A DNA stretch of 61,990 nucleotides, taken from contig JAJRRT010000011.1 of assembly GCA_024279255.1 (NCBI GenBank), forward strand, positions 1 through 61,990, written 5' to 3'. The notes beneath the pieces are model-generated. The model had not been told where the DNA came from, did no database searches, and saw nothing but the letters and a program-made list of their open reading frames with translations. Position 1 is the stretch's first letter; each line of letters begins with the position of its first letter. This DNA is from Deltaproteobacteria bacterium. Lineage in GTDB: Bacteria; Desulfobacterota; Desulfuromonadia; Desulfuromonadales; Geopsychrobacteraceae. A program made the translations under genes and the position numbers. Shown one piece after another: positions 1 to 61,990 of the stretch.

Positions 1-46
1 AGCGTCAAATGCGAGTACAATTCTCGCAGGGCACTTGAAGTTTTAA

Positions 47-124
47 GTCCCTATCGTCTAGCCTGGCCCAGGACATCGCCCTTTCACGGCGACGACAGGG
101 GTTCGAATCCCCTTGGGGACGCCA
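47..124 (+). tRNA. tRNA-Glu (anticodon TTC), CCA encoded
   Basis: The cloverleaf closes by eye. The acceptor arm GTCCCTA pairs with TGGGGAC, with one G-T pair. The anticodon stem TCGCC/GGCGA encloses the loop CTTTCAC, giving anticodon TTC at 83-85. The T arm AGGGG-TTCGAAT-CCCCT follows, then a discriminator G and an encoded CCA ending at 124. A strong terminator follows at once, so this is a single tRNA unit or the end of one. Its 3' part plus terminator recurs, decayed, near 7.7 kb and in part near 9.0 kb. Confidence 0.96.
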
Positions 125-134
125 TTAAACGAAG

Positions 135-166
135 AAGCCTCTCTGCTCACGCAGGGGGGCTTTTTT
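135..166 (+). terminator. Rho-independent terminator of tRNA-Glu
   Basis: The stem AAGCCTCTCTGC / GCAGGGGGGCTT with loop TCAC is followed by a run of T at 161-166. The same hairpin sequence is found again at about 7768-7799, and its left half at about 9036-9050. Confidence 0.9.
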
Positions 167-369
167 CGTTGTGGATTTTGAATTAGGTTGGCTCTAGGTT
201 GGGCGCAGATATGCTTAGATTGATTCTAGATTGAAAGAAATAGGGCTAAGGCTGAGCAAAACAACCCCACCACCCATTTAGATAACAAAGCCGCCACCCT
301 TTAAAAGGGTGACGGCATTTCAAAACTTACTAGTTTTGCAAATAGACCGAGTCGCTCAGAAATTTGTTC

Positions 370-1383
370 TCAAAAGTGAAATTCTGATTTTTGGAATGGC
401 TGAATAGCACGAAACAAGGGAAGATGAAAAAATAAATCCGGCCCCTTTTTCGCGATATCGGTATTGCGTCCCCGTACACCCAAGGTTTCGGTATCGGCAC
501 CAGCGTTGATAATATTAACGTGCTTAGCTCTAAGAGCTAATAGCCGCCGGACTCTCTCACCTGTTGGTGGGTGAGTCCGTAGCCAAACCGGCAGTCGGTT
601 TCCAGGCAATAGAAGACGCTTCCATAGGGCTTTTTCTCTGCGATTCAATTTCCACAAGGCATTAGCTAAACCTTCCGGGTCTCCGGTCAGGCGGACAGCT
701 CCCAGGTCGGCATCATATTCGCGAATCCGCGACAATCCTAATTGGACAAAGGTGCTGATCTGCGGTGCAAATACGAGCAGTAACACGGCGATCAAATTGA
801 CACTGTAGTCAGCAAAAAGAAGTAGTGGCAGATTGAGCAGCAGCAGTCCCTGTCCGAGCAAAGATAAACAATTCGTCAGTCTGCCGGCCAGTTCGGCCAG
901 TTGCATTGTTCGAATGTCGTCATTGCGCAGATGGCTGATTTCATGGGCAAGCACGCACGCCATCTCCCGTGGATTCAAGATTCTCAAAAGCCCATCTGAG
1001 ACGGCGATAACCGGCTCGTGTCGGCTGCCGATCGCCAGTGCATTCGGCTGCCGGGTTGGCAGGTAATAGAGCGCCGGGATGCTGGACAAACCTGCCTTGA
1101 TGGACAGTTTCCGAAGAATACTATGCAGCTCTGGAGCCTGATGACTGCTGAGAAGTCTGGCGTGAGAGAGCTTCATCAACAGGTGCGGTGATCCAGCCTG
1201 ACTCGATAGAAAGATGAAGCCGCCGAAGAGCAGAAACCAGATCGCAGCCACCTCTCCCAAGATCATCCAGCCGAGCAGCAGCAGATAACCTCCAAGAAAC
1301 AGCAGCAGAAAAAGTGTCTGCAACCGGTTCTGCCAGGTATGACGCACCCATTGTTCACTGTTGATGAAGCCTCTCTTTAGCAT
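370..1383 (-). CDS. HtpX-like M48 zinc metalloprotease
   Basis: A membrane-bound zinc endopeptidase of the M48 (HtpX/Ste24) family, 337 aa. Two hydrophobic segments lie near residues 22-60. The catalytic motif HEISH is at about 147-151, with His147 and His151 as zinc ligands and Glu148 as the catalytic base. A downstream Glu in the segment IREYDADLGA is the likely third ligand. Further hydrophobic segments lie at about 175-210, and the C-terminus carries the typical THPPTGER stretch. HtpX-type proteases degrade misfolded membrane proteins. The gene is the last of a leftward dnaK-hsp20-htpX run, which fits a heat-shock quality-control role. It is longer than the classical HtpX of about 290 aa, so it is called HtpX-like. 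Confidence 0.82.
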   Translation of the reverse strand: MLKRGFINSEQWVRHTWQNRLQTLFLLLFLGGYLLLLGWMILGEVAAIWFLLFGGFIFLSSQAGSPHLLMKLSHARLLSSHQAPELHSILRKLSIKAGLSSIPALYYLPTRQPNALAIGSRHEPVIAVSDGLLRILNPREMACVLAHEISHLRNDDIRTMQLAELAGRLTNCLSLLGQGLLLLNLPLLLFADYSVNLIAVLLLVFAPQISTFVQLGLSRIREYDADLGAVRLTGDPEGLANALWKLNRREKALWKRLLLPGNRLPVWLRTHPPTGERVRRLLALRAKHVNIINAGADTETLGVRGRNTDIAKKGPDLFFHLPLFRAIQPFQKSEFHF

Positions 1384-1410
1384 CTTTTTTAACCTTTTGG
1401 TCGACTATCT

Positions 1411-1917
1411 TTACGCGACGCTGATTGTGATCCCTTGCCGCTTTTGCTCCTTAATTATTGGCAGCTCGACCCTCAGAACGCCATGGTTGTAGCTGGCTTT
1501 GCCCCGGTTCGAGTCGACCTCAACCGGCAGAGGGATGGCACGCTCGAAGCTGCCATAAGCACATTCCAGCACATGATATTGCCCATTATCATGTTCGCGC
1601 TGCAAATGCTTTTCACCGCGTACCACCAGCATGTTGTCGAGCACCTGCAGGTCGATTTCGTCCGCCTCCAGCCCGGGAGCTTCAAGTCGAACAATAACCC
1701 GTTTGCTGTCGTTGGAGACCTCTGCTGCCAGTACCCCCCAGCCGGAACTGCGACGGGTAAATTCCCGATCCTCCTGCTCCGATTGGTTCATTTTGCTGGC
1801 TCGGGGGGCAAATCGGGTCATCGCTCCCGAGGCGTGTTCGTAGAGTTGATTCCAGCCGTCGACCAGAGAATCCAGGGCACGGCTGACTCCTTCACGTAAT
1901 TGTTGCCAGGTCGCCAT
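1411..1917 (-). CDS. Hsp20 family small heat-shock protein
   Basis: A small heat-shock chaperone of 168 aa that would hold unfolding proteins for refolding by DnaK. The alpha-crystallin domain fills the C-terminal half, including the segment GVLRVELPI typical of the last beta strands and a terminal GITISVA (an IxI-like tail). The start at 1917 was chosen over an in-frame upstream ATG because GGAGGAG lies just before it, and because the longer form would run into the end of dnaK. The N-terminal region is long and polar. It sits 52 bases after dnaK and 27 before the protease, so the three are probably cotranscribed. Confidence 0.88.
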   Translation of the reverse strand: MATWQQLREGVSRALDSLVDGWNQLYEHASGAMTRFAPRASKMNQSEQEDREFTRRSSGWGVLAAEVSNDSKRVIVRLEAPGLEADEIDLQVLDNMLVVRGEKHLQREHDNGQYHVLECAYGSFERAIPLPVEVDSNRGKASYNHGVLRVELPIIKEQKRQGITISVA

Positions 1918-1969
1918 GATTTCTCCTCCTTTTCGGTTTGTCTGGCCTGCTTTTGCCCCGGGCAAAAGT

Positions 1970-3895
1970 TCAGGCTGCGTTGTGGTTTTGACGCTGATCT
2001 TTGGATACATCTTCAAACTCAGCGTCAATCACGCCATCCTCAGGATGGCCACTGTTTTCAGTGGTCCTTTCCGCGCGGCTGTTTTGAGCATAAAGTCTCT
2101 CCGCCAGCTTGGCTGATGCCTCGCTGAGGATTTTGCTCTTTGCTTCGATCTCAGATTTGTCCTCACCCTGCAAGACCGCTTCAAGGTTCTTGATTGCGGA
2201 GTTGATGGCGTCTTTTTCGTTTGCATCGACTTTATCACCAAGGTCTGTCAGGGTCTGGTTCGTCGCATGGATCATGGCTTCCGCCTGATTGCGGGCGGAG
2301 ATAAGCTCATGGAAACGTCGATCCTCTTCGGCATGGGTTTCCGCTTCACGAACCATCCGCTCAATCTCTTCTTCGCTCAAACCGCTCGACGCCTTGATCA
2401 CCACTGACTGTTTTTTGCCGGTCACCTTGTCTTTTGCCGACACGTTGAGAATGCCGTTGGCGTCGATATCGAATTTAACCTCGATCTGCGGAACACCGCG
2501 CGGTGCAGAATTGATTCCTTCTAGGTTGAACTGGCCGAGCGATTTGTTGTGAGCCGCTTGTTCCCGCTCCCCTTGCAGCACATGAACGGTAACCGCCGAC
2601 TGGTTGTCCTCAGCGGTCGAGAAGACCTGGCTGGCTTGGGCCGGAACCGTGGTGTTTTTCTCGATCAACTTGGTCATCACACCGCCGAGAGTTTCGATCC
2701 CCAAAGAGAGTGGGGTGACATCGAGCAACAATACGTCATTGATGCTGCCACCGAGCACGCCACCCTGGATCGCGGCACCGATTGCCACCGCTTCATCCGG
2801 GTTGACATCCTTGCGCGGCTCCTTGCCGAAAAACTCCTTCACCTTCTGCTGCACCAGTGGCATACGGGTCTGGCCGCCGACCAGAATAACGCTGTCGATA
2901 TCGTCGGTTTTCAGCCCGGCATCCTTGAGTGCCTGTCTGCATGGTTCGATGGTCCGGTCGACCAGTTCCGCAACCAGCGATTCCAGCCGCGCCCGACTGA
3001 TTTTCATATTCAGGTGTTTGGGGCCGCTGGCATCGGCAGTAATGAAGGGCAGATTGATGTCGGTCTGTTCGGTGGATGACAGTTCGACCTTGGCTTTTTC
3101 CACCGTCTCCTTCAGGCGCTGCAAAGCCATCTGATCGCCACGCAGATCGATCCCCTGATCCTTTTTGAATTCATCGGTGACATATTCGATCAGTTTTGTG
3201 TCGAAATCCTCGCCGCCGAGGAAGGTGTCGCCGTTGGTCGAGAGCACCTCAAACTGCTGGTCACCGTCGACATCGGCGATCTCGATGATCGAAACATCAA
3301 AGGTGCCGCCACCCAGATCATAAATCGCCACTTTGTGCTCGCCCTTTTTGTCCAGTCCGTAGGCCAGAGCAGCCGCAGTCGGTTCATTGATGATCCGCTT
3401 GACCTCCAGCCCGGCTATTTTACCGGCATCCTTGGTTGCTTGCCGCTGAGAATCGTTGAAGTAGGCCGGTACGGTGATAACGGCCTCGGTGACCGGTTCC
3501 CCGAGATAATCTTCAGCCGATTTCTTCATCTTTTGCAAAATCTTGGCAGATACTTCCTGCGGTGAGATTTCTTTGCCATTGACAGCAACCCAGGCGTCAC
3601 CGTTTGCTGCCTTGACAATTTTATACGGCACCATCCCTTTATCTTTTCCCACCATCGGGTCGTCGAAACGCCGACCGATCAAACGCTTGATGGCGAACAG
3701 GGTATTTTCCGGATTGGTCACCGCCTGGCGTTTTGCTGTTTGACCGATCAGCACCTCTTTGTTCGGCGAGTAGCCAACGATTGAAGGTGTCGTTCGAGCA
3801 CCTTCGCTGTTTTCGATTACCTTCGGCTTGCCGCCTTCCAGAATTGAAACGCATGAATTGGTTGTGCCTAAGTCAATTCCGATAATTTTGGCCAT
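1970..3895 (-). CDS. dnaK: Chaperone DnaK (Hsp70)
   Basis: An ATP-dependent Hsp70 chaperone, 641 aa, the usual full length. It begins with the phosphate-binding motif [12 protein letters not shown]. The second Hsp70 signature [14 protein letters not shown] and the third, [13 protein letters not shown], follow. The substrate-binding domain begins near residue 390 after the linker [13 protein letters not shown]. The lid ends in [11 protein letters not shown], a typical bacterial tail. GGAGGA precedes the ATG. No grpE, dnaJ or hrcA gene lies beside it. It is grouped with hsp20 and protease genes instead, so it may be a second copy; the main dnaK locus would have to be sought elsewhere in the genome. 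Confidence 0.97.
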
Positions 3896-3985
3896 GTCCA
3901 GTTCCTCCTTAGATTGTGGTTTCAGGTCAAAGCGTAAAATCTCTGTCCCTTTTGTGTCTGTGTGAATGTCTGCACAGGTTCAGTT

Positions 3986-4002
3986 ATCAAGGGGTATGCC
4001 AA
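3986..4002 (-). promoter_or_regulatory. Sigma-54-like promoter candidate for dnaK
   Basis: On the minus strand the sequence reads TTGGCATACCCCTTGAT. The GG and the following element are ten bases apart as in -24/-12 promoters. The expected GC of the -12 element is GA, one mismatch. It would start transcription about 80 bases before the dnaK start codon. This is a weak call because the invariant C is missing. Confidence 0.35.
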
Positions 4003-4027
4003 AGTTAAACTGAGTAAATATCAGCAG

Positions 4028-4046
4028 TTGTGACTCTTGGTCACAA
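4028..4046. promoter_or_regulatory. Inverted repeat TTGTGAC-N5-GTCACAA
   Basis: Perfect 7-bp arms with a 5-bp spacer in the divergent dnaK/hsp20 control region. The half-sites resemble CRP/FNR-type TGTGA boxes, but the spacing is one base longer than in the E. coli CRP site. The binding protein is unknown. Confidence 0.5.
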
Positions 4047-4054
4047 GGTGCGAC

Positions 4055-4100
4055 GTCGCAGGTACTGTCGCAGGGTGTCGCGTGCGACAGTGCCTGCGAC
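4055..4100. promoter_or_regulatory. Long inverted repeat with GTCGCA half-sites
   Basis: The arms 4055-4072 and 4083-4100 are 18 bases long and pair at 17 of 18 positions around a 10-base centre. GTCGCA, or its complement TGCGAC, occurs twice in each arm, with a further GTCGCG in the centre. Lying midway between the divergent dnaK and hsp20 genes, it looks like a multi-site operator or enhancer serving both. It has no T-run, so a terminator is unlikely. No CIRCE element is visible in this gap. Confidence 0.55.
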
Positions 4101-4192
4101 ACTCTTCTCGTCACATTCTGAGCCAGAGGCCGGTACATGTATGTAAGTAGCTGATACTGATAGAGAAAAAAATCGAAATCAACTTCATCTAT

Positions 4193-4209
4193 TTGGCACA
4201 GCATTTGTT
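4193..4209 (+). promoter_or_regulatory. Sigma-54-like promoter candidate for hsp20
   Basis: The sequence TTGGCACAGCATTTGTT has a perfect -24 element, with its -12 element ten bases on, but reads GT where GC is expected. It lies about 60 bases before the hsp20 start. It mirrors the dnaK-side candidate on the other strand. Confidence 0.35.
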
Positions 4210-4269
4210 ATTGGAATGAGTCAAGCCGGGGAAACCTGAAACTTTTAACGCAAGCAAAAGGAGGAGAAA

Positions 4270-4713
4270 ATGACTGGATGGGATCTGTTTCAAGAGATGG
4301 ACATGTTGCGTAGGGAAATCGACCAGGCCTTTAGAGGGGTCGGCAGGCACTCCTTTTATCCATCGTTCTTACCGGGAATCAGTGCCGGCGACTACCCGCG
4401 CGTCAACCTGAATGAAGATGAGAACAATTACTACATTGAGGCACTGGTTCCTGGTATCGACCCGAAGGATCTTGATTTGAACCTGCTGCAGGGCACCTTG
4501 ACCCTTTCCGGTGAGAGAAAGGCTTCTGAAAATAATGGACAGACCTGGCACCGGCATGAACGTGGAAACGGTAAGTTTATGCGGACCATTGAACTGCCCG
4601 ATTCGGTTGATGGATCCAAGGTGGACGCGGAATATCGCAACGGGATTCTGCTGATTACCCTAGCCAAACCGCAGAGCGAAAAGCCAAAAAGGATTTCGGT
4701 ACGGGCAAATTGA
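4270..4713 (+). CDS. Hsp20 family small heat-shock protein
   Basis: A small heat-shock chaperone of 147 aa. The N-terminus (MTGWDLFQEMDMLRREIDQAF) is the amphipathic start common in bacterial class A Hsp20. The alpha-crystallin domain spans about 40-140, with the motif VDAEYRNGILLITLAKP close to the conserved A-x-x-x-n-G-v-L signature. The tail KRISVRAN supplies the IxV anchor. AAGGAGGAG lies directly upstream. It is the first of two rightward hsp20 genes divergent from dnaK and is 50 bases from the second, so they form a bicistronic unit. Confidence 0.93.
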   Translation: MTGWDLFQEMDMLRREIDQAFRGVGRHSFYPSFLPGISAGDYPRVNLNEDENNYYIEALVPGIDPKDLDLNLLQGTLTLSGERKASENNGQTWHRHERGNGKFMRTIELPDSVDGSKVDAEYRNGILLITLAKPQSEKPKRISVRAN

Positions 4714-4763
4714 TCGGAATCATTGAGGGTCGTAACGAAAGACAGAGACAGGAGGATAGAACA

Positions 4764-5156
4764 ATGACAGCTCAAGAATTGGCCAAACGGCAAGATTCAA
4801 CCCCAACTCGTCGCGAAGAGACCCGTACCGCCGGACGGGTGCTGGTTCCGGCCGTCGATATCTTTGAGTCGGATGAGAACCTGACTTTAATGGCTGATAT
4901 GCCGGGTGTCGACAAAGAGGGGCTGGATGTCAAACTGGAAAAAGGGGTTTTGACAATCAATGGTGAAGTGAATATGGAGAGTCGTGGCAAAACCCTGTTG
5001 CAAGAGTTTACTTCAGCCAATTACTACCGCCAGTTCAAACTCTCAGAGCATATCGATGCTGAAATGACCACGGCAGAACTGGCTAACGGTGTACTGACTC
5101 TGCGGATTCCGAAAGCAGAATCAGCCAAACCGAAGCGGATTGAGATCAGGCATTGA
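4764..5156 (+). CDS. Hsp20 family small heat-shock protein
   Basis: A second small heat-shock protein in the rightward unit, 130 aa. The start at 4764 is set by AGGAGG eight bases upstream; an earlier in-frame ATG would overlap the preceding gene. The alpha-crystallin domain covers about 28-125, with MADMPGVDKEGLDVKLEKGVL early and LANGVLTLRIPKAE late. The C-terminal KRIEIRH carries the IxI anchor. It is shorter at the N-terminus than its neighbour and diverged from it, which suggests hetero-oligomers of two sHsp classes rather than a recent duplication. Confidence 0.92.
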   Translation: MTAQELAKRQDSTPTRREETRTAGRVLVPAVDIFESDENLTLMADMPGVDKEGLDVKLEKGVLTINGEVNMESRGKTLLQEFTSANYYRQFKLSEHIDAEMTTAELANGVLTLRIPKAESAKPKRIEIRH

Positions 5157-5176
5157 TCGGTGCTGGTGGAATTGTT

Positions 5177-5206
5177 GGCCCCTGAATAGTTCAGGGGCCT
5201 GCTTTT
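5177..5206 (+). terminator. Terminator after the hsp20 pair
   Basis: The perfect stem GGCCCCTGA / TCAGGGGCC with loop ATAGT is followed by TGCTTTT. It ends the rightward heat-shock unit. Confidence 0.85.
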
Positions 5207-5218
5207 CTACAAACGGGG

Positions 5219-5449
5219 TCACGTCTGCTGTTGGATTTTGGTGATCATCCGCGACAGCTTACCGAGATATTGTTGCAATGTGGCATCCCGATCTTTACGT
5301 ACTTTAATCCGTTCAATGGCACTACTGACGGTGCTGTAATTATCGATTTCAAAGATCCTACCTATCTCGGCCAGTGTCATCCGACTGTCGCAACGTGACA
5401 GATAGATTGCGATGTCGTGAGGCAGGTTGTCGATCCCTTTCGTGATTTT
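5219..5449 (-). pseudogene. C-terminal remnant of a REP-associated transposase (DnaA-C-like domain)
   Basis: An open frame of 76 codons with no usable start ends at 5219. An in-frame stop lies immediately before its first codon at 5450-5452. Its translation contains LPHDIAIYLSRCDSRMTLAE, followed by IGRIFEIDNYSTVSSAIERI. This is the helix-turn-helix of the DnaA C-terminal domain type carried at the end of many Y1/RAYT transposases. The transposase catalytic part is absent. It is therefore read as the tail of a decayed element. A diverged fragment of a true DnaA-related protein is the less likely alternative. Confidence 0.6.
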
Positions 5450-5648
5450 TTAAACCGGCCCTTGTCAATATCGAAGTCGTCGCAATTATACCTTTCTCAA
5501 CTTTACAACTGTCACCTTGACGGGGAAGCTTACGCGACCAAAAGGATGGAGTATTAAATTATTTTATTTGCAGACTCAAATTATTCTTGTTACAGTCCTG
5601 CGATAAACTCACGTGAGGGGCTGAACGTACGACCGGGAGGCAACCTGG

Positions 5649-7454
5649 ATGAATATGACAATCGGCAAAAAAATGTTGGCCATGGGGATCGGTATCTTTA
5701 TTGGGCTTGGAGCGCTCGGTGTCGTGATTAACCGCATTGATGTCAACGCCACGGTGGCTAACCAACTGAGCACTCTCAGAACGAACCAGCTTGACATCAT
5801 TAATCGGGTCCATGAAGCTCAGCTTCGCTTAATGTTGGCTGCGATGGATTCAATCGTCGACAAGGATGGAGGGAAAATAGACCAGGAGCGCAAGCAGATT
5901 CTCGATAGCAGTAGCAGCTTTATTGCTGAGCACTTGGACGAACTGGCAGAACTGGCTGACACTCCAGAAGAAAAAAGGCTGGCCACCGAACTTAAGGTAA
6001 CAGCCGAACAACTGATAAAAGGCATCAACATTGATCTGGTCTATCTGATCGAAAAGAAGGTTCCCGCCGGTACTGCAACCGAAGCCGATTTTGCAAACAT
6101 CGATAATGTTCTGGACACGTTTGGCGGTGGAGTCGAAGAAGCACTGCTCGGCATGCAGGCCTCAGTCAAGGATGAGGTCAAAGAAGCCAGTGATGACCTT
6201 ATCGCAACCCTGAACACCATGTCGACTATTGGCTATACGGTTTTCCTTCTGGTTGTGGCTCTGTTTATTCCAACCTTTTATCTCTTCTCACGTGGCATTG
6301 TGAAGCCTCTGCAACTGGTTGTCGAAATGATTGAGGAGATCGGGAAAGGTCACATCGACCGCCGTCTCAACATGGCCCGCAATGACGAGATCGGTCAGAT
6401 GGCTAGTACGATGGATCGTTTTGCCGACAGTCTGCAACAGGAAGTGGTTAAACCGTTACAGATGATGGCAAGCGGTGATTTGACCTTCTGTGTAACACCT
6501 CACGATACCAACGACCAACTTCGCAACGCGCTCAAAAAGGTCGGTGGGGACCTGAACAATCTCATCGCCAAGATTCAATCGGCCGGGGATCAGATCGATT
6601 CGGCCAGCGGCCAGGTTTCTGATTCGAGTCAATCTCTCTCTCAGGGCGCAACCCAGACGGCTGCAGCACTCGAAGAGATTAGCAGTTCCATCAGTCAGAT
6701 GGCGTCTCAGGTAACCCAGAGCGCCGAAAATGCCAACCAAGCCAATCAGCTGGCCGCGGAAGCCAGTCAGGTGGCGGGTAAGGGTAGTCAGCAGATGAGC
6801 ACAATGATAACTGCCATGGGCGAAATTAACGAGGCGAGTCAGAGTATCGGTAAGATCATTAAGGTTATCGATGAAATCGCTTTTCAGACCAACCTGCTGG
6901 CCTTAAACGCCGCGGTAGAGGCCGCCCGCGCCGGGCAGCACGGCAAGGGCTTCGCGGTCGTCGCTGAAGAGGTTCGTAATCTTGCGGCCAGGAGTGCTAA
7001 GGCCGCTGAAGAGACCTCCGAGCTCATCGAAGGCTCGATCGTAAAGACCGCGAATGGTACCCAGATTGCCGAGCAGACATCCGTGGCCCTTGAAGAGATC
7101 GTTGCTTCATCAACCAAGGTCACAGACCTGGTGGCTGAGATTGCAGCCGCAGGCAATGAACAGGCCCAGGGGATCGCCCAGATAAATCAGGGCCTGGGTC
7201 AGATCGATGAAGGCGTACAACAGAATACTGCTACTGCTGAAGAATCCGCCGCAGCGGCAGAAGAGCTGTCGAGTCAGGCCGTCCAACTGAAGCATATGTT
7301 GAGTAGCTTCAAACTGACAACTGATCAAACTCAGGGTATTTCGACACCAGCATCAACAAAAATGTTGATTCATGAACCTGGCTGGGCAAACTTGTCTCAA
7401 CAGAGTCCCCAACCAAGTATTCAGCTAGATGACAATGAGTTCGACAGATACTGA
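5649..7454 (+). CDS. Methyl-accepting chemotaxis protein
   Basis: A transmembrane chemoreceptor of 601 aa that would signal to CheA/CheW. Membrane segments lie at about 8-28 and 193-215 and frame a helical periplasmic sensor domain of about 160 residues, of four-helix-bundle style. A HAMP domain ([21 protein letters not shown]) follows. The cytoplasmic coiled coil contains the highly conserved tip [20 protein letters not shown] and flanking alanine/glutamate-rich methylation helices. The C-terminus has no obvious CheR-binding pentapeptide. It stands alone, with no che genes nearby. The ligand cannot be told from the sequence. GGGAGG precedes the ATG. Confidence 0.93.
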
Positions 7455-7625
7455 TTTTTTCAAGTGGAGTGCTGCGATCAGCGGCACTCCGCAACCCTCG
7501 CGAACGGCCCGTGTCGCTTCAAGTATGTCAAGAATTGTTTCACGTTCTGTGGGGAGATTTTCCCATGGCAGCAGCTCCACAACCAGATCTTCTGTATCCC
7601 GTGGCGTTTCTTTCTTGGGGCACAT

Positions 7626-7703
7626 GTGCAACGTTACACCGATGAATTCAAGGTCGAAGCCGTCAAGCAAATCATCGAGTGTGGCTACCCTGCCAATATT
7701 CTA
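7626..7703 (+). pseudogene. IS3-family transposase orfA fragment
   Basis: The frame at 7626-7703 reads VQRYTDEFKVEAVKQIIECG and then YPANIL. This is the start of the helix-turn-helix of IS3/IS911-type OrfA proteins, which classically open with RYTDEFK-EAVKQ. The reading frame then runs into tRNA-derived sequence and the rest of the element is missing. It marks an old insertion that recombined with the tRNA-Glu-like repeat beside it. Confidence 0.65.
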
Positions 7704-7708
7704 CTTCT

Positions 7709-7813
7709 GGCCAGGACATCGACCCTTCACGGCGATGACAGGGCTTGAGGAAGCCATTAAGCGAACGAAGCCTCTCTGCTTACTCAGGGGGGCTTTTTTC
7801 GTTGTGATTTTTG
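7709..7813 (+). repeat. Decayed copy of the tRNA-Glu 3' part and terminator
   Basis: The segment matches 65-180. The D arm, anticodon arm (ATCGACCCTTCACGGCGAT), CATTAA linker, terminator hairpin and following TTTTTTCGTTGTG are all recognisable. The T arm is damaged and shortened, so this cannot be a working tRNA. Together with the intact tRNA it forms direct repeats bracketing 7.5 kb. Confidence 0.8.
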
Positions 7814-7946
7814 ATCGTTACACACTAAACTTGATTGTTGGGAATAGAGACGGAAAAGCAGTTAAATGGACTTCTCAACTTCGTTATAGTTTCTCCTTTT
7901 TAAATCCAGAAGAGTAGATAAGCCTGTGAAAGAGGTGTAAAGAGTC

Positions 7947-8996
7947 ATGACAGAGATCACCATTCGAAAACCTGATGACTGGCATCTGCACTTTCGTGAT
8001 GACGGTATGCTGGCGGAAACGGTACCCGCCACAGCTCGTTGTTTCCAGCGCGCAATCGTGATGCCCAACCTGTTGCCACCGGTGGCGAACACTGAGATGG
8101 CTTTAGCCTACCGTGAACGGATCAAGGCGGCTCTTCCCGCAGGTAGCCGTTTTGAACCTTTAATGACACTGTATTTGACAAATGGCACTGGCATGAACGA
8201 TATCCGTCAAGCCAAAGCCGCCGGGATTGTTGCAGCCAAACTTTACCCAGCGGGGGGGACGACCAATTCCGATGCCGCTCCCGGTGATTTGGAAGCCATG
8301 GCTCCGGTGTTTGAAGAGATGCAAGAAGTTGGCATGCCGCTGCTGGTCCACGGCGAGGTGACAGACGCGCATATCGATATCTTTGACCGCGAACAAGCAT
8401 TTATAGACAGTCACTTGCAGAAAATCGTAAAGAATCACCCCGGTTTGAAAGTGGTTTTGGAGCATATCACCACTGCGGATGCCGCTCAGTTTGTGGCCGA
8501 AGCGTCTGAAAACGTTGCCGCAACCATCACTCCTCAGCACTTGTTACTGAATCGCAACGATCTGCTGGTCGGAGGGATTCGCCCCCATAACTTCTGCCTG
8601 CCGGTGTTAAAACGCAACACTCACCAGGAAGCGTTGCGCGCGGCAGTGGCTTCTGGATCCCATAAATATTTCCTCGGCACCGACTCTGCACCCCATGAAA
8701 AACATCGCAAAGAGAGTGCTTGCGGTTGTGCCGGTTGCTACTCAGCCTGGAGTGCCCTCGAACTTTATACTCAGGTATTTGATGACTTGAATGCTCTCGA
8801 TAAGCTGGATGGCTTCGCCTCAGGTTATGGTGCAGATTTCTATGGTCTGCCTCGTAATCAGGGAGTTCTGACCTTGGTCAAAGAGACCTGGACTGTTCCG
8901 GAAGAGATCATTTTACCGAACGGGAAACCGATTGTGCCTTTTTTTGCCGGGCAGGATGTTCACTGGAAAGTTAAAACCAACATTCAGGATGAATAG
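7947..8996 (+). CDS. pyrC: Dihydroorotase, class II
   Basis: This enzyme catalyses reversible ring closure of carbamoyl aspartate to dihydroorotate in pyrimidine synthesis, in the cytoplasm. At 349 aa it has the normal length of the short (E. coli PyrC-type) family. Zinc-site residues are visible: HLHFRD near residues 13-18, the lysine to be carboxylated in AAKLYP (about 98), VHGE (His about 135), LEH (His about 173) and the late aspartate in [14 protein letters not shown]. The gene stands alone between two copies of tRNA-Glu-derived sequence and ends at a perfect inverted repeat. Confidence 0.96.
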
Positions 8997-9011
8997 ATTA
9001 TTGCCCTTGGT

Positions 9012-9056
9012 GGGGGTGAGTCGCCATTTACGAACGAAGCCTCTCTGCTTATGCGG
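9012..9056 (+). repeat. Third partial copy of the tRNA-Glu tail
   Basis: The stretch CGCCATTTACGAACGAAGC, continuing as CTCTCTGCTTATGCGG, matches the linker and left terminator arm found after the tRNA-Glu at 121-152 and again at 7752-7785. Only the downstream part of the unit is left, now serving as the left arm of the pyrC terminator. Confidence 0.6.
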
Positions 9057-9078
9057 ATGAGGCTTCGTTCGTGTTTTA
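9030..9078. terminator. Bidirectional terminator between pyrC and the aldehyde dehydrogenase
   Basis: Perfect 14-bp arms, ACGAACGAAGCCTC and GAGGCTTCGTTCGT, with a 15-base loop and GTTTT after the right arm. The flanking genes converge, so it probably serves both. Confidence 0.75.
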
Positions 9079-9136
9079 TGAATCAGATTATTTTAAAAGC
9101 TCTACAGATAGAAGATTTATTGATCTGGTGCTCTCA

Positions 9137-10561
9137 TCAGAATTGCAAAGATTTCAACTCAAGAAATTCCTGCAGACCGTAGATTCCGAGCTCTCTGCCG
9201 TTTCCTGACTGTCGATAACCACCAAAAGGGGCGAGGACGTTAAAGCGGCCGCCATTGATATCGACCTGGCCTGCCCGCATCTTGAGGGCGATTTTCTCAG
9301 CCCTATCGTTACTGGCTGACCAGACGGCGCCTGATAACCCGTAACTGCTGTCGTTGGCAATTCGGATCGCTTCTTCTTCGTCTTGATAGGTTAAAATGCT
9401 CAGGACAGGCCCAAAAACCTCTTCGCGGGCAACCTTCATTTGCGGAGTCACCCTGCCCAGAATTGTCGGTTGGACATAGTACCCCTGTGGCTGGTTGTCT
9501 GGCTTATCGATTCCGCCAATCAGGAGTTCCGCACCTTCTTCGATTCCTGACTGGATATATTTGCAAACGCGTTGGCGCTGCTCTGCCGAAATCAGGGGAC
9601 CAATCTTGTACTGTGCTTCTGTCGGGTTGCCCGGCACGAAACCCTTGGCGACCTCGATCGCCATTGTCGACGCGTCCTGATAAAGGCTCTCGGGGACAAG
9701 CATCCGGGTCAGGGCGTTACAGGTCTGACCCGAATTGAGAAAAGCATTACTGACTGTTGCCTTGACGGCAACGGCCAGATCAGCGTCATCCAGGATCACT
9801 GATGCTGATTTGCCACCGAGCTCAAGAGATACTCTTTTTACCGATTCGGCACCGAGGATTGTGACCCGCTTGCCTGCCTGGGCTGATCCTGTAAAGGAGA
9901 CCATGTCGATTTTTGGATGGCTCGCGAGTGCTTCGCCAACGACAGTTCCATATCCACTGACAAGATTAAAAACTCCTGGGGGCAATTCACACTTTTCGAT
10001 TATTTCTGCCAACAGAAAGGCATTCAACGGTGCCAATTCACTCGGTTTTACTATGATGGTGCATCCTGCAGCTAATGCGGCAGCGACCTTGATCATTAAT
10101 TGATGGAGTGGAAAATTCCAGGGAGTAATCGCGGCAACCACACCGATCGGCTCTTTGTGGACAACTGAACTTCCAATCTCCTCTGTAAACTCATAGGTTT
10201 CGAGCAGCCTGATATAGCTTTCGAGAACCGCCACCGGTAAACCAACCTGAATGCGCTGGCTGAGTTTGAGCGGCATACCCATCTCAGCAGTGATCAGCTC
10301 CGCGACTTCAGTGGCGCGAGAGACTAATTCGGTGTGGATTTTTCGTAAGTAGCTGGCACGCTCTTGCGGAGCCAGCGTTGACCAGAGAGGAAACGCTTCA
10401 GTCGCAGCAATGACCGCCTGTTCTACATCGGCGGCGGTCCCGAGAGGTATTTCACTGATGACCTTCTCAGTTGCGGGGTTAATGACCAAGCAGACTTCGT
10501 TCCCACTTGGGGAACGCCACTCTCCATCAATGAATAGTTTGGAATAGATATTCATGAGCAC
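9137..10561 (-). CDS. NAD(P)-dependent aldehyde dehydrogenase
   Basis: A cytoplasmic enzyme oxidising aldehydes to carboxylic acids with NAD(P), 474 aa. Family landmarks are in place: the oxyanion Asn in ITPWNF (about 149), the coenzyme-loop motif FTGSAQAGKR (about 223), the general base Glu in LELGGKSA (about 247) and the catalytic Cys in GQTCNA (about 281). The C-terminal FGGYRQSGNGRE is typical of broad-range ALDHs. It may begin at the second Met, two codons on. It follows nhaD on the same strand with a 124-base gap. The substrate is not identifiable. With three alcohol-dehydrogenase-type genes in the window it probably acts in alcohol or aldehyde metabolism. Confidence 0.93.
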   Translation of the reverse strand: MLMNIYSKLFIDGEWRSPSGNEVCLVINPATEKVISEIPLGTAADVEQAVIAATEAFPLWSTLAPQERASYLRKIHTELVSRATEVAELITAEMGMPLKLSQRIQVGLPVAVLESYIRLLETYEFTEEIGSSVVHKEPIGVVAAITPWNFPLHQLMIKVAAALAAGCTIIVKPSELAPLNAFLLAEIIEKCELPPGVFNLVSGYGTVVGEALASHPKIDMVSFTGSAQAGKRVTILGAESVKRVSLELGGKSASVILDDADLAVAVKATVSNAFLNSGQTCNALTRMLVPESLYQDASTMAIEVAKGFVPGNPTEAQYKIGPLISAEQRQRVCKYIQSGIEEGAELLIGGIDKPDNQPQGYYVQPTILGRVTPQMKVAREEVFGPVLSILTYQDEEEAIRIANDSSYGLSGAVWSASNDRAEKIALKMRAGQVDINGGRFNVLAPFGGYRQSGNGRELGIYGLQEFLELKSLQF

Positions 10562-10685
10562 CTCTCTTCAATCTAAAGTTCTCGGAAATTGCGTTCATTA
10601 AAACCGTAACTCAGAAGAATGAGAAAGCAACCGCTTGTTGGCGTCCTTGATCAGAGTGTTCAAAAGATCATCAAAGCCTGGAGCA

Positions 10686-12113
10686 TCAATGGAATAGCTC
10701 TGCATTCAGTATCAAGTGAACATAAATACTCGCGACATACCCCAGAGCAATGACAGGCATCCAGACCAGATGACGACCGAAGGTGTAAACGCCATGGGCC
10801 TGGCCCATCAAGGCAACGCCAGCTGCTGAGCCGACCGAGAGCAAACTCCCCCCGACTCCGGCCGTCAGGGTCACCAGCAACCATTGGCCATGAGACATCT
10901 GTGGATCCATGGTCAAGACGGCAAACATCACCGGAATATTATCGATCAACGCAGAGATAATTCCAACCAGGGTATTGGCGGTCGTCGCACCCAGGTTCTG
11001 ATACATGGCGTGGGAGAGCATCGATAAATAGCCGAACTGACCCAGACCGCCAACGCAGAGGATGACACCGTAAAAGAACAGCAGCGTATCCCATTCGGTC
11101 TTGCGGATTGTGCGAAAGAGATCGAAGGTCTCCTTGTCGTGACTGGTCATGTCGAGCGGGTTGTCGGCGATTGTCAGGACCCCCTCCTTGTGGCGGATAT
11201 AGTAGGAGAAAAAGCCGAGGTAGCTCAGCCCGAGCATCATGCCGACCGCCGGAGGCAGGTGAAGGTAGTTGTGAAATGAGACTGCGGTCGCAATGGTCAT
11301 CAGGAACAGCGCCATAATGCGCTTTGAGCCGAACTTCATCATGGATGGTTCGTTGGATTCGACCGGTTGTTCCTTGCTGACAAAAAAGCTCATCATAAAA
11401 GCCGGAACCAGCCAGTTAACAAGTGCGGGGAGAAACAGAACCAGAAACTCACCGAACTGGACCTTGCCTTTTTGCCAGACCATCAGGGTTGTGATGTCCC
11501 CAAAAGGTGAAAAGGCACCACCGGCATTGGCCGCAACAACGACGTTGATACAAGCCAGGACGACAAAGCGCTTGTTATTGCCGGCAACGGCAGTCACCGT
11601 GGCGCCCATCAGCAGGGCTGTGGTCAGGTTGTCGGCGATCGGTGAAATCAGGAAAGAGAGGACACCGGTGAGCCAGAAGATCGTCTGCAGTGAGAAACCC
11701 CTGGAGACCAGCCAGTAGCGCAAGGCGCGAAAAATATTCCGTTCCGACATGGCGTTGATGTAGGTCATCGCTGCCAGCAAGAAAAGGAACAGCTCGGCAT
11801 ATTCCTGCAGGTTATGCTGAATTGCCCGATGGGCAGTCTGCGTGTCGCCGATACTCGTATAGGCAATGGCGACAAAAATCCAAATGATACCTGCTGCCAT
11901 GATGACCGGTTTGCTTTTACGTAGATGTAGTTTTTCTTCAAAGATGACAACCGTGTAGGCGAGACAGAATACAGCCAGGCCCAGATAACCATAGATACTG
12001 TGCTGGAAGTTTGGCGAACTGGATAGGTGCTCTGAGGCAAAAGCTGGAGAGGTCATGCAGGTGACGATTAGTCCCATTAATAGGCTTTTCATGGTGCGAG
12101 TAATCCGTTTCAA
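10686..12113 (-). CDS. nhaD: NhaD-type Na+/H+ antiporter
   Basis: A cytoplasmic-membrane exchanger of sodium for protons, 475 aa, in the IT superfamily. An N-terminal signal-like stretch (to about residue 26, ending PAFAS) is followed by 11-12 hydrophobic segments. The conserved segment SPIADNLTTALLMGAT and the later AFSPFGDITTLMVWQ are hallmarks of NhaD. The second-half repeat SALIDNIPVMFAVLTMDP is also present. It is useful for salt or alkali tolerance, so a marine or brackish habitat is possible. It is preceded on its strand by the radical SAM gene and its strong terminator, and so is probably transcribed separately. Confidence 0.88.
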   Translation of the reverse strand: MKRITRTMKSLLMGLIVTCMTSPAFASEHLSSSPNFQHSIYGYLGLAVFCLAYTVVIFEEKLHLRKSKPVIMAAGIIWIFVAIAYTSIGDTQTAHRAIQHNLQEYAELFLFLLAAMTYINAMSERNIFRALRYWLVSRGFSLQTIFWLTGVLSFLISPIADNLTTALLMGATVTAVAGNNKRFVVLACINVVVAANAGGAFSPFGDITTLMVWQKGKVQFGEFLVLFLPALVNWLVPAFMMSFFVSKEQPVESNEPSMMKFGSKRIMALFLMTIATAVSFHNYLHLPPAVGMMLGLSYLGFFSYYIRHKEGVLTIADNPLDMTSHDKETFDLFRTIRKTEWDTLLFFYGVILCVGGLGQFGYLSMLSHAMYQNLGATTANTLVGIISALIDNIPVMFAVLTMDPQMSHGQWLLVTLTAGVGGSLLSVGSAAGVALMGQAHGVYTFGRHLVWMPVIALGYVASIYVHLILNAELFH

Positions 12114-12168
12114 GGGTTAGGGGGGGTGCGATTCTATTTGTGAAATCCCAAGGAGGGGAGCAGGGTGT

Positions 12169-12249
12169 AAAAAATCACTGCGGAGGCAACTGCTATCCGG
12201 GAGAGAGACCGCATTGACAGTTTGTAAGGAGGGAATGCCTCCGCAGTGA
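12169..12249 (-). terminator. Long-stem, large-loop terminator of the radical SAM gene
   Basis: Perfect 14-bp arms, TCACTGCGGAGGCA (12175-12188) and TGCCTCCGCAGTGA (12236-12249), enclose a 47-base loop. On the minus strand the stem is followed directly by six T. The loop is unusually large for a simple terminator, so an attenuator or RNA element ahead of nhaD is possible. Confidence 0.7.
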
Positions 12250-12266
12250 GATAAAAATTTGGTTGT

Positions 12267-13601
12267 TTATCTTAGGCACTGAAAGAGCCCCATGCACCAG
12301 AGACAGCTGCCGCAGGGTTCCTGATTGATATGACAATCCTGCTCAAACTCCTCAGTTTGGATATAGTCGCAAGGGGCCAGTCCGCAACTGGAACAGTAGG
12401 GATAGTCATAGCGGGTGACATTTTCTCTGAATGTCGTGAATTCAGTAGAATTCCAGATCTCGAGAATTGGCTGTTCGTTCAGGTTGCCAAAGATCTTCGG
12501 TTTAACCGTCTGATCCCAGCCACTGGCATAGCAATGGTAATTGTGCCAGAGGAAGTAGCAGGGATGGACATCGCCCTGCCAGGAGATAAACGCGCTACCG
12601 TCTTCGACAAATTCGCAGCGGCGGTTCTCTTTGAGGAGTAGTTTGGGTAGTTCCAGTTCCAGCCCTGCATCTTGGGCAACTTGCTCGGCTTTGGCGAAAA
12701 CTTCGGTAACCTGGGCGAGCCAACTGGTGTCCAGAGCAAATAGTTTTTTTAAATCGAGAAAAACATTCTGCTGTTCCGCTTCTGCCTTCATCAGTTCGAC
12801 GAACTCGATTACCCTTTGTTCTGCTGGGTTTTTACTGTAGTTCCAGATGATATTTGGATATTGATCGATATCGACGCCCTCGGCAGATGCTTTTTCACGC
12901 CAGCTCTTCAAAAGGTCGAGCGCTTCACCTGAACAGGAGAGATAGACCGCTTCATCAGCGTGGTCTGCATCATAGGGCAGAACATGAGTTACAAGTGCGA
13001 AGGTTGCACCACGGCTGGCCGCCCATTCCAATGTGTCGGGCAACTCCGACAAATTGCTACGCATGACCACTATTTCGACGCCAAGTTGAAAACTGGGTTT
13101 ACCAACACTGAACTTAGCTTTTGCCAGCGCGTTGAGGGCTGTGTCCAGATTTGAAATTTCCGCCCCTTCGCGGAGCTTTTTGAGTTTCTCCGGTGTCACG
13201 GCATCAACCGAGATGCAAATCTTATCCAGACCGGCTTCGAGGAGATCACGGGCGCGTTTATCATCTATGAGTAGCCCGTTGGATTGGAATCCTATCCAGC
13301 TCCCTTCAGGCATTAGTTTCTTTGCCTGACCAATGAAGGTTTCTATGCCCGGGTGGAGCAATGGCTCGCCGACCCCGTTCAGAATCAGGGCTTCAGCACG
13401 AGGCAGGGCAGCTTCTAATGCCCTGAATGTTGCAGAAGACATCTCCCCCTCAATGATGCCGCATTCCCCGGTCTGTTTGACGCACATGAAACATCCCAGG
13501 TTGCAATTGGTCGTCGTCTCGACAAACAGTTTTGTCGGGCAAGCTCTGAGGGCCGGTGAGATCACTGTTCTGATTGTGGCTGGATCCGGCTGCAAGGGCA
13601 T
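12267..13601 (-). CDS. Radical SAM/SPASM protein, putative maturase
   Basis: An S-adenosylmethionine radical enzyme of 444 aa. The cluster motif CNLGCFMC (Cys33, 37, 40) is followed by GVGEPLLHP, the SAM-contacting GGEP-like segment. A SPASM-type C-terminus has many cysteines, including YCSSCGLAPC and a terminal CGSCLWCMGLFQCLR. These would hold auxiliary Fe-S clusters. SPASM proteins usually modify a peptide or protein, and close relatives in Geobacter-type bacteria are annotated as metalloenzyme maturases. No small peptide substrate is seen beside it, so that role is only a suggestion. A possible sigma-54 site lies about 80 bases upstream. Confidence 0.8.
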   Translation of the reverse strand: MPLQPDPATIRTVISPALRACPTKLFVETTTNCNLGCFMCVKQTGECGIIEGEMSSATFRALEAALPRAEALILNGVGEPLLHPGIETFIGQAKKLMPEGSWIGFQSNGLLIDDKRARDLLEAGLDKICISVDAVTPEKLKKLREGAEISNLDTALNALAKAKFSVGKPSFQLGVEIVVMRSNLSELPDTLEWAASRGATFALVTHVLPYDADHADEAVYLSCSGEALDLLKSWREKASAEGVDIDQYPNIIWNYSKNPAEQRVIEFVELMKAEAEQQNVFLDLKKLFALDTSWLAQVTEVFAKAEQVAQDAGLELELPKLLLKENRRCEFVEDGSAFISWQGDVHPCYFLWHNYHCYASGWDQTVKPKIFGNLNEQPILEIWNSTEFTTFRENVTRYDYPYCSSCGLAPCDYIQTEEFEQDCHINQEPCGSCLWCMGLFQCLR

Positions 13602-13679
13602 TCGTTGTACTCCGTATTCTTGACGAGATTAACTGCACGTAAATTGAATATGACAGCTCTGGAGACAGGCAAGTCTGCC

Positions 13680-13696
13680 TGCGTTCTGTTCGCCAG
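13680..13696 (-). promoter_or_regulatory. Sigma-54-like promoter candidate
   Basis: The minus strand reads CTGGCGAACAGAACGCA. GG and GC are ten bases apart as required, but the flanks depart from TGGCAC and TTGCA. It faces the radical SAM gene. Confidence 0.3.
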
Positions 13697-14045
13697 ATTT
13701 GACTACATAGATTGTACAAAGAATCTTTAAAAGCAAAAGCTGCACCAATAATTATATTTCCTGAGGTTTGAGCGGAAGTTTTTGATTTTATCTATGGAAG
13801 TCTTTTAAAAACAGGGTCTTAATGGATTTTGGTATGCGGGTTTAGGCGCCATTTGACTGTTGCTGCCGCTATTGGATGCCGAAAAAGCCCACTCTGAAAG
13901 GACTCGCCTTGCTTAAGTTGATGCAGCCCTCCCCAGCGAGGAAATTGTCTACAGCCTCTTCATACTCTTTTTTGTCAAATATTGGGGTAAATCTCTACAG
14001 TATGACGGAAAAATACAAAGGTTATTACCGTTCAAGTCGCTATTA

Positions 14046-14063
14046 AACAAGGAAAACCTTGTT
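14046..14063. promoter_or_regulatory. Inverted repeat AACAAGG-AAAA-CCTTGTT
   Basis: Perfect 7-bp arms with a 4-base centre, about 20 bases before the -24 element at 14083. It could be a regulator site or a small hairpin. Before it, 13602-14045 holds no gene that I can support. Confidence 0.4.
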
Positions 14064-14082
14064 CTTTAAGGGTAGGCCTCGA

Positions 14083-14099
14083 TGGCATCATGGTTGCAA
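14083..14099 (+). promoter_or_regulatory. Sigma-54 promoter, strong match
   Basis: The sequence TGGCATCATGGTTGCAA matches the -24/-12 consensus TGGCAY-N5-TTGCA throughout, with GG and GC ten bases apart. Transcription would start near 14109 and give a leader of about 195 bases before the small reading frame at 14306. It is the only candidate gene in that direction before the convergent gene begins. Confidence 0.75.
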
Positions 14100-14305
14100 A
14101 TTTAGATTGTGCCGAGATGCAACAATGCCACGATTTTAGATGATTAGATGTTTTTTTGCAGGGGTAACCCACAAACGTTTTAAGCATGTAATCTGTAAGT
14201 TATTTAAATTAAAGATGAAATTGGATGTTTTGATGAATGGCATGTTCTTCGCTATGAAGAAAGACTATAGATGACCAGGCAAGTCATGATTGGTTGGAGG
14301 AAGTT

Positions 14306-14410
14306 ATGAAAAACATGCGTTACAATTTGCTGGTTAACATTTTCCCCGTCGTTCTTTTGTTGAGTGGCATGGCGATGGCGATGGTCGGGGTTAACCTTCT
14401 GCTGGGATGA
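14306..14410 (+). CDS. 34-aa hydrophobic membrane peptide
   Basis: A short frame with a good ribosome site (TTGGAGGAAG, spacing about six) encodes 34 residues. A basic N-terminus (MKNMRYN) is followed by one long hydrophobic segment from about residue 8 to the end, rich in Leu, Val, Met and Gly. It looks like a single-pass inner-membrane miniprotein. It matches no family that I recognise. The strong sigma-54 promoter upstream and the ribosome site are the case for it being real. Its stop codon is 24 bases from the end of the convergent gene, so read-through would be antisense to that gene. Confidence 0.55.
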   Translation: MKNMRYNLLVNIFPVVLLLSGMAMAMVGVNLLLG

Positions 14411-14434
14411 GTCATCGACAGTAAACTCGCTTTT

Positions 14435-15439
14435 TTAATGCGGTTGATTGTGCAGGTCGATGATTCTCAGGTAGACCATGGTCTGGTTCAATGTTTGGTA
14501 GGCGATTTCCCCAAAGGTTGTCGGTCCGGGGGCGCAGCCAATCTGCTTCCCTTCCAGCTCGGAATAAACGTAATTCAAAATACAGTTACACGAGAAAATC
14601 GATTGAATGCCGAGTCCGCTCGTGATCTTACTCGTGAAATAGTCGACGTAGTTCTGGATAGGTTTGGCATGTTTGTACTCCAGAAAGCTGAATACGGCAT
14701 TGTAGAACTGAACTCCCCCGTCCGGTCTGAGCTCTTCCTGAAAAGCGGTGTTGAGCATTGCCCCGAAGTAGTTGGCGACTAAGGGTAGCCTCTTGTCGAG
14801 TTGCTTTTGATGAAGGTAATCACCGAAATTAACCTTAGTGCCATTGACGAACGCCTCTTTGCTGCTGAATCCGGATTCCGGGAAGCTGATCCGGTCGCCA
14901 TCCCCCTGCTCGAACATGTTAAGCACCCCGATATCTGCAATTTTATTGGCAGGCAAACAGACATGCATGACGATCGCGCCATCGTCAAATGCCTCAGCGG
15001 TGAGGCCGTTAAAGACTTTAGGTGTTCCCTGTCCCCAATCATCCAGATGTATGCCCGAAATCCAACCGATCAAGGGACGTGTGGCAAAGGCTGTGTAGTT
15101 CGGGACGTTCAGGGCGAAAGAGAAGTGGGTGCTGCTTTTCGCCGGGAGAATGATAACGCTGAAGCCGTTTTCAGGGGCATCCGTATAAACCTGTGAAATT
15201 GTTTCAGAATCGTAACATTTGACCTCGATATCTAAAATATATTCGGGGAGTTCTGTGACGAAAATCAACTCCTTGGTCGTCAACCCTCCGGCACTGGTCA
15301 TGAAATACGGAATTGTGCCGCCGATCCAGTTTCCCGAGGGGATTTCACGCAACAAACTCTCATCCCCCGCCAATAAAAGTTTATGCCCCTGGGATACCCT
15401 GAGCCGAACCTCTTCTATGGTCTGCATCTCGGGTTTCAC
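14435..15439 (-). CDS. Conserved hypothetical protein, 334 aa
   Basis: I cannot assign this protein to a family. It is a soluble mixed alpha/beta protein without signal peptide or membrane segment. Notable stretches are GNWIGGTIPYFMTSAGG near residue 37, PLIGWISGIHLDDWGQGTPKVFNG in the middle, and IFSCNCILNYVYSELEG near the C-terminus with a CxC pair. The layout loosely recalls FIST-type sensory domains (a C-terminal NCILNY-like segment), but the match is too vague to name. Codon use is like that of its neighbours. The upstream porin gene has its own strong terminator, so this gene is probably transcribed separately. Confidence 0.7.
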   Translation of the reverse strand: MKPEMQTIEEVRLRVSQGHKLLLAGDESLLREIPSGNWIGGTIPYFMTSAGGLTTKELIFVTELPEYILDIEVKCYDSETISQVYTDAPENGFSVIILPAKSSTHFSFALNVPNYTAFATRPLIGWISGIHLDDWGQGTPKVFNGLTAEAFDDGAIVMHVCLPANKIADIGVLNMFEQGDGDRISFPESGFSSKEAFVNGTKVNFGDYLHQKQLDKRLPLVANYFGAMLNTAFQEELRPDGGVQFYNAVFSFLEYKHAKPIQNYVDYFTSKITSGLGIQSIFSCNCILNYVYSELEGKQIGCAPGPTTFGEIAYQTLNQTMVYLRIIDLHNQPH

Positions 15440-15560
15440 TATTGCTCCTAGTCTATGTTTCTTTTGTAAATCATATGTTTACCAGTAGCAGAGCTTTGTC
15501 GCTAGTATCTTTTTTGTATTCCAGGCAGGGCCTGAAACCAGACGGTTGTGGGTTTTGCAC

Positions 15561-15594
15561 AAAAAGCTGTCAGGGGCTTTTACCCCTGACAGCT
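15561..15594 (-). terminator. Terminator of the DUF4242/AmiS/porin operon
   Basis: Perfect 12-bp arms AGCTGTCAGGGG / CCCCTGACAGCT with a 6-base loop, followed on the minus strand by a T-run. Confidence 0.9.
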
Positions 15595-15623
15595 GATAAT
15601 GGACGAGGTCGTTGGGCAGAACC

Positions 15624-16733
15624 TTAGAACGTGATGACTGCACCGAGAGCGAGCGTGTTGATTTCCTCTGTTTTTACGCCCGCACTTTTTGTTTCTTCGA
15701 CGCTGTAGTCGGCTACCAGTATCAGATTGCTGTTGAAGGAATAGAACACAGCACCGACGATAGTTTGATCTTCTGTTTTTACGCCGGCAGCAGTCTCATC
15801 TTCATTCTTGCCGTAAGAAGCGACCAACCGGACCTTGTCGATGGTGTAAGATCCCTGTAAGAGTAGGCCTTCGTTATCAACGTTGGTGTTAGGCGCTGCG
15901 GACCAAGGCCCGAGGATCGATAGACCTTCACCGGTAAAACCTGAAGCAGTGACGCTTGCTCCGGCATATTTAAGGTTGAGACCGTAGGAGACACCATTGG
16001 AATCTGAGGATGTTCCCGCTGTGTTTTCGGAAGACTGGTTTAGAAAACCAGCCCAGGTGGTCAGCGAGAGCTTGTCATTCATGAATTTTTTGCTGAAAAC
16101 TGCTTCAGCTTCAATACGCGGCGCTTCTTCTGAAGCACCTGCACCCGAGGTTGTTCTGGCAGGGTCGACAATGCCGACCGCGAGATTAAAGCCGCTCAGG
16201 TCAGGGGTGCGGTAGGTAATCTGCGCAACAGGAAGTGGATAGGTGTAACCGGAGCCAATATTCCCGAAGGAGACCCCGCCGCCACTCACACCACCTGTTT
16301 TCCCGAAGCCTAACAGGACCTCATCGAGAAAGATGTTGGTGCGGTTAAAGAGCGCGAAGTCCTTGCCGAGAAGAAACTGGCCAAAGGAACCGTCGATAGT
16401 GCCGTAGAACTGACGAACATCGATAGCGGTATCGGTTGGCGAGTCGTCGTTGATAGACACCCAGAAAGAAGAGCGTCCGCCCATTTTCAGGTCACCGACC
16501 TGTTTGGTGAAATTAAAACCGATTGTGTTAGGCAAGAAGCCCATTTTAACCCGGGATTGTTGGGTGTCTGCTACGTCCGATTTGCTGTTTGCAAAGAAGA
16601 CGTTGAAGTAACCGTCGACGCTGAAGGTGGTTTCATCTTTGTCATAGAGCTTTATCGCGGCTGAAGCGGGGAGGCAGAAAGCCAGGACCAAAAGACCTGC
16701 CAGCAAGATTTTAAATAACTGTGGCGATTTCAT
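15624..16733 (-). CDS. Outer-membrane porin
   Basis: A beta-barrel porin of 369 aa. The signal peptide ends at about residue 25 (LPASAA). Alternating hydrophobic strands run through the mature protein, and the last residue is Phe, the usual barrel-assembly signal. A DGYFNVFFANSKSD-type first strand resembles porins found in Geobacter and Desulfuromonas. It lies 133 bases after the AmiS/UreI-like channel gene, ends at a strong terminator and is probably the last gene of a sigma-54 operon. A joint role as the outer-membrane port for the small solute carried by the inner channel is an inference from context. Confidence 0.85.
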   Translation of the reverse strand: MKSPQLFKILLAGLLVLAFCLPASAAIKLYDKDETTFSVDGYFNVFFANSKSDVADTQQSRVKMGFLPNTIGFNFTKQVGDLKMGGRSSFWVSINDDSPTDTAIDVRQFYGTIDGSFGQFLLGKDFALFNRTNIFLDEVLLGFGKTGGVSGGGVSFGNIGSGYTYPLPVAQITYRTPDLSGFNLAVGIVDPARTTSGAGASEEAPRIEAEAVFSKKFMNDKLSLTTWAGFLNQSSENTAGTSSDSNGVSYGLNLKYAGASVTASGFTGEGLSILGPWSAAPNTNVDNEGLLLQGSYTIDKVRLVASYGKNEDETAAGVKTEDQTIVGAVFYSFNSNLILVADYSVEETKSAGVKTEEINTLALGAVITF

Positions 16734-16866
16734 GAATTTACCCTTCTTTAAAAGCTGTCAGAGCATCAATGGCTCATGACAACAGGCAACAAATTAAAAA
16801 GACAGAATGTATTCGCATCTTCGGCTCTAATAGCGGAGTTCGAAGGCGGGGGTGACCATCACTCGG

Positions 16867-17397
16867 TTAAAACGGAAGCGCTCCATAACCCATGAGCCCG
16901 ATAGCGGGAACAAACAAGCAGGTGAAGCTCAGTACCAGGAACATGTAGGCTGCCAGTTTTGCACTGAGCTTGCCGTATGTTACGCCAGTCACGGTCAAGC
17001 AGATGACGACGAAGGTTACGTTCATGAATCCCAGATAAGGGACGATGCTGATAATCGGATTTCCATCGGCATTAACGCCGCCGCCGGTGAGATATAGATA
17101 TGCATAGGCGGCGCAGACAATCGCCACAACCAGAGCGCCGTTGCCGACGGTACGCATATCTTCAAGACCAGTCCAGAGGGCATGGGCTGTTTGGAGATAG
17201 AGAACACCGAACACAAAAAACAAGCCAGCGGTGAAGGGATCGGCAAAAATAGCTGCTTGCAGAATTGCGCCGATGACGACGAGTGTGCCGACGACCGCAG
17301 TCACAAAACCGGTGCTTTTAGCCTCACCGTGTCCGAGAAAAAACAGGCCCACCGGGACCCACATCATGCAAATCAATAAAAGTAATGCTAACGTCAT
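16867..17397 (-). CDS. AmiS/UreI family channel protein
   Basis: An inner-membrane protein of 176 aa with six or seven hydrophobic segments, the size and pattern of the AmiS/UreI family of proton-gated urea and short-chain amide channels. The N-terminal half contains LFFLGHGEAKSTGF and the stretch TAHALWTGLEDMRTVGN. No urease or amidase gene is visible in the window, so the solute is unknown. It sits between a DUF4242 gene (49 bases upstream) and a porin gene on the same strand. Confidence 0.82.
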   Translation of the reverse strand: MTLALLLLICMMWVPVGLFFLGHGEAKSTGFVTAVVGTLVVIGAILQAAIFADPFTAGLFFVFGVLYLQTAHALWTGLEDMRTVGNGALVVAIVCAAYAYLYLTGGGVNADGNPIISIVPYLGFMNVTFVVICLTVTGVTYGKLSAKLAAYMFLVLSFTCLFVPAIGLMGYGALPF

Positions 17398-17446
17398 TGT
17401 TTTACTCCATTACTTGACCCGTTCGTTCAGCCACGGGAAGAGATAG

Positions 17447-17722
17447 TTATTCTGCTGTCGTCGGATCGATGATCGTTTTGATCGCGGCAACACTGTTGGC
17501 GGGGAATCCACCTTGCTGGGCATGCTCCCGTACCGCATCTTCATCAGGTGCAATGTAGACACAGTAAATCTTATCTGCAGTGACATAGCTCTGGACCCAC
17601 TGGATTTGTGGTCCCATCCCTTGCAGTACACCACAGGATTTTTGGGAGATTGATTGAAGATCTTCGGCAGAAAGGTCACCCGCCTGGGGGATTTCTCTTT
17701 CGATGATATATTTAGGCATCAT
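17447..17722 (-). CDS. DUF4242 family small protein
   Basis: A 91-aa cytoplasmic protein with a ferredoxin-like-fold pattern, starting MPKYIIEREIPQAGDLS and containing VQSYVTADKIYCVYIAPDED. This is typical of DUF4242 proteins, some of which bind nickel. Residues DEDAVREHAQQGGFPAN form the characteristic second half. It is the first gene of the leftward operon, about 60 bases from an excellent sigma-54 promoter, with AGGAGA before the ATG. A metal-handling role would fit a nickel enzyme acting on amide or urea, but none is present here. Confidence 0.75.
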   Translation of the reverse strand: MMPKYIIEREIPQAGDLSAEDLQSISQKSCGVLQGMGPQIQWVQSYVTADKIYCVYIAPDEDAVREHAQQGGFPANSVAAIKTIIDPTTAE

Positions 17723-17784
17723 GTTCTCCTTTCAATAATAAAATGGATTGCAATTGATCTTACCTCGGTGACATCGGCTACTTG

Positions 17785-17801
17785 TGCAACCAAGGTGCCA
17801 A
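17785..17801 (-). promoter_or_regulatory. Sigma-54 promoter of the DUF4242/AmiS/porin operon
   Basis: The minus strand reads TTGGCACCTTGGTTGCA, identical to the -24/-12 consensus at all key positions with the correct ten-base GG-GC spacing. The start site would be near 17773, 50 bases before the ATG. Confidence 0.85.
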
Positions 17802-18075
17802 CCGATAGAACACCGTTATTTACGGGTGTTTGCTTGCTGTTCAGGCTTCTGCGCAATATCCAAAAGCAACTTGATTTGTGGAGAAATGGGATGGATGCGC
17901 CGTGATGGTGACGATGTTTTCATGTTCAAGTGGTTGTACGAGGTGAGGCATAACTGTCTTGTGTTTTCTGGATATGATTGCTAAGTGATTATAACTGCGA
18001 TGTTATTCCTGTACTGATAAGTGGTATGATGATCGAACGTAGAGGGTGCTTGGGGTAGGTTTCTGAGCATATGGG

Positions 18076-18106
18076 GAGAGAATCTACACTGTGGAGAATC
18101 TCCCGG
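18076..18106. promoter_or_regulatory. Repeats upstream of the Fe-ADH promoter
   Basis: GAGAATCT occurs twice, 16 bases apart, inside an imperfect inverted repeat bounded by GGGAGA and TCTCCC. The position, about 100 bases before the predicted start site, is where sigma-54 activators usually bind. Confidence 0.35.
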
Positions 18107-18161
18107 TTCATGCAGGTGAAAATGATATCCACGTAGATAAAAACAGAACAGCGTTTATTTT

Positions 18162-18178
18162 TCGGTATGAGTATTGCT
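18162..18178 (+). promoter_or_regulatory. Probable sigma-54 promoter of the Fe-ADH/kinase/regulator operon
   Basis: TCGGTATGAGTATTGCT has GG and GC ten bases apart and a good -12 element (TTGCT), but a weaker -24 element. It lies 94 bases before the Fe-ADH start. The rest of the 17723-18271 gap shows no gene. Confidence 0.5.
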
Positions 18179-18271
18179 ATGCTTTTTAGTCACGATTTTT
18201 AGGTGGTTTTGCTCTTTTTGGGTCGGTTTGTTTTGCCGCCATGATGATTCGCTGAGATGAAGGATTAATCC

Positions 18272-19435
18272 ATGGGATTTGATAACCCGAATCAACATTG
18301 TAAATTTGAAGTTCCAGAAATAATTTTCGGGCGCGGACTGCTGAATCAGGTTGGATCCTGTGCTAAGCGGCTTGGTGGGAAAAAAGTTTTTCTGGTCAGT
18401 GATGAAGGCTTGCTGCGCGCCGGTTGGGTCGATCAGGTGATGAAGAGCCTGCAGGACGCCGGGCTGGACTTCGTTCTGTTCGATCAGGTCACTTCTAATC
18501 CGAAAGACTTCGAGATTGAGGCAGGTTTTAACGAATATGTGGCTCATGGTGCTGATGTCATTGTTGGTCTTGGTGGTGGGAGCGCCATGGATGCGGCTAA
18601 GGGGATTGCTATCCTCGGATCCAATGGCGGTCGAATTCAGGATTACCGGGGCGTCGATCAGATCCATCGCCCCTTACCACCGTTGGTACTCTGCCCTACG
18701 ACCTGTGGCACCGGTTCCGATGTCTCGCAATTTGCGGTTATCAACGACAGCGTTGAAAAATGTAAACTCACGATTATGAGTCGCTGTGTCGCTCCCGATA
18801 TCAGCCTCACCGATCCAGATACCCTCGAGACCTTGCCCGATGAATTTCTCAGCAGCAGTGCCGTTGATGCTCTCTCCCATGCAGTCGAAGCCTATTTCTC
18901 TGTCGCGGCTTCGACCTTGACCGATGTAAACGCAGCACAGGCCTTAACTCTGTTGGCTAAGAGCTTTTCCAGGGCAGTAAAAGAGCGGCGTGCCGATGAT
19001 CTGGAAGATTTGTCGCGCGCCAGCTTGCATGCCGGAATGGCCTTTTCTAATGCCTTGCTTGGTGTCAGTCATGCGCTGGCCCATCCAATCGGTGGACTTT
19101 ACGATGCCAACCACGGACATGTTAACGCCGTTTTGCTGCCTGAGGTCTTGCGTTATGACTTTCCTGTTGTTGAGAGAAAGCTTGCGGGCTTTGCTGCAGC
19201 ACTGGGGCACAACCCGGTTGGTAATGAAACCAGGTATGCCGAGGAAATGGCACTAGAGACGGTAGACCAGTTACTTGATGCTGGGAACGCACCGCGCGGG
19301 TTGAGGAACCTTGGAGTTCGTGAAGAGGATTTATCCAACTTGGCAGCGAAGGCTTTGAATGATGTCTGTTTGTTGACTTCACCGCGACAGACCGATCAAG
19401 AAGATTTGCTCGGCATTTTAAAGAGATCCTACTGA
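18272..19435 (+). CDS. Iron-containing alcohol dehydrogenase
   Basis: An NAD(P)-dependent group III (Fe-type) alcohol dehydrogenase, 387 aa, cytoplasmic. The coenzyme-binding GGGSAMDAAKG is at about 101-111. The four metal ligands are in place: Asp199 and His203 in SAVDALSHAVEA, His267 in GVSHALAHPIGG, and His281 in YDANHGH. The substrate is probably a primary alcohol or diol, with direction unknown. Its TGA overlaps the ATG of the following sensor kinase, so dehydrogenase, kinase and regulator are one unit. This suggests the two-component pair controls alcohol metabolism, including this operon. Confidence 0.93.
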   Translation: MGFDNPNQHCKFEVPEIIFGRGLLNQVGSCAKRLGGKKVFLVSDEGLLRAGWVDQVMKSLQDAGLDFVLFDQVTSNPKDFEIEAGFNEYVAHGADVIVGLGGGSAMDAAKGIAILGSNGGRIQDYRGVDQIHRPLPPLVLCPTTCGTGSDVSQFAVINDSVEKCKLTIMSRCVAPDISLTDPDTLETLPDEFLSSSAVDALSHAVEAYFSVAASTLTDVNAAQALTLLAKSFSRAVKERRADDLEDLSRASLHAGMAFSNALLGVSHALAHPIGGLYDANHGHVNAVLLPEVLRYDFPVVERKLAGFAAALGHNPVGNETRYAEEMALETVDQLLDAGNAPRGLRNLGVREEDLSNLAAKALNDVCLLTSPRQTDQEDLLGILKRSY

Positions 19436-20658
19436 TGAAAGAGATTAAACACACTCAGATCGATGAACACTTTCTGGATTCACTGCTCGGAATCGAAAGC
19501 TCAAAGATGGGCTTTTATGGTGAAGTAAAGCAGAAAATTCAGGAGCTTGAAGCGGCCAATCTCGGTCTCCGCGTCAAGAAGACCGAATTGCAGGCGGTCT
19601 TCGATGCCATCAGTGATGGCGTAGTTATTTATGACTGCAAGGGGCTAGTTCAGCATCGCAACCACGTTTGTCCTCGGATGTTTCCTAAAGAGACCCTTTT
19701 AGGGAAGAGTTGTCGAGCGCTTTTTCATGCAGATCAGGAAACCGGGGCAATCAATTGTCCTGTCGAAAAAGCACTTCGCGGTGAGAGTTCTCAGCTCTCT
19801 TTTTCGTCCCCCCACTCTAACGGCGACCGTAACCGTTTTTATGATGTTATCGCAACTCCCATCGCAACCCCCAGCGAGGATGCGTTGGGAGGAAACCGGG
19901 CTCTGGTCTTTATCCGGGATGTGACAGAGCGGCGGAACAGGGAGTTGCAGTTACTGCAGGCGGAGAAGATGTCGAGCATCGGTGTGTTGGCAGCGGGCGT
20001 AGCCCATGAAATCAATAATCCCATGACTTCAGTTGCAGGTTATGCCGAAGCTTTGCAGCGGCGGTTTCGCGAGGATCAGTCCCTGGCGGGTGATTTGCGT
20101 CTGCTCGATTTCCCTAATTATCTGGACATTATCGTGCGTGAGGTCTACCGCTGCAAGGGAATCATCGACAGTTTGTTGAGTTTCAGCCGCAAGTCTGAAG
20201 GAGAGTTTGGCAAGGTTGATCTCAATGAAATTATTGGTGAGGTTCTGGAGCTTGTGCGTCATAAGGGGCGGGAGGGGAAGATAGACTTAAGTGAAAATCT
20301 GTCTATCCCGCTCCCCTCAGTAGATGGGGATGCCAGTGCTTTACGGCAGGTGTTCTTAAATCTGATCCTGAATGCGCTGCAGTCTATTGAAGACCTGGGT
20401 TCAGTCCGCATCGAAACTCAGGTTGTGGGTTCACAGGTGGTCGCCAAAGTTATCGATACCGGCGCCGGTATAGCCCCGGATATCCTTGACCAGATCTGGA
20501 ACCCGTTTTTCACGACCAAGGTCGTCGGTAAGGGGCAGGGGCTTGGTCTGGCGGTTACCTACGACATTATTAAAAAACATCATGGCGAGATAGATGTTCA
20601 TAGTACGGTCGGTCAAGGGACTGAATTTATTGTGAGTTTTCCGGTATGTCAGGAGTGA
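19435..20658 (+). CDS. PAS sensor histidine kinase
   Basis: A cytoplasmic sensor kinase of 407 aa, NtrB-like in design. A short N-terminal coiled coil (about 20-60) leads into one PAS domain (about 45-165) holding two spaced cysteines ([10 protein letters not shown] and NCPVEKAL). HisKA follows with the phospho-acceptor His in [20 protein letters not shown]. The ATPase domain carries the N box, DTGAGI and the [11 protein letters not shown] box. No membrane segment is seen, so the signal is internal. It is coupled to the response regulator after it by a two-base gap. A close paralogue lies at 34869-36809. Confidence 0.92.
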
Positions 20659-20660
20659 TA

Positions 20661-22037
20661 ATGGAAAAAAAAGCAAAAATTCTCATTGTTGAGGATGAAA
20701 CCCCTTTGCGCGAGCTACTGAAATCGGAGCTGACCCGTAGTGGTTATTCGGTTCAGGTCGCAGCTGATGGGTTGGAAGGGCTGAATCGCTACGCCGAAGA
20801 GTGCTTCAATGTCGTGTTGCTGGATGTCAAAATGCCGGAAATGGATGGTGTTGAGGTCCTTGAGAGGATGAGCGATCACTCGAATATCCCTGAAATTATT
20901 ATGTTTACTGGCCACGGCGATATTGAAACGGCGGTTAAGTGTATCAAGTTGGGCGCTTATGACTATCTGACCAAACCGGTGAAGCTGGACGAGCTGGAAA
21001 TGGTGATCGGTAAGGCGAATGAGAAGAACCGCTTGAGACGTGAAAACATCAATCTCCGTATCGAAATCAGCAAACTTGAGAATCATCAGGTGGTTGGTCG
21101 TAGTGAAGAGATGGTCAAGGTCCTTGAAACTGTCAAGCGTTGGGGCGCAACGGACGAGCATGTTTTGATTTATGGTGCCAGTGGCACCGGCAAAGAGTTG
21201 ATTGCCAGGGCTGTTCATGATTTCAGCCCACGTAAGGATAAGCCCTTCGTCACCATAAACTGTGGGCGGCTCGACGTGAATACTGCTGAGAGCGAACTCT
21301 TTGGGCATATGCAAGGCGCATTTACTGGCGCCAACAAGGCGCGCGCAGGTCTGTTCGAGCTGGCCGATAACGGCACCTTGTTTATGGATGAAGTCTCAGA
21401 GATGTCGCTCGATGTTCAGGTGAAACTGTTGCGAATTCTCGAGACCGGAACCTTCCGCAGACTGGGTGGAAGTCGCGATATCTCTGTCGATGTCCGTTTT
21501 GTTTTCGCTTCGAATAAAGTCCTGTCTTTGTGCGTCGAACGTGGTGAATTCCGCGAGGATTTTTATCATCGTATCAACTTCTTGCCGATCCATCTCCCTC
21601 TTTTGCGCGAGCGACCAGGTGATATTTTGCCGCTGGCCATGCACTTTCTGAAAGATTCGACCGAGCACAGTGGCGAGCCCCTTCAGATTACCGATGAAGC
21701 CCTCGTCGCACTGCAGGCCTATCACTGGCCTGGCAATGTCCGGGAGTTGAAAAATACGATTCGACGGGCCTGTATCCTTGCAACGGATAACAAGATTTCC
21801 TCAGATCTTCTCCCCTTTATGCCGGAAAAATTACCACTGCCGACGAGAAGCAGTCGCAGCTCAGCTAGCACCTCGACACCGCTCTGGGAAGTTGAAAAGG
21901 AGCATATCTGCAAAGTTCTGGCTGCGGTTGAAGGTAACAAAAGTCAGGCGGCCAAGGTTCTTGAGATTGATCGTAAAACTCTTTACACCAAGCTTGACAG
22001 GTACGATTTGGTAAATGGAGGCTCCACTCCGGGGTGA
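20661..22037 (+). CDS. NtrC-type sigma-54 response regulator
   Basis: A transcription activator of sigma-54 RNA polymerase, 458 aa from the chosen start. A receiver domain opens with ILIVEDE and has its phospho-Asp in VVLLDVKMPEMDG. The AAA+ domain has the Walker A motif GASGTGKE, the sigma-54-contact loop GAFTGA and DEVSEMS. A Fis-type helix-turn-helix is at the C-terminus (GNKSQAAKVLEIDRKTLYTKL). The start at 20661 is preferred because AGGAG lies at the correct distance; an upstream in-frame ATG lies inside the kinase gene. It is the natural candidate to act at the sigma-54 promoters in this window. Confidence 0.94.
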   Translation: MEKKAKILIVEDETPLRELLKSELTRSGYSVQVAADGLEGLNRYAEECFNVVLLDVKMPEMDGVEVLERMSDHSNIPEIIMFTGHGDIETAVKCIKLGAYDYLTKPVKLDELEMVIGKANEKNRLRRENINLRIEISKLENHQVVGRSEEMVKVLETVKRWGATDEHVLIYGASGTGKELIARAVHDFSPRKDKPFVTINCGRLDVNTAESELFGHMQGAFTGANKARAGLFELADNGTLFMDEVSEMSLDVQVKLLRILETGTFRRLGGSRDISVDVRFVFASNKVLSLCVERGEFREDFYHRINFLPIHLPLLRERPGDILPLAMHFLKDSTEHSGEPLQITDEALVALQAYHWPGNVRELKNTIRRACILATDNKISSDLLPFMPEKLPLPTRSSRSSASTSTPLWEVEKEHICKVLAAVEGNKSQAAKVLEIDRKTLYTKLDRYDLVNGGSTPG

Positions 22038-22042
22038 TAAAT

Positions 22043-23020
22043 ATGTCGATAATTGATAGCCATGGGCGAAAAATTAATTACTTGCGTCTCTCTGTTACCG
22101 ATCGCTGCAACATGCGTTGCCGTTACTGTATGCCACAAGATGGAATTCCCAAGCTGGAACATTGCGATATTCTCAGTTATGAGCAGCTTTACCGTTTGTC
22201 ACAGGCCGCAGTTTCACTGGGGATTGAAAAGATTCGCGTTACCGGTGGTGAGCCTCTTGTCCGCAAGGGGATTGTAGATTTTCTCGCACAACTCTCAGAA
22301 CTCCCCGGCCTGAAGCAGCTGGTCATGACAACCAACGCTCTGCAATTGCCGGAGATGGCCGCCGATTTGAAGCGTTCAGGGGTACAACGTCTGAATATCA
22401 GCCTCGATACGTTGCGGCCTGAAGTGTTCAGATCGATTACCAGGCGCGATGGCCTCGATAGGGTATTGGCCGGGATTGCTGCCGCTGAGGAGGTTGGTCT
22501 GCTGATCAAGTTGAATATGGTGGTGATGCGCGGTGTCAACGACGCTGAACTGGTCGACTTTGCCGCCATGACCCTGAAGAAAAACATCTCAGTGCGTTTT
22601 ATCGAATATATGCCGGCGATCAAGGAGGAGGACTGGCAATCGTTGGTGATGCCGGGGGAGGATATCCTGGCGCGTATAGCTGAGCAGTACCCCTTCTCGC
22701 CAGTGATCAGCGGCGAGTTGGACGGACCGGCCAGAGTATATAAGGTCGCTGGTGCGCATGGAACTATCGGTGTGATTACTGCTCTCTCCGGACACTTTTG
22801 TGCGGATTGTAACCGGATCAGGATTACCGCTTCGGGCAAAGTCAGAAGCTGTCTCTTTGCCAATGACGAATTCGATTTGACACAAGTCCTTGCCGATGGA
22901 GATAGCGTCGCCATTCAGGCGGTGCTCCGCAAGCTGGTTGCAATCAAACCGGCCATGCACGGCATGAATGAACAGGAAGCCCAGCATACAGCATTCACCA
23001 TGGCACAAATCGGTGGTTAA
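22043..23020 (+). CDS. moaA: GTP 3',8-cyclase MoaA
   Basis: A radical SAM enzyme that starts molybdopterin (Mo/W cofactor) synthesis by rearranging GTP. It is 325 aa from the ATG at 22043; a GTG nine bases earlier is also possible. The N-terminal cluster motif is CNMRCRYC (Cys22, 26, 29), followed by RVTGGEPLVRKG. The C-terminal cluster motif is CADCNRIRITASGKVRSC. The chain ends in the essential GG. The cofactor would be used by the W- or Mo-dependent aldehyde oxidoreductase in this window, though it serves the whole cell. It is followed by a MOSC protein with an 18-base gap. Confidence 0.95.
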   Translation: MSIIDSHGRKINYLRLSVTDRCNMRCRYCMPQDGIPKLEHCDILSYEQLYRLSQAAVSLGIEKIRVTGGEPLVRKGIVDFLAQLSELPGLKQLVMTTNALQLPEMAADLKRSGVQRLNISLDTLRPEVFRSITRRDGLDRVLAGIAAAEEVGLLIKLNMVVMRGVNDAELVDFAAMTLKKNISVRFIEYMPAIKEEDWQSLVMPGEDILARIAEQYPFSPVISGELDGPARVYKVAGAHGTIGVITALSGHFCADCNRIRITASGKVRSCLFANDEFDLTQVLADGDSVAIQAVLRKLVAIKPAMHGMNEQEAQHTAFTMAQIGG

Positions 23021-23038
23021 AATTCTAGGAGTATTGAG

Positions 23039-23470
23039 ATGGCAGCACAGGTTGTAGCAGTTAATATCAGTGAAGAAAAAGGGGTGCAAAAGGTCGAGGT
23101 CGCGGCGGTCGCCCTAAGAGAGAATCACGGCATTGTCGGTGACGCTCATGCCGGCGACTGGCACCGTCAGGTTAGCCTGCTGGCCGAAGAGAGTATCGAC
23201 AAGATGCGTCAGTTGGGCCTCGAACTGGATCCGGGCGCCTTTGCTGAAAATATCACAACGCGTGGGGTCGACCTTGTCTCCTTGCCTGTGGGGACCAGAT
23301 TTGAGTTGGGGGCTGCGCTGCTTGAAGTGACTCAAATCGGTAAGGAATGCCATCAGCACTGTGCCATTTACCATCAAGCCGGAGATTGTGTGATGCCCAA
23401 AGAGGGCATTTTTGCCAAGGTTCTACGTGGAGGCAAGGTCCAGTCGGGATCTTATTTCAGGGTGGTTTAG
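23039..23470 (+). CDS. MOSC domain protein
   Basis: A 143-aa protein consisting almost wholly of one MOSC domain, the sulfur-carrier beta-barrel found in molybdenum cofactor sulfurases and in stand-alone proteins of Mo-cofactor operons. Recognisable parts are GIVGDAHAGDWHRQVSLLAEESI, ENITTRGVDLVSLPVGTRFELG and the cysteine-bearing QIGKECHQHCAIYHQAGDCVM. The active-site Cys is probably in the last segment. It directly follows moaA with TAGGAG before its ATG. Its exact step is unknown; transfer or insertion of sulfur or finished cofactor is assumed from the family. Confidence 0.9.
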   Translation: MAAQVVAVNISEEKGVQKVEVAAVALRENHGIVGDAHAGDWHRQVSLLAEESIDKMRQLGLELDPGAFAENITTRGVDLVSLPVGTRFELGAALLEVTQIGKECHQHCAIYHQAGDCVMPKEGIFAKVLRGGKVQSGSYFRVV

Positions 23471-23514
23471 GTTGTTTTTCGATCAAACAGTTTCCAGTTT
23501 GGATAGGCAGATTG

Positions 23515-23673
23515 ATGAACAGAAAAAATGAGCACGCCAAAAAACATGTCCTCTCGGTGCGGGTCAACGAGACCGAGTGGAAATTGCTCCAGAAAGCTTT
23601 ACGAAAAAATGCCATCGATGTTTCTACGGTACTAAAGCAGGGACTTCGAGATTTCCTTGAGACCGCAAGCTAG
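23515..23673 (+). CDS. Small ribbon-helix-helix-like protein
   Basis: A 52-aa basic protein. The segment HVLSVRVNETEWKLLQKALR followed by DVSTVLKQGLRDFLE has the beta-helix-helix rhythm of MetJ/Arc-type DNA-binding proteins. It comes 44 bases after the MOSC gene on the same strand, so it may regulate the cofactor operon or a nearby gene. A 24-bp perfect palindrome 57 bases downstream is a candidate operator. The fold is inferred from pattern only. Confidence 0.6.
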   Translation: MNRKNEHAKKHVLSVRVNETEWKLLQKALRKNAIDVSTVLKQGLRDFLETAS

Positions 23674-23682
23674 GAGGTGGCC

Positions 23683-23781
23683 ATGAACCAACTGCAAATT
23701 CGGCTGTCTGGCCCAGATATCGACTCCTGTTCGGTCCATAGCTATGGACCGAATAGTCCAATAATCTCCTGGACAGTGTAA
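23683..23781 (+). CDS. Possible 32-aa peptide
   Basis: A short frame begins 6-7 bases after a strong AGGAGGT site and encodes MNQLQIRLSGPDIDSCSVHS plus 12 more residues. The central part is coded by the 24-bp palindrome, which constrains the sequence, so the frame could be incidental. One Cys and several Ser are present, and a radical SAM gene lies 220 bases downstream. No known precursor-peptide motif is seen. Confidence 0.3.
   Translation: MNQLQIRLSGPDIDSCSVHSYGPNSPIISWTV
23730..23753. promoter_or_regulatory. 24-bp perfect palindrome
   Basis: The half TTCGGTCCATAG is followed without spacer by its exact complement. No T-run follows and there is no loop, so a protein-binding site is more likely than a terminator. 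Confidence 0.6.
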
Positions 23782-23857
23782 TCTCGTTTTCTTCTGTTGA
23801 GAGGGGGAGGGCATAGTTCGGCAGATCGAGTTGTGTAGCGCTTATCTGCTTGTCGAT

Positions 23858-23893
23858 TGTAGATAAATTCTACATATGTAGATAAACGCTACA
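23858..23893. promoter_or_regulatory. Tandem TGTAG-N7-CTACA operators
   Basis: Two 17-bp inverted repeats with identical layout, TGTAG-ATAAATT-CTACA and TGTAG-ATAAACG-CTACA, start 19 bases apart. A weaker relative (TGTAG-N7-CTGCT) begins at 23834. They lie 110-145 bases before the radical SAM gene. Spacing near two helical turns suggests cooperative binding of one regulator to one DNA face. Confidence 0.55.
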
Positions 23894-24001
23894 GTGTTTT
23901 CCTAGATATTGTCTCTGCAGGTTACTTTTTGTCCAAATTCTCTACACTTTTGTCTGAATTGCTGTCGTTGTCAGCTTCGCAACCGCTATTTGAGGTGAGT
24001 T

Positions 24002-25099
24002 ATGGGCCCTCAGCAAATTATTTCTGAGTTTGAGCACGCACAGCTGTCCCTCCCCGAAATTCTCACTATTGCCATTACCGACGCATGTAATCTCGATTGC
24101 GCACACTGTTGGGTCGAGGCAGATTCTTGCCGGTCCGTAGCGCAGGTTTCAGTTGAGGACCTGCGCGCGGTGCTCAGTGATTTTGTCCGGCTTGGTGGGT
24201 CCGGAGTGCGCCTGACAGGTGGTGAGCCGCTTCTGCATCCAGATTGGCTGGAAATTCTCGGTTTTGCAGCTGAAATCGGTTTGAATAAAATCATTCTGCA
24301 GACCAACGGCATGCTCTTTAGCTCAGAAGACCTGTCTGCCTTGCGTGAGCTTGGATTGGACAACCTGCAGATCCAGATCAGCCTGGATGGGGCCACTGCC
24401 GAAAGCCATGACCTCGTGCGCGGAGCGGGGGCCTTTCGGCAAACTCTGGCGGGTTTGAGGCAGCTGGTCCGTTACGGGCTGGGGTCACAACTGGCGCTTT
24501 TTATGACTGAGATGCGCCACAATCTGCATGAGCTCCCTGATCTCTTTGCCTTGGCCGTTGAACTTGGGATCGGTTCGGTCAGTAGTGGTTGTCTGGTCCG
24601 CTACGGGCGAGCAGAAACGGATGAGCTCATCGCGCCGCCAGAACCAGCACAATACCAACCATTGCTGGATCGTTTTCGGGATGATGAGAGTTTCCGAGAG
24701 CTTTACGCAAAGATTGGTTGCGTCGCAGCTTTTGAGTGGTGTTCAGCAAGAAGCCAATCTTCAGGCTGCTGTCGTTTTATAGAAACCCCCTATTTGACCG
24801 CGCAAGGGGTGCTCTACCCCTGTCTGATGTGTCATGCTGAGGAATATTCCGTAGCGAACGTATTCGATAAGGGCTTTGTTACTGCTCTGTGCGAGGGTGT
24901 TCCCCTCTGGTCAGAGTTACAATCGATCAGTCGACAGAGGACTGCAGCGCTCCTTGAATGTCAGGCTTGTGAATTGCTCACGAGTTGTGCCGGAGGTTGT
25001 ATGGGGCGCACTTGGGGCAGTTTCGGTGATTTTATGCGTGTCGAAGACCGCTGTCAGCAAAGACTTGCGATTGCTCGCGGAACAGAAAGAGCAAGATAA
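24002..25099 (+). CDS. Radical SAM/SPASM peptide-modifying type protein
   Basis: A radical SAM enzyme of 365 aa. The Fe-S motif CNLDCAHC is at Cys29, 33 and 36, and RLTGGEPLLHPDW follows. A SPASM-like C-terminus carries CLMC, CQAC and SCAGGCMGR, enough for two auxiliary clusters. The family typically acts on peptides or proteins, or on heme-type cofactors (NirJ/AhbC relatives share this arrangement). It stands alone behind tandem operators, and its partner is not evident from context. Substrate assignment is therefore left open. Confidence 0.83.
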   Translation: MGPQQIISEFEHAQLSLPEILTIAITDACNLDCAHCWVEADSCRSVAQVSVEDLRAVLSDFVRLGGSGVRLTGGEPLLHPDWLEILGFAAEIGLNKIILQTNGMLFSSEDLSALRELGLDNLQIQISLDGATAESHDLVRGAGAFRQTLAGLRQLVRYGLGSQLALFMTEMRHNLHELPDLFALAVELGIGSVSSGCLVRYGRAETDELIAPPEPAQYQPLLDRFRDDESFRELYAKIGCVAAFEWCSARSQSSGCCRFIETPYLTAQGVLYPCLMCHAEEYSVANVFDKGFVTALCEGVPLWSELQSISRQRTAALLECQACELLTSCAGGCMGRTWGSFGDFMRVEDRCQQRLAIARGTERAR

Positions 25100-25245
25100 T
25101 TGCGGTACGTACTGCCACTGGCCCTGTTTATATAGATACGCCTTTCTTTGGGAATGCACCTTTAATTCATCTAATTGTTGCCATGCCTGCATGTATACGT
25201 GTAGTCTAACGACATTAGGCCTTCCTTAGAAGTTCGCGGTGGATT

Positions 25246-28200
25246 ATGGACCTTTTTAGATTTTTTACTCATACCAAAATCATCATACTGATTATTTTGC
25301 TGCTGCTGACAGGTGTTCAAGCTGTTTACGCAAGCGCACCACGCCATATTCTTCTTTTAAATTCGTATCACCAAAACATGACCTGGGTAAAAGACATCGT
25401 TCGGTCGGTTGAGGACGAGCTTAAATCAGATCAGAGCGATCTGGTGTTGCATGTCGAAAATATGGACAGCAAGCGCTTTCACAGCGACCCTTACATCAAA
25501 TCTCTCTATCACTTTTATCAGGCTAAATATCGTCAGACCAAATTTGACCTGATTTTGTTGTCAGATAATAACGCCTACGATTTTTTGCGGGAATATCGTG
25601 ATGAATTATTTCCTGGCGTGCCTGTTGTTTTCTGCGGCGTCAACTTCTTTCAGGAAGAGCAACTGGCGGGCCTTAGAGACTTTACTGGCGTAGAGGAAGT
25701 GTTTGATGCGGCAGCCACTCTGGAAATTGTCCTGCGCAACCACCCTGATACTCGTGAAGTTTTTATTGTCAACGATTACCTTAAGACCGGCAGAGCCTGG
25801 GAGCAAGCTATCCGCCAGCAGCTTGAACCTTTTTCATCAAAACTCAATCTGCGCTATGCCGAAAATTTAAGTTTAGCGGAGTTGGAAGGGCAACTTAGTA
25901 AACTTGGGCCCGGTAGCATTGTGCTGTTCGGTGTATATTTTTCTGATCGCGATGGACACTATGTCACCTATGAACGTATTGGTGAGGTGTTGTCACAATC
26001 CAGCAAGGTTCCCGTTTATTGCCTGTTGGAGTTCAATGTTGGTGAGGGAGTTATCGGCGGGAGTGTGATCAGCGGCACCTCGCAGGGGCAGCGTATGACT
26101 GCAATGGGCAAAAGAATTCTCCAGGGAATGTCCGCCGCGCAGGTTCCGGTCGTGAGGACCGGAACCACCCAAAACATTTTTGACTTTGGTCAGTTGAAAC
26201 GATTTGGAATTCATGAAGATAAGCTGCCAACCGATCACTTAATTATCAACCAACCCTTTTCATTTTATCGGGAATACCGCGAGTTGATCTTGTTGACGTT
26301 CGGCTTTATCGGCTTGTTACTGCTGGCTATTCTTATTTTGCTCAGAAATATCAGGCAACGGCAACTGGCAGAAAATCTGTTACTTGAGAGCACTCAGAAA
26401 TTTGAAACGCTTTTCGACCAATCCTTTGAGTTCATCGGACTGATGACTCCGGACGGAATACTGCTTGATGCTAACCGGACGTCGGTAAAGTTCACCGGGC
26501 AAAAAAAAGAGGATCTGCTCAATCAGCCCTTATGGGAGACCGCATGGTGGCAGCATTCCACTGGGGCCCAGCGCCAATTACGCAAAGAGATTAAGCTTGC
26601 CGCATCAGGTGAAATTGCTCATTTCGAAACCACTCACTGCTCTGCAACTGGAAGTATTCACAATATCGACTTTTCGATCACCCCGTTGTTTAACGAAAGT
26701 GGTCAGGTGACGCTGCTTGTTCCTGAAGGAAGGGATATCAGTGAGCACAAAAAGAATGAAGCCTTGATTTCCAGGCAGCGTGCAGAGTTCAGTGCGATAT
26801 TTGATTCCATTTCTGACGCCATCGTGTTTGTTGACCCACAGCGACAGATTATCAGGGTTAATCCAGCATTCACCCGCATTCTCGGGTATCAACCTGAGGA
26901 AGTGATCGGTCATACCACGCAGATAATTTATGCTGACCCGGAAAGCTATATTGCCCAAGGTCAAAAACGCTTTAATTTCCAGGCTTCATCAGAAGACATG
27001 TTCTTCGAAAATGAATACAGGCGTAAAGACGGCTCATCCTTCGTCGGTGAAGCTCTGGGGGTAAAAGTTCTTGATAGGAATGGCAAAAAAATCGGCTTTA
27101 TGGCAACTATCCGTGACATCACTGAACGTAAATTGATTGAGCAAGATAAGAAGGGATTTGAAGCGCACTTACAGCAAATTCACAAGATGGAAGCAATCGG
27201 AACCATGGCTGGTGGAATTGCGCATGATTTCAACAATGTGCTGGCCATCATTCGGGGCAATATAGATATTATTCAACGAAAACAGAAGAATGGAATCCCT
27301 TTTGAGAAAAACCTCGAACATATTAATAAATCCACGAGCAGGGCAACGGATCTCGTAAAGCAAATTCTTGCTTTCAGTCGTCAGGAAAAACCTGAGCTTT
27401 CACCAGTTAATCTCGTTTTCGCTCTCAATGAGTCCCTCAGGTTGATGCGTTCTACGATCCCGGCCACGGTTGAGATTATGAATACGGTTGACAAAGAGAA
27501 GATTCACATCAACGCAGATGATACGCAATTGCAGCAAATCCTTATCAATCTTTGCACAAATGCCGTACACGCCATGGAGGCCAGAGGCCTGTTGACAGTC
27601 AACCTTCAAGAGGTGACTTTATCTCAGGACGAGATCCCGGTGGTAACCAATCAGCAGGGAGGCCGATACGCTAGGTTGACCGTTGCTGACACCGGGACTG
27701 GCATGAACGAAGAGACTATTGCCCGGATATTTGAGCCTTTCTTCACAACCAAACCTGTCGGTAGCGGTACCGGCATGGGCTTGTCAGTGGTCTATGGCAT
27801 CGTTAACTCCCATGGCGGTTTTATCACTGTCGATAGTGTTCCGGGCCAAGGGACCAGTTTCAATCTCTACTTCCCCATTGTAAGTATTGAGGAGGTTGAA
27901 CCTGAAATGCCGGCAGAAAAATCCTTACCGGTCGGCACGGAGCATATCCTGTTTGTTGATGATGAAAAACATATCTCTGATATTTGCTCAGAGATGCTAG
28001 TGAGTCTGGGCTACGAAGTGACCAGCTTGACAAAAAGCAAGGAAGCCCTTGTTGCCTTTAAGGGTGATCCGCAGAAATTCGATTTAGTATTAACTGACCA
28101 AACCATGCCCGAAATGACAGGAACAGAATTATCCTCCGAATTACTCAAGGCCAGGCCGAATATCCCCATCATCCTTTGTAGCGGTTTCAGCGCTACGACT

Positions 28201-28326
28201 TCTGAACGCCACGCAAAAATGATCGGCATCCGTAAGTATGCTATGAAGCCAATCAGTATGAGTCAACTCGCCAAAATTGTTAGAAAAGTTCTAGACGAAG
28301 ATGGGCTCCTTGTGTCTGGCGGTTAA
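25246..28326 (+). CDS. Hybrid sensor kinase with ABC-type binding-protein sensor domain
   Basis: A 1026-aa membrane sensor. A signal or anchor segment (about 10-30) leads into a periplasmic domain of about 290 residues of the ABC_sub_bind type, beginning PRHILLLNSYHQNMTWV. A membrane helix near 345-365 is followed by two PAS domains (about 385-500 and 510-630). HisKA has its His in GGIAHDFNNVLAIIRGN, then comes an ATPase domain (DTGTGMNEE, GSGTGMGLSVVYG). A C-terminal receiver has its Asp in LVLTDQTMPEM. Output must pass through a further partner, as no DNA-binding domain is present. It is a single gene with its own terminator. The ligand is probably a small periplasmic solute. Confidence 0.9.
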   Translation: MDLFRFFTHTKIIILIILLLLTGVQAVYASAPRHILLLNSYHQNMTWVKDIVRSVEDELKSDQSDLVLHVENMDSKRFHSDPYIKSLYHFYQAKYRQTKFDLILLSDNNAYDFLREYRDELFPGVPVVFCGVNFFQEEQLAGLRDFTGVEEVFDAAATLEIVLRNHPDTREVFIVNDYLKTGRAWEQAIRQQLEPFSSKLNLRYAENLSLAELEGQLSKLGPGSIVLFGVYFSDRDGHYVTYERIGEVLSQSSKVPVYCLLEFNVGEGVIGGSVISGTSQGQRMTAMGKRILQGMSAAQVPVVRTGTTQNIFDFGQLKRFGIHEDKLPTDHLIINQPFSFYREYRELILLTFGFIGLLLLAILILLRNIRQRQLAENLLLESTQKFETLFDQSFEFIGLMTPDGILLDANRTSVKFTGQKKEDLLNQPLWETAWWQHSTGAQRQLRKEIKLAASGEIAHFETTHCSATGSIHNIDFSITPLFNESGQVTLLVPEGRDISEHKKNEALISRQRAEFSAIFDSISDAIVFVDPQRQIIRVNPAFTRILGYQPEEVIGHTTQIIYADPESYIAQGQKRFNFQASSEDMFFENEYRRKDGSSFVGEALGVKVLDRNGKKIGFMATIRDITERKLIEQDKKGFEAHLQQIHKMEAIGTMAGGIAHDFNNVLAIIRGNIDIIQRKQKNGIPFEKNLEHINKSTSRATDLVKQILAFSRQEKPELSPVNLVFALNESLRLMRSTIPATVEIMNTVDKEKIHINADDTQLQQILINLCTNAVHAMEARGLLTVNLQEVTLSQDEIPVVTNQQGGRYARLTVADTGTGMNEETIARIFEPFFTTKPVGSGTGMGLSVVYGIVNSHGGFITVDSVPGQGTSFNLYFPIVSIEEVEPEMPAEKSLPVGTEHILFVDDEKHISDICSEMLVSLGYEVTSLTKSKEALVAFKGDPQKFDLVLTDQTMPEMTGTELSSELLKARPNIPIILCSGFSATTSERHAKMIGIRKYAMKPISMSQLAKIVRKVLDEDGLLVSGG

Positions 28327-28361
28327 GTTAGATCAAGCTTTTATTGATTGCGATCTGTAAT

Positions 28362-28407
28362 ACAAGAAACGGCCCCACCTGAACGACAGGCAGGGCCGTT
28401 CTTGTTT
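28362..28407 (+). terminator. Terminator of the hybrid kinase gene
   Basis: The arms ACAAGAAACGGCCC and GGGCCGTTCTTGT pair with one bulged base around an inner short stem, and are followed by TTGTT. The rest of 28408-28780 contains no gene that I can support. Confidence 0.75.
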
Positions 28408-28785
28408 GTTGTCCTCTAATGCGATCCTGAATTGCCTTAGGATTAATAGCACACCCATCATCAGTAGATCCGTCTCAAAACTTCTAATGGTTGAGGCACA
28501 GGTGAGCGATGTTCCTGGTTCCCCATCACATCCTGGCCTGCCGTACAGCTTGGTGCATGTCGCAACGATAATTTTAATAATCCCCGGTTTTTTCTATTCT
28601 TCTTCACCTGCGGCCTCAGGTTCGATGCAAAACTCCCCAGTGTGGAAATTTTCCCTAGTATCATAATCCGGTTATTGCCGTATTCCTCTATGAAAGTGTT
28701 TCTTTCCTCCCCAGTTTCAAACTCGGCGATTTTGCTGATTTCCTGTAAAACTGACTAACTTACTGATTTAAAACAGTGTTTGCTG

Positions 28786-28802
28786 TTGGCATCCTGCTTG
28801 CT
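28786..28802 (+). promoter_or_regulatory. Sigma-54 promoter of the Fe-ADH at 29.0 kb
   Basis: TTGGCATCCTGCTTGCT matches the -24/-12 consensus with the correct ten-base spacing. The start site would be near 28813, giving a leader of about 190 bases. Confidence 0.8.
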
Positions 28803-29005
28803 ATATGGGTATGCAGGTTGTTGAAGAGCCTTGGTGACACAGAGTTCAGATCAATCTATTGGAGAACAAGTTGGTCGTTAGAACGAGGTTATTGCGTTGT
28901 TGCCCATTAAATTCGAATTACAACTCATGACCAGGTATCTCGTTAATTCACTCGTGCTCAGAACAAACGATAAAGCTGAGTACAAAACAACAGGAGGAAG
29001 TATCC

Positions 29006-30211
29006 ATGTCCCACAATAAAGACGTCCAAAGAACCCTTAAGAATGAAAGACTCGAATACCCGATCAAGATGATGCATGCCTATCCGTCAGTTAATGTTGG
29101 CTGGGGCGCGCACACCATGGTCGGCAACGATGCCAAGGCGCTGGGTATGACCAACGCTCTGATCGTCACTACCGGTCTGCGTGGTACAGGTATTGTTGAG
29201 ACAATCCAGGGCGTACTCAAGGCTGCTGGCGTGAACTCTGAAGTCTTTTCAGGTGTGACTCCAAACCCGAAAGACCATGAAGTTATGGCTGGCGCCAAGG
29301 TTTTGGCCGCTGGTAGTTTTGACGGTCTGATCAGCCTTGGTGGCGGTAGCTCACATGATGCATGTAAGGCGATCAAACTGGTTCATAGTCATGACGGTCA
29401 GGATGTTAGAAGCTTTGAAGGTGCTTTCAAGGCTACTAAGGCTAACACTATCCCTCAGTTGGCGATCAACTCGACTTCAGGTACCGGTTCAGAAGTCTCT
29501 TGTTTCTCGATCATCAACCACACTGACAAAAAATACAAAATGGCCCTGTTTGATCCTAACTGTACCCCAAGCAAGTCGATCAACGATCCATTGATTCACC
29601 AGTGTATGTCGAGTGACCTCGCTGCCTATACCGGGATGGACGCCTTGGCTCATGCCGTTGAAGCTATCTCTTCGCGTCTGGGTGTTGTCTCCGCTTATGG
29701 CCCAGGCTTGAGCGCCATTACCTTGATCTTTGAAAACCTGCGTCAATCATCCATGAACCGTAACAACGATAAGGCGATCGAAGCGATGGTCTGGGCTGAA
29801 ATGGCCGCAGCTTATAGCTTCAACAGCGCCGGTCTCGGTCTGATCCACAGTATGGCTCACGCCCTGGGCGGTATGTACGATGCTCCGCACGGTCTGTGCA
29901 ACGCCATCGGTCTTGGCCCGGTCATGAGCTTCAACTTGCCAGCCTGCCCAGAGCGCTTCCGGATGATGGCAATTGCTGCTGGTATTGATGTTAATGGCAT
30001 GACCGATATGGAAGATGGTCAGGCATTCATCGACGCTTGCCTGCAACTGAAGGCCGATCTGGGGATCACCAAAACCTTTGCTGATCTCGGTCTGCTCGAA
30101 AAAGATATCGAAGGATTAGCAAAGTTCTCGGTCAATGATATCTGTACCGAAGGCAACCCGACAGATACCGGTCTGCAGGACATGATCGGCATCTTCAAGC
30201 AGTGCCTGTAA
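29006..30211 (+). CDS. Iron-containing alcohol dehydrogenase
   Basis: A group III alcohol dehydrogenase of 401 aa, cytoplasmic. The coenzyme loop LGGGSSHDACKAI is near 116-128. The metal-site segments are GMDALAHAVEA (Asp and His), GLIHSMAHALGGMYDAPHG (two His) and the flanking NSTSGTGSE. It resembles the methanol/1,3-propanediol dehydrogenase branch more than the ADH at 18.3 kb does. AGGAGGA precedes the ATG. Codon use is unusually regular and G/C-ending, which suggests strong expression. It is a single gene between a sigma-54 promoter and a strong terminator, so it is probably highly induced on a particular alcohol. Confidence 0.94.
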   Translation: MSHNKDVQRTLKNERLEYPIKMMHAYPSVNVGWGAHTMVGNDAKALGMTNALIVTTGLRGTGIVETIQGVLKAAGVNSEVFSGVTPNPKDHEVMAGAKVLAAGSFDGLISLGGGSSHDACKAIKLVHSHDGQDVRSFEGAFKATKANTIPQLAINSTSGTGSEVSCFSIINHTDKKYKMALFDPNCTPSKSINDPLIHQCMSSDLAAYTGMDALAHAVEAISSRLGVVSAYGPGLSAITLIFENLRQSSMNRNNDKAIEAMVWAEMAAAYSFNSAGLGLIHSMAHALGGMYDAPHGLCNAIGLGPVMSFNLPACPERFRMMAIAAGIDVNGMTDMEDGQAFIDACLQLKADLGITKTFADLGLLEKDIEGLAKFSVNDICTEGNPTDTGLQDMIGIFKQCL

Positions 30212-30243
30212 AAAATAATTAACTCATTGTTTATGTGAGTTGT

Positions 30244-30298
30244 GCCGCTGGCTCCGCAACGAAACCTCTCTCTTCTGCGCGGTGCCAGCGGCTTTTTT
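30244..30298 (+). terminator. Terminator of the Fe-ADH gene
   Basis: The stem GCCGCTGGC / GCCAGCGGC is followed by six T. The 31-base loop can form a further short stem. Confidence 0.85.
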
Positions 30299-30353
30299 CT
30301 CCAAGGTGTCAGCTTTCGGATCGATAATTTCAACTCTTAAATATGAGGTTGGT

Positions 30354-31265
30354 ATGGTTAGTTCGATTACTCAGCAAACGATTTCAGATCTGCTTAAGGC
30401 CAACGGTTATATTGCCGATGATGCGATTGCTACCGCAGTTTTTTTGGCCCTCCGCATGGAGAAACCGATTCTGATCGAAGGACCTCCAGGTGTCGGAAAG
30501 ACAGGTCTCGCCAAGGCTCTTTCTGTGGCTTTGGATTTCCCGAAGGTCCGGCTGCAGTGTTATGAGGGGATTGACGAGGGTAAAGCACTCTATGACTGGG
30601 AGTATGGTAAGCAGCTCCTCTATACTCAGTTACTGCGGACTCAGCTGGATAACTATCTTTCCGTATCCGCTGATTTAAAAGAGGCCGTCGAGCGACTATC
30701 ATCAGAAGAGAGTCTGTTCTTTTCTGAAAACTTTCTGGTGCAGAGGCCTATCTTACGTAGTTTCATGTCTCAAAAGCGTTCACTGCTGCTGATCGATGAA
30801 ATTGACCGGTCAGATGATGAATTTGAAGCTTTGCTCCTCGAATGTCTCAGCGACTTTCAGGTTTCGATCCCCGAACTGGGGGTTATAACCGCCAAGCGCA
30901 AACCACTGGTGATCTTGACGAGTAACGGCACCCGAATGATCTCTGATGCTCTGCGTCGTCGTTGCTTGTATCTGTACATTGGTTATCCAGAACTGGAGCG
31001 AGAAGTTGCGATTGTTCGCGCCAAGTTCCCCGATATCTGTGAAACGCTGGCTCGTCAGATGGTGGTTTTCCTCAACAAGGCGCGTGAGCTGAATTTGCGG
31101 AAGCCGCCGAGTGTTTCTGAGGCCTTGGACTGGGCTCAGGTCCTCTCCATCATGAAAGCGAACCAGCTGACTCCCGAGGTGGTTTCCGGTACCGTCGGCG
31201 TGATTGCCAAGCACCAGTCGGATCTGCAGAAAGTTACGGAGCTGGCTACCCAGGAATTGGCCTAA
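30354..31265 (+). CDS. MoxR-type AAA+ ATPase
   Basis: An AAA+ chaperone-like ATPase of 303 aa. The Walker A motif GPPGVGKT and Walker B motif LLLIDEIDR are clear, with sensor 1 in ILTSNGTR. MoxR-family ATPases work with VWA-domain partners to mature or activate metalloenzymes and other complexes. The start at 30354 is chosen because GAGGTT precedes it and the family begins here; a longer in-frame reading would start inside the preceding terminator. The VWA gene follows with a 3-base gap, matching the CoxD/CoxE-like arrangement. The client is unknown. Neighbouring dehydrogenases are possible. Confidence 0.9.
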   Translation: MVSSITQQTISDLLKANGYIADDAIATAVFLALRMEKPILIEGPPGVGKTGLAKALSVALDFPKVRLQCYEGIDEGKALYDWEYGKQLLYTQLLRTQLDNYLSVSADLKEAVERLSSEESLFFSENFLVQRPILRSFMSQKRSLLLIDEIDRSDDEFEALLLECLSDFQVSIPELGVITAKRKPLVILTSNGTRMISDALRRRCLYLYIGYPELEREVAIVRAKFPDICETLARQMVVFLNKARELNLRKPPSVSEALDWAQVLSIMKANQLTPEVVSGTVGVIAKHQSDLQKVTELATQELA

Positions 31266-31268
31266 AGT

Positions 31269-32678
31269 ATGGAACGGATTGTTACCAGCTTTGTCGCTGC
31301 TCTACGTGAGCAGGGCATCCGTGTTTCGCCTGGAGAGAGTATTGATGCCGTACAAGCTTTAGGCGTCTGTGGCATGAAGAGTCGGAAGATGTCTCGACAA
31401 CTCCTGCGCCTCACGCTTGTGAAAAATGTGAACGACATTCCAACGTTCCATGAAGTTTTTAACCTGTTTTTCAGTCGCTATCAGTTTGTCGGTCTTGACG
31501 AAGACCTCCCGACTCTGATGGATGCTGCCATCACTGAGATAGAAGGTGAATTTACCTACCTCGACGTAGTGAAGGATGACCATGATGACGATCTCGGTCC
31601 CCTGATCAAGATCGAAAGCGAGATCGACCCGGAAGACCTGGCCGAGCTGAAAAGCCTGACTGAGATCGACCCGGATGATACCGACGGCACCGAAATGCAG
31701 GTCAAGATGAAGGGCTATCGCGGCAAAGCGAAGAAGCCCCCACGCCCGACCCGCCGTTATACGCAAAATCCACTCACCATAGAACTGGATAAAAGCAACA
31801 GTTACGGTGACAGCATTACCTTTACCCCTGAAGAACAAATTGCCATGCAGGATGTCGTCTCGAAGATGATGTTGCGTCTGCGAAAAGACATGAAGCGGAT
31901 GAAGAACAATCAGAATCGCGGCAAGCTGCATGTCATCCGAACCATTCAAAAAAATTACCGCCACGATATGGTCCCGTTTCAGGTGATCATGCGCCGCAAG
32001 CGCCGTGAGAAACCGCGATTGGTGGTGCTCTGTGACGTCAGCTTTTCGGTCAGTCATGCGTCGCGTTTCATGTTGTTGTTACTCCATACTTTGCATAATC
32101 AACTGCTCGATGTGCGCAGTTTTATCTATAACCGGGATCTCGCCGAGATTACCGAAATGCTCGCCAATATGCCGGTCAATGATCTGATGGAAACGATCGA
32201 CACCGGAGAAATCGTCGATCTCGATGAAAACAGTAGTTTCGGCGAGGTTTTTCTGAAATTCAAAAAAAATTATCTCGAAAATCTGCGTGGGCGTCCGGCC
32301 GTCATCATTCTCGGAGATGGTCGCAACAACTACGGTGACGCCAATGACTGGGTGCTCGATGAAATCCGCGAGAAGTCCCGTTACATGTTGTGGCTGACCC
32401 CGGAAGAGCGTGACACCTGGAGTCGCGGTGACTGTCTGATGGATATCTATGGCTCCTATTGCGACAAGGTCGAAGTTGTGAAAACCGTCGATGATTTAAG
32501 TCTGGTTGTCGAAGACCTGCTGCGCGATGTTTATGCTGACCAGGCTCATCCCATCGATCGGAAACTGCTGCGTGAGGCCAAAGCCGCACAAACTTATGAC
32601 TCAGCCGATTATTATCGACGCGGGAGTGCAGCGGGCAGTGAACCGGTTTTTGACCCTACGGGGCGCAGCAAGTGGTAA
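31269..32678 (+). CDS. VWA domain protein (CoxE-like), MoxR partner
   Basis: A 469-aa protein with a C-terminal von Willebrand factor A domain. The metal-ion adhesion site DVSFSVS is near residue 256, the loop with ENSSFGEVF further on, and GDGRNNYGD provides the last metal contact. The N-terminal half is helical, with an acidic stretch (KDDHDDDLGP) and a basic linker. In CoxE-like proteins this domain hands substrates to the MoxR ATPase. The gene is coupled to the ATPase and to a small cysteine-bearing protein after it. Confidence 0.9.
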   Translation: MERIVTSFVAALREQGIRVSPGESIDAVQALGVCGMKSRKMSRQLLRLTLVKNVNDIPTFHEVFNLFFSRYQFVGLDEDLPTLMDAAITEIEGEFTYLDVVKDDHDDDLGPLIKIESEIDPEDLAELKSLTEIDPDDTDGTEMQVKMKGYRGKAKKPPRPTRRYTQNPLTIELDKSNSYGDSITFTPEEQIAMQDVVSKMMLRLRKDMKRMKNNQNRGKLHVIRTIQKNYRHDMVPFQVIMRRKRREKPRLVVLCDVSFSVSHASRFMLLLLHTLHNQLLDVRSFIYNRDLAEITEMLANMPVNDLMETIDTGEIVDLDENSSFGEVFLKFKKNYLENLRGRPAVIILGDGRNNYGDANDWVLDEIREKSRYMLWLTPEERDTWSRGDCLMDIYGSYCDKVEVVKTVDDLSLVVEDLLRDVYADQAHPIDRKLLREAKAAQTYDSADYYRRGSAAGSEPVFDPTGRSKW

Positions 32679-32697
32679 TTTCAGAAGGAAGAAAACG

Positions 32698-32946
32698 ATG
32701 GCAGAAAACCTGAAGTGCGACAGTAAAAATCATAGCAAACACATGTGCGCCCTCACCGCACAGGGGCTTGACGACTGTATAACAATTCTTTCGGATAAGC
32801 CGGTTGTGACATGCAAATATTGTGGTGCTAAGTCGAACAGCATCAAAAATATCTGCGCCGCTCATTTAGGTGCCGATGCGCCCAACATAGAAGGTGGCCA
32901 CGGTGTAGTCAGCCTCGATGATATCGGCAAATCACACACAGGCTAG
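32698..32946 (+). CDS. Small Cys-containing protein, unknown function
   Basis: An 82-aa soluble protein with five cysteines, including a CKYCG knuckle near residue 40 and single Cys in KCDSKNH, MCALTAQG and NICAAHL. His residues nearby (NHSKHMC) make a zinc or Fe-S site plausible. It follows the VWA gene by 19 bases with AGAAGGAAG upstream, so it belongs to the MoxR/VWA unit. I do not recognise a family. It could be an adaptor or client of the ATPase pair. Confidence 0.7.
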   Translation: MAENLKCDSKNHSKHMCALTAQGLDDCITILSDKPVVTCKYCGAKSNSIKNICAAHLGADAPNIEGGHGVVSLDDIGKSHTG

Positions 32947-32989
32947 TGTTATTAAATGGTCGGTTTTTGGTTCAGTTTTAGATTTTAAC

Positions 32990-33115
32990 GCCCATCCCCC
33001 GTGTGAAGCGCAGGGAACCGCCAAAGGCGGCAAGGAGGTCGGGGCACCTTTTGATCCAACCTTTTGGGTGGGCAAAAGGTTGGGCGGCGTTCGGGGCCGC
33101 TACCCCGAGGTCCAT
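32990..33115. repeat. Dispersed intergenic repeat-like sequence with hairpins
   Basis: This G/C-rich block reads like the boilerplate intergenic repeats of many proteobacteria (GCGCAGGGAACCGCCAAAGG and a following CAAGGAGGTCGGGGCACC). It contains the inverted repeat CAACCTTTTG / CAAAAGGTTG and a second hairpin CGGGG..CCCCG. It separates the MoxR/VWA unit from tpx. Repeat status is from remembered resemblance; only one copy is in the window. Confidence 0.45.
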
Positions 33116-33153
33116 TCCCTATAAAACGATCCAACTAGAAGGAGCCCCCCCAA

Positions 33154-33731
33154 ATGGAAGAAAGAACCAATGTCACCAAATTCCAAGGAAACTCCGTCAT
33201 CTTGCTAGGTCCAGCACTCAAGGTCGGCGACCAGGCTCCAGATTTCCAGGTGGTTGATACCTCGCTGACACCAGTGACACTTGCTGATTTCAAAGGCAAA
33301 ACCAAGATCATCTGTACCGTTCCCTCCATCGACACTCCGGTTTGTGATACCGAAGTCCGCAGGTTTAATCAGGAGGCCGCTCAACTTCCTGACAGTATGG
33401 TCGTGCTGACTATTAGCCTGGACCTCCCTTCGCCCAGAAAAACTGGTGTGCCGGGGCAGGAATCGAGCGCGTTACAACTCTCTCCGATTATCAGGATCGC
33501 AGCTTTGGCTCAGCCTATGGCGTGCTGATCAAGGAGTTGAAACTTTTGTCCCGTGCCGTGTTCATTGTGGATGCTGAAGATAAGATTACCTATATTCAGC
33601 ATGTCCCTGAAATAACCGAGGAGCCCGATTATGCGGCGGTTCTCGTCACGGCAAAGAACGAAATAGATACCAAAGAGATACCAAAGAGATCCCTGGAGAT
33701 GGTGTCTGTGGGGGCTATTGAGACGCCGTAA
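33154..33731 (+). pseudogene. tpx: Thiol peroxidase Tpx, frameshifted
   Basis: Tpx is a peroxiredoxin that reduces peroxides with thioredoxin. The first 92 codons give a good Tpx N-terminus: KVGDQAPDFQVVDTSL and the peroxidatic Cys64 in PSIDTPVCD. After VLTISLDLP the frame breaks at 33428-33431. Adding one T to the run there (CCTTCG to CCTTTCG) restores the family sequence FAQKNWCAGAGIERVTTLSD, including the resolving Cys. The correct frame then runs on through YGVLIKELKLLSRAVFIVD to a stop at 33729-33731. The gene as given would yield a truncated protein without the resolving Cys. Either a recent mutation or a homopolymer sequencing error explains it. Confidence 0.88.
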
Positions 33732-33762
33732 GCACTCGGCGCTCTACATCAAAAGGGGAGTT

Positions 33763-34875
33763 ATGAGCCGGATACTGTTGGCGCCTGGCCGCTATGTTCA
33801 GGGCGCTGGTGCAATCAATGAAGTCGGTCTGCACGCTGCCCGTCTCGGGACGCGAGTTTTTGTCATCGGCGGAAAAACGGCGCTGTCGATCTGTGCTGAG
33901 AAGATAGCGCAGAGCCTTAACGAAAAAGGGCTTGCTTGCAGTCAGGAGCAATTTGGCGGGGTTTCATCGCGCAAGGAGATCGCGCGCCTGAGCAAAATTG
34001 CTGCCGAGCAAAAAGCAGACATCATCATTGCCTTGGGGGGTGGTGCCTCGATCGATGCCGCCAAGGCGGTCGCCCACGAGATGAATCTGCCGGTCATCGT
34101 GATTCCCTCGACTGTGGCGACTGATGGCCCCGGTTCCGCACTCGCCGTTATTTATGACGAGGATGGCGTGTTTGAGAGCTATCTTCACCTGCGGCGCAAC
34201 CCCGATTGTGTGCTGGTGGATACTGCAATTATTGCCAGTTCGCCGGTAAGATTTCTTGTGGCTGGCATGGGGGATGCTCTCGGCACTTGCTGGGAAGCAG
34301 GAACCTCAATTCGTAGTGGCAAACCCAACTCTTTTTCCGGGGGACAAACACCCACTCTGGCCGTGCAAACTCTATCCAAACTCTGCTATGAAACCTTGCT
34401 TGAATCAGGTTGCCAGGCAAAAATTGCCGTAGAACTCAATATGGTGACTCCGGCACTGGAGGCAATCGTCGAAGCGAATACGCTGATCAGTGGTCTTTGT
34501 TCAGAAAACGCAGGCCATGCCGCAGCACATTCCATTCATAATGGTTTGACGACCCTTCCGGCGACAAAAAAGAAAATGCATGGCGAAAAAGTTGCATTCT
34601 GTCTTCTGGCACAACTCGTTTTGGAAGGGCAGGCCAGCAAAGATATCCTGAAGGTTCAGGAATTCTGTTTCAATGTTGGGTTACCCATCTGTCTGGCAGA
34701 TTTGAACCTCCCCAACGCGTCCATTGAGGAGATCAGACAGGTCGCTGAGGCCGCGATTGTTGAAGGGGAAACTATCCACGTGAGCAGGGGTCCCGTCACG
34801 GCATCACTTGTCGAAGCGGTTATCTGGACTGCGGATGCTCTCGGAGTGGCATATAAAAAGCGACAGAGATGTTAG
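33763..34875 (+). CDS. Glycerol dehydrogenase-like Fe/Zn alcohol dehydrogenase
   Basis: A NAD-dependent dehydrogenase of the GldA branch of the Fe-ADH superfamily, 370 aa. It opens with SRILLAPGRYVQGAGAINE. The coenzyme loop LGGGASIDAAKAVA and STVATDGPGSAL are typical of GldA. Metal-site segments are GMGDALGTCWEA (Asp), HAAAHSIHNGL (His) and KMHGEKVAF (His). The start at 33763 follows AGGGGAG; an in-frame upstream ATG overlaps tpx. The substrate could be glycerol or another diol. It overlaps the following sensor kinase gene by seven bases, echoing the Fe-ADH/kinase coupling at 18-20 kb. Confidence 0.9.
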   Translation: MSRILLAPGRYVQGAGAINEVGLHAARLGTRVFVIGGKTALSICAEKIAQSLNEKGLACSQEQFGGVSSRKEIARLSKIAAEQKADIIIALGGGASIDAAKAVAHEMNLPVIVIPSTVATDGPGSALAVIYDEDGVFESYLHLRRNPDCVLVDTAIIASSPVRFLVAGMGDALGTCWEAGTSIRSGKPNSFSGGQTPTLAVQTLSKLCYETLLESGCQAKIAVELNMVTPALEAIVEANTLISGLCSENAGHAAAHSIHNGLTTLPATKKKMHGEKVAFCLLAQLVLEGQASKDILKVQEFCFNVGLPICLADLNLPNASIEEIRQVAEAAIVEGETIHVSRGPVTASLVEAVIWTADALGVAYKKRQRC

Positions 34876-36809
34876 CTCGTGAAGAAATGAGCCAAGAGGA
34901 TGATAGCGTGACGAATCGTCAAAATATTTCGGCTGAACAGATTGCGTTAGAGTTGCAGGTCGAAGAATTGAGTCGCTCCCTGGAGAAACTCGAGGAATCG
35001 AGGAATCAGTATGCCTTTCTTTATGATTTCGCGCCCGTCGGCTATTTTACATTCGATCCTGAGGGAGAGATTCGCGCAGTCAACCCGACGGGCGAACGTC
35101 TTTTGAATGTCGATCGGGAACTCCTGATCGGGCAGAACTTCAGCAGTTTTGTTGCCGGGGAAGATCGCCATATCTTCACCAAGTTCATCGACAAGGTTTT
35201 TACCGGTCAGCAGAAGGAGACCTGTCGATTGCGACTTTCGCAGCTGGAGCCTCAGCAGCTGTTTGTAAGGATCGAAGCTCTGGTCACCGAGTCAGGCCTG
35301 GAATGTCTCGCTATATTGCTCGATATTACCGAGAAGCAACGGGCGGTAAAGGCATTATCCGAGAGTGAGGATAACCTCGCAAAAGCCCAGGCCATGACCC
35401 ATGTCGGTTCATGGAGCTTCGACCCTGTCAGCGAAGAAGTCAAGGCTTCGACTGAACTGCTGCACATCATGCGCCTTCGCCCGGAAGAAGCGACTCAGGA
35501 GGATTTTGCCAGCGTTGTTCATCCCGAAGACCACGACAATGTTATCGAGCATCTGCGCCAGGGGATCGAGCACGGCAAGAGCTATGAGATCGAGCATCGC
35601 CTGAAATTTAACGATGACAGTTTACGTTGGGTCCATTCGATCGTTGAACCATCGCTCAACAGCGCCGGCAAGGTTGTAAAGGTTTATGGCACGACTCAGG
35701 ACATTACTTCACGTAAAGAGGCCGAAGTTGAGTTGAGCAACAAGACCAATGAACTACAGGCGATTTTCGACTCAATCGGCGACGGTATCGCTGTTTATGA
35801 TCATGATGGTTCGATTCAGCACCACAACCTCATCAGTCCACAGCTCTTCCCGCTCGAGACGCTACCGAGCAAGTCCTGTCGCGATATCTTTCATCCTGAA
35901 AGCCCAAGCCTGTCTCGGATATGCCCTGTTGAAAGAGCTCTCAAGGGGGACCGGGTAGACACCTCGCTGGTCGTGGAGCGGGAAGGGGAGAAGAGTTTTT
36001 ATCTGGATGTGACCGCCACTCCGATCAAGGATGCCTTAGGCGAAAGAAACCGCGCCCTGGTTTTTTTTCGGGATGTCACCCAGAAGCGGTTGCAGGAGCT
36101 GCATCTTATTCAGACTGAAAAAATGTCGAGCATCGGGGTATTGGCGACCGGAATCGCCCATGAAATCAACAACCCGCTCACTTCGGTCGCTGGATTTGCT
36201 GAAGCCTTACAGCGCCGTTTCCGTGAAGCGCCTGATTTGATAAAGGATACCCGGTTGGATGACTTTCCGAATTATCTGGAAGTGATCGTTCGGGAATCTT
36301 ATCGTTGTAAGGGGATTATTGATCATCTTCTCAGTTTCGGACGCAAATCAGACGGACTGCCTGTCAAGGTCGACGTCAATCTGGCGCTGATCGAAATTCT
36401 CGAACTGCTCAAGTATCAACCCAGCGACCATGCCATAGAGGTTGTCAGCACTCTAAAACCAGATCTGCCACGAGTGCTCGGCGATCCTTCCGGATTACGT
36501 CAGGTCTTCATGAATCTTCTGGTTAATGCTTATCAGTCTTTCGATGAGCCGGGTCGGGTTGAGGTCAGCACCCAGATAGCTGATGACGATATGGTCGCTA
36601 TCAGGATTCGTGATGCCGGGCGCGGCATGGCCCCGAATATACTCGAACGGATCTGGGAACCTTTCTTTACGACCAAAGAAGTGGGGAAGGGGGTCGGCCT
36701 CGGCTTGGCTCTGACCTACAATACGGTCAAACGTTACGGTGGAGAAATCCTGCTGGAAAGCCGGGTTGGGGAGGGTTCGCAGTTTACGGTGTTGCTGCCG
36801 ATTGGCTGA
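34869..36809 (+). CDS. Multi-PAS sensor histidine kinase
   Basis: A cytoplasmic sensor kinase, 646 aa from 34869 (a start 18 bases later is possible). Three PAS-type domains are read: about 40-155, 165-290 and 295-410. The third holds two cysteines in SCRDIFHP and ICPVERAL, closely matching the single PAS of the kinase at 19.4 kb. HisKA (GIAHEINNPLTSVAGFAEAL) and the ATPase domain (GKGVGLGLALTYN) are also near copies. No response regulator follows, so it may use the regulator at 20.7 kb. No membrane segment is visible. Translation is coupled to the GldA-like gene. Confidence 0.9.
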   Translation: MLAREEMSQEDDSVTNRQNISAEQIALELQVEELSRSLEKLEESRNQYAFLYDFAPVGYFTFDPEGEIRAVNPTGERLLNVDRELLIGQNFSSFVAGEDRHIFTKFIDKVFTGQQKETCRLRLSQLEPQQLFVRIEALVTESGLECLAILLDITEKQRAVKALSESEDNLAKAQAMTHVGSWSFDPVSEEVKASTELLHIMRLRPEEATQEDFASVVHPEDHDNVIEHLRQGIEHGKSYEIEHRLKFNDDSLRWVHSIVEPSLNSAGKVVKVYGTTQDITSRKEAEVELSNKTNELQAIFDSIGDGIAVYDHDGSIQHHNLISPQLFPLETLPSKSCRDIFHPESPSLSRICPVERALKGDRVDTSLVVEREGEKSFYLDVTATPIKDALGERNRALVFFRDVTQKRLQELHLIQTEKMSSIGVLATGIAHEINNPLTSVAGFAEALQRRFREAPDLIKDTRLDDFPNYLEVIVRESYRCKGIIDHLLSFGRKSDGLPVKVDVNLALIEILELLKYQPSDHAIEVVSTLKPDLPRVLGDPSGLRQVFMNLLVNAYQSFDEPGRVEVSTQIADDDMVAIRIRDAGRGMAPNILERIWEPFFTTKEVGKGVGLGLALTYNTVKRYGGEILLESRVGEGSQFTVLLPIG

Positions 36810-36816
36810 TCTTTGA

Positions 36817-37653
36817 TCAGCGTTTGCCGAGAATGACCAACGCGATCCCTCCCAGAATAGCTCCCGATGCCAGAGCTAATCGCAAGGTTATCGACTCCCC
36901 AAGGAAAGCCACGCCACCGATTGCCGCAATCACAGGAACGCTCAGTTGTACAGTCGCCGCGCTGGTGGTCTTCATGGCGGGCAAGACCCTGTACCAGATC
37001 GCGTATCCAATTCCAGAGGCTATGGCTCCAGACAGAATGGCGTAGAAAATTCCGGTCGTGTCGATCACCAGATCGTCAATTGAACAGAGACTTAAAACCA
37101 CTGCAAAAGGGATGGTCCGGATAAAGTTGCGCGCAGTTATCCCTGTAGGATCCGCGCCATTTTTACCGCGTAGTGAATAAACGCCCCAGCCAATACCAGC
37201 CCCCAACATCAACATTGAACCGTACAAAGGTGGCGCTGAAAGCCCCGGGAGGAATAGCCCGACAAGGCCAGCGACAGCCAGGCTCAGTCCGATGACTTGC
37301 CGACCCTGGAGACGCTCTCCCGCCCAAAACCCATGGCCAATCATTGTTGTCTGAACGGCACCGAAGAGAATTAGCGCTCCGTTTGCCGCCGGCAAACTTA
37401 TATACGCAAAAGAGAACCCTGCGGCATAGATAAACAACGAAAATGCGGAGAGCCAACTGCCGGTTTCTGCGGTTTTTTCATGCCTTATAAGGATTAATAA
37501 CCAGAGCGTCAGCGCGCCGGAGACCAGGCGAACCGTCGTGAAGCTCGCCGCATCAATATGAGTGTGAGTGAGAGCCGCCCGGCAGAGGAGTGAATTTCCC
37601 GCAAACGCGATCATCGTTAGAGAGGTCAGTGCGACCAGGCGAAGATTGAGCAT
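36817..37653 (-). CDS. EamA/DMT-superfamily transporter
   Basis: An inner-membrane permease of 278 aa with about ten hydrophobic segments in two EamA-type halves. Typical pieces are the start FAGNSLLCRAAL, the middle AVAGLVGLFLPGL and the second-half AIASGIGYAIWYRVLPAMKTTSAATVQL. DMT transporters of this type export or exchange metabolites such as amino acids. Nothing nearby identifies the solute. It converges with the sensor kinase gene, only seven bases apart. Confidence 0.87.
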   Translation of the reverse strand: MLNLRLVALTSLTMIAFAGNSLLCRAALTHTHIDAASFTTVRLVSGALTLWLLILIRHEKTAETGSWLSAFSLFIYAAGFSFAYISLPAANGALILFGAVQTTMIGHGFWAGERLQGRQVIGLSLAVAGLVGLFLPGLSAPPLYGSMLMLGAGIGWGVYSLRGKNGADPTGITARNFIRTIPFAVVLSLCSIDDLVIDTTGIFYAILSGAIASGIGYAIWYRVLPAMKTTSAATVQLSVPVIAAIGGVAFLGESITLRLALASGAILGGIALVILGKR

Positions 37654-37857
37654 TGAGCGACCTCCATGAACCGTAAAACTCTGTCCCCAGAAGTCGAGAG
37701 AGGGTCAGGTTGAGATGTCTATTTAAGCGCGGGAAGCTCCCTGGTCTGGTTGAGTGGTGGGTCAGGTGCCGTTCGATTCTAAATAACACCCCTGAGGCTG
37801 AACCCAATCTCTGAGACCCCGGTTTCTCCATTTAGAAAATAGAGCTCCAGCCTGCTT

Positions 37858-38157
37858 TTACATCAGGATTGCCAGCAAGAGAGGGAGAACAAAAATCAAG
37901 GCAACAGATGAAATCTGCCAGATGATCAGTGCCTTTGTTATTGCTTTGCCATACTCTTGACCATGTGTTGCGGAAAATGCTTTATATAAATCCCGTATGT
38001 GCCCAGATACAGCCATGACGATTGTTGCTGTAAAGTTGATATCGGCCACACCGCGAGTTCTCAAGTACCTGCAAAAATAGAGCAGGAGCCCACAGTTACA
38101 GCAAAAAAGGAACGTTAATACTCCAACAAGGCCCCACAATATTTGATCTTCATTCAT
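37858..38157 (-). CDS. Small membrane protein, unknown function
   Basis: A 99-aa protein with a long hydrophobic segment at about 6-30 containing FCCNCG, and a second at about 74-98. A polar central loop of about 45 residues lies between (GVADINFTATIVMAVSGHIR). I do not recognise a family. It stands alone between two transporter genes on the same strand, with gaps of 204 and 127 bases. Confidence 0.6.
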   Translation of the reverse strand: MNEDQILWGLVGVLTFLFCCNCGLLLYFCRYLRTRGVADINFTATIVMAVSGHIRDLYKAFSATHGQEYGKAITKALIIWQISSVALIFVLPLLLAILM

Positions 38158-38284
38158 AATTATAATTTTCTGTCGTTGAGTGAAACGGTTGCGACGAAGT
38201 TGTGTGAACTATCGTAATTCTAACTTTTGTTTTTGGGAAGCATCAAGCGAATTTCCATCCAACTGACCTGCTTGCGGTTCTCGT

Positions 38285-39472
38285 TTAAAAGTGTCTGTCT
38301 CTGCCAAGTTGCCTGAGAAACAACCAGACTACCGGCGGCAGCACCACCGCGAAGGCATAGCAGAGTAGTAGAAATGTCTGCTGAACACCAACATTATCGG
38401 CGAGCATCCCGACCAGCGGGCCGGTACACACAAAAGCGAGTCGGAAACAGAGTGACTGTAGCGAGAGGATTCCGGCGCGATTAACGGAGGGGATCTCCTG
38501 CTGGGCGTGGTTAAGCATCATCGGGCCACGCATACCGCGCATGCAGGTCAGCAGATAATAGAACAGGAACCCCCAGAGGCCACCGACCAATCCTAATCCC
38601 AGATATCCAGCGATAACCAATACAAGAAACAACATCACCATCTGCCGGTCGCCGAGTTTTAAGTGACTGCGATGACTGATCAGGGAGAACAGGGCAACGC
38701 TCAGGTTGGCGACGGCCCAGATCGGTCCGAACCAGGCGAGCGGCACGTTGCCATCTTGCATGTAGGGCTGGATCAGCCAGACCGGATAGAAGGAGGCCAG
38801 CCCCAGGACCAGATTCAAAATGATGGTGTAGCGCAGGCGTTTGTTATCGAGCAGTGCGTAGCGGGTCGACTTTAAGGCTTCGGCAAAGTGGCTGACCGCT
38901 GGTTTTAACTTGCGCTCCGGTTCGACAAGTCTGCGGGTCAGGATCAGGATCAGAACCCAGACGATAATCTGAATCAGAAAAGGGAGCAGGGGAAAGGCGG
39001 CGTAGAGCAGTCCGGCGAATATCGCTCCGCAGGCCTCGCCGAGCTGGCCGCATCCACCCATCCGCCCTTCGTGACGTGCGTACTGTTGTTCTTCTCCGTC
39101 AGCCTTTAAACTTTCAAAAAGCAGTGCGCTGTCAGTGCCGCTGATGAAGGAGATGGAGATACCGAGAATGATTTCGGCGACCAGAACTTGATTGAAGGAG
39201 TCGGCCCAGGTGTAGAGGCCCCAACCAAGGATTCCGAGTAGCGCTGCGAGGTTAAGCGCAGCCCGGTAGCCGATCAGATCGCTTAAATAGCCGGAGGGAT
39301 ACTCCATGATCACCATCGCTACCGAAAAGATTCCCTGCAGTAACAGGATTTGGGTCAGGGAGAGACCGATCTGGTCCTTCCAGAACAGGGTGATGATCGC
39401 CATCGGGAAGAGGCTCATCTGCAGGAAGGAGAAGGCGTAGAGTTTTTTGATATTGGTTTTGATGGTGAACAT
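38285..39472 (-). CDS. MFS transporter
   Basis: A major facilitator permease with about twelve hydrophobic segments. The loop 2-3 signature appears as GYLSDLIGYRAALN, and the A-like motif recurs in the second half. An acidic and basic central loop (RRLVEPERKLKPAVSHFAEALK) joins the halves. The start is uncertain. The open frame extends to 39586, but the upstream 38 residues are hydrophilic and unlike the family, so MFTIKTNIKKLYAF at 39472 is preferred (395 aa). No clear ribosome site precedes any of the choices. The substrate is unknown. Confidence 0.82.
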   Translation of the reverse strand: MFTIKTNIKKLYAFSFLQMSLFPMAIITLFWKDQIGLSLTQILLLQGIFSVAMVIMEYPSGYLSDLIGYRAALNLAALLGILGWGLYTWADSFNQVLVAEIILGISISFISGTDSALLFESLKADGEEQQYARHEGRMGGCGQLGEACGAIFAGLLYAAFPLLPFLIQIIVWVLILILTRRLVEPERKLKPAVSHFAEALKSTRYALLDNKRLRYTIILNLVLGLASFYPVWLIQPYMQDGNVPLAWFGPIWAVANLSVALFSLISHRSHLKLGDRQMVMLFLVLVIAGYLGLGLVGGLWGFLFYYLLTCMRGMRGPMMLNHAQQEIPSVNRAGILSLQSLCFRLAFVCTGPLVGMLADNVGVQQTFLLLCYAFAVVLPPVVWLFLRQLGRDRHF

Positions 39473-39639
39473 TTCAGGATGATAGCTTGAATTGGTGGAG
39501 ATCACCATCTTGGAAATATGGGGTTGCCGACGTGCAGGGTTCCGCGCTCGGCCTTGACACCCGTTGGCGAAATGTGTCCTCATCATATGCTTTGTTACGT
39601 ATTTTATAGGGCTTTGCAGCGCATCAAGGGGATGGTCTT

Positions 39640-41775
39640 ATGTTCCAGGACTTCTGGAGTAAAAAACGACTGCTTTTTAAGCTCTTCGTCTGTGCCATGG
39701 TGCTTTTTCTGGTGCCTATCGGAGTGATCTCACATCTTACTTTTCGTCATCTGCGGACCATCAAGGAAGTTTCACTTCAGGAGGTCCGAAATGCGTTGAT
39801 CACTGCGCAAATTGACTTTCTTAAAAACCATCTGGCGCAACAAGCGAAAAAAATATCTACAGAATTTTCCAATATCAGAGACGAGGTTCATTTGCTCGGG
39901 TCTCTGTCGCAGTCTATTTTGGAAAACCCGTCCCGTTTTTTGTACCGAAATGGCAGTCATTACCGGTTGGATGAGGTGGGGGATTACGGCAATCTGGCTG
40001 ATGATGGTAATTCAAGCCTGTATGTTCCTACGTATCTCCCTACTTTGGATGCGCTGATCCCTGGGATGGAAAGTTTTGGCAATGAAACTTTTGAACGGAA
40101 TGTCCCCGGGTACAGGTCATCTTTTGATACTGTGATTTCAGCGACGGAGAGTCTGGACATTCTGCTGAAGCCTTTGGTGGCGTTGGAGCCGCGGGTGGTT
40201 CTGGGATGGTTTATTCATCAAGATCTCATCAGCAGGACCTACCCATGGCGGGATTTCAAGAATCTCCCTCGTTATCCGAAATTGACAGACTGGCCCTTCT
40301 ACTATCTTTCCGATCCTGAGCATAATCCCTTGAGGGAAGAGATTTTTACCCCGGTTTATACCGATCCGTTAACGCAGGATAATATGATCTCCTGTCTGTC
40401 TCCAGTCTTTGTCAATGGCGAGCACCTGGCGACTGTCGGAGTTGACATCACTGTAGAGACTCTGCTTCAGGAGATAAGTCAGGTTCAACTGAGCAAAGGG
40501 TCCAGTTCTTTTCTCCTGTTTCGTGACGAGATTATTGCGGCATCGGAAAACCTTCCTCTTGCCGTTCTTGGGCTGAACCCGGATTTGCCTCTTTATGGAC
40601 AGGTTTTGAACTCTGGGATCCTGACGAAAATCGGAAAGGCGGTCGCGGAGCCTGGGCCGGATACGATTGGGGTGGGTTTTGTCGAATCCGCCGAACAAAA
40701 AATCTTTGTTGGTTCTGCTGAAGTGGAACCTTTAGGCTGGCGGCTTTTTCTCTTGGTCCCAGAAGATGACCTTCTCGGCCCGGCAGAGGAGAAGGCGCAA
40801 GCAATCTTTTCAGAAGCTGAGCGAATCCGCGGCAACTTCGTACATTTTCTGATTTTTGCCGTACTTGCGATGGCGGGCCTTGGTTATGTGGTGATGGCCC
40901 ACCAGTCTCGCGGGTTGCGCAATCTTTTGGGAGGCATTCATCAGTTTGGAACAGGTAAACTCTTTCACCGAATTGATGATGATGGGACTGAATTCGGTGA
41001 ACTTGCTCAGGCCCTTAATACTATGGCAGAGAGTCTTCTCACGCATAAACGGAGCCTGGATAAGGCGAATGCCGAGGTGGAGCAGGGGCGTAAATTGACG
41101 GCTGTGGGGCGTCTGGCAGCCGGGGTAGCACATGAGGTCAACAACCCTCTGGCGACGATCTCCACCTATACGCAGCTACTGCTGCGGCGTTCAGACCTGC
41201 CTGGTGAGGCAACCGATAATTTACAGAAAGTGATGGGGGAGATCGATCGGATTCAACTGAAATTACGCAACTTTCTGGATCTCTCGCGGCTGCAGAGTAT
41301 TGTCAAAACCAGAGTGAATCCGAATATCCTGGTAAGTGATGTCGTAGAAATGGCCCGGCATGAGGCCCGCGAACTGGGGGTGGAATTACACCTGTCCCTG
41401 AATGACACTCTTGAAGAGTGGTCTCTCGATCAGTCCGGGGTCAAGCAGGTCCTGTGGAACCTGCTGGGTAACGCAATCGCTTCTCAGCCTGAGGGCGGAG
41501 AGGTGCGGATTCAGACCCGCCTCGTTCTGGCTGAGGGTGATCAACCCTCTTTCGTCCTTGAGGTGGAGGATGGGGGCCCAGGAATTGCACCTGAAGTCTT
41601 ACCACATATTTTCGATCCCTTCTTTACGACCAAGGAGGTAGGCAAGGGGACGGGGTTGGGACTTGCGGTTGTCTGCAGTATCGTTGAAGGACATAATGGA
41701 ACGATTGAGGTGCAGAACCTGAGCCCAAGAGGCTGTCTATTTCGCATTGTTTTTCCAGCAGGAGAAGAAGAATGA
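39640..41775 (+). CDS. Cache-domain sensor histidine kinase
   Basis: A membrane sensor kinase of 711 aa. Membrane helices at about 13-33 and 397-417 enclose a large periplasmic domain of dCache type (YSDPEHNPLREEIFTPVYTD and SCLSPVFVNGEHLATVGVDI are typical). HAMP and a short coiled coil follow. HisKA has the His in GVAHEVNNPLATISTYTQLL, and the ATPase domain has EDGGPGI and GKGTGLGLAVV. It senses an extracellular small molecule. The next gene, an NtrC-type regulator, overlaps it by four bases (ATGA), so they form a pair. The envelope cluster downstream is a plausible target. Confidence 0.92.
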   Translation: MFQDFWSKKRLLFKLFVCAMVLFLVPIGVISHLTFRHLRTIKEVSLQEVRNALITAQIDFLKNHLAQQAKKISTEFSNIRDEVHLLGSLSQSILENPSRFLYRNGSHYRLDEVGDYGNLADDGNSSLYVPTYLPTLDALIPGMESFGNETFERNVPGYRSSFDTVISATESLDILLKPLVALEPRVVLGWFIHQDLISRTYPWRDFKNLPRYPKLTDWPFYYLSDPEHNPLREEIFTPVYTDPLTQDNMISCLSPVFVNGEHLATVGVDITVETLLQEISQVQLSKGSSSFLLFRDEIIAASENLPLAVLGLNPDLPLYGQVLNSGILTKIGKAVAEPGPDTIGVGFVESAEQKIFVGSAEVEPLGWRLFLLVPEDDLLGPAEEKAQAIFSEAERIRGNFVHFLIFAVLAMAGLGYVVMAHQSRGLRNLLGGIHQFGTGKLFHRIDDDGTEFGELAQALNTMAESLLTHKRSLDKANAEVEQGRKLTAVGRLAAGVAHEVNNPLATISTYTQLLLRRSDLPGEATDNLQKVMGEIDRIQLKLRNFLDLSRLQSIVKTRVNPNILVSDVVEMARHEARELGVELHLSLNDTLEEWSLDQSGVKQVLWNLLGNAIASQPEGGEVRIQTRLVLAEGDQPSFVLEVEDGGPGIAPEVLPHIFDPFFTTKEVGKGTGLGLAVVCSIVEGHNGTIEVQNLSPRGCLFRIVFPAGEEE

Positions 41776-43172
41776 CCACGGCTTTGCGTCCACGAATTTT
41801 GGTTGTTGATGATGATCGGGCACTGCTTGAAGCTCTCGTCCAGGCGCTTGAATCGATGGGCTACGAAGTTCTTGGTGAATTCGACCCGCTACAGGGGTTG
41901 GCCCGTATCGGCGATTGGGATCCGGATGCCGCGATCTTTGATCTTAAAATGCCGGGGATGGATGGCTTGGAGTTGTTACGGCGTGTGCTTGAGCTCCAGC
42001 TCGAGCTGCCTGTTCTGATCCTTACTGCACATGGCACCATAGAAACAGCAGTTCGGGCGGTGCGCGAAGGGGCCTACGATTTTCTGGAAAAGCCCTTCGA
42101 CCTGACCAAAATCGAATTGACGTTGCATAAGGCCCTCGATTATCGGGGACAGAAGCGGCGTTATCGTTTTCTTGCCGAAACCACTGCTCGCAAGGGAGAG
42201 TTCGAGGGGATAGTTGGAGAGAGCGCCGCGATTCGCAAGGTTATTGATGCTGTAACGGCCGTAGCTGAAACCGATTCTACGGTTTTGATCACCGGTGAAA
42301 GCGGAACCGGCAAGGAGTTGATAGCTCGGGCCGTCCATGTTTCGGGGGCCCGCAAGGAAAAGCCCTTTGTGACCGTGGACTGCGCTTCTATCCCGGATTC
42401 TCTGTTGGAGAGTGAACTGTTCGGCCATGTCAAGGGAGCCTTTACCGGCGCATACCGCGAACGAGCAGGTTATTTCGAGGCTGCCGCTGATGGCACTGTT
42501 TTTCTTGATGAGATCGGCGAGATTCCACAGGTTCTCCAGAAAAAACTGTTGCGGATCCTTCAGGAAAAAACCTTTACCCGCGTGGGAGAGTCGCGACCAC
42601 GAGCCACTGAAGCGCGGATCGTGGCAGCGACAAACCGAAATCTCAAAAAATGGGTAGAGGAGGGAGGTTTTCGCGAAGACCTGTTTTATCGGCTCAAGGT
42701 GGTCGAAATACAGGTTCCCCCTCTGCGCGAACGGTCGGAAGACGTTCCCTTATTGGTACGTCACTATCTCGACCGTTTAAACCGAAAGTTAAACCGCAAG
42801 GTTCAGGGAGTAACCCCTGAGGCCATGGCGATTCTTCAGCATTATTCCTGGCCTGGAAATATTCGGGAGTTGGTCCATTTCCTTGAGCAGATCATGACTT
42901 TTCATGATCTGCGGGTTCTTGACCTGTCCCACCTGCCCGAGTATCTAATGGCAGTAGCGGACCTGGTTATTCCTTCGGAAACCTATGCCGATCTCAAGGA
43001 GAAGGTGCTGGACGATGTCGGCCTTAAATATTTTCAGAAACTGATGAACTATTATCATGGCAATGTTTCCCGAGTGGCCGAACATGCAGGTCTCAACCGC
43101 CGCCATCTCCACCGGCTTTTGCAGAAGTTGGAGCTTGATTCCTCTCTCTATAGAGGCCACCGAGACATTTAG
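41772..43172 (+). CDS. NtrC-type sigma-54 response regulator
   Basis: An activator of sigma-54 promoters, 466 aa. The receiver starts ILVVDDDRALLEAL, with the phospho-Asp in AIFDLKMPGMDG. The AAA+ domain has GESGTGKE, the GAFTGA loop and DEIGEIP. The C-terminal helix-turn-helix is GNVSRVAEHAGLNRRHLHRLL. Translation is coupled to the kinase. An atypical, weakly matching sigma-54 site and a long perfect inverted repeat lie in the 562-base gap before the DUF1302 gene, so self-contained control of that cluster is possible. Confidence 0.93.
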   Translation: MTTALRPRILVVDDDRALLEALVQALESMGYEVLGEFDPLQGLARIGDWDPDAAIFDLKMPGMDGLELLRRVLELQLELPVLILTAHGTIETAVRAVREGAYDFLEKPFDLTKIELTLHKALDYRGQKRRYRFLAETTARKGEFEGIVGESAAIRKVIDAVTAVAETDSTVLITGESGTGKELIARAVHVSGARKEKPFVTVDCASIPDSLLESELFGHVKGAFTGAYRERAGYFEAAADGTVFLDEIGEIPQVLQKKLLRILQEKTFTRVGESRPRATEARIVAATNRNLKKWVEEGGFREDLFYRLKVVEIQVPPLRERSEDVPLLVRHYLDRLNRKLNRKVQGVTPEAMAILQHYSWPGNIRELVHFLEQIMTFHDLRVLDLSHLPEYLMAVADLVIPSETYADLKEKVLDDVGLKYFQKLMNYYHGNVSRVAEHAGLNRRHLHRLLQKLELDSSLYRGHRDI

Positions 43173-43340
43173 GTCCCAGTCGCATCTGCTTTGAATCGTC
43201 CATGCTCCCTTGAAGTGATCGTTTCTCTTTAACCTCTTTGAATTAGTCAGCCCCGAGCGCTGCTTTCTGCAGGGCTTGGCAGTAAATCTTATCTCAGGAA
43301 TATCCCGTCCGGTCTACCGTTCTTACCTTCCCTGTTTTTG

Positions 43341-43357
43341 CTGGGACATTTATGGCT
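43341..43357 (+). promoter_or_regulatory. Weak sigma-54-like promoter candidate before the DUF1302 cluster
   Basis: CTGGGACATTTATGGCT has GG and GC ten bases apart, with two departures from consensus. It lies about 390 bases before the DUF1302 start. The rest of the gap holds only the inverted repeat listed next. Confidence 0.3.
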
Positions 43358-43368
43358 CAGTCATTTCG

Positions 43369-43400
43369 GCACTAATGAGACAACCATGTCTCATTAGTGC
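43369..43400. promoter_or_regulatory. Perfect 14-bp inverted repeat
   Basis: GCACTAATGAGACA, four bases (ACCA), then the exact complement. No T-run follows directly, only a T-rich stretch. It could be the terminator of the regulator gene 200 bases upstream, or an operator for the envelope cluster. Confidence 0.6.
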
Positions 43401-43734
43401 TCTGTCTCAACTTTTATTTCAAGCAAATATAACGACGTTTGTTGTTTGCCTAATTTAATGTGTATTAAAGACAGGCACTTACCTGACAATGTTTGGGCAC
43501 ACCACTTCTGCTGTCGATAATGGAACGATGTTTGATATAGGGAGTTATAGCCCCTCGTCCATCAATTTTGACAAACTGGACATAGCGGATAATTGAACCA
43601 TTTATTTTTAATGATTTACGTTGTTGCGTGATTTTTAACCGGACAGTTATGAAATTAACACTCAAAGAAAAGGAGAGCTTAAACAAAGTCGTCGTTTTTA
43701 TGAGATGAACATATTCAAAATAAGGAGATTTTTG

Positions 43735-45369
43735 ATGAGCATCACCAAACGTAGGTTGAGATTTTCATTGTCTGGCAAAGCCTGTGCTGTTCTTGCGGGT
43801 ATTGTCCTTTTCTTCGCCTCCCCAGTCATGGCGTTTACCTTTTCCGCTGGAGAACTGGAGGGTGGCCTGGATATCACCCTCGGCTACGGAACTTCCTACA
43901 GCACGGAAGGTGGCAACACGCTGAACTATACCAACACAACACACTTCGATGCGCCCAACTATAAGAGCGATGAAACCTTCAGAGGCACGGGTATTGTCTC
44001 ACAGGTCTGGAAGTTTCTGGGTGAGCTGGACCTTGCTTACGAGGATTACGGCTTTAAATCTACCGCAAGCTTTGCCTACGACACCGAGATCATGAATAAG
44101 CAGCGCAATTACGACTATGATTTCGACGGTATCAAGGATAGCTGGAGTAAAGAAGCCATAGATGCCTCGGGGCGGGTCTTCAATCTCCTGGATGCTTATG
44201 CCTACGGCACCTTTCTGGATGATTCGCTGGACATCCGGGTCGGCCGACAGGTCATCAACTGGGGCGAAGGGCTGGTCTTTATGGAAGGTGTCTCTGTGCA
44301 GGCTCCATTCAACATCAATAATCTGGTTCTGCCCGGTTCGGAATTGAAGGAAGCCTTCATGGGCCTGGGCGGTGTTCGCGCACAGCTTGCCGCAACCGAC
44401 AATCTTTCATTCGATGCCTACTGGCAGTGGGAATGGCAGAAAAACAAGTTCCCGGGTACCGGTACCTTCTACGGTGACGATATCCTTGCGTCCCCCGGCG
44501 CGGAAAAGGAGACTTTGGCCTGGACAGGGGGAGCTTTCGGGTTTGAGGATCGCGAAGAGGATGTCAACGAAACCAACCAGTGGGGTATTTCAGCCACCAG
44601 TTTTATCGGCAACTCAGAATATGGCATCTACTATTCCCGTTACAACGATGCCATGCCGTCGGTCGGATTTGACCTGAATAACGGTAACCTTTTCGTCGCC
44701 TATGCTGAAGACCAGGACATGATTGGTATCAGCATGGCTACGTCTATTCCGGGCTTTGGTGCCTGGACAATAAACAGTGAGCTTTCCTACCGTCCAGACC
44801 GCAGGATCGCCACCGTTATCTTTGGCGGTCCCAATGGTATTGGTCTTAACGATGATGGCCAGTACTGGACAGAAGCTGACACCTGGAATGCATCGGTTCA
44901 CGGTTTCTGGCTAGGCAAAGCCTTCGTCGGCGGAATTGATTCCCAGTTCGCCTTCATTCAGGTTGGTGTCGATATTGTGGACTATGACGGCCCGATGTCG
45001 GACTTACATCCCATGCTGGTCGATCACGATGCCGCGGCTGACCGGGGTGATGGCGTCTACGAGGTTGTTAGCTCTGATGAAGAAGTATCGACAACAGCCT
45101 GGGGCGTTGCCGCTGAATGGGATGCGACCTGGCAGTCAGTCTTACCCGCTGTCGACGTCACTCTCGCCCTCTTTGCGCAGTATGATTTTGCTGGCAACTC
45201 CCACTTGACCGGTAATTTCTCCGAGGGACGTTTGCTCAGCTCAATCGGACTCTCCTCCGTTATCCACAACGATTGGGAGACTGGCTTATCTTACGCGCGC
45301 ACCGATTACAGTGATAGCAATTACGAAGTCCAGAACACGATCAATTTCAACGTCAATTACAAATTCTAA
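43735..45369 (+). CDS. DUF1302 family outer-membrane protein
   Basis: A large predicted outer-membrane beta-barrel of 544 aa. The signal peptide runs to about residue 34 (FFASPVMA). The mature part opens with FTFSAGELEGGLDITLGYG, characteristic of DUF1302, and ends NTINFNVNYKF with the terminal Phe of barrel proteins. The start at 43735 follows AAGGAG; an in-frame ATG ten codons earlier lacks a ribosome site. DUF1302 proteins are found with DUF1329, YCF48-like and RND proteins in clusters thought to move hydrophobic compounds or lipids across the envelope. Exactly that order follows here. Confidence 0.9.
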   Translation: MSITKRRLRFSLSGKACAVLAGIVLFFASPVMAFTFSAGELEGGLDITLGYGTSYSTEGGNTLNYTNTTHFDAPNYKSDETFRGTGIVSQVWKFLGELDLAYEDYGFKSTASFAYDTEIMNKQRNYDYDFDGIKDSWSKEAIDASGRVFNLLDAYAYGTFLDDSLDIRVGRQVINWGEGLVFMEGVSVQAPFNINNLVLPGSELKEAFMGLGGVRAQLAATDNLSFDAYWQWEWQKNKFPGTGTFYGDDILASPGAEKETLAWTGGAFGFEDREEDVNETNQWGISATSFIGNSEYGIYYSRYNDAMPSVGFDLNNGNLFVAYAEDQDMIGISMATSIPGFGAWTINSELSYRPDRRIATVIFGGPNGIGLNDDGQYWTEADTWNASVHGFWLGKAFVGGIDSQFAFIQVGVDIVDYDGPMSDLHPMLVDHDAAADRGDGVYEVVSSDEEVSTTAWGVAAEWDATWQSVLPAVDVTLALFAQYDFAGNSHLTGNFSEGRLLSSIGLSSVIHNDWETGLSYARTDYSDSNYEVQNTINFNVNYKF

Positions 45370-45415
45370 ATCGAATCAGGGCTGATATGACCTTTAGATA
45401 TAAGGAGTTCGAAGA

Positions 45416-46774
45416 ATGATGAAAAAGACGATTGTAACGATAAGCTGTTTGGCTGTTTTGGCTGCGGCGAGCCTTACGTCGGCCGCTGTGTCGGCCGAAG
45501 AAGCCGCCCGGCTGGGCAAAGATCTCACCCCGATGGGTGCCGAAAAGGCAGGCAATGCCGACGGCACGATCCCGGCCTGGGAGGGGGGCTATACCACGCC
45601 CTTTCCTGGCTGGAAAGAGGGTGACGCCCGCCCCGACCCTTATGCCGATGACAAAGAGCTATTCACGATAACCAAAGATAATATGGCTAAATACGCCGAC
45701 AAGATCCCGGAAGCATCCAAGGCGATGCTCACGGCGTACCCCGATGAATTCAGGATGCATGTCTACCCGACGCGCCGTAGCGCCGGCTTCCCTCAGTGGT
45801 ACTACGACAACATCAAAAAGGCCGCTACCGACGTTAAACTGAACCCTGATGGTAACGGCGTCACCGGTGCACACGCCACAATCCCTTTCCCGATTCCACA
45901 AAATGGCAAAGAGGTCATCTGGAACCACATGCTGCGCTTCCAGGGCTATGTCCGCGATATGGTTTTCTCGGAAAACACCATGTACAAGGGTGGCGCCGAC
46001 CTGCTCACGACCTTGGATAATCAAGTTATTTATCCTTACTTCGATCCGAATCTTAGCGAAGCCGATAAGCAAGAGGGCGTGCTGTATAAGTATTCCTCTA
46101 CCACGCGTACGCCTTCCCGCGACGCAGGCGAGGGTCTGCTGGTTATGGACAACATCGACCCAGCTAAAATTCCCCGCAAGGCCTGGCTCTATGATCCCGC
46201 CGAACGCCGCGTTCGCCGCTTGCCAGACCTTGACTATGATACCCCCGACCGTCCCGAAAACGTGATCGATGACTATGACATCTATAGCGGCTCGCCAGAG
46301 CGTTATGATTTCAAGCTCATCGGCAAAAAAGAGTTTTATGTCCCTTACAACAACAACAGAGTCAACTCCAACGAACGCTCCCTCAAGGAAGACTGGGGCG
46401 ACTGGATGCTCAACTCCGATCTGATTCGTTACGAACTGCACCGGGTTTGGATGGTTGAGGCGACCGTTACTGAGGGACAGCGGCATGTCTACGCCAAGCG
46501 GGTCTTCTACGTTGATGAGGATTCCTGGACGATTCTGGTTACAGACAAATATGACGGCAGCGGCAACCTGTGGCGCGTAGGTTACTACTACCCGCTTACC
46601 GCAGCTGAAGTTCCAATGTTCGGTGGTGGCTTTGTCGCTCATTATGATCTCAAGAAAAATGCCAGTTACACAATTTACGCCCCGAATGGCATGAAGAAGT
46701 CAGCCAGCTACACCAGCAAGCCGGAAAAGAATAAATTCTTCACGCCGGCGGCGCTTAGAAGACGTGGTCGTTAA
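45416..46774 (+). CDS. DUF1329 family periplasmic protein
   Basis: A periplasmic protein of 452 aa with a signal peptide ending near residue 28 (AAVSAEE). The segment ARLGKDLTPMGAEKAGNADG, followed by TIPAWEGG, is the family hallmark. Later parts such as RVWMVEATVTEGQRHVYAKR resemble the LolA/LolB-like lipid-carrier fold attributed to DUF1329. It would pass a hydrophobic cargo between the RND pump and the DUF1302 barrel, by inference. The start may be either of two adjacent ATG codons; AAGGAG lies upstream. Confidence 0.9.
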   Translation: MMKKTIVTISCLAVLAAASLTSAAVSAEEAARLGKDLTPMGAEKAGNADGTIPAWEGGYTTPFPGWKEGDARPDPYADDKELFTITKDNMAKYADKIPEASKAMLTAYPDEFRMHVYPTRRSAGFPQWYYDNIKKAATDVKLNPDGNGVTGAHATIPFPIPQNGKEVIWNHMLRFQGYVRDMVFSENTMYKGGADLLTTLDNQVIYPYFDPNLSEADKQEGVLYKYSSTTRTPSRDAGEGLLVMDNIDPAKIPRKAWLYDPAERRVRRLPDLDYDTPDRPENVIDDYDIYSGSPERYDFKLIGKKEFYVPYNNNRVNSNERSLKEDWGDWMLNSDLIRYELHRVWMVEATVTEGQRHVYAKRVFYVDEDSWTILVTDKYDGSGNLWRVGYYYPLTAAEVPMFGGGFVAHYDLKKNASYTIYAPNGMKKSASYTSKPEKNKFFTPAALRRRGR

Positions 46775-46795
46775 GAGCTAAAGCCCATCAAGTAG

Positions 46796-46833
46796 GCACC
46801 CTGGTTCTTTTATAACGGAGCCAGGGTGCTTTT
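46796..46833 (+). terminator. Internal terminator or attenuator after the DUF1329 gene
   Basis: The stem GCACCCTGG / CCAGGGTGC with a 16-base loop is followed by TTTT. Since the genes on either side belong to the same cluster, it probably lowers expression of the YCF48-like and RND genes relative to the two upstream ones. Confidence 0.75.
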
Positions 46834-46897
46834 GCGTCAGGGTTTGATTCGCAAAATTTGGATGCGACATATGGCTGTTGGAACCAAAGGAAATCGG

Positions 46898-47908
46898 ATG
46901 GAAGCAACAGAAAAATCAAGATATTGGCGGCGCGTGATTCTGGTCGCGTTAATGACTCTCATTAGCTCTTTTACTGCACAAGCTGCATACCAAGACGTTA
47001 TTGAGATGAAGGCCGAGAAAGTAGATCTCGCAAGCACTTCGCTTGCCCTGGATGTTGCCAGGGCCGGAGATCGTCTGGTGATCGTTGGTGAGCGCGGCCA
47101 TGTGCTCTACTCAGACGATAATGGGGAGAGCTGGACACAGGCTGACGTAGAAACGCGCAGCCAACTAAACGCAGTTGCCTTTGTTAATCACAAGTTGGGC
47201 TGGGCCGTAGGCGAAGATGCGGTGATCGTACACACCACAGACGGCGGTAATAGCTGGACGCGCCAGTTTGACGATCGAGATGCCGACATACGCGGGCCGT
47301 TGCTCGACGTGGTTTTTTTGAGTGAAAAAGAGGGGTTTGCTGTCGGCGTATTCAACAAGATGTTTAAAACCACCGATGGTGGCGTCACCTGGAACGATTG
47401 GTCCGGGCACGTAGATAACCCCGACGAGTGGCACTTTTTTAATATCACCGTCGCGGCGGATGGAGCCCTCTACATCGGTTCGGAACAGGGACTTATCTTT
47501 AAATCTGCAGATAGAGGTGAAAGTTTCGTCTCGATCCAAACTGACCACATAGGTAGCTTTCCAGGCGTCATGGTCCGTAGAGGAGAAGATGGCAGCGATC
47601 GGGTTATCGCTTTTGGTCCCGGTGGTGCCGTCTGGGTCAGCAGAGATGGTGCCGTGAGCTGGACGGAACTGGAGAATAAAAGTTCTGCGGGCCTGCTGGG
47701 CGGTACCTTGCTAGCTGATGGCTCGGCAGTCATCGTGGGTCATGAGGGGATGTTGCTGCGTATAGACAGGCTGCTTAGTGAGCTTAGCTCCTATCCCAAT
47801 GAGAGTGGGGTGCCTTTTAATGCGGTAATGCCTGTGAGTGAAAAGAGTTTGATCCTGGTTGGCTTTGGTGGCCCCCAAATCGTAGCGATCCCCCAAGCTG
47901 GTCAGTAG
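46898..47908 (+). CDS. YCF48/BNR-repeat periplasmic protein
   Basis: A beta-propeller type protein of 336 aa, predicted to be exported. The signal segment is LVALMTLISSFTAQAA. Several BNR-like repeats are seen: LYSDDNGESWTQ, VHTTDGGNSWTR, FKTTDGGVTWND, FKSADRGESFVS and WVSRDGAVSWTE. This is the YCF48/photosystem-stability-factor-like fold that usually accompanies RND transporters of this cluster type, probably as an assembly or scaffold factor. The start at 46898 has AAAGGA upstream; a longer in-frame reading begins inside the terminator. Confidence 0.88.
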   Translation: MEATEKSRYWRRVILVALMTLISSFTAQAAYQDVIEMKAEKVDLASTSLALDVARAGDRLVIVGERGHVLYSDDNGESWTQADVETRSQLNAVAFVNHKLGWAVGEDAVIVHTTDGGNSWTRQFDDRDADIRGPLLDVVFLSEKEGFAVGVFNKMFKTTDGGVTWNDWSGHVDNPDEWHFFNITVAADGALYIGSEQGLIFKSADRGESFVSIQTDHIGSFPGVMVRRGEDGSDRVIAFGPGGAVWVSRDGAVSWTELENKSSAGLLGGTLLADGSAVIVGHEGMLLRIDRLLSELSSYPNESGVPFNAVMPVSEKSLILVGFGGPQIVAIPQAGQ

Positions 47909-47932
47909 TCGAGGAGCAAAAAGGTTTAGCTT

Positions 47933-50260
47933 ATGAATAGTCAAATAAAGTTCAAATGGTATGAAAATGCCATCTTCAAACACCGGGGTGTGATCCTTGC
48001 CCTGAGCCTTATCGCGACATTTTTTTTCGCTTATCAAGCCTTTCAAGTACATCCCGACACACGGCTTGAAAGGCTGATTCCGGGAAGCCACGAGTTTGTA
48101 CAAAATGCACGAGAATTTCTCGGTTCTGAACAGGTCGGCGGATCAAGCGTTGTGCGTGTAGCGGTAGAACGCACCGATGGTGACACGATCTTTGACTACA
48201 AATATCTGCTGACCCTGCAGAAGATAAGCGATGAGCTTTCTCTCCTGGAGGGAGTCGACACCGGCAGTCTCAATTCTCTTTGGGCTCCGGGTATGCTCTG
48301 GTTTGCAATTACACCTGAGGGTTTTAGCAGCGGTCGGGTGATCGAAAACAATAAGTTTGTCGACACTCCCGAGTCGATGGAAGAGATAAAGGTTAACACT
48401 TTTCGTGCCGGGGTGGTGGGCAGTTACGTCTCAGAGAACTTCAAAGCGACGATGATCGATTTCTCCGTCCTGCCGATAAGTCCCAAGACGCGCCAGCCAC
48501 TTGATATGGATGCGTTTACTGCAAAACTTGAGGAGATTCGGGCTAGATACAGCGATCAAGGTGTCAGCCTCCACATTATCGGTGATGTCAAAAAAGTCGC
48601 CGACCTGGTGGGCGGTTTTAGCAAAATCGGTCTCTTCTTCCTTGGTGCGATTCTCATTACCACACTGCTGCTCTACCAATATTCACGCGGATACAAGGCG
48701 ACAATTGTTCCGCTCGCCTGCTCGATCGTTGCTGTGGTGTGGCAATTGGGCGTGCTCAACCTGATGGGCAATGGGCTCGGGATTTTTTCAGTGCTGGTGC
48801 CGTTTTTGATTTTCGCCATCGCGGTCAGCCATGCCGTTCAGGTTATCAATGTGATAGCCCACGAAGTCGGTAATGGTGAAACTCGACTTGTGGCCGCAAA
48901 GCGCGCCTTCCACCATTTGCACAAACCTGGTTTGGTGGCGCTTTTGAGCGATGGTCTCGGCTTTGCCATGCTCTTTATCATCGATATCGGCGCGATTAAA
49001 GATTTAGCGATGGTCGCCTCTGTCGGTGTCGCTGTTGTCATCTTTACCAACCTGGTGCTGCTGCCGATCATCATGAGCTACGTAGGCATCACGCAAAGCT
49101 GTGTCGAACATGCACAAAGCAAACTCACCGATAAATCGGCGCTGTGGGATGGAATTGCTTGCTTCGCCACGACCAAGATAGCGCGGTTGACGCTCGTTGC
49201 GGCAGTCGGTTTGCTGGTCATCGGTTTAATCGGCGGGAAGGATCTGAAGATCGGCGACCTGGACAAAGGGGCTCCCGAGTTGCGTGCCGATTCGACCTAC
49301 AATATCGATAACACTTTTATCACCAGCACTTTTTCTACCTCTACCGATCTGATGAGCATCTTTGTCGGTACCCCTAAGGGGGGGTGTGAAAGCTTCAAGG
49401 TGATGGACCTGATCGACCGCCTCGGCTGGAAATTACAAAACACAGAAGGGGTGCAGTCGGTTGCTTCACCTGTCTCGGTCGCCAAGGACAGTCGTTTCTT
49501 CGGCAACGAGGGGAATCCGAAGTTTTGGGCGGTGCCACGTGATGAGAGGGTTCTTGGCCGAGCAATTGCCATGACCGGATACGCTATGAACACGAATAAT
49601 CTCGAATGCAACATGCAACAGATTGATCTGCAATTGGCCGATCACAAGCAGGCCACCCTGCAGACAGTGACCAACGAGGTGCGCGCGTTTGCTGTCGACA
49701 ATGACGACGCTGACATTTGGTTTCGCCTAGGTGACGGTAACGCAGCTTTTGAAGCGGCGACCAATGAGGTCATAACTGCGGCCCAGTTCAAAATACTGCT
49801 CTATATCTACGGGGTGGTGGTGCTCATGGTGTTCATGACCTTCAGGTCGGTAAAAGCCGTGCTCTGTATCATCCTGCCGCTGGCACTCACCTCGGTCCTG
49901 GCCAATGGATTGATGGCAATGCTTGGCATCGGCGTGAAGGTGGCAACGCTTCCGGTTATTGCCCTTGGGGTCGGGGTCGGGGTTGACTACGGTATCTATA
50001 TTTACAGCCGCTTGACTTCCTTTATTGCAGAAGGGCATTCCCTGGACCTCGCCTACGTCGAGACGCTTAAGACCACCGGCAAGGCCGTGTTCTTCACGGG
50101 CATCACTTTGGCGGTGGGTGTTGCCACCTGGTATTTCTCGCCGATCAAGTTCCAGGCCGATATGGGCATCCTTCTAACCTTCATGTTCCTCTGGAACATG
50201 CTCGGCGCACTTTTGCTTTTGCCTGCCTTAGCCAATGTTTTGAGAGTGGGACATAAATAA
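47933..50260 (+). CDS. RND superfamily (MMPL-type) transporter
   Basis: An inner-membrane RND permease of 775 aa. One N-terminal helix precedes a periplasmic domain, followed by two sets of five or six membrane helices (about 225-390 and 620-770) and a second large periplasmic domain between them. The transmembrane motif GVGVGVDYGIYIYSRLT is typical of MMPL/HpnN-like pumps. Such transporters move lipids, hopanoids or other hydrophobic molecules. It closes the DUF1302 cluster and is followed 117 bases later by the amine dehydrogenase operon on the same strand. Confidence 0.92.
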   Translation: MNSQIKFKWYENAIFKHRGVILALSLIATFFFAYQAFQVHPDTRLERLIPGSHEFVQNAREFLGSEQVGGSSVVRVAVERTDGDTIFDYKYLLTLQKISDELSLLEGVDTGSLNSLWAPGMLWFAITPEGFSSGRVIENNKFVDTPESMEEIKVNTFRAGVVGSYVSENFKATMIDFSVLPISPKTRQPLDMDAFTAKLEEIRARYSDQGVSLHIIGDVKKVADLVGGFSKIGLFFLGAILITTLLLYQYSRGYKATIVPLACSIVAVVWQLGVLNLMGNGLGIFSVLVPFLIFAIAVSHAVQVINVIAHEVGNGETRLVAAKRAFHHLHKPGLVALLSDGLGFAMLFIIDIGAIKDLAMVASVGVAVVIFTNLVLLPIIMSYVGITQSCVEHAQSKLTDKSALWDGIACFATTKIARLTLVAAVGLLVIGLIGGKDLKIGDLDKGAPELRADSTYNIDNTFITSTFSTSTDLMSIFVGTPKGGCESFKVMDLIDRLGWKLQNTEGVQSVASPVSVAKDSRFFGNEGNPKFWAVPRDERVLGRAIAMTGYAMNTNNLECNMQQIDLQLADHKQATLQTVTNEVRAFAVDNDDADIWFRLGDGNAAFEAATNEVITAAQFKILLYIYGVVVLMVFMTFRSVKAVLCIILPLALTSVLANGLMAMLGIGVKVATLPVIALGVGVGVDYGIYIYSRLTSFIAEGHSLDLAYVETLKTTGKAVFFTGITLAVGVATWYFSPIKFQADMGILLTFMFLWNMLGALLLLPALANVLRVGHK

Positions 50261-50376
50261 AGTTGAAGACAGCCGCCGTTCTTAGCGAAGCCAAGTAGCC
50301 TGGCAAGAGGTTGAAAATTCAGAATTTCATCGACCGCAGATTAAGATAACGCTCAACAAACAGGAGGATAAAGTTT

Positions 50377-51939
50377 ATGCGCAAAAAGATAATTACCCTG
50401 ATAACGCTGATTCTGTCGATGGGGGTTTTAGCCCCTGGGGCTATGGCATTCAGCAAGGATTCGTTGATCTGGGCAAAGTGTACCGGTTGTCACGAGGCTA
50501 AAGGGGGGAAGATATCCAGGGTTGAGGAACTGCGCACGACACCCGAGGAGTGGGTAGTCATCGTCGATCGCATGGCCCGATTGCATGGGATGGATCTGGA
50601 GTCGGGTGAGATGAACCCACTTATCAAGGAGCTTAGCGCGACTCAAGGACTCACATCCGAGGAGGCTGAACAGGTTCAATATCTTGATCTGTATAACAAT
50701 CCGCAGAATGTGGAAACTCCCCGAGCCGGTGATCCGGAAAAACTGTTTGTGACCTGCGTGCGCTGTCACAGTGCGGGGAAAATCTATTCTTACCGGATGA
50801 CCGGGGCGGCCTGGGCAAAAATCCGCGACTTGCATCTCTACATGGTTCCGACAGTCATTGGTCAGATGCGCGAGATGAAGTGGATTCCTGAGGCCGATGC
50901 CGTGTTGGCCCAACTGGCCAAGAGCCAGCCCTACGGCTCTGCTCTAAAGGTCCCCAAGGCTTCGCCCGTCGGATCATGGCTGATTCTGGGATATGAGCCC
51001 GGTAAGGGAAATTACCGTGGGCAAGCAAGGATCAAAAATGCTGCGGACGGTGATTATGAGATCGTCGGCTCCTTTGAATATGCAGACGGCACAGCAGAGA
51101 GCTTCTTCGGCGATGCTTCGCTCTACGGCGGCACCGCCTTACGCTTCAACACCAGTCAGAACGGCGCCAAAGTAGCGGGCGCTTTCATCTTCGCTGATGG
51201 CACTTTGCGCGGGCAGCATAGTTTTGCTGCCCCCAAGTTCCGCACATCCACCAGCACCTGGTATCCGCTGAAGGGTAAGTCAAAGGTTCTCAGGCTGAGT
51301 CCGAACTATCTGATCAGTGGTGAAACGACCACTCTGGTATTGGAGGGGATCAAACTACCGAAAGTAACGGTCGCTGACGTTCATGTTTCCGGTGGCGCCT
51401 TGAAGGTGCTCTCCGCAAAACAGCGGGGTTCCAATGCGATCGAATTGCAGGTCCTTTATCGTGGAAAGGGTGCGGCACAGACCAGACTCAGCGTTAAAGG
51501 GATGGCTGCCGGGACCTTGAATCTGGTTGCGCAGATCGATTATATCGCCATCACTCCCGAGTTGGGGCGTGCCAGGGTTGACGGTGGTCAAAACTTTCCC
51601 TCCGAAGGGGTGCAGTTTGATGCCATCGCTTATTCCAAGGGGGCGAACGCCAATGACCCGGCAGACGATGTCGTGCTGGGACCGGTTGCCGCGGAATTCA
51701 GTTTGAGTGAACTGGTCACCAGACCCGACGATGATGATCTGCACTGGATGGGCAGAATCGCCGAGAATGGGAACTACCTCCCTTCTGGTGACTACGGCCC
51801 TCTTCCTGCCAGAGAATTCCAGGGTGAAGGGACAGGGCTGGTCAAGGTTAAGGCTGAGTATAAGCGGGGCGATCGTCACTACTCGGCGGAAGCCCGACTG
51901 GTGGCCACCGTACCTGACTATATTCCCAGGATTAAGTAA
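50377..51939 (+). CDS. qhpA: Quinohemoprotein amine dehydrogenase, alpha subunit
   Basis: The diheme subunit of periplasmic quinohemoprotein amine dehydrogenase, which oxidises primary amines to aldehydes and ammonia. It is 520 aa with a signal peptide ending near residue 24 (PGAMAFS). Two c-type heme sites, CTGCH (35-39) and CVRCH (127-131), fit the family's N-terminal diheme domain. The remainder is beta-rich and made of Ig-like domains, as in the known structure. The order alpha-radical SAM-gamma-beta is the same as in Paracoccus and Pseudomonas qhp operons. CAGGAGG precedes the ATG. Electrons would pass from CTQ to these hemes and on to a periplasmic carrier not encoded here. Confidence 0.95.
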   Translation: MRKKIITLITLILSMGVLAPGAMAFSKDSLIWAKCTGCHEAKGGKISRVEELRTTPEEWVVIVDRMARLHGMDLESGEMNPLIKELSATQGLTSEEAEQVQYLDLYNNPQNVETPRAGDPEKLFVTCVRCHSAGKIYSYRMTGAAWAKIRDLHLYMVPTVIGQMREMKWIPEADAVLAQLAKSQPYGSALKVPKASPVGSWLILGYEPGKGNYRGQARIKNAADGDYEIVGSFEYADGTAESFFGDASLYGGTALRFNTSQNGAKVAGAFIFADGTLRGQHSFAAPKFRTSTSTWYPLKGKSKVLRLSPNYLISGETTTLVLEGIKLPKVTVADVHVSGGALKVLSAKQRGSNAIELQVLYRGKGAAQTRLSVKGMAAGTLNLVAQIDYIAITPELGRARVDGGQNFPSEGVQFDAIAYSKGANANDPADDVVLGPVAAEFSLSELVTRPDDDDLHWMGRIAENGNYLPSGDYGPLPAREFQGEGTGLVKVKAEYKRGDRHYSAEARLVATVPDYIPRIK

Positions 51940-51941
51940 CC

Positions 51942-53333
51942 ATGAATCACCAGTGGGAAGATCATAAAATTTTTGATGTCGGAGATGGCGCAGTCCTCTT
52001 CGGGGTGGACCATGCGAGTCTGTTTTCCATCGACGCGCAAACGCGAGAGGTCATTCAGCGTCTGGGATCACGCCCCTCTCTGGATCTTAAAGAGGTCGAT
52101 CCGCAAGATCGGGAGATTCTGGCCGGGTTGCAAGATGCCCGATTGTTGTTGCCGGACACCCAGGCGGGCAGGGCTGCTCCCATACCTCCGCAGCTGCAGG
52201 ATGTTCCGCTGGGGACTATGGTCCTGGAAGTGGCTCAGGACTGTAATCTGCGCTGCACCTACTGTTACGCCGAAGGCGGGTCCTACGGCGGGAAACCCCG
52301 CCTGCTTACTTCGCAACTGGCGCGTAAGGCTGTCCGTTATCTGATTCAGGAGGCAGGCGACCGCGAGACACTCAGTCTGGTTCTGTTTGGCGGTGAACCG
52401 CTGCTGAACATGCCCGCGATCGAAGCTGCGGTCGAAGAGGCCGTGCGCGGTGAAAAAGAGACGGGTAAAAGAGTCCAGATCTCCCTGACGACCAACGGCA
52501 CGCTCCTGAATCCGGAGATCATCAACTTTTTGCAACGTTATCGCGTGGGTGTTGCAATCAGTCTTGACGGTCCTCCCGACCTGCACGATGCCAACCGCCC
52601 CGATGTTGCCGGACAGGGCAGCTACGCCAAAATCCTGCCGAACCTACAGGGGCTGCTGCACAACAGCCCAGCACCGGTCGCGGCACGGGTGACTCTGGTT
52701 CCGGATCAGTGGGGACGCATTGAGGAGGTTTATGATCACCTGATCGGTCTCGGGTTTCATGAGGTTGGCATCGCGCCGGCCAGCCCGATTACCACTGATC
52801 TGCTTCCCAGTCTCGTGCAGGAAGAGATTCTCCTGCAGGGATTTGCCTCCATGGCTCGCCGTTTCAAGGAGGCGGCGGATCAGGGACGGATTCTGCCGTT
52901 CAGCAACATTCTTGATCTGTTGGGACGGTTGCATCTGGGTCAGACCAAGTCTGTTGCCTGCGGAGCCGGCTTCGGTTACCTGGCAGTCGATGCCGAGGGG
53001 AACTTCTTCCCCTGTCACAGGCTGGCCGGGGAGGATATTTTTCACGTCGGAGCTCTCGATACTGGCGCCGATGTAGAGAAAATCGAGACGAGTCTGGCAA
53101 TCCTCACCGAAGGCAAAAAACAGATGTGTTCGGACTGCTGGGCCAGGACCCTCTGCACTGGCGGTTGTCACTACGAAAACCACCTCAGGGAAATCAAGCT
53201 GGGGTTGCCGCCGGGAAGCAGTTGCAATTTTATCCGGAGTTGGCTGCAACTCGGTATCGAGCTTTATGCTGAATTACGAAGTACAGGCGCTGACTCTCTG
53301 CTTGAACGTTTAGAGAAACGGGCCGCCTGTTAA
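51942..53333 (+). CDS. qhpD: Radical SAM maturase QhpD
   Basis: The radical SAM/SPASM enzyme that installs the Cys-to-Asp/Glu thioether crosslinks in the gamma subunit before export. It is 463 aa and starts two bases after qhpA. An N-terminal region of about 90 residues resembles a peptide-recognition domain. The cluster motif is CNLRCTYC (Cys101, 105, 108), with LFGGEPLLN following. The SPASM part contains ACGAG, FPCHRL, MCSDCWARTLCTGGC and a last SSCNF, as expected for two auxiliary clusters. The known reaction is oxygen-independent and fits an anaerobe. Confidence 0.94.
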   Translation: MNHQWEDHKIFDVGDGAVLFGVDHASLFSIDAQTREVIQRLGSRPSLDLKEVDPQDREILAGLQDARLLLPDTQAGRAAPIPPQLQDVPLGTMVLEVAQDCNLRCTYCYAEGGSYGGKPRLLTSQLARKAVRYLIQEAGDRETLSLVLFGGEPLLNMPAIEAAVEEAVRGEKETGKRVQISLTTNGTLLNPEIINFLQRYRVGVAISLDGPPDLHDANRPDVAGQGSYAKILPNLQGLLHNSPAPVAARVTLVPDQWGRIEEVYDHLIGLGFHEVGIAPASPITTDLLPSLVQEEILLQGFASMARRFKEAADQGRILPFSNILDLLGRLHLGQTKSVACGAGFGYLAVDAEGNFFPCHRLAGEDIFHVGALDTGADVEKIETSLAILTEGKKQMCSDCWARTLCTGGCHYENHLREIKLGLPPGSSCNFIRSWLQLGIELYAELRSTGADSLLERLEKRAAC

Positions 53334-53368
53334 TTGATTTTCGACATCATTCAAGAAAGGTAAAACTC

Positions 53369-53698
53369 ATGGATAAGAAAAGTCGGATCGAGGCCTTGAA
53401 TCAAAAAGCCCGGGCCATAGAGGCATTGTCAGAAGGAGAAAAAAAATCTGTGGAGGCTCTCTCGGAGGGAGATCCCTTGAATATGCCGGTCGGCTGCACC
53501 ACCATCTTTGACACCGGCTGGGAAACCAACCCGCGTCCGACCTATCCGGTCAGTAACTGCCAGTCCTCGGCGCGTGACTATCACGGTTGTGCCGGGGATT
53601 GCTGGTGGCCAGCCCAGGTTCCGGATGGCCTCACCAATAATCCGGATTTCGACGTGGCTTGTCCCAATATCGCCCGGGACTGGCGCACTCTGAAATAG
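53369..53698 (+). CDS. qhpC: Quinohemoprotein amine dehydrogenase, gamma subunit (CTQ precursor)
   Basis: The small catalytic subunit that carries cysteine tryptophylquinone (CTQ), 109 aa. Aligning by eye with the Paracoccus protein, every crosslinking residue is kept: Cys43-Glu52, Cys64-Asp70 and Cys78-Asp86 for the thioethers, and Cys74 with Trp80 for CTQ. The leader is about 34-36 residues (highly charged, DKKSRIEALNQKARAIEAL) and contains no Sec signal, as expected for export by QhpF and cleavage by QhpE. The fifth Cys, Cys98, is extra. The 71-base spacing to the beta gene is typical of the operon. Confidence 0.95.
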   Translation: MDKKSRIEALNQKARAIEALSEGEKKSVEALSEGDPLNMPVGCTTIFDTGWETNPRPTYPVSNCQSSARDYHGCAGDCWWPAQVPDGLTNNPDFDVACPNIARDWRTLK

Positions 53699-53770
53699 GA
53701 AGGAATGGTCGCTTGTCGGGTCAGACAACAGGCGCAAAACACCTTCATTTTTGAATAACAGGAGTCATTC

Positions 53771-54781
53771 ATGAACATCAAAAAGTACGGCTTTCTAGCA
53801 GCAATACTGCTTTGCACCATGGTGGTCAGTGATCGGGCCGAGGCCAAGGATCTGATATTCCACATGGGCAATGAAATGATCCAGGTCATCGATGCCGACA
53901 CCGATGAAATAACCAATATCCCGATCGTAGGAGCCTCCCGCGACTCGGTCTTCTCAGCGGACAAGAAGTTTCTCTATGTGACTGGTACCCGCAGGGTTAT
54001 TCACACCCTTGACCTGGAGAAGATGCAGATTGTCAACAGCATCAAGGTCGAAGAAAAAGGCTGGGAACGCTTCATCTACGGGTTCGTCGTCAGTCAGGAC
54101 GGCAAGACCGGCTACGTCAATGTTTTTTCCCGTCGGACCGAAGCGGGTGAGGTGGTCATCGACCAACCCGAGCTTCTCCAGATCAATCTCGCCACCGGCA
54201 AGATCCTGCGCAGCCTGGACGTGCCCTTTGGTGTGGTCAGCTTAAGCCTGGTCGAAAACGACACGAAGGTGTACGCCCTTGGCCAGGACATCTATACCAT
54301 CGACGTCTCGAAAAAGCAGATGAAGATTGTCGATACTATCTCGATGTTCGAGCGGGGAATCAACATCCTGGCGTTGTGGCACTACACCGCCGAGAATGAC
54401 GGTGTCTGGCTTTCTCCCTACTACTCTGCCGAAGGGATGGGATTGCTGAGCATCGATACCAAAAGCGGAAAGATCACCGAGACCATGCTGCAGGGCGAGC
54501 CACCCTTTGCTTACAATGCGATTTACTCCCCCGACAAGACCAAGGCCTACACCATTATGGATGATGTGGCCGTCATCGACCTGAAAAGCAGAACCTACGA
54601 GAAGATCGTGCCGATTGCAGAAGGAACCTGCTACGGCATCATTCCGACTACTGATGGCAAGAAACTCTATGCCGGAGCAGGTGGCTCAACGATTACGGTC
54701 TTCGATGCCGAAACCATGCTGCCGATCAAGGTGTTACAGATGGAAACCGATGGCATGGGCATGCGCAGGTTGACCTTGTAG
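53771..54781 (+). CDS. qhpB: Quinohemoprotein amine dehydrogenase, beta subunit
   Basis: A periplasmic seven-bladed beta-propeller, 336 aa, that with the alpha and gamma subunits forms the amine oxidation site. The signal peptide ends near residue 25 (DRAEAKD). Repeats such as KFLYVTGTRRVIHTLDLEKM, AYTIMDDVAVIDLKSRTYEK and KLYAGAGGSTITVFDAETM mark the propeller blades. Resemblance to methylamine dehydrogenase heavy chains is of the same kind. ACAGGAG precedes the ATG. Confidence 0.93.
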   Translation: MNIKKYGFLAAILLCTMVVSDRAEAKDLIFHMGNEMIQVIDADTDEITNIPIVGASRDSVFSADKKFLYVTGTRRVIHTLDLEKMQIVNSIKVEEKGWERFIYGFVVSQDGKTGYVNVFSRRTEAGEVVIDQPELLQINLATGKILRSLDVPFGVVSLSLVENDTKVYALGQDIYTIDVSKKQMKIVDTISMFERGINILALWHYTAENDGVWLSPYYSAEGMGLLSIDTKSGKITETMLQGEPPFAYNAIYSPDKTKAYTIMDDVAVIDLKSRTYEKIVPIAEGTCYGIIPTTDGKKLYAGAGGSTITVFDAETMLPIKVLQMETDGMGMRRLTL

Positions 54782-54796
54782 CCAAACGGAGGGGCT

Positions 54797-54836
54797 GCGG
54801 AGTCTGGGAATCAACCTTCGAATTTTCAGGCTCCGC
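54797..54836 (+). terminator. Imperfect hairpin between qhpB and the U32 pair
   Basis: GCGGAGTCTG and CAGGCTCCGC pair at nine of ten positions around a 20-base loop. No T-run follows, so it is more likely an mRNA-stability or attenuation element that separates structural from maturation genes. Confidence 0.4.
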
Positions 54837-54868
54837 GCCTTGATTTTGGATCCAGTTGAAAGGCAGAT

Positions 54869-55693
54869 ATGGAATACGCGCTACGGCTATCGAGTCCCGG
54901 ACCCTTACCGGAGGACCCTCGCTGGTTGTGTCCATCAAACTGGCAGGCTCTGCTCCCCGAAGGGCCCCTTAAAGCCATCTATTTCGGTTCCGAATTCTGT
55001 CAGGACCTGCTCCCCGGCTGCGAAGAGGCTGAACAGTTTTGTGCGCTGGCCAGGGAGGCTGGGATAGAAGCGGTCCTGCTGACCCCGGTGGTTCGTGCCG
55101 ACGGGCTTTGTCGGGTTGAGACGCTGGTCAGCGACCTCAAAAGCCAGGGCTGGTCACCGACTCTCGTCTTTAACGATCTTGGGGTGTTGCGGATGCTGCG
55201 CAACGAGCACCCACAGATCAAACGCCAGGCCGGCCGGCTGATCAACCGTGCTCTCAGGGATCCGCGTCTTGCCGAACAGCCTTCGACAGCGCAAACCACG
55301 GAGTCGACCCGAGGTGGGCAGATTCGTGACCTGTTGTCGCGCTTCGGTGTCGCCGGGCTGGAGACCGATCCCGATCTGGAAGGGACCTACCTCGGAGATG
55401 GGACGGACGGTCTGCAGCGGGTGTTGCATCTGCCCTACGCCTTTGCAGCCTCCGGTCGAAACTGTCTGCTCAAGGCTGAAACCCGGAAAGAAGAGAAGAA
55501 TTTCGCTAAGTTGCTGAGTCGTCCCTGTTCCGCTCCATGCCGGGAACACTGGCACGCGGAGGAACGCACTGACCTTGAATTTCCCCTCTGGCGCGCAGGG
55601 AACACTCTTTTTTATGAGGTGCCCCGGACAGCGGTTGAGGCGCATTTGCACCAGGCCGACAGAATCGTCATTCACGAAAGGCCGATGCCATGA
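54869..55693 (+). CDS. UbiV-like U32 family protein (candidate CTQ hydroxylation subunit)
   Basis: A 274-aa cytoplasmic protein resembling UbiV of the U32 family, which holds a [4Fe-4S] cluster and works with UbiU in O2-independent hydroxylation. Signs of kinship are AIYFGSEFC (Cys44, where UbiV has YLGEVVC), LVFNDLGVLRML and AGRLINRALRDPRL, a stretch typical of U32 relatives. Three C-terminal cysteines, Cys199, Cys220 and Cys224, follow the Cys-x(n)-Cys-x3-Cys layout of the UbiV cluster. The gap between the first two is longer than in UbiV. The next gene overlaps by four bases. Its place in the qhp operon suggests action on the QhpC tryptophan; that is inference. Confidence 0.75.
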   Translation: MEYALRLSSPGPLPEDPRWLCPSNWQALLPEGPLKAIYFGSEFCQDLLPGCEEAEQFCALAREAGIEAVLLTPVVRADGLCRVETLVSDLKSQGWSPTLVFNDLGVLRMLRNEHPQIKRQAGRLINRALRDPRLAEQPSTAQTTESTRGGQIRDLLSRFGVAGLETDPDLEGTYLGDGTDGLQRVLHLPYAFAASGRNCLLKAETRKEEKNFAKLLSRPCSAPCREHWHAEERTDLEFPLWRAGNTLFYEVPRTAVEAHLHQADRIVIHERPMP

Positions 55694-56658
55694 GACTACT
55701 TGCTCCCCTGAGGAATTCTTCAGAGGTGGAACCTCTGCTGGCGGCCGGAGCCGAAGAGTTCTACTGCGGGCTTACTCCGCCGGCCTGGCAGGAGACTTTC
55801 AGCCAGAGTTGGATCAACCGCCGCTCGCCGGCGTCCGCCGGGGTTTCAGATCTTGCCGATTTTCGGCAGATCCTGACCCGCGCGGCAGGGCTACCTGTAT
55901 ATGTGGCTCTCAACGCACCTTTTTATCCGGCCGGGGCCATGGAGATGCTCACTGCGTTCAGTGTCAGGCTCCTTGAAGAGGGGGCCTCCGGGTTGATTGT
56001 CGCCGACCTCGACCTTCTGCTCGCCCTGACCGATGCCGGTCTGGCCTCCAGGATTCACCTTTCAAGCCTTGCCACCTGCACCAATCCCGGTTCTGCCGCC
56101 TTCTTTCAGGAACTGGGAGTCTCCAGGATCATTCTACCGCGGCATCTGACCCTGGATGAAATCGAAGAATGCCTGATCCCCGGACTGGAGTTCGAGACCT
56201 TCCTGTTAAACGACGGCTGTGCCTTTGAGGAAGGGCTTTGCGCAACGACCCATGCCGCCGGGGCCTTTTGCCTGAATGATGCGGAACAAACTCAGTCGAT
56301 CTCAAGCCAGACCCTGGAGAACTATGAATTCTGGAAGTGGACTCTGAATCATTGCGGCTGCAAAACCAACCGTGGCTACCCTGTTGGCCCCTGCGGGTTG
56401 TGCGCCTTGCCGAGATTACTTAAGGCCGGGGTGAGCAGCCTCAAGGTGGTGGGGCGTGAGGCTTCTCTGGACAGGAAAAAAGCCTCGGTGAGCCTGGCCG
56501 CCATGGCGTTGCAATTGGCCCGTTCCGGTGCCGGGTCTGAGGAGATCCGTGCGGCGGTGATCGCGCTGCGTGGTGGAGCCTCACTCTGTCAGGGAGGGCA
56601 CCTCTGCTACTATCCCGATGTCTGGGCCGGACAGGAACCAGAGGGGGACAAGTGCTGA
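55690..56658 (+). CDS. UbiU-like U32 family protein (candidate CTQ hydroxylation subunit)
   Basis: A 322-aa protein of the U32 'peptidase' family. It opens RLLAPLRNSSEVEPLLAAGA and then EEFYCG, the standard U32 start (LLAP-G----AGA---Y-G). The middle contains SRIILPRHLTLDEIEECL, equal to the family's R-LSL-EI segment. Cluster-type cysteines follow in LLNDGCAFEEGLC, AFCLND, NHCGCKTN and GPCGLCALP. The late SSLKVVGREAS is another U32 landmark. It overlaps the UbiV-like gene and, by seven bases, qhpF, so all three are translationally linked. In ubiquinone synthesis the analogous pair hydroxylates without oxygen. Here the operon lacks QhpG, the oxygen-dependent enzyme. Older 'collagenase' names for U32 proteins should not be taken literally. 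Confidence 0.85.
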   Translation: MRLLAPLRNSSEVEPLLAAGAEEFYCGLTPPAWQETFSQSWINRRSPASAGVSDLADFRQILTRAAGLPVYVALNAPFYPAGAMEMLTAFSVRLLEEGASGLIVADLDLLLALTDAGLASRIHLSSLATCTNPGSAAFFQELGVSRIILPRHLTLDEIEECLIPGLEFETFLLNDGCAFEEGLCATTHAAGAFCLNDAEQTQSISSQTLENYEFWKWTLNHCGCKTNRGYPVGPCGLCALPRLLKAGVSSLKVVGREASLDRKKASVSLAAMALQLARSGAGSEEIRAAVIALRGGASLCQGGHLCYYPDVWAGQEPEGDKC

Positions 56659-58400
56659 AAGCGATTAAACAATTTACACGCCACTTGCGGGGTAAGAAGG
56701 GTTTGCTTACGGCGGTATTTCTTCTTGGCTTGGCCGGGTCGGCAACCTCTTTGGCGACGCCCCTGATCGGCAAGAGCTTTATCGATGCCGTAGCGGAGCG
56801 CAGAGATTTCTCCGGCGTGCCGTTGATTGCCGCAGCTCTGCTCGGGTTGGCCGTAGCTGATCTATTGCTGGGGACGCTGACCCGGGTGGTGCATACCAAA
56901 CTCTCGGCAGCTGTGCTGGTCGAGATCAGGGAGCGAATATTCGCGCACTGTATTAATGCGCCACTGACGGCGCTTGAGCGTTTTCGCCACGGTGACCTGC
57001 TGAGCAGGTTTGGGACCGATATCTCCAAGATTCAGACTCTGCTGGTTGATGGAGCTCTCGGTTTTATTCAAAACCTGATCTTTCTGATCGTGGCGGCAGT
57101 AATTCTATTCAACCTCTCCAGTAGTCTGGCCCTGTGGAGTTTTCTGGGGATTGCCATCGCACTGGTGGTTACCGCCGCCTTTCGGGGCCCGATTGAATCG
57201 GGGACCAGGGGGATTCGGGAGGTCATGGCCGGACTCTCACACTTTCTTTCGGAACGGCTGGGGGCCTTGCGTGCCATACGCTTGCATGCCACTCAGCAAG
57301 AGGAACAGCAGCGCTTTGGTCGACATAATGCCGATCTGGTCAGCAAGCTGTTGAAGTTTCAGGTGCTGGATGCGGCTGCTTCAGGCCTGCCTGGCATTAC
57401 CCTGACCGCGAACCTGGCCTGGATCTATCTCTTGGGGGGCGGGTTGCTGGAGCGGGGCGAGATCAGCCTGGGGACTTTTGTCGCCTTCATCCTTTATCAG
57501 GGCCGTCTGTACGGGCCTGCGCGAGGATTGTTGGGGCTGGTGAGGAATCTTCAGGAGGTGCGTGTGAGTCTGGAACGGGTCACAGAGGTCCTCAATGACG
57601 AAGGCGAACTCTGTGGTCAGACGAGGAGGGATGATCGCTGCGCGGCCGGTCTCCTCATCAAGGATATCTCCTTTACTTATCCGGGAAACCCACAGCTGTT
57701 GCATGGCGTAACTCTTCAGATCTCCGCCGGGGAGCGGGTGGCTCTTTTCGGTACTTCTGGAGCGGGGAAGTCGACTCTGGTGCAGATTCTTTTCGGGCTG
57801 CGCCGGGCGCAGCAAGGACAAGTTTTATTGGGCGGAAGGAGCATCGGTTATGCGGGGAGCGATCCCTTTCTGCTGCATGCATCGGTTGAGGAGAACCTAC
57901 GCTACGGAAATCCTCAGGTCAGTTTCGATGCAGTCGTTGATGCGGCGCGCATTGCTGCGGTTCACGATTTTGTTGAAGAACTCCCACAGGGCTACCAGAC
58001 GATCATCGGTGGTCGGGGCCTGGCGCTCTCTGACGGGCAGCGACAGAGGTTGGGGATTGCCCGGCTGGTTCTGAAGCACCCCGATATTCTGGTTTTTGAT
58101 GAAGCCTTCTCAGCGCTGGATCCCGAGACCGAGGCTCTGGTGCGGCGTAACCTCTGGAATCATTTCCAGAAGCAGATCATTTTGATGATAACGCATCGGC
58201 TCGGGGGATTGGACGAGTTCGATCATCTTTATCTGCTGCAGAACGGGCGACTTCGTGAGGTTGACGAAAAGGGGCTTGTTGTGGCTTTAGGGGTGTTTCC
58301 TCTCAGTGAAACCGGAGCAGATGGAAGAGTTGCAACTCAACCAATTGTTCAACCAGCACATAACAGCCACGCTCTTGAAGTGGCACGGAGATCGGCATGA
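56652..58400 (+). CDS. qhpF: ABC transporter QhpF, exporter of the gamma subunit
   Basis: A full-length half-transporter of 582 aa with a membrane domain of six helices (about 20-310) and a nucleotide-binding domain. Walker A GTSGAGKST, signature LSDGQRQRLGIA (a D in place of the usual G at the second position of LSGGQ), Walker B ILVFDEAF and the H-loop MITHRL are present. In characterised qhp operons QhpF carries the crosslinked gamma subunit to the periplasm. The start is GTG at 56652, overlapping the stop of the preceding gene. The C-terminal tail of about 60 residues after the ATPase domain is unusual. Confidence 0.9.
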   Translation: MLKAIKQFTRHLRGKKGLLTAVFLLGLAGSATSLATPLIGKSFIDAVAERRDFSGVPLIAAALLGLAVADLLLGTLTRVVHTKLSAAVLVEIRERIFAHCINAPLTALERFRHGDLLSRFGTDISKIQTLLVDGALGFIQNLIFLIVAAVILFNLSSSLALWSFLGIAIALVVTAAFRGPIESGTRGIREVMAGLSHFLSERLGALRAIRLHATQQEEQQRFGRHNADLVSKLLKFQVLDAAASGLPGITLTANLAWIYLLGGGLLERGEISLGTFVAFILYQGRLYGPARGLLGLVRNLQEVRVSLERVTEVLNDEGELCGQTRRDDRCAAGLLIKDISFTYPGNPQLLHGVTLQISAGERVALFGTSGAGKSTLVQILFGLRRAQQGQVLLGGRSIGYAGSDPFLLHASVEENLRYGNPQVSFDAVVDAARIAAVHDFVEELPQGYQTIIGGRGLALSDGQRQRLGIARLVLKHPDILVFDEAFSALDPETEALVRRNLWNHFQKQIILMITHRLGGLDEFDHLYLLQNGRLREVDEKGLVVALGVFPLSETGADGRVATQPIVQPAHNSHALEVARRSA

Positions 58401-59080
58401 ATCAGCAGTTGAGCTCCGCCGCCGCAAGGACTCTTCGGGTTGGGATTATCGACACCGGAGTGAACCCCTGGCATTCCCATGTCCGCGGGCAGGTGAGTGG
58501 AATTCGGATTTTTTCGGACGCTCAAGGGAGAATTCAGGAGGATGAAGATTTTCGGGACATTGTCGGCCATGGTACGGCGGTCGCCGGAATTCTGCGTCAA
58601 GGGTTGCCCGATGCAGAACTCTTTGTTGTGCGGGTCTTTGATGGGGAGCTGAATGCCTATCCGTCGTTGGTGGCCCGGGCTCTTCTGAGGGCCGCTGCTG
58701 AAGGGTGCCAGATTATCAACCTCAGTTTGGGAATGCCTCCTGGCCCGGGAAGTGATGTTCTTGAGCAGGCCTGCCGAGCTGTGCTGGAGGCAGGATCTGT
58801 GCTGGTGGCGGCTGGTCATCCACAGAAGCCGGGTCTGCTTCCTGCGGCGTTGGCCGGTGTGGTTGGTGTGATCTCCGCCGAGCATCTTAAACCAGGGGAG
58901 ATTGAGATCAATCCGCAGCGCTCCTATTCACATCAGGCCTCAGGCTGGCCGCGCGATCTAAAAGGCCTGCCACCTGCTGTGAACCTGTGGGGCAATTCTT
59001 TCGCCTGTGCTCGGGTCAGTCTCGATTTGGCGCTAAATACCAGCCTGGGCAAAGAGGATAATTTGTCCCTTTGCCTTTGA
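58397..59080 (+). CDS. qhpE: Subtilisin-like protease QhpE, leader peptidase of QhpC
   Basis: A compact serine protease of 227 aa with the subtilase triad: Asp19 in IIDTG, His58 in GHGTAVAG and Ser201 in WGNSFA. The segment VAAGHPQ has His where many subtilases have the oxyanion Asn, a point worth noting. There is no signal peptide, so it acts in the cytoplasm on the crosslinked gamma subunit, as QhpE does in Paracoccus. It overlaps qhpF by four bases. The small size is normal for QhpE. Confidence 0.9.
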   Translation: MNQQLSSAAARTLRVGIIDTGVNPWHSHVRGQVSGIRIFSDAQGRIQEDEDFRDIVGHGTAVAGILRQGLPDAELFVVRVFDGELNAYPSLVARALLRAAAEGCQIINLSLGMPPGPGSDVLEQACRAVLEAGSVLVAAGHPQKPGLLPAALAGVVGVISAEHLKPGEIEINPQRSYSHQASGWPRDLKGLPPAVNLWGNSFACARVSLDLALNTSLGKEDNLSLCL

Positions 59081-59153
59081 ATCGCGTGTATTGCTGCATT
59101 TTTCGAATTTCTCGTACGTTCACGTCTGCCAGCTATAGGAAAGGATTGAATCG

Positions 59154-60881
59154 ATGCCCGGAAAAGTATTTCGCGTCAATATGTCAAATCTGTCGGTGAG
59201 TATAGAAGAATTTCCCGCTAAATGGGCGGGTCTCGGAGGACGGGGTTTGACCTCGACCATCGTCGCCCAGGAAGTGCCGCCGACCTGTCATCCGCTTGGC
59301 GAGCACAATAAGCTGGTTTTTGCACCGGGATTATTGACCGGAACAGCTGCCGCCAATTCAGGGCGCATGTCGGCCGGAGCCAAAAGCCCACTGACCGGTG
59401 GGATCAAGGAGAGCAATGTTGGTGGGACAGCCGGTCAGCTGTACGCACGAATGGGGATCAGGGCGCTTATCATCGAGGGACAACCGACCGGTGACGGTTT
59501 CTACCGTTTGCATATCACCAAGGATGCTGTTGAGATCAGTGAAGATACCGAACTGGTTGGTCAGGGCAATTTCGCGGTGATTGAGACCCTCATGCAGAGA
59601 ATGGGCAAGCGGGTCGGGGTGCTCAGTATCGGCAGCGCCGGTGAAAGGAAAATGGCTGCGGCCAATATTTCTGTTTGCGATCCGGAAGGGAAAATCCGCA
59701 GTTTCGGCCGCGGCGGTCTTGGTGCCGTCATGGGCGCAAAGAGGATTAAATGCATCACCCTGGACGCCACTGATGCTCCCGGGGTGGAAATTGCCGACCC
59801 AGAGCAGTTCAAAAGCGCCTCCCGGACTTTTTCCAAAGCATTGCTTGGGCATCCAGTGAGTGGGGAAGGTCTGCCGAATTTCGGAACGAACGTTCTTGTC
59901 AATGTCATCAACGAGGCTGGCGGGTTGCCGACCAGAAACTTCCGCTACGGGCAATGCGCGGGGCACGATAACTTCTCCGGCGAGACCATGCGCGAGCGTA
60001 TTCTGGAGAGAGGGGGAAAGCCCCGCCATGGCTGTCATCCCGGCTGTATCATCCAGTGCTCCCAGGTCTACAACGACAAGGATGGCAACTATCTGACTTC
60101 AGGATTTGAATACGAAACCATCTGGGGGCTTGGCGCCCATAGCGGCGTGGAGGATCTGGATCAGATCGCACTGGCTGATCAGCTTATGGATGATATCGGC
60201 GTGGATTCCATCGAAACCGTAGTTGCTGTCGGAGTGGCGATGGAGGGAGGTGCATTGCCTTTTGGTGATGGCGATGCCACCGTCAGCCTGATCAGGGAGA
60301 TCGGTTCCGGCACTCCTTTGGGACGCATTCTCGGAAATGGTGCGGCTTCAGTCGGCAAGGCCTATGGCGTGACTCGGGTGCCGGTGGTCAAGGGACAGGC
60401 GATTCCGGCCTATGATCCGCGGGCGATCAAGGGGATCGGCATCACCTATTGCACCACTCCCATGGGGGCTGATCATACGGCAGGGTACGCCGTGGCTTCG
60501 AATATCATGGGGATCGGCGGGCTGGTTAATCCACTGAGTAAGGAGGGACAGATAGAGCTATCGCGGGAATTGCAAATAGTGACTGCCGCAGTCGACAGCA
60601 CCGGTCTGTGCCTCTTTGTCGCGATGGCGCTCTCCGATGATCCCGAGGCTTTTCCCGCCCTGGTTACAATGCTCAGCGCCCGCTACGGAGAACCGTTGAC
60701 CGGTGAAGATGTCGCTGCTCTCGGGAAAAAAGTTCTTCTTCTTGAGCGCGAATTTAATCTTGCCGCTGGTTTTACTAACAAGGACGATCGTTTGCCGGAG
60801 TTTTTCAGTGAGCCGATTCCCCCTCACAATGCCGTCTGGGATTTTAGCGGGGAAGAGATCGACGAGTTCTGGAATTTTTAA
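59154..60881 (+). CDS. Aldehyde:ferredoxin oxidoreductase (tungsten/molybdenum type)
   Basis: A cytoplasmic AOR-family enzyme of 575 aa that oxidises aldehydes to acids with ferredoxin-type electron transfer, or the reverse. N-terminal GGRGLTSTIV and the pterin-contact segment SPLTGGIKESNVGG are family features. The [4Fe-4S] cysteines are Cys294, Cys298 and Cys302 in GCHPGCIIQC plus Cys486 in DSTGLC. AYDPRAIKGIGITYCTTPMG marks the second cofactor domain. It follows qhpE after 73 bases on the same strand. It is a good candidate for removing the aldehyde made from amines by the Qhp enzyme. Confidence 0.93.
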   Translation: MPGKVFRVNMSNLSVSIEEFPAKWAGLGGRGLTSTIVAQEVPPTCHPLGEHNKLVFAPGLLTGTAAANSGRMSAGAKSPLTGGIKESNVGGTAGQLYARMGIRALIIEGQPTGDGFYRLHITKDAVEISEDTELVGQGNFAVIETLMQRMGKRVGVLSIGSAGERKMAAANISVCDPEGKIRSFGRGGLGAVMGAKRIKCITLDATDAPGVEIADPEQFKSASRTFSKALLGHPVSGEGLPNFGTNVLVNVINEAGGLPTRNFRYGQCAGHDNFSGETMRERILERGGKPRHGCHPGCIIQCSQVYNDKDGNYLTSGFEYETIWGLGAHSGVEDLDQIALADQLMDDIGVDSIETVVAVGVAMEGGALPFGDGDATVSLIREIGSGTPLGRILGNGAASVGKAYGVTRVPVVKGQAIPAYDPRAIKGIGITYCTTPMGADHTAGYAVASNIMGIGGLVNPLSKEGQIELSRELQIVTAAVDSTGLCLFVAMALSDDPEAFPALVTMLSARYGEPLTGEDVAALGKKVLLLEREFNLAAGFTNKDDRLPEFFSEPIPPHNAVWDFSGEEIDEFWNF

Positions 60882-60959
60882 GTTTAAACACTTCGAAACG
60901 GGTTCAACCATGCTCCCTCGGATAGAGGGATGTGATCTATCTTCCCTTTTTGAGGCTCA

Positions 60960-61457
60960 TTAGGTGCTTACCGGTGGTGCGGCAAAATAACGCCGCACCA
61001 CCTCGGTATGCATCGGAAAGCCGAGTTCGATCGGTTCCTCGATCAGCGCGACCTCTTGGGTTTCGGATGACGTGAAGGGTTTGAGCAACTCGGTCGGCTG
61101 CGGCTTGGCCAGTCCGAAGATGACCAGGGTGTGGTCGAGGCCGTTTTGGACGTCGTAGAGACTAATCTCGCTGGCGGCGATGTCGATGCCGGTCTCCTCG
61201 TACAATTCCCGGCGGGCGCCCTGTTGCCAGGTCTCGCCGAGATCGAGGTAGCCCCCGGGGAGGGTCAGGGTCCCTTTTTGTGGTTCAATATTTCTGCGAA
61301 TGACGACCAGACCTTCTCCTAGCGGCAACAATACAACCACCACCGGCAGAGGATTCAGGTAGCTGGTGATGTGGCAGGCCTGACAATGTCTTGGCCAGGG
61401 CTCTGTGTCGGGGTATCTGTTTCCGCAATAAGAGCAGTGGGTGTTTCTTGGCAACAT
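60960..61457 (-). CDS. Nudix hydrolase with N-terminal zinc ribbon
   Basis: A 165-aa pyrophosphohydrolase. A CxxC...CxxC zinc ribbon (HCSYCGN and HCQACH) is followed by the Nudix domain. The Nudix box is GGYLDLGETWQQGARRELYE plus ETGI, complete with the REx2EE core. The zinc ribbon is typical of the NudC-like/ADP-ribose-type small Nudix branch. The ATG at 61457 with GGAAGG at a good distance is preferred to an upstream TTG. It is divergent from the mycofactocin genes and convergent with AOR; its substrate is not known. Confidence 0.9.
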   Translation of the reverse strand: MLPRNTHCSYCGNRYPDTEPWPRHCQACHITSYLNPLPVVVVLLPLGEGLVVIRRNIEPQKGTLTLPGGYLDLGETWQQGARRELYEETGIDIAASEISLYDVQNGLDHTLVIFGLAKPQPTELLKPFTSSETQEVALIEEPIELGFPMHTEVVRRYFAAPPVST

Positions 61458-61620
61458 GAATGATCCTTCCAAAATAATTTCAGCTTTAATTCCACTCTAC
61501 TGGAAAACCTCTAATCAATGAAACCATAGTTCTATTTTTGTCTGTGGATTAAATGGCCAGTGTGGAGAAAGACCACAGCCGTTTGGTCGCAAACTGGCGA
61601 CTTCGAGGTGTTTTGTGTCC

Positions 61621-61655
61621 AATATCTCTACATAGTCAGGAAATGTAGAGATATT
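61621..61655. promoter_or_regulatory. Perfect inverted repeat upstream of mftA
   Basis: Arms AATATCTCTACAT and ATGTAGAGATATT (13 bp, perfect) with a 9-base centre. The midpoint is about 95 bases before the predicted start site of the sigma-54 promoter, the normal place for an activator to bind. Confidence 0.65.
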
Positions 61656-61704
61656 CAGTGTACCGCTAACTATCTGATATTACGTAGTAAACCATTGTTT
61701 TGAT

Positions 61705-61721
61705 TTGGCATTGGCATTGCA
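61705..61721 (+). promoter_or_regulatory. Sigma-54 promoter of the mycofactocin operon
   Basis: TTGGCATTGGCATTGCA fits the -24/-12 consensus with GG and GC ten bases apart. It lies 65 bases before mftA; the start site would be near 61732. Confidence 0.8.
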
Positions 61722-61785
61722 ACGTGGATTGAGCAACAGCGCATCATTACATATGCGTATCTCATCTACCTAAAGGAGCATGACA

Positions 61786-61905
61786 ATGGAAAAGAAGTTT
61801 GAAAACGATCTTGAAGAAGTCGAAGTCAGTAACGAAGAGCCTCTGGTTCTGGAAGAAATTCAGGTCGAAGAGCTCGCTATCGACGGCATCTGCGGGGTGT
61901 ACTGA
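61786..61905 (+). CDS. mftA: Mycofactocin precursor peptide MftA
   Basis: A 39-aa acidic peptide that ends in IDGICGVY, the diagnostic C-terminus of mycofactocin precursors. In the known pathway MftB binds the peptide, MftC (radical SAM) decarboxylates the terminal Tyr and crosslinks it to the preceding Val, and later enzymes free and finish the redox cofactor. AAGGAG lies seven bases before the ATG. The glutamate-rich leader (VLEEIQVEELA) is typical. The stop is one base before the next gene. Too short for ordinary ORF cut-offs. Confidence 0.95.
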   Translation: MEKKFENDLEEVEVSNEEPLVLEEIQVEELAIDGICGVY

Positions 61906-61906
61906 G

Positions 61907-61990
61907 ATGGCTGCGGCAGGCATCAAGCTGCATCCCGCCTGCCGCGTGCGGCAGGAAGAGTTCGGCCTCCTGTTTTACGATCAGCGGGGG
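61907..61990 (+). CDS. mftB: Mycofactocin chaperone MftB, N-terminal part
   Basis: The frame opens one base after mftA and runs off the window after 28 codons (IKLHPACRVRQEEFGLLFYD). This is the beginning of the small peptide-binding protein MftB, whose N-terminus reads H/P-x-x-x-R-x-E-x-F-G. The rest of the mft operon should lie beyond the window. Confidence 0.8.
   Translation, partial: MAAAGIKLHPACRVRQEEFGLLFYDQRG

Follow-up and report, generated by a model that had tools for sequence, protein, structure and literature searches.

The qhp operon of the window

The window, a stretch of 61,990 nucleotides from a genome of the Geopsychrobacteraceae, carries on its forward strand a qhp operon in the order QhpA, QhpD, QhpC, QhpB, V32, U32, QhpF and QhpE, followed by a homologue of aldehyde:ferredoxin oxidoreductase (AOR). 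The alpha subunit QhpA (50377..51939) passes the cut-offs of PF09098, PF09100 and PF14930 and reaches 270.7 bits with TIGR03908 (cut-off 274.35), and the beta subunit QhpB (53771..54781) finds its best NCBIfam match in TIGR03907 (75.4 bits, under the cut-off of 223.2). The best NCBIfam matches of the radical SAM enzyme QhpD (51942..53333), the expected maker of the Cys-Asp/Glu thioethers, and of the subtilisin-like leader protease QhpE (58397..59080) are TIGR03906 (335.7 bits, cut-off 453) and NF049966 (134.4 bits, cut-off 165). QhpA, B, D and E are thus divergent, with qhp models as their best NCBIfam matches yet with scores under the curated cut-offs; the precursor of the gamma subunit, QhpC (53369..53698), is well over its own (NF037958, 124.7 bits against 50). 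The ABC transporter QhpF (56652..58400) is assigned from PF00664, PF00005 and its place in the operon.

Two genes lie between the structural genes and qhpF: V32 (54869..55693), an open reading frame of 274 residues that we treat as the UbiV-analogous half of a pair, and U32 (55690..56658), a PF01136 protein of 322 residues, the UbiU-related half. They are the overlapping genes described in the initial annotation, and V32 has the motifs given there (FGSEFC, NDLGVLRML and C199-x20-C220-x3-C224). The reading frames of V32 and U32 share 4 bp, the end of U32 overlaps the start of QhpF, and QhpF overlaps QhpE, so that the pair is very likely on the transcript of the operon.

The AOR homologue (59154..60881; PF01314, PF02730), which also stands downstream of the qhp operon in several relatives, possibly consumes the aldehyde product of amine oxidation. 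Upstream of qhpA, a block of DUF1302, DUF1329, YCF48-like and MMPL genes occupies 43705-50260; a YCF48-like gene is likewise found near the V32-U32 pair of another locus (L050). Genes for a histidine kinase and a sigma-54 response regulator (39640-43172) are possible regulators of the operon.

Absence of QhpG and retention of its substrate

We searched for QhpG with NCBIfam NF049967 (cut-off 240 bits), which places four plasmid QhpG proteins over its cut-off (370 to 558 bits), one of them matching the solved QhpG 7ctq at E 1.8e-153. No QhpG was found in the window's genome (91% complete), where the best match, 38.6 bits, is a partial FAD-binding-type stretch; the operon therefore has qhpD, qhpF and qhpE but no qhpG, as first annotated. 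The search of a single-contig genome of the same genus (G004, rated 100% complete, judged to be Geopsychrobacter electrodiphilus) likewise found none (best 51.9 bits), which rules out that the missing QhpG is an artefact of an incomplete genome. Partial matches under the cut-off also occur in 14 control genomes.

Two rhizobial plasmid clusters outside qhp also pass the cut-off of the model (280-285 bits), so scores slightly above it require context. The matches of G074 (253 bits) and G088 (261 bits) adjoin qhpA. The 179-bit match of G070 was rejected as QhpG and counted as a paralogue, because G753 and G787 share the 1-301 partial match and have in addition a QhpG match over the cut-off. On the two rhizobial plasmids (L255, L257) the QhpG-like flavoprotein gene adjoins a QhpD-like radical SAM gene with no annotated qhp gene around, and L255 also has a ferritin-like gene; these gene pairs are candidates for the making of another tryptophan-derived cofactor.

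Aligned with 1jju_C and 1jmx_G, QhpC retains the CTQ residues Cys74 and Trp80 together with the thioether residues. We take CTQ to arise from Cys74/Trp80 and the thioethers to be Cys43-Glu52, Cys64-Asp70 and Cys78-Asp86, paired as in the solved structures. Cys74, Trp79, Trp80 and the thioether residues are kept, bar one Asp86, in 74 rows (duplicate rows counted), of which 57, including the exception, come from pair-bearing genomes and 17 from genomes with QhpG only. The window therefore encodes the protein on which QhpG would act, and QhpG is absent.

Relation of U32 and V32 to UbiU and UbiV

U32 belongs to the U32 superfamily (PF01136, 97.2 bits against a cut-off of 22.4), and its profile matches that of UbiU with a probability of 99.9% in hhalign. 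Its score with the UbiU model NF047963 is 56.1 bits (two relatives, 86.8 and 91.2) against a cut-off of 440 and 559.9 for E. coli UbiU. In a quick tree with long branches, nine UbiU rows form one clade (SH-aLRT 99) and 62 qhp-type rows another (96); this tree omits the short rows L033 and L041 and includes a stray row, L156_RlhA. Sequence comparison thus indicates that U32 is related to UbiU yet is not UbiU.

The conserved cysteines of U32 are C177, C184, C194, C235, C238, C300 and C306. The UbiU cluster cysteines C169, C176 and C193 are matched in 62/62 qhp-type rows (duplicate rows counted), and the fourth ligand, C232, is matched at its column in 0/62; C235 and C238 may substitute for it. 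In one Deferrisomatales MAG, the U32 gene (L044:10804-11772) is broken into two reading frames, through damage to the gene or an assembly error.

For V32 there is no match in Pfam or NCBIfam, and the search with the UbiV model NF047965 (cut-off 275 bits; E. coli UbiV 363.1) returns nothing at E up to 10. Profile comparison by hhalign gives 1.3% (E 0.039) against a small UbiV profile of five rows and, as a control, 0.2% (E 0.32) against QhpG. Its cysteines C44, C199 and C220 are kept in 65/65 rows and C224 in 64/64 (duplicate rows counted), and all four align with the cluster cysteines C39, C180, C193 and C197 of E. coli UbiV, from which they are predicted to be Fe-S ligands. The AF2 models of V32 (pLDDT 91.6) and U32 (85.5) both have 5d88 as top Foldseek match, and other TIM barrels tie with it for both models in VIA-align. 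V32 may thus be kin to UbiV, as suggested by predicted fold and aligned cysteines and not by sequence homology. The initial description of the pair as UbiU/UbiV-like does not hold in that wording, as neither protein is UbiU or UbiV by the NCBIfam models.

Occurrence of the pair

A search at E up to 0.001 found 321 homologues of V32. A wider search gave 824 proteins; of the 120 listed (P0241-P0360), none has a Pfam domain or is named UbiV, and some are named Bathyarchaeia. A pattern scan with the V32 alignment over a collection of 84,980 species returned 57 loci, and all 28 with at least 43% V32 identity lie in qhp gene clusters, several of them cut by contig ends. Together with the 321 homologues, this indicates that the presence of V32-U32 in the qhp operon is not due to chance. 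These close loci come from Desulfuromonadota, Burkholderiales and Gammaproteobacteria, and the relatives there have the pair placed as in the window.

Among the more distant loci, six Bacillales qhp clusters (V32 identity 25-28%) have the order C-A-D-B-V-U-F-E, and several Rhodocyclales-type clusters (near 30%) the order A-D-C-B-F-E-V-U. Pairs within qhp clusters span three phyla. Other loci about as distant have the pair with no qhp gene within the stretch examined, and no qhpC was seen in the pair-bearing MAGs G083 and G085. One Helarchaeota genome, one Undinarchaeales genome and two of Omnitrophota (L048, L053, L054, L059) likewise have U32 and V32-like genes side by side and no qhpC, suggesting that the wider U-V family has other jobs; it is possibly an unnamed pair of hydroxylases. 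On separate contigs of the window's own genome (L002 and L007; wider stretches L019 and L020) lie a further UbiU-like gene, its product 35% identical to U32, and a further V32-like one (30%); no qhp gene was found in the 9.6 and 6.7 kb around them.

Distribution of the pair and QhpG among qhpC genomes

Among the 55 genome entries of the scan (three genomes entered twice) QhpG is over the cut-off in four, and in none of the 28 close ones. A search by taxon found qhpC in 7/398 Pseudomonadota, 14/244 genomes of the window's class, 2/39 of the Brevibacillus order, 17/121 of the Thauera family and 7/398 of the Neobacillus class, 46 different genomes in all, some of which had already surfaced in the V32 scan. 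The U32 gene was scored by operon or by whole-genome search of 38 genomes, in which qhp-type matches reach at least 343 bits and UbiU types at most 257; in G881, G975 and G993 QhpG was scored within 19.5 kb only.

The distribution is complementary: 31 genomes carry the pair only, 11 QhpG only, four both and none neither. The counts are 27, 11, 3 and 0 without five draw centres already known as pair-bearing (G000, G062, G075, G076, G077). A Fisher test on the first 40 genomes gives p = 6e-7, descent being ignored. Three Rhodocyclaceae (G737, G764, G775) were initially taken to have neither system; the whole-genome search found the pair in each, about 13-14 kb from qhpC in G737 and G775 and on another contig in G764. 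That none of the 46 qhpC genomes lacks both systems, and that no qhpG was found elsewhere in the window's genome, supports the original proposal that the pair stands in for QhpG.

Mutual exclusion is not clean. Both systems occur in four of the 46 genomes (G077, G771, G825, G828) and in four more from the V32 scan (G074, G079, G088, G089), eight overall, although in G089 QhpG consists of two pieces under the cut-off on two contigs. In G771, QhpG is found about 2 Mb from the pair-type operon, and the 19.5 kb around it contain no further qhp gene. G825 has two qhp clusters (L167, L168): one has QhpG together with a pair close by, the other the pair alone. Presence of both systems in most genomes, which by the initial annotation would refute the proposal, is not what we see; coexistence is the exception.

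The accompanying expectation that QhpG and the pair would divide along aerobic and anaerobic life fails as a simple rule, as Bacillales such as Brevibacillus and Neobacillus have the pair without QhpG and many Bacillales are aerobic. This conflict is eased by the activity of UbiUV in air, where its hydroxylation is reported to be O2-independent as well (PMC10470549).

History of the two systems

On a quickly built tree of 70 QhpD proteins we count five changes of the pair-only state, at least four of them forced by supported branches, and one pair-only group is nested within a QhpG group. Rooting on four outgroup radical SAM proteins leaves two pair-only lineages as the deepest (support 87, long branches), a hint that the pair preceded QhpG. 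The plasmid rows L078-L081 are labelled QhpG-only from the plasmid stretch alone. Duplicate genomes (L157, L173-L175) were left out of the tree, as were, for speed, five further rows from the rooted tree and, from the family sets, L021, L022 and L027, copies of L016, L014 and L017.

A tree-aware sign test, with one row dropped for each genome with two qhp loci, is not significant and cannot reach significance with its only four supported independent comparisons; QhpG changes in the opposite direction in about two of them, is unchanged in about two, and never changes in the same direction.

A putative O2-independent route to CTQ

Based on these results, we consider it likely that V32 and U32 fill the place of the missing QhpG as a joint Fe-S, O2-independent hydroxylase that adds two oxygens to Trp80 of QhpC. 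UbiU and UbiV are described as a heterodimer with one 4Fe-4S cluster per subunit (PMC6747719), and we infer a comparable V32-U32 heterodimer with Fe-S clusters. In the proposed order of steps, QhpD would form the three thioethers in QhpC, and V32-U32, each subunit with its expected cluster, would then hydroxylate the Trp80 indole twice. By analogy with UbiUV, RlhA and TrhP, the oxygen would come from an organic donor, likely prephenate, and not from O2. Prephenate is reported as the oxygen source of U32 hydroxylases in a review that describes direct evidence on their reaction as still lacking (PMC11574389). Cys74 would add to the hydroxylated ring, with oxidation giving CTQ, after which QhpE would cut off the leader and QhpF would export the product.

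The pair might instead assist QhpD, as an Fe-S redox partner or as a scaffold for the thioethers, with Trp80 oxidised by another enzyme. A partner role is conceivable, since QhpG itself is reported to form a ternary complex in which it promotes the reaction of QhpD (PMC7876137), and the conservation of cluster-type cysteines in both V32 and U32 would also fit. A helper role is nevertheless unlikely: it leaves unexplained the swap pattern (35 pair-bearing qhpC genomes, 31 of them without QhpG, and 11 genomes without the pair), and it provides no source for the two oxygens, as the genes scanned between 36817 and 61472 include no Pfam oxygenase.

The divergence of QhpA, B, D and E raises the question of whether QhpC bears here a cofactor other than CTQ, made by the pair. 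We regard this as very unlikely given the near-complete conservation of Cys74, Trp79, Trp80 and the thioether residues in the 57 pair-bearing rows. A role in making or modifying an isoprenoid quinone, with the operon location due to chance, would suit the kinship of U32 to UbiU. However, a separate ubiU-ubiV-ubiT locus is present in seven of the genomes examined, and in five of these the qhp-type pair occurs elsewhere as well, which argues that the pair is not the ubiquinone enzyme; with UbiU and qhp-type U32 in separate clades and the pair in the qhp clusters of three phyla, we reject this role as highly improbable. That U32 is a true peptidase for leader removal, as the Pfam name Peptidase_U32 would have it, is hardly credible with QhpE in the same operon and conserved cluster-type cysteines that fit the Fe-S hydroxylase branch.

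The interpretation of the initial annotation is partly supported. More tentatively, hydroxylation of Trp80 by the pair, the reading we prefer, may be extended to a joint reading in which no U32 hydroxylase was previously known to have a protein substrate and the pair allows O2-free CTQ formation, drawing on prephenate and, within U32, on an additional Fe-S site. The pair would then be the ancestral route, and QhpG with its use of O2 would have arrived later, within Pseudomonadota, both being kept by some Rhodocyclaceae as facultative bacteria keep both ubiquinone routes.

The making of protein-derived quinone cofactors is generally regarded as requiring O2. If our proposal is true, a U32 pair would explain CTQ assembly in anaerobes, and proteins would join the substrates of a young enzyme class with chemistry still open, for which the pair would offer a test case that is soluble and amenable to genetics. 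CTQ would also parallel ubiquinone, for which two unrelated hydroxylases, of which one uses O2 and the other does not, are swapped or coexist. In the open-licence PMC literature, the scope of our search as distinct from subscription papers and preprints, we found nothing that joins tryptophylquinone, quinohemoprotein or QhpG with U32 proteins.

Comparison with known systems

The best Foldseek match of both models, 5D88 (U32 peptidase Mk0906), is an uncharacterised single protein with 18% and 12% identity to the two models. TrhP and RlhA are U32 family members whose hydroxylation is reported to need prephenate genes (PMC11574389); unlike the pair, they are single proteins with RNA substrates. 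For the characterised U32 hydroxylases, the substrates named in the relevant part of the same review are a quinone precursor and RNA, with no protein among them.

UbiU-UbiV resembles the pair in its adjacent genes, in U32-type folds, tentatively so predicted for V32, and in aligned cluster cysteines (3/4 for UbiU, 4/4 for UbiV). In contrast, U32 has a clade of its own and both proteins are far under the UbiU and UbiV family cut-offs, the qhp-type U32 has the extra conserved C235, C238, C300 and C306, the predicted substrate is a protein, and no UbiT-type gene is present among the scanned neighbours of the pair.

QhpG, the peptidyl tryptophan dihydroxylase (7ctq, NF049967), differs from the pair in sequence: profile comparison does not link it to V32, and U32 belongs to the U32 family. 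It also differs in chemistry: QhpG is described as an O2-using flavoprotein that takes both oxygens from O2 and adds them to crosslinked QhpC held with QhpD (PMC7876137), whereas the pair is predicted to be Fe-S-dependent and O2-independent. In the set of qhp maturation genes QhpG and the pair occupy the same place, and they are predicted to yield the same dihydroxylated Trp.
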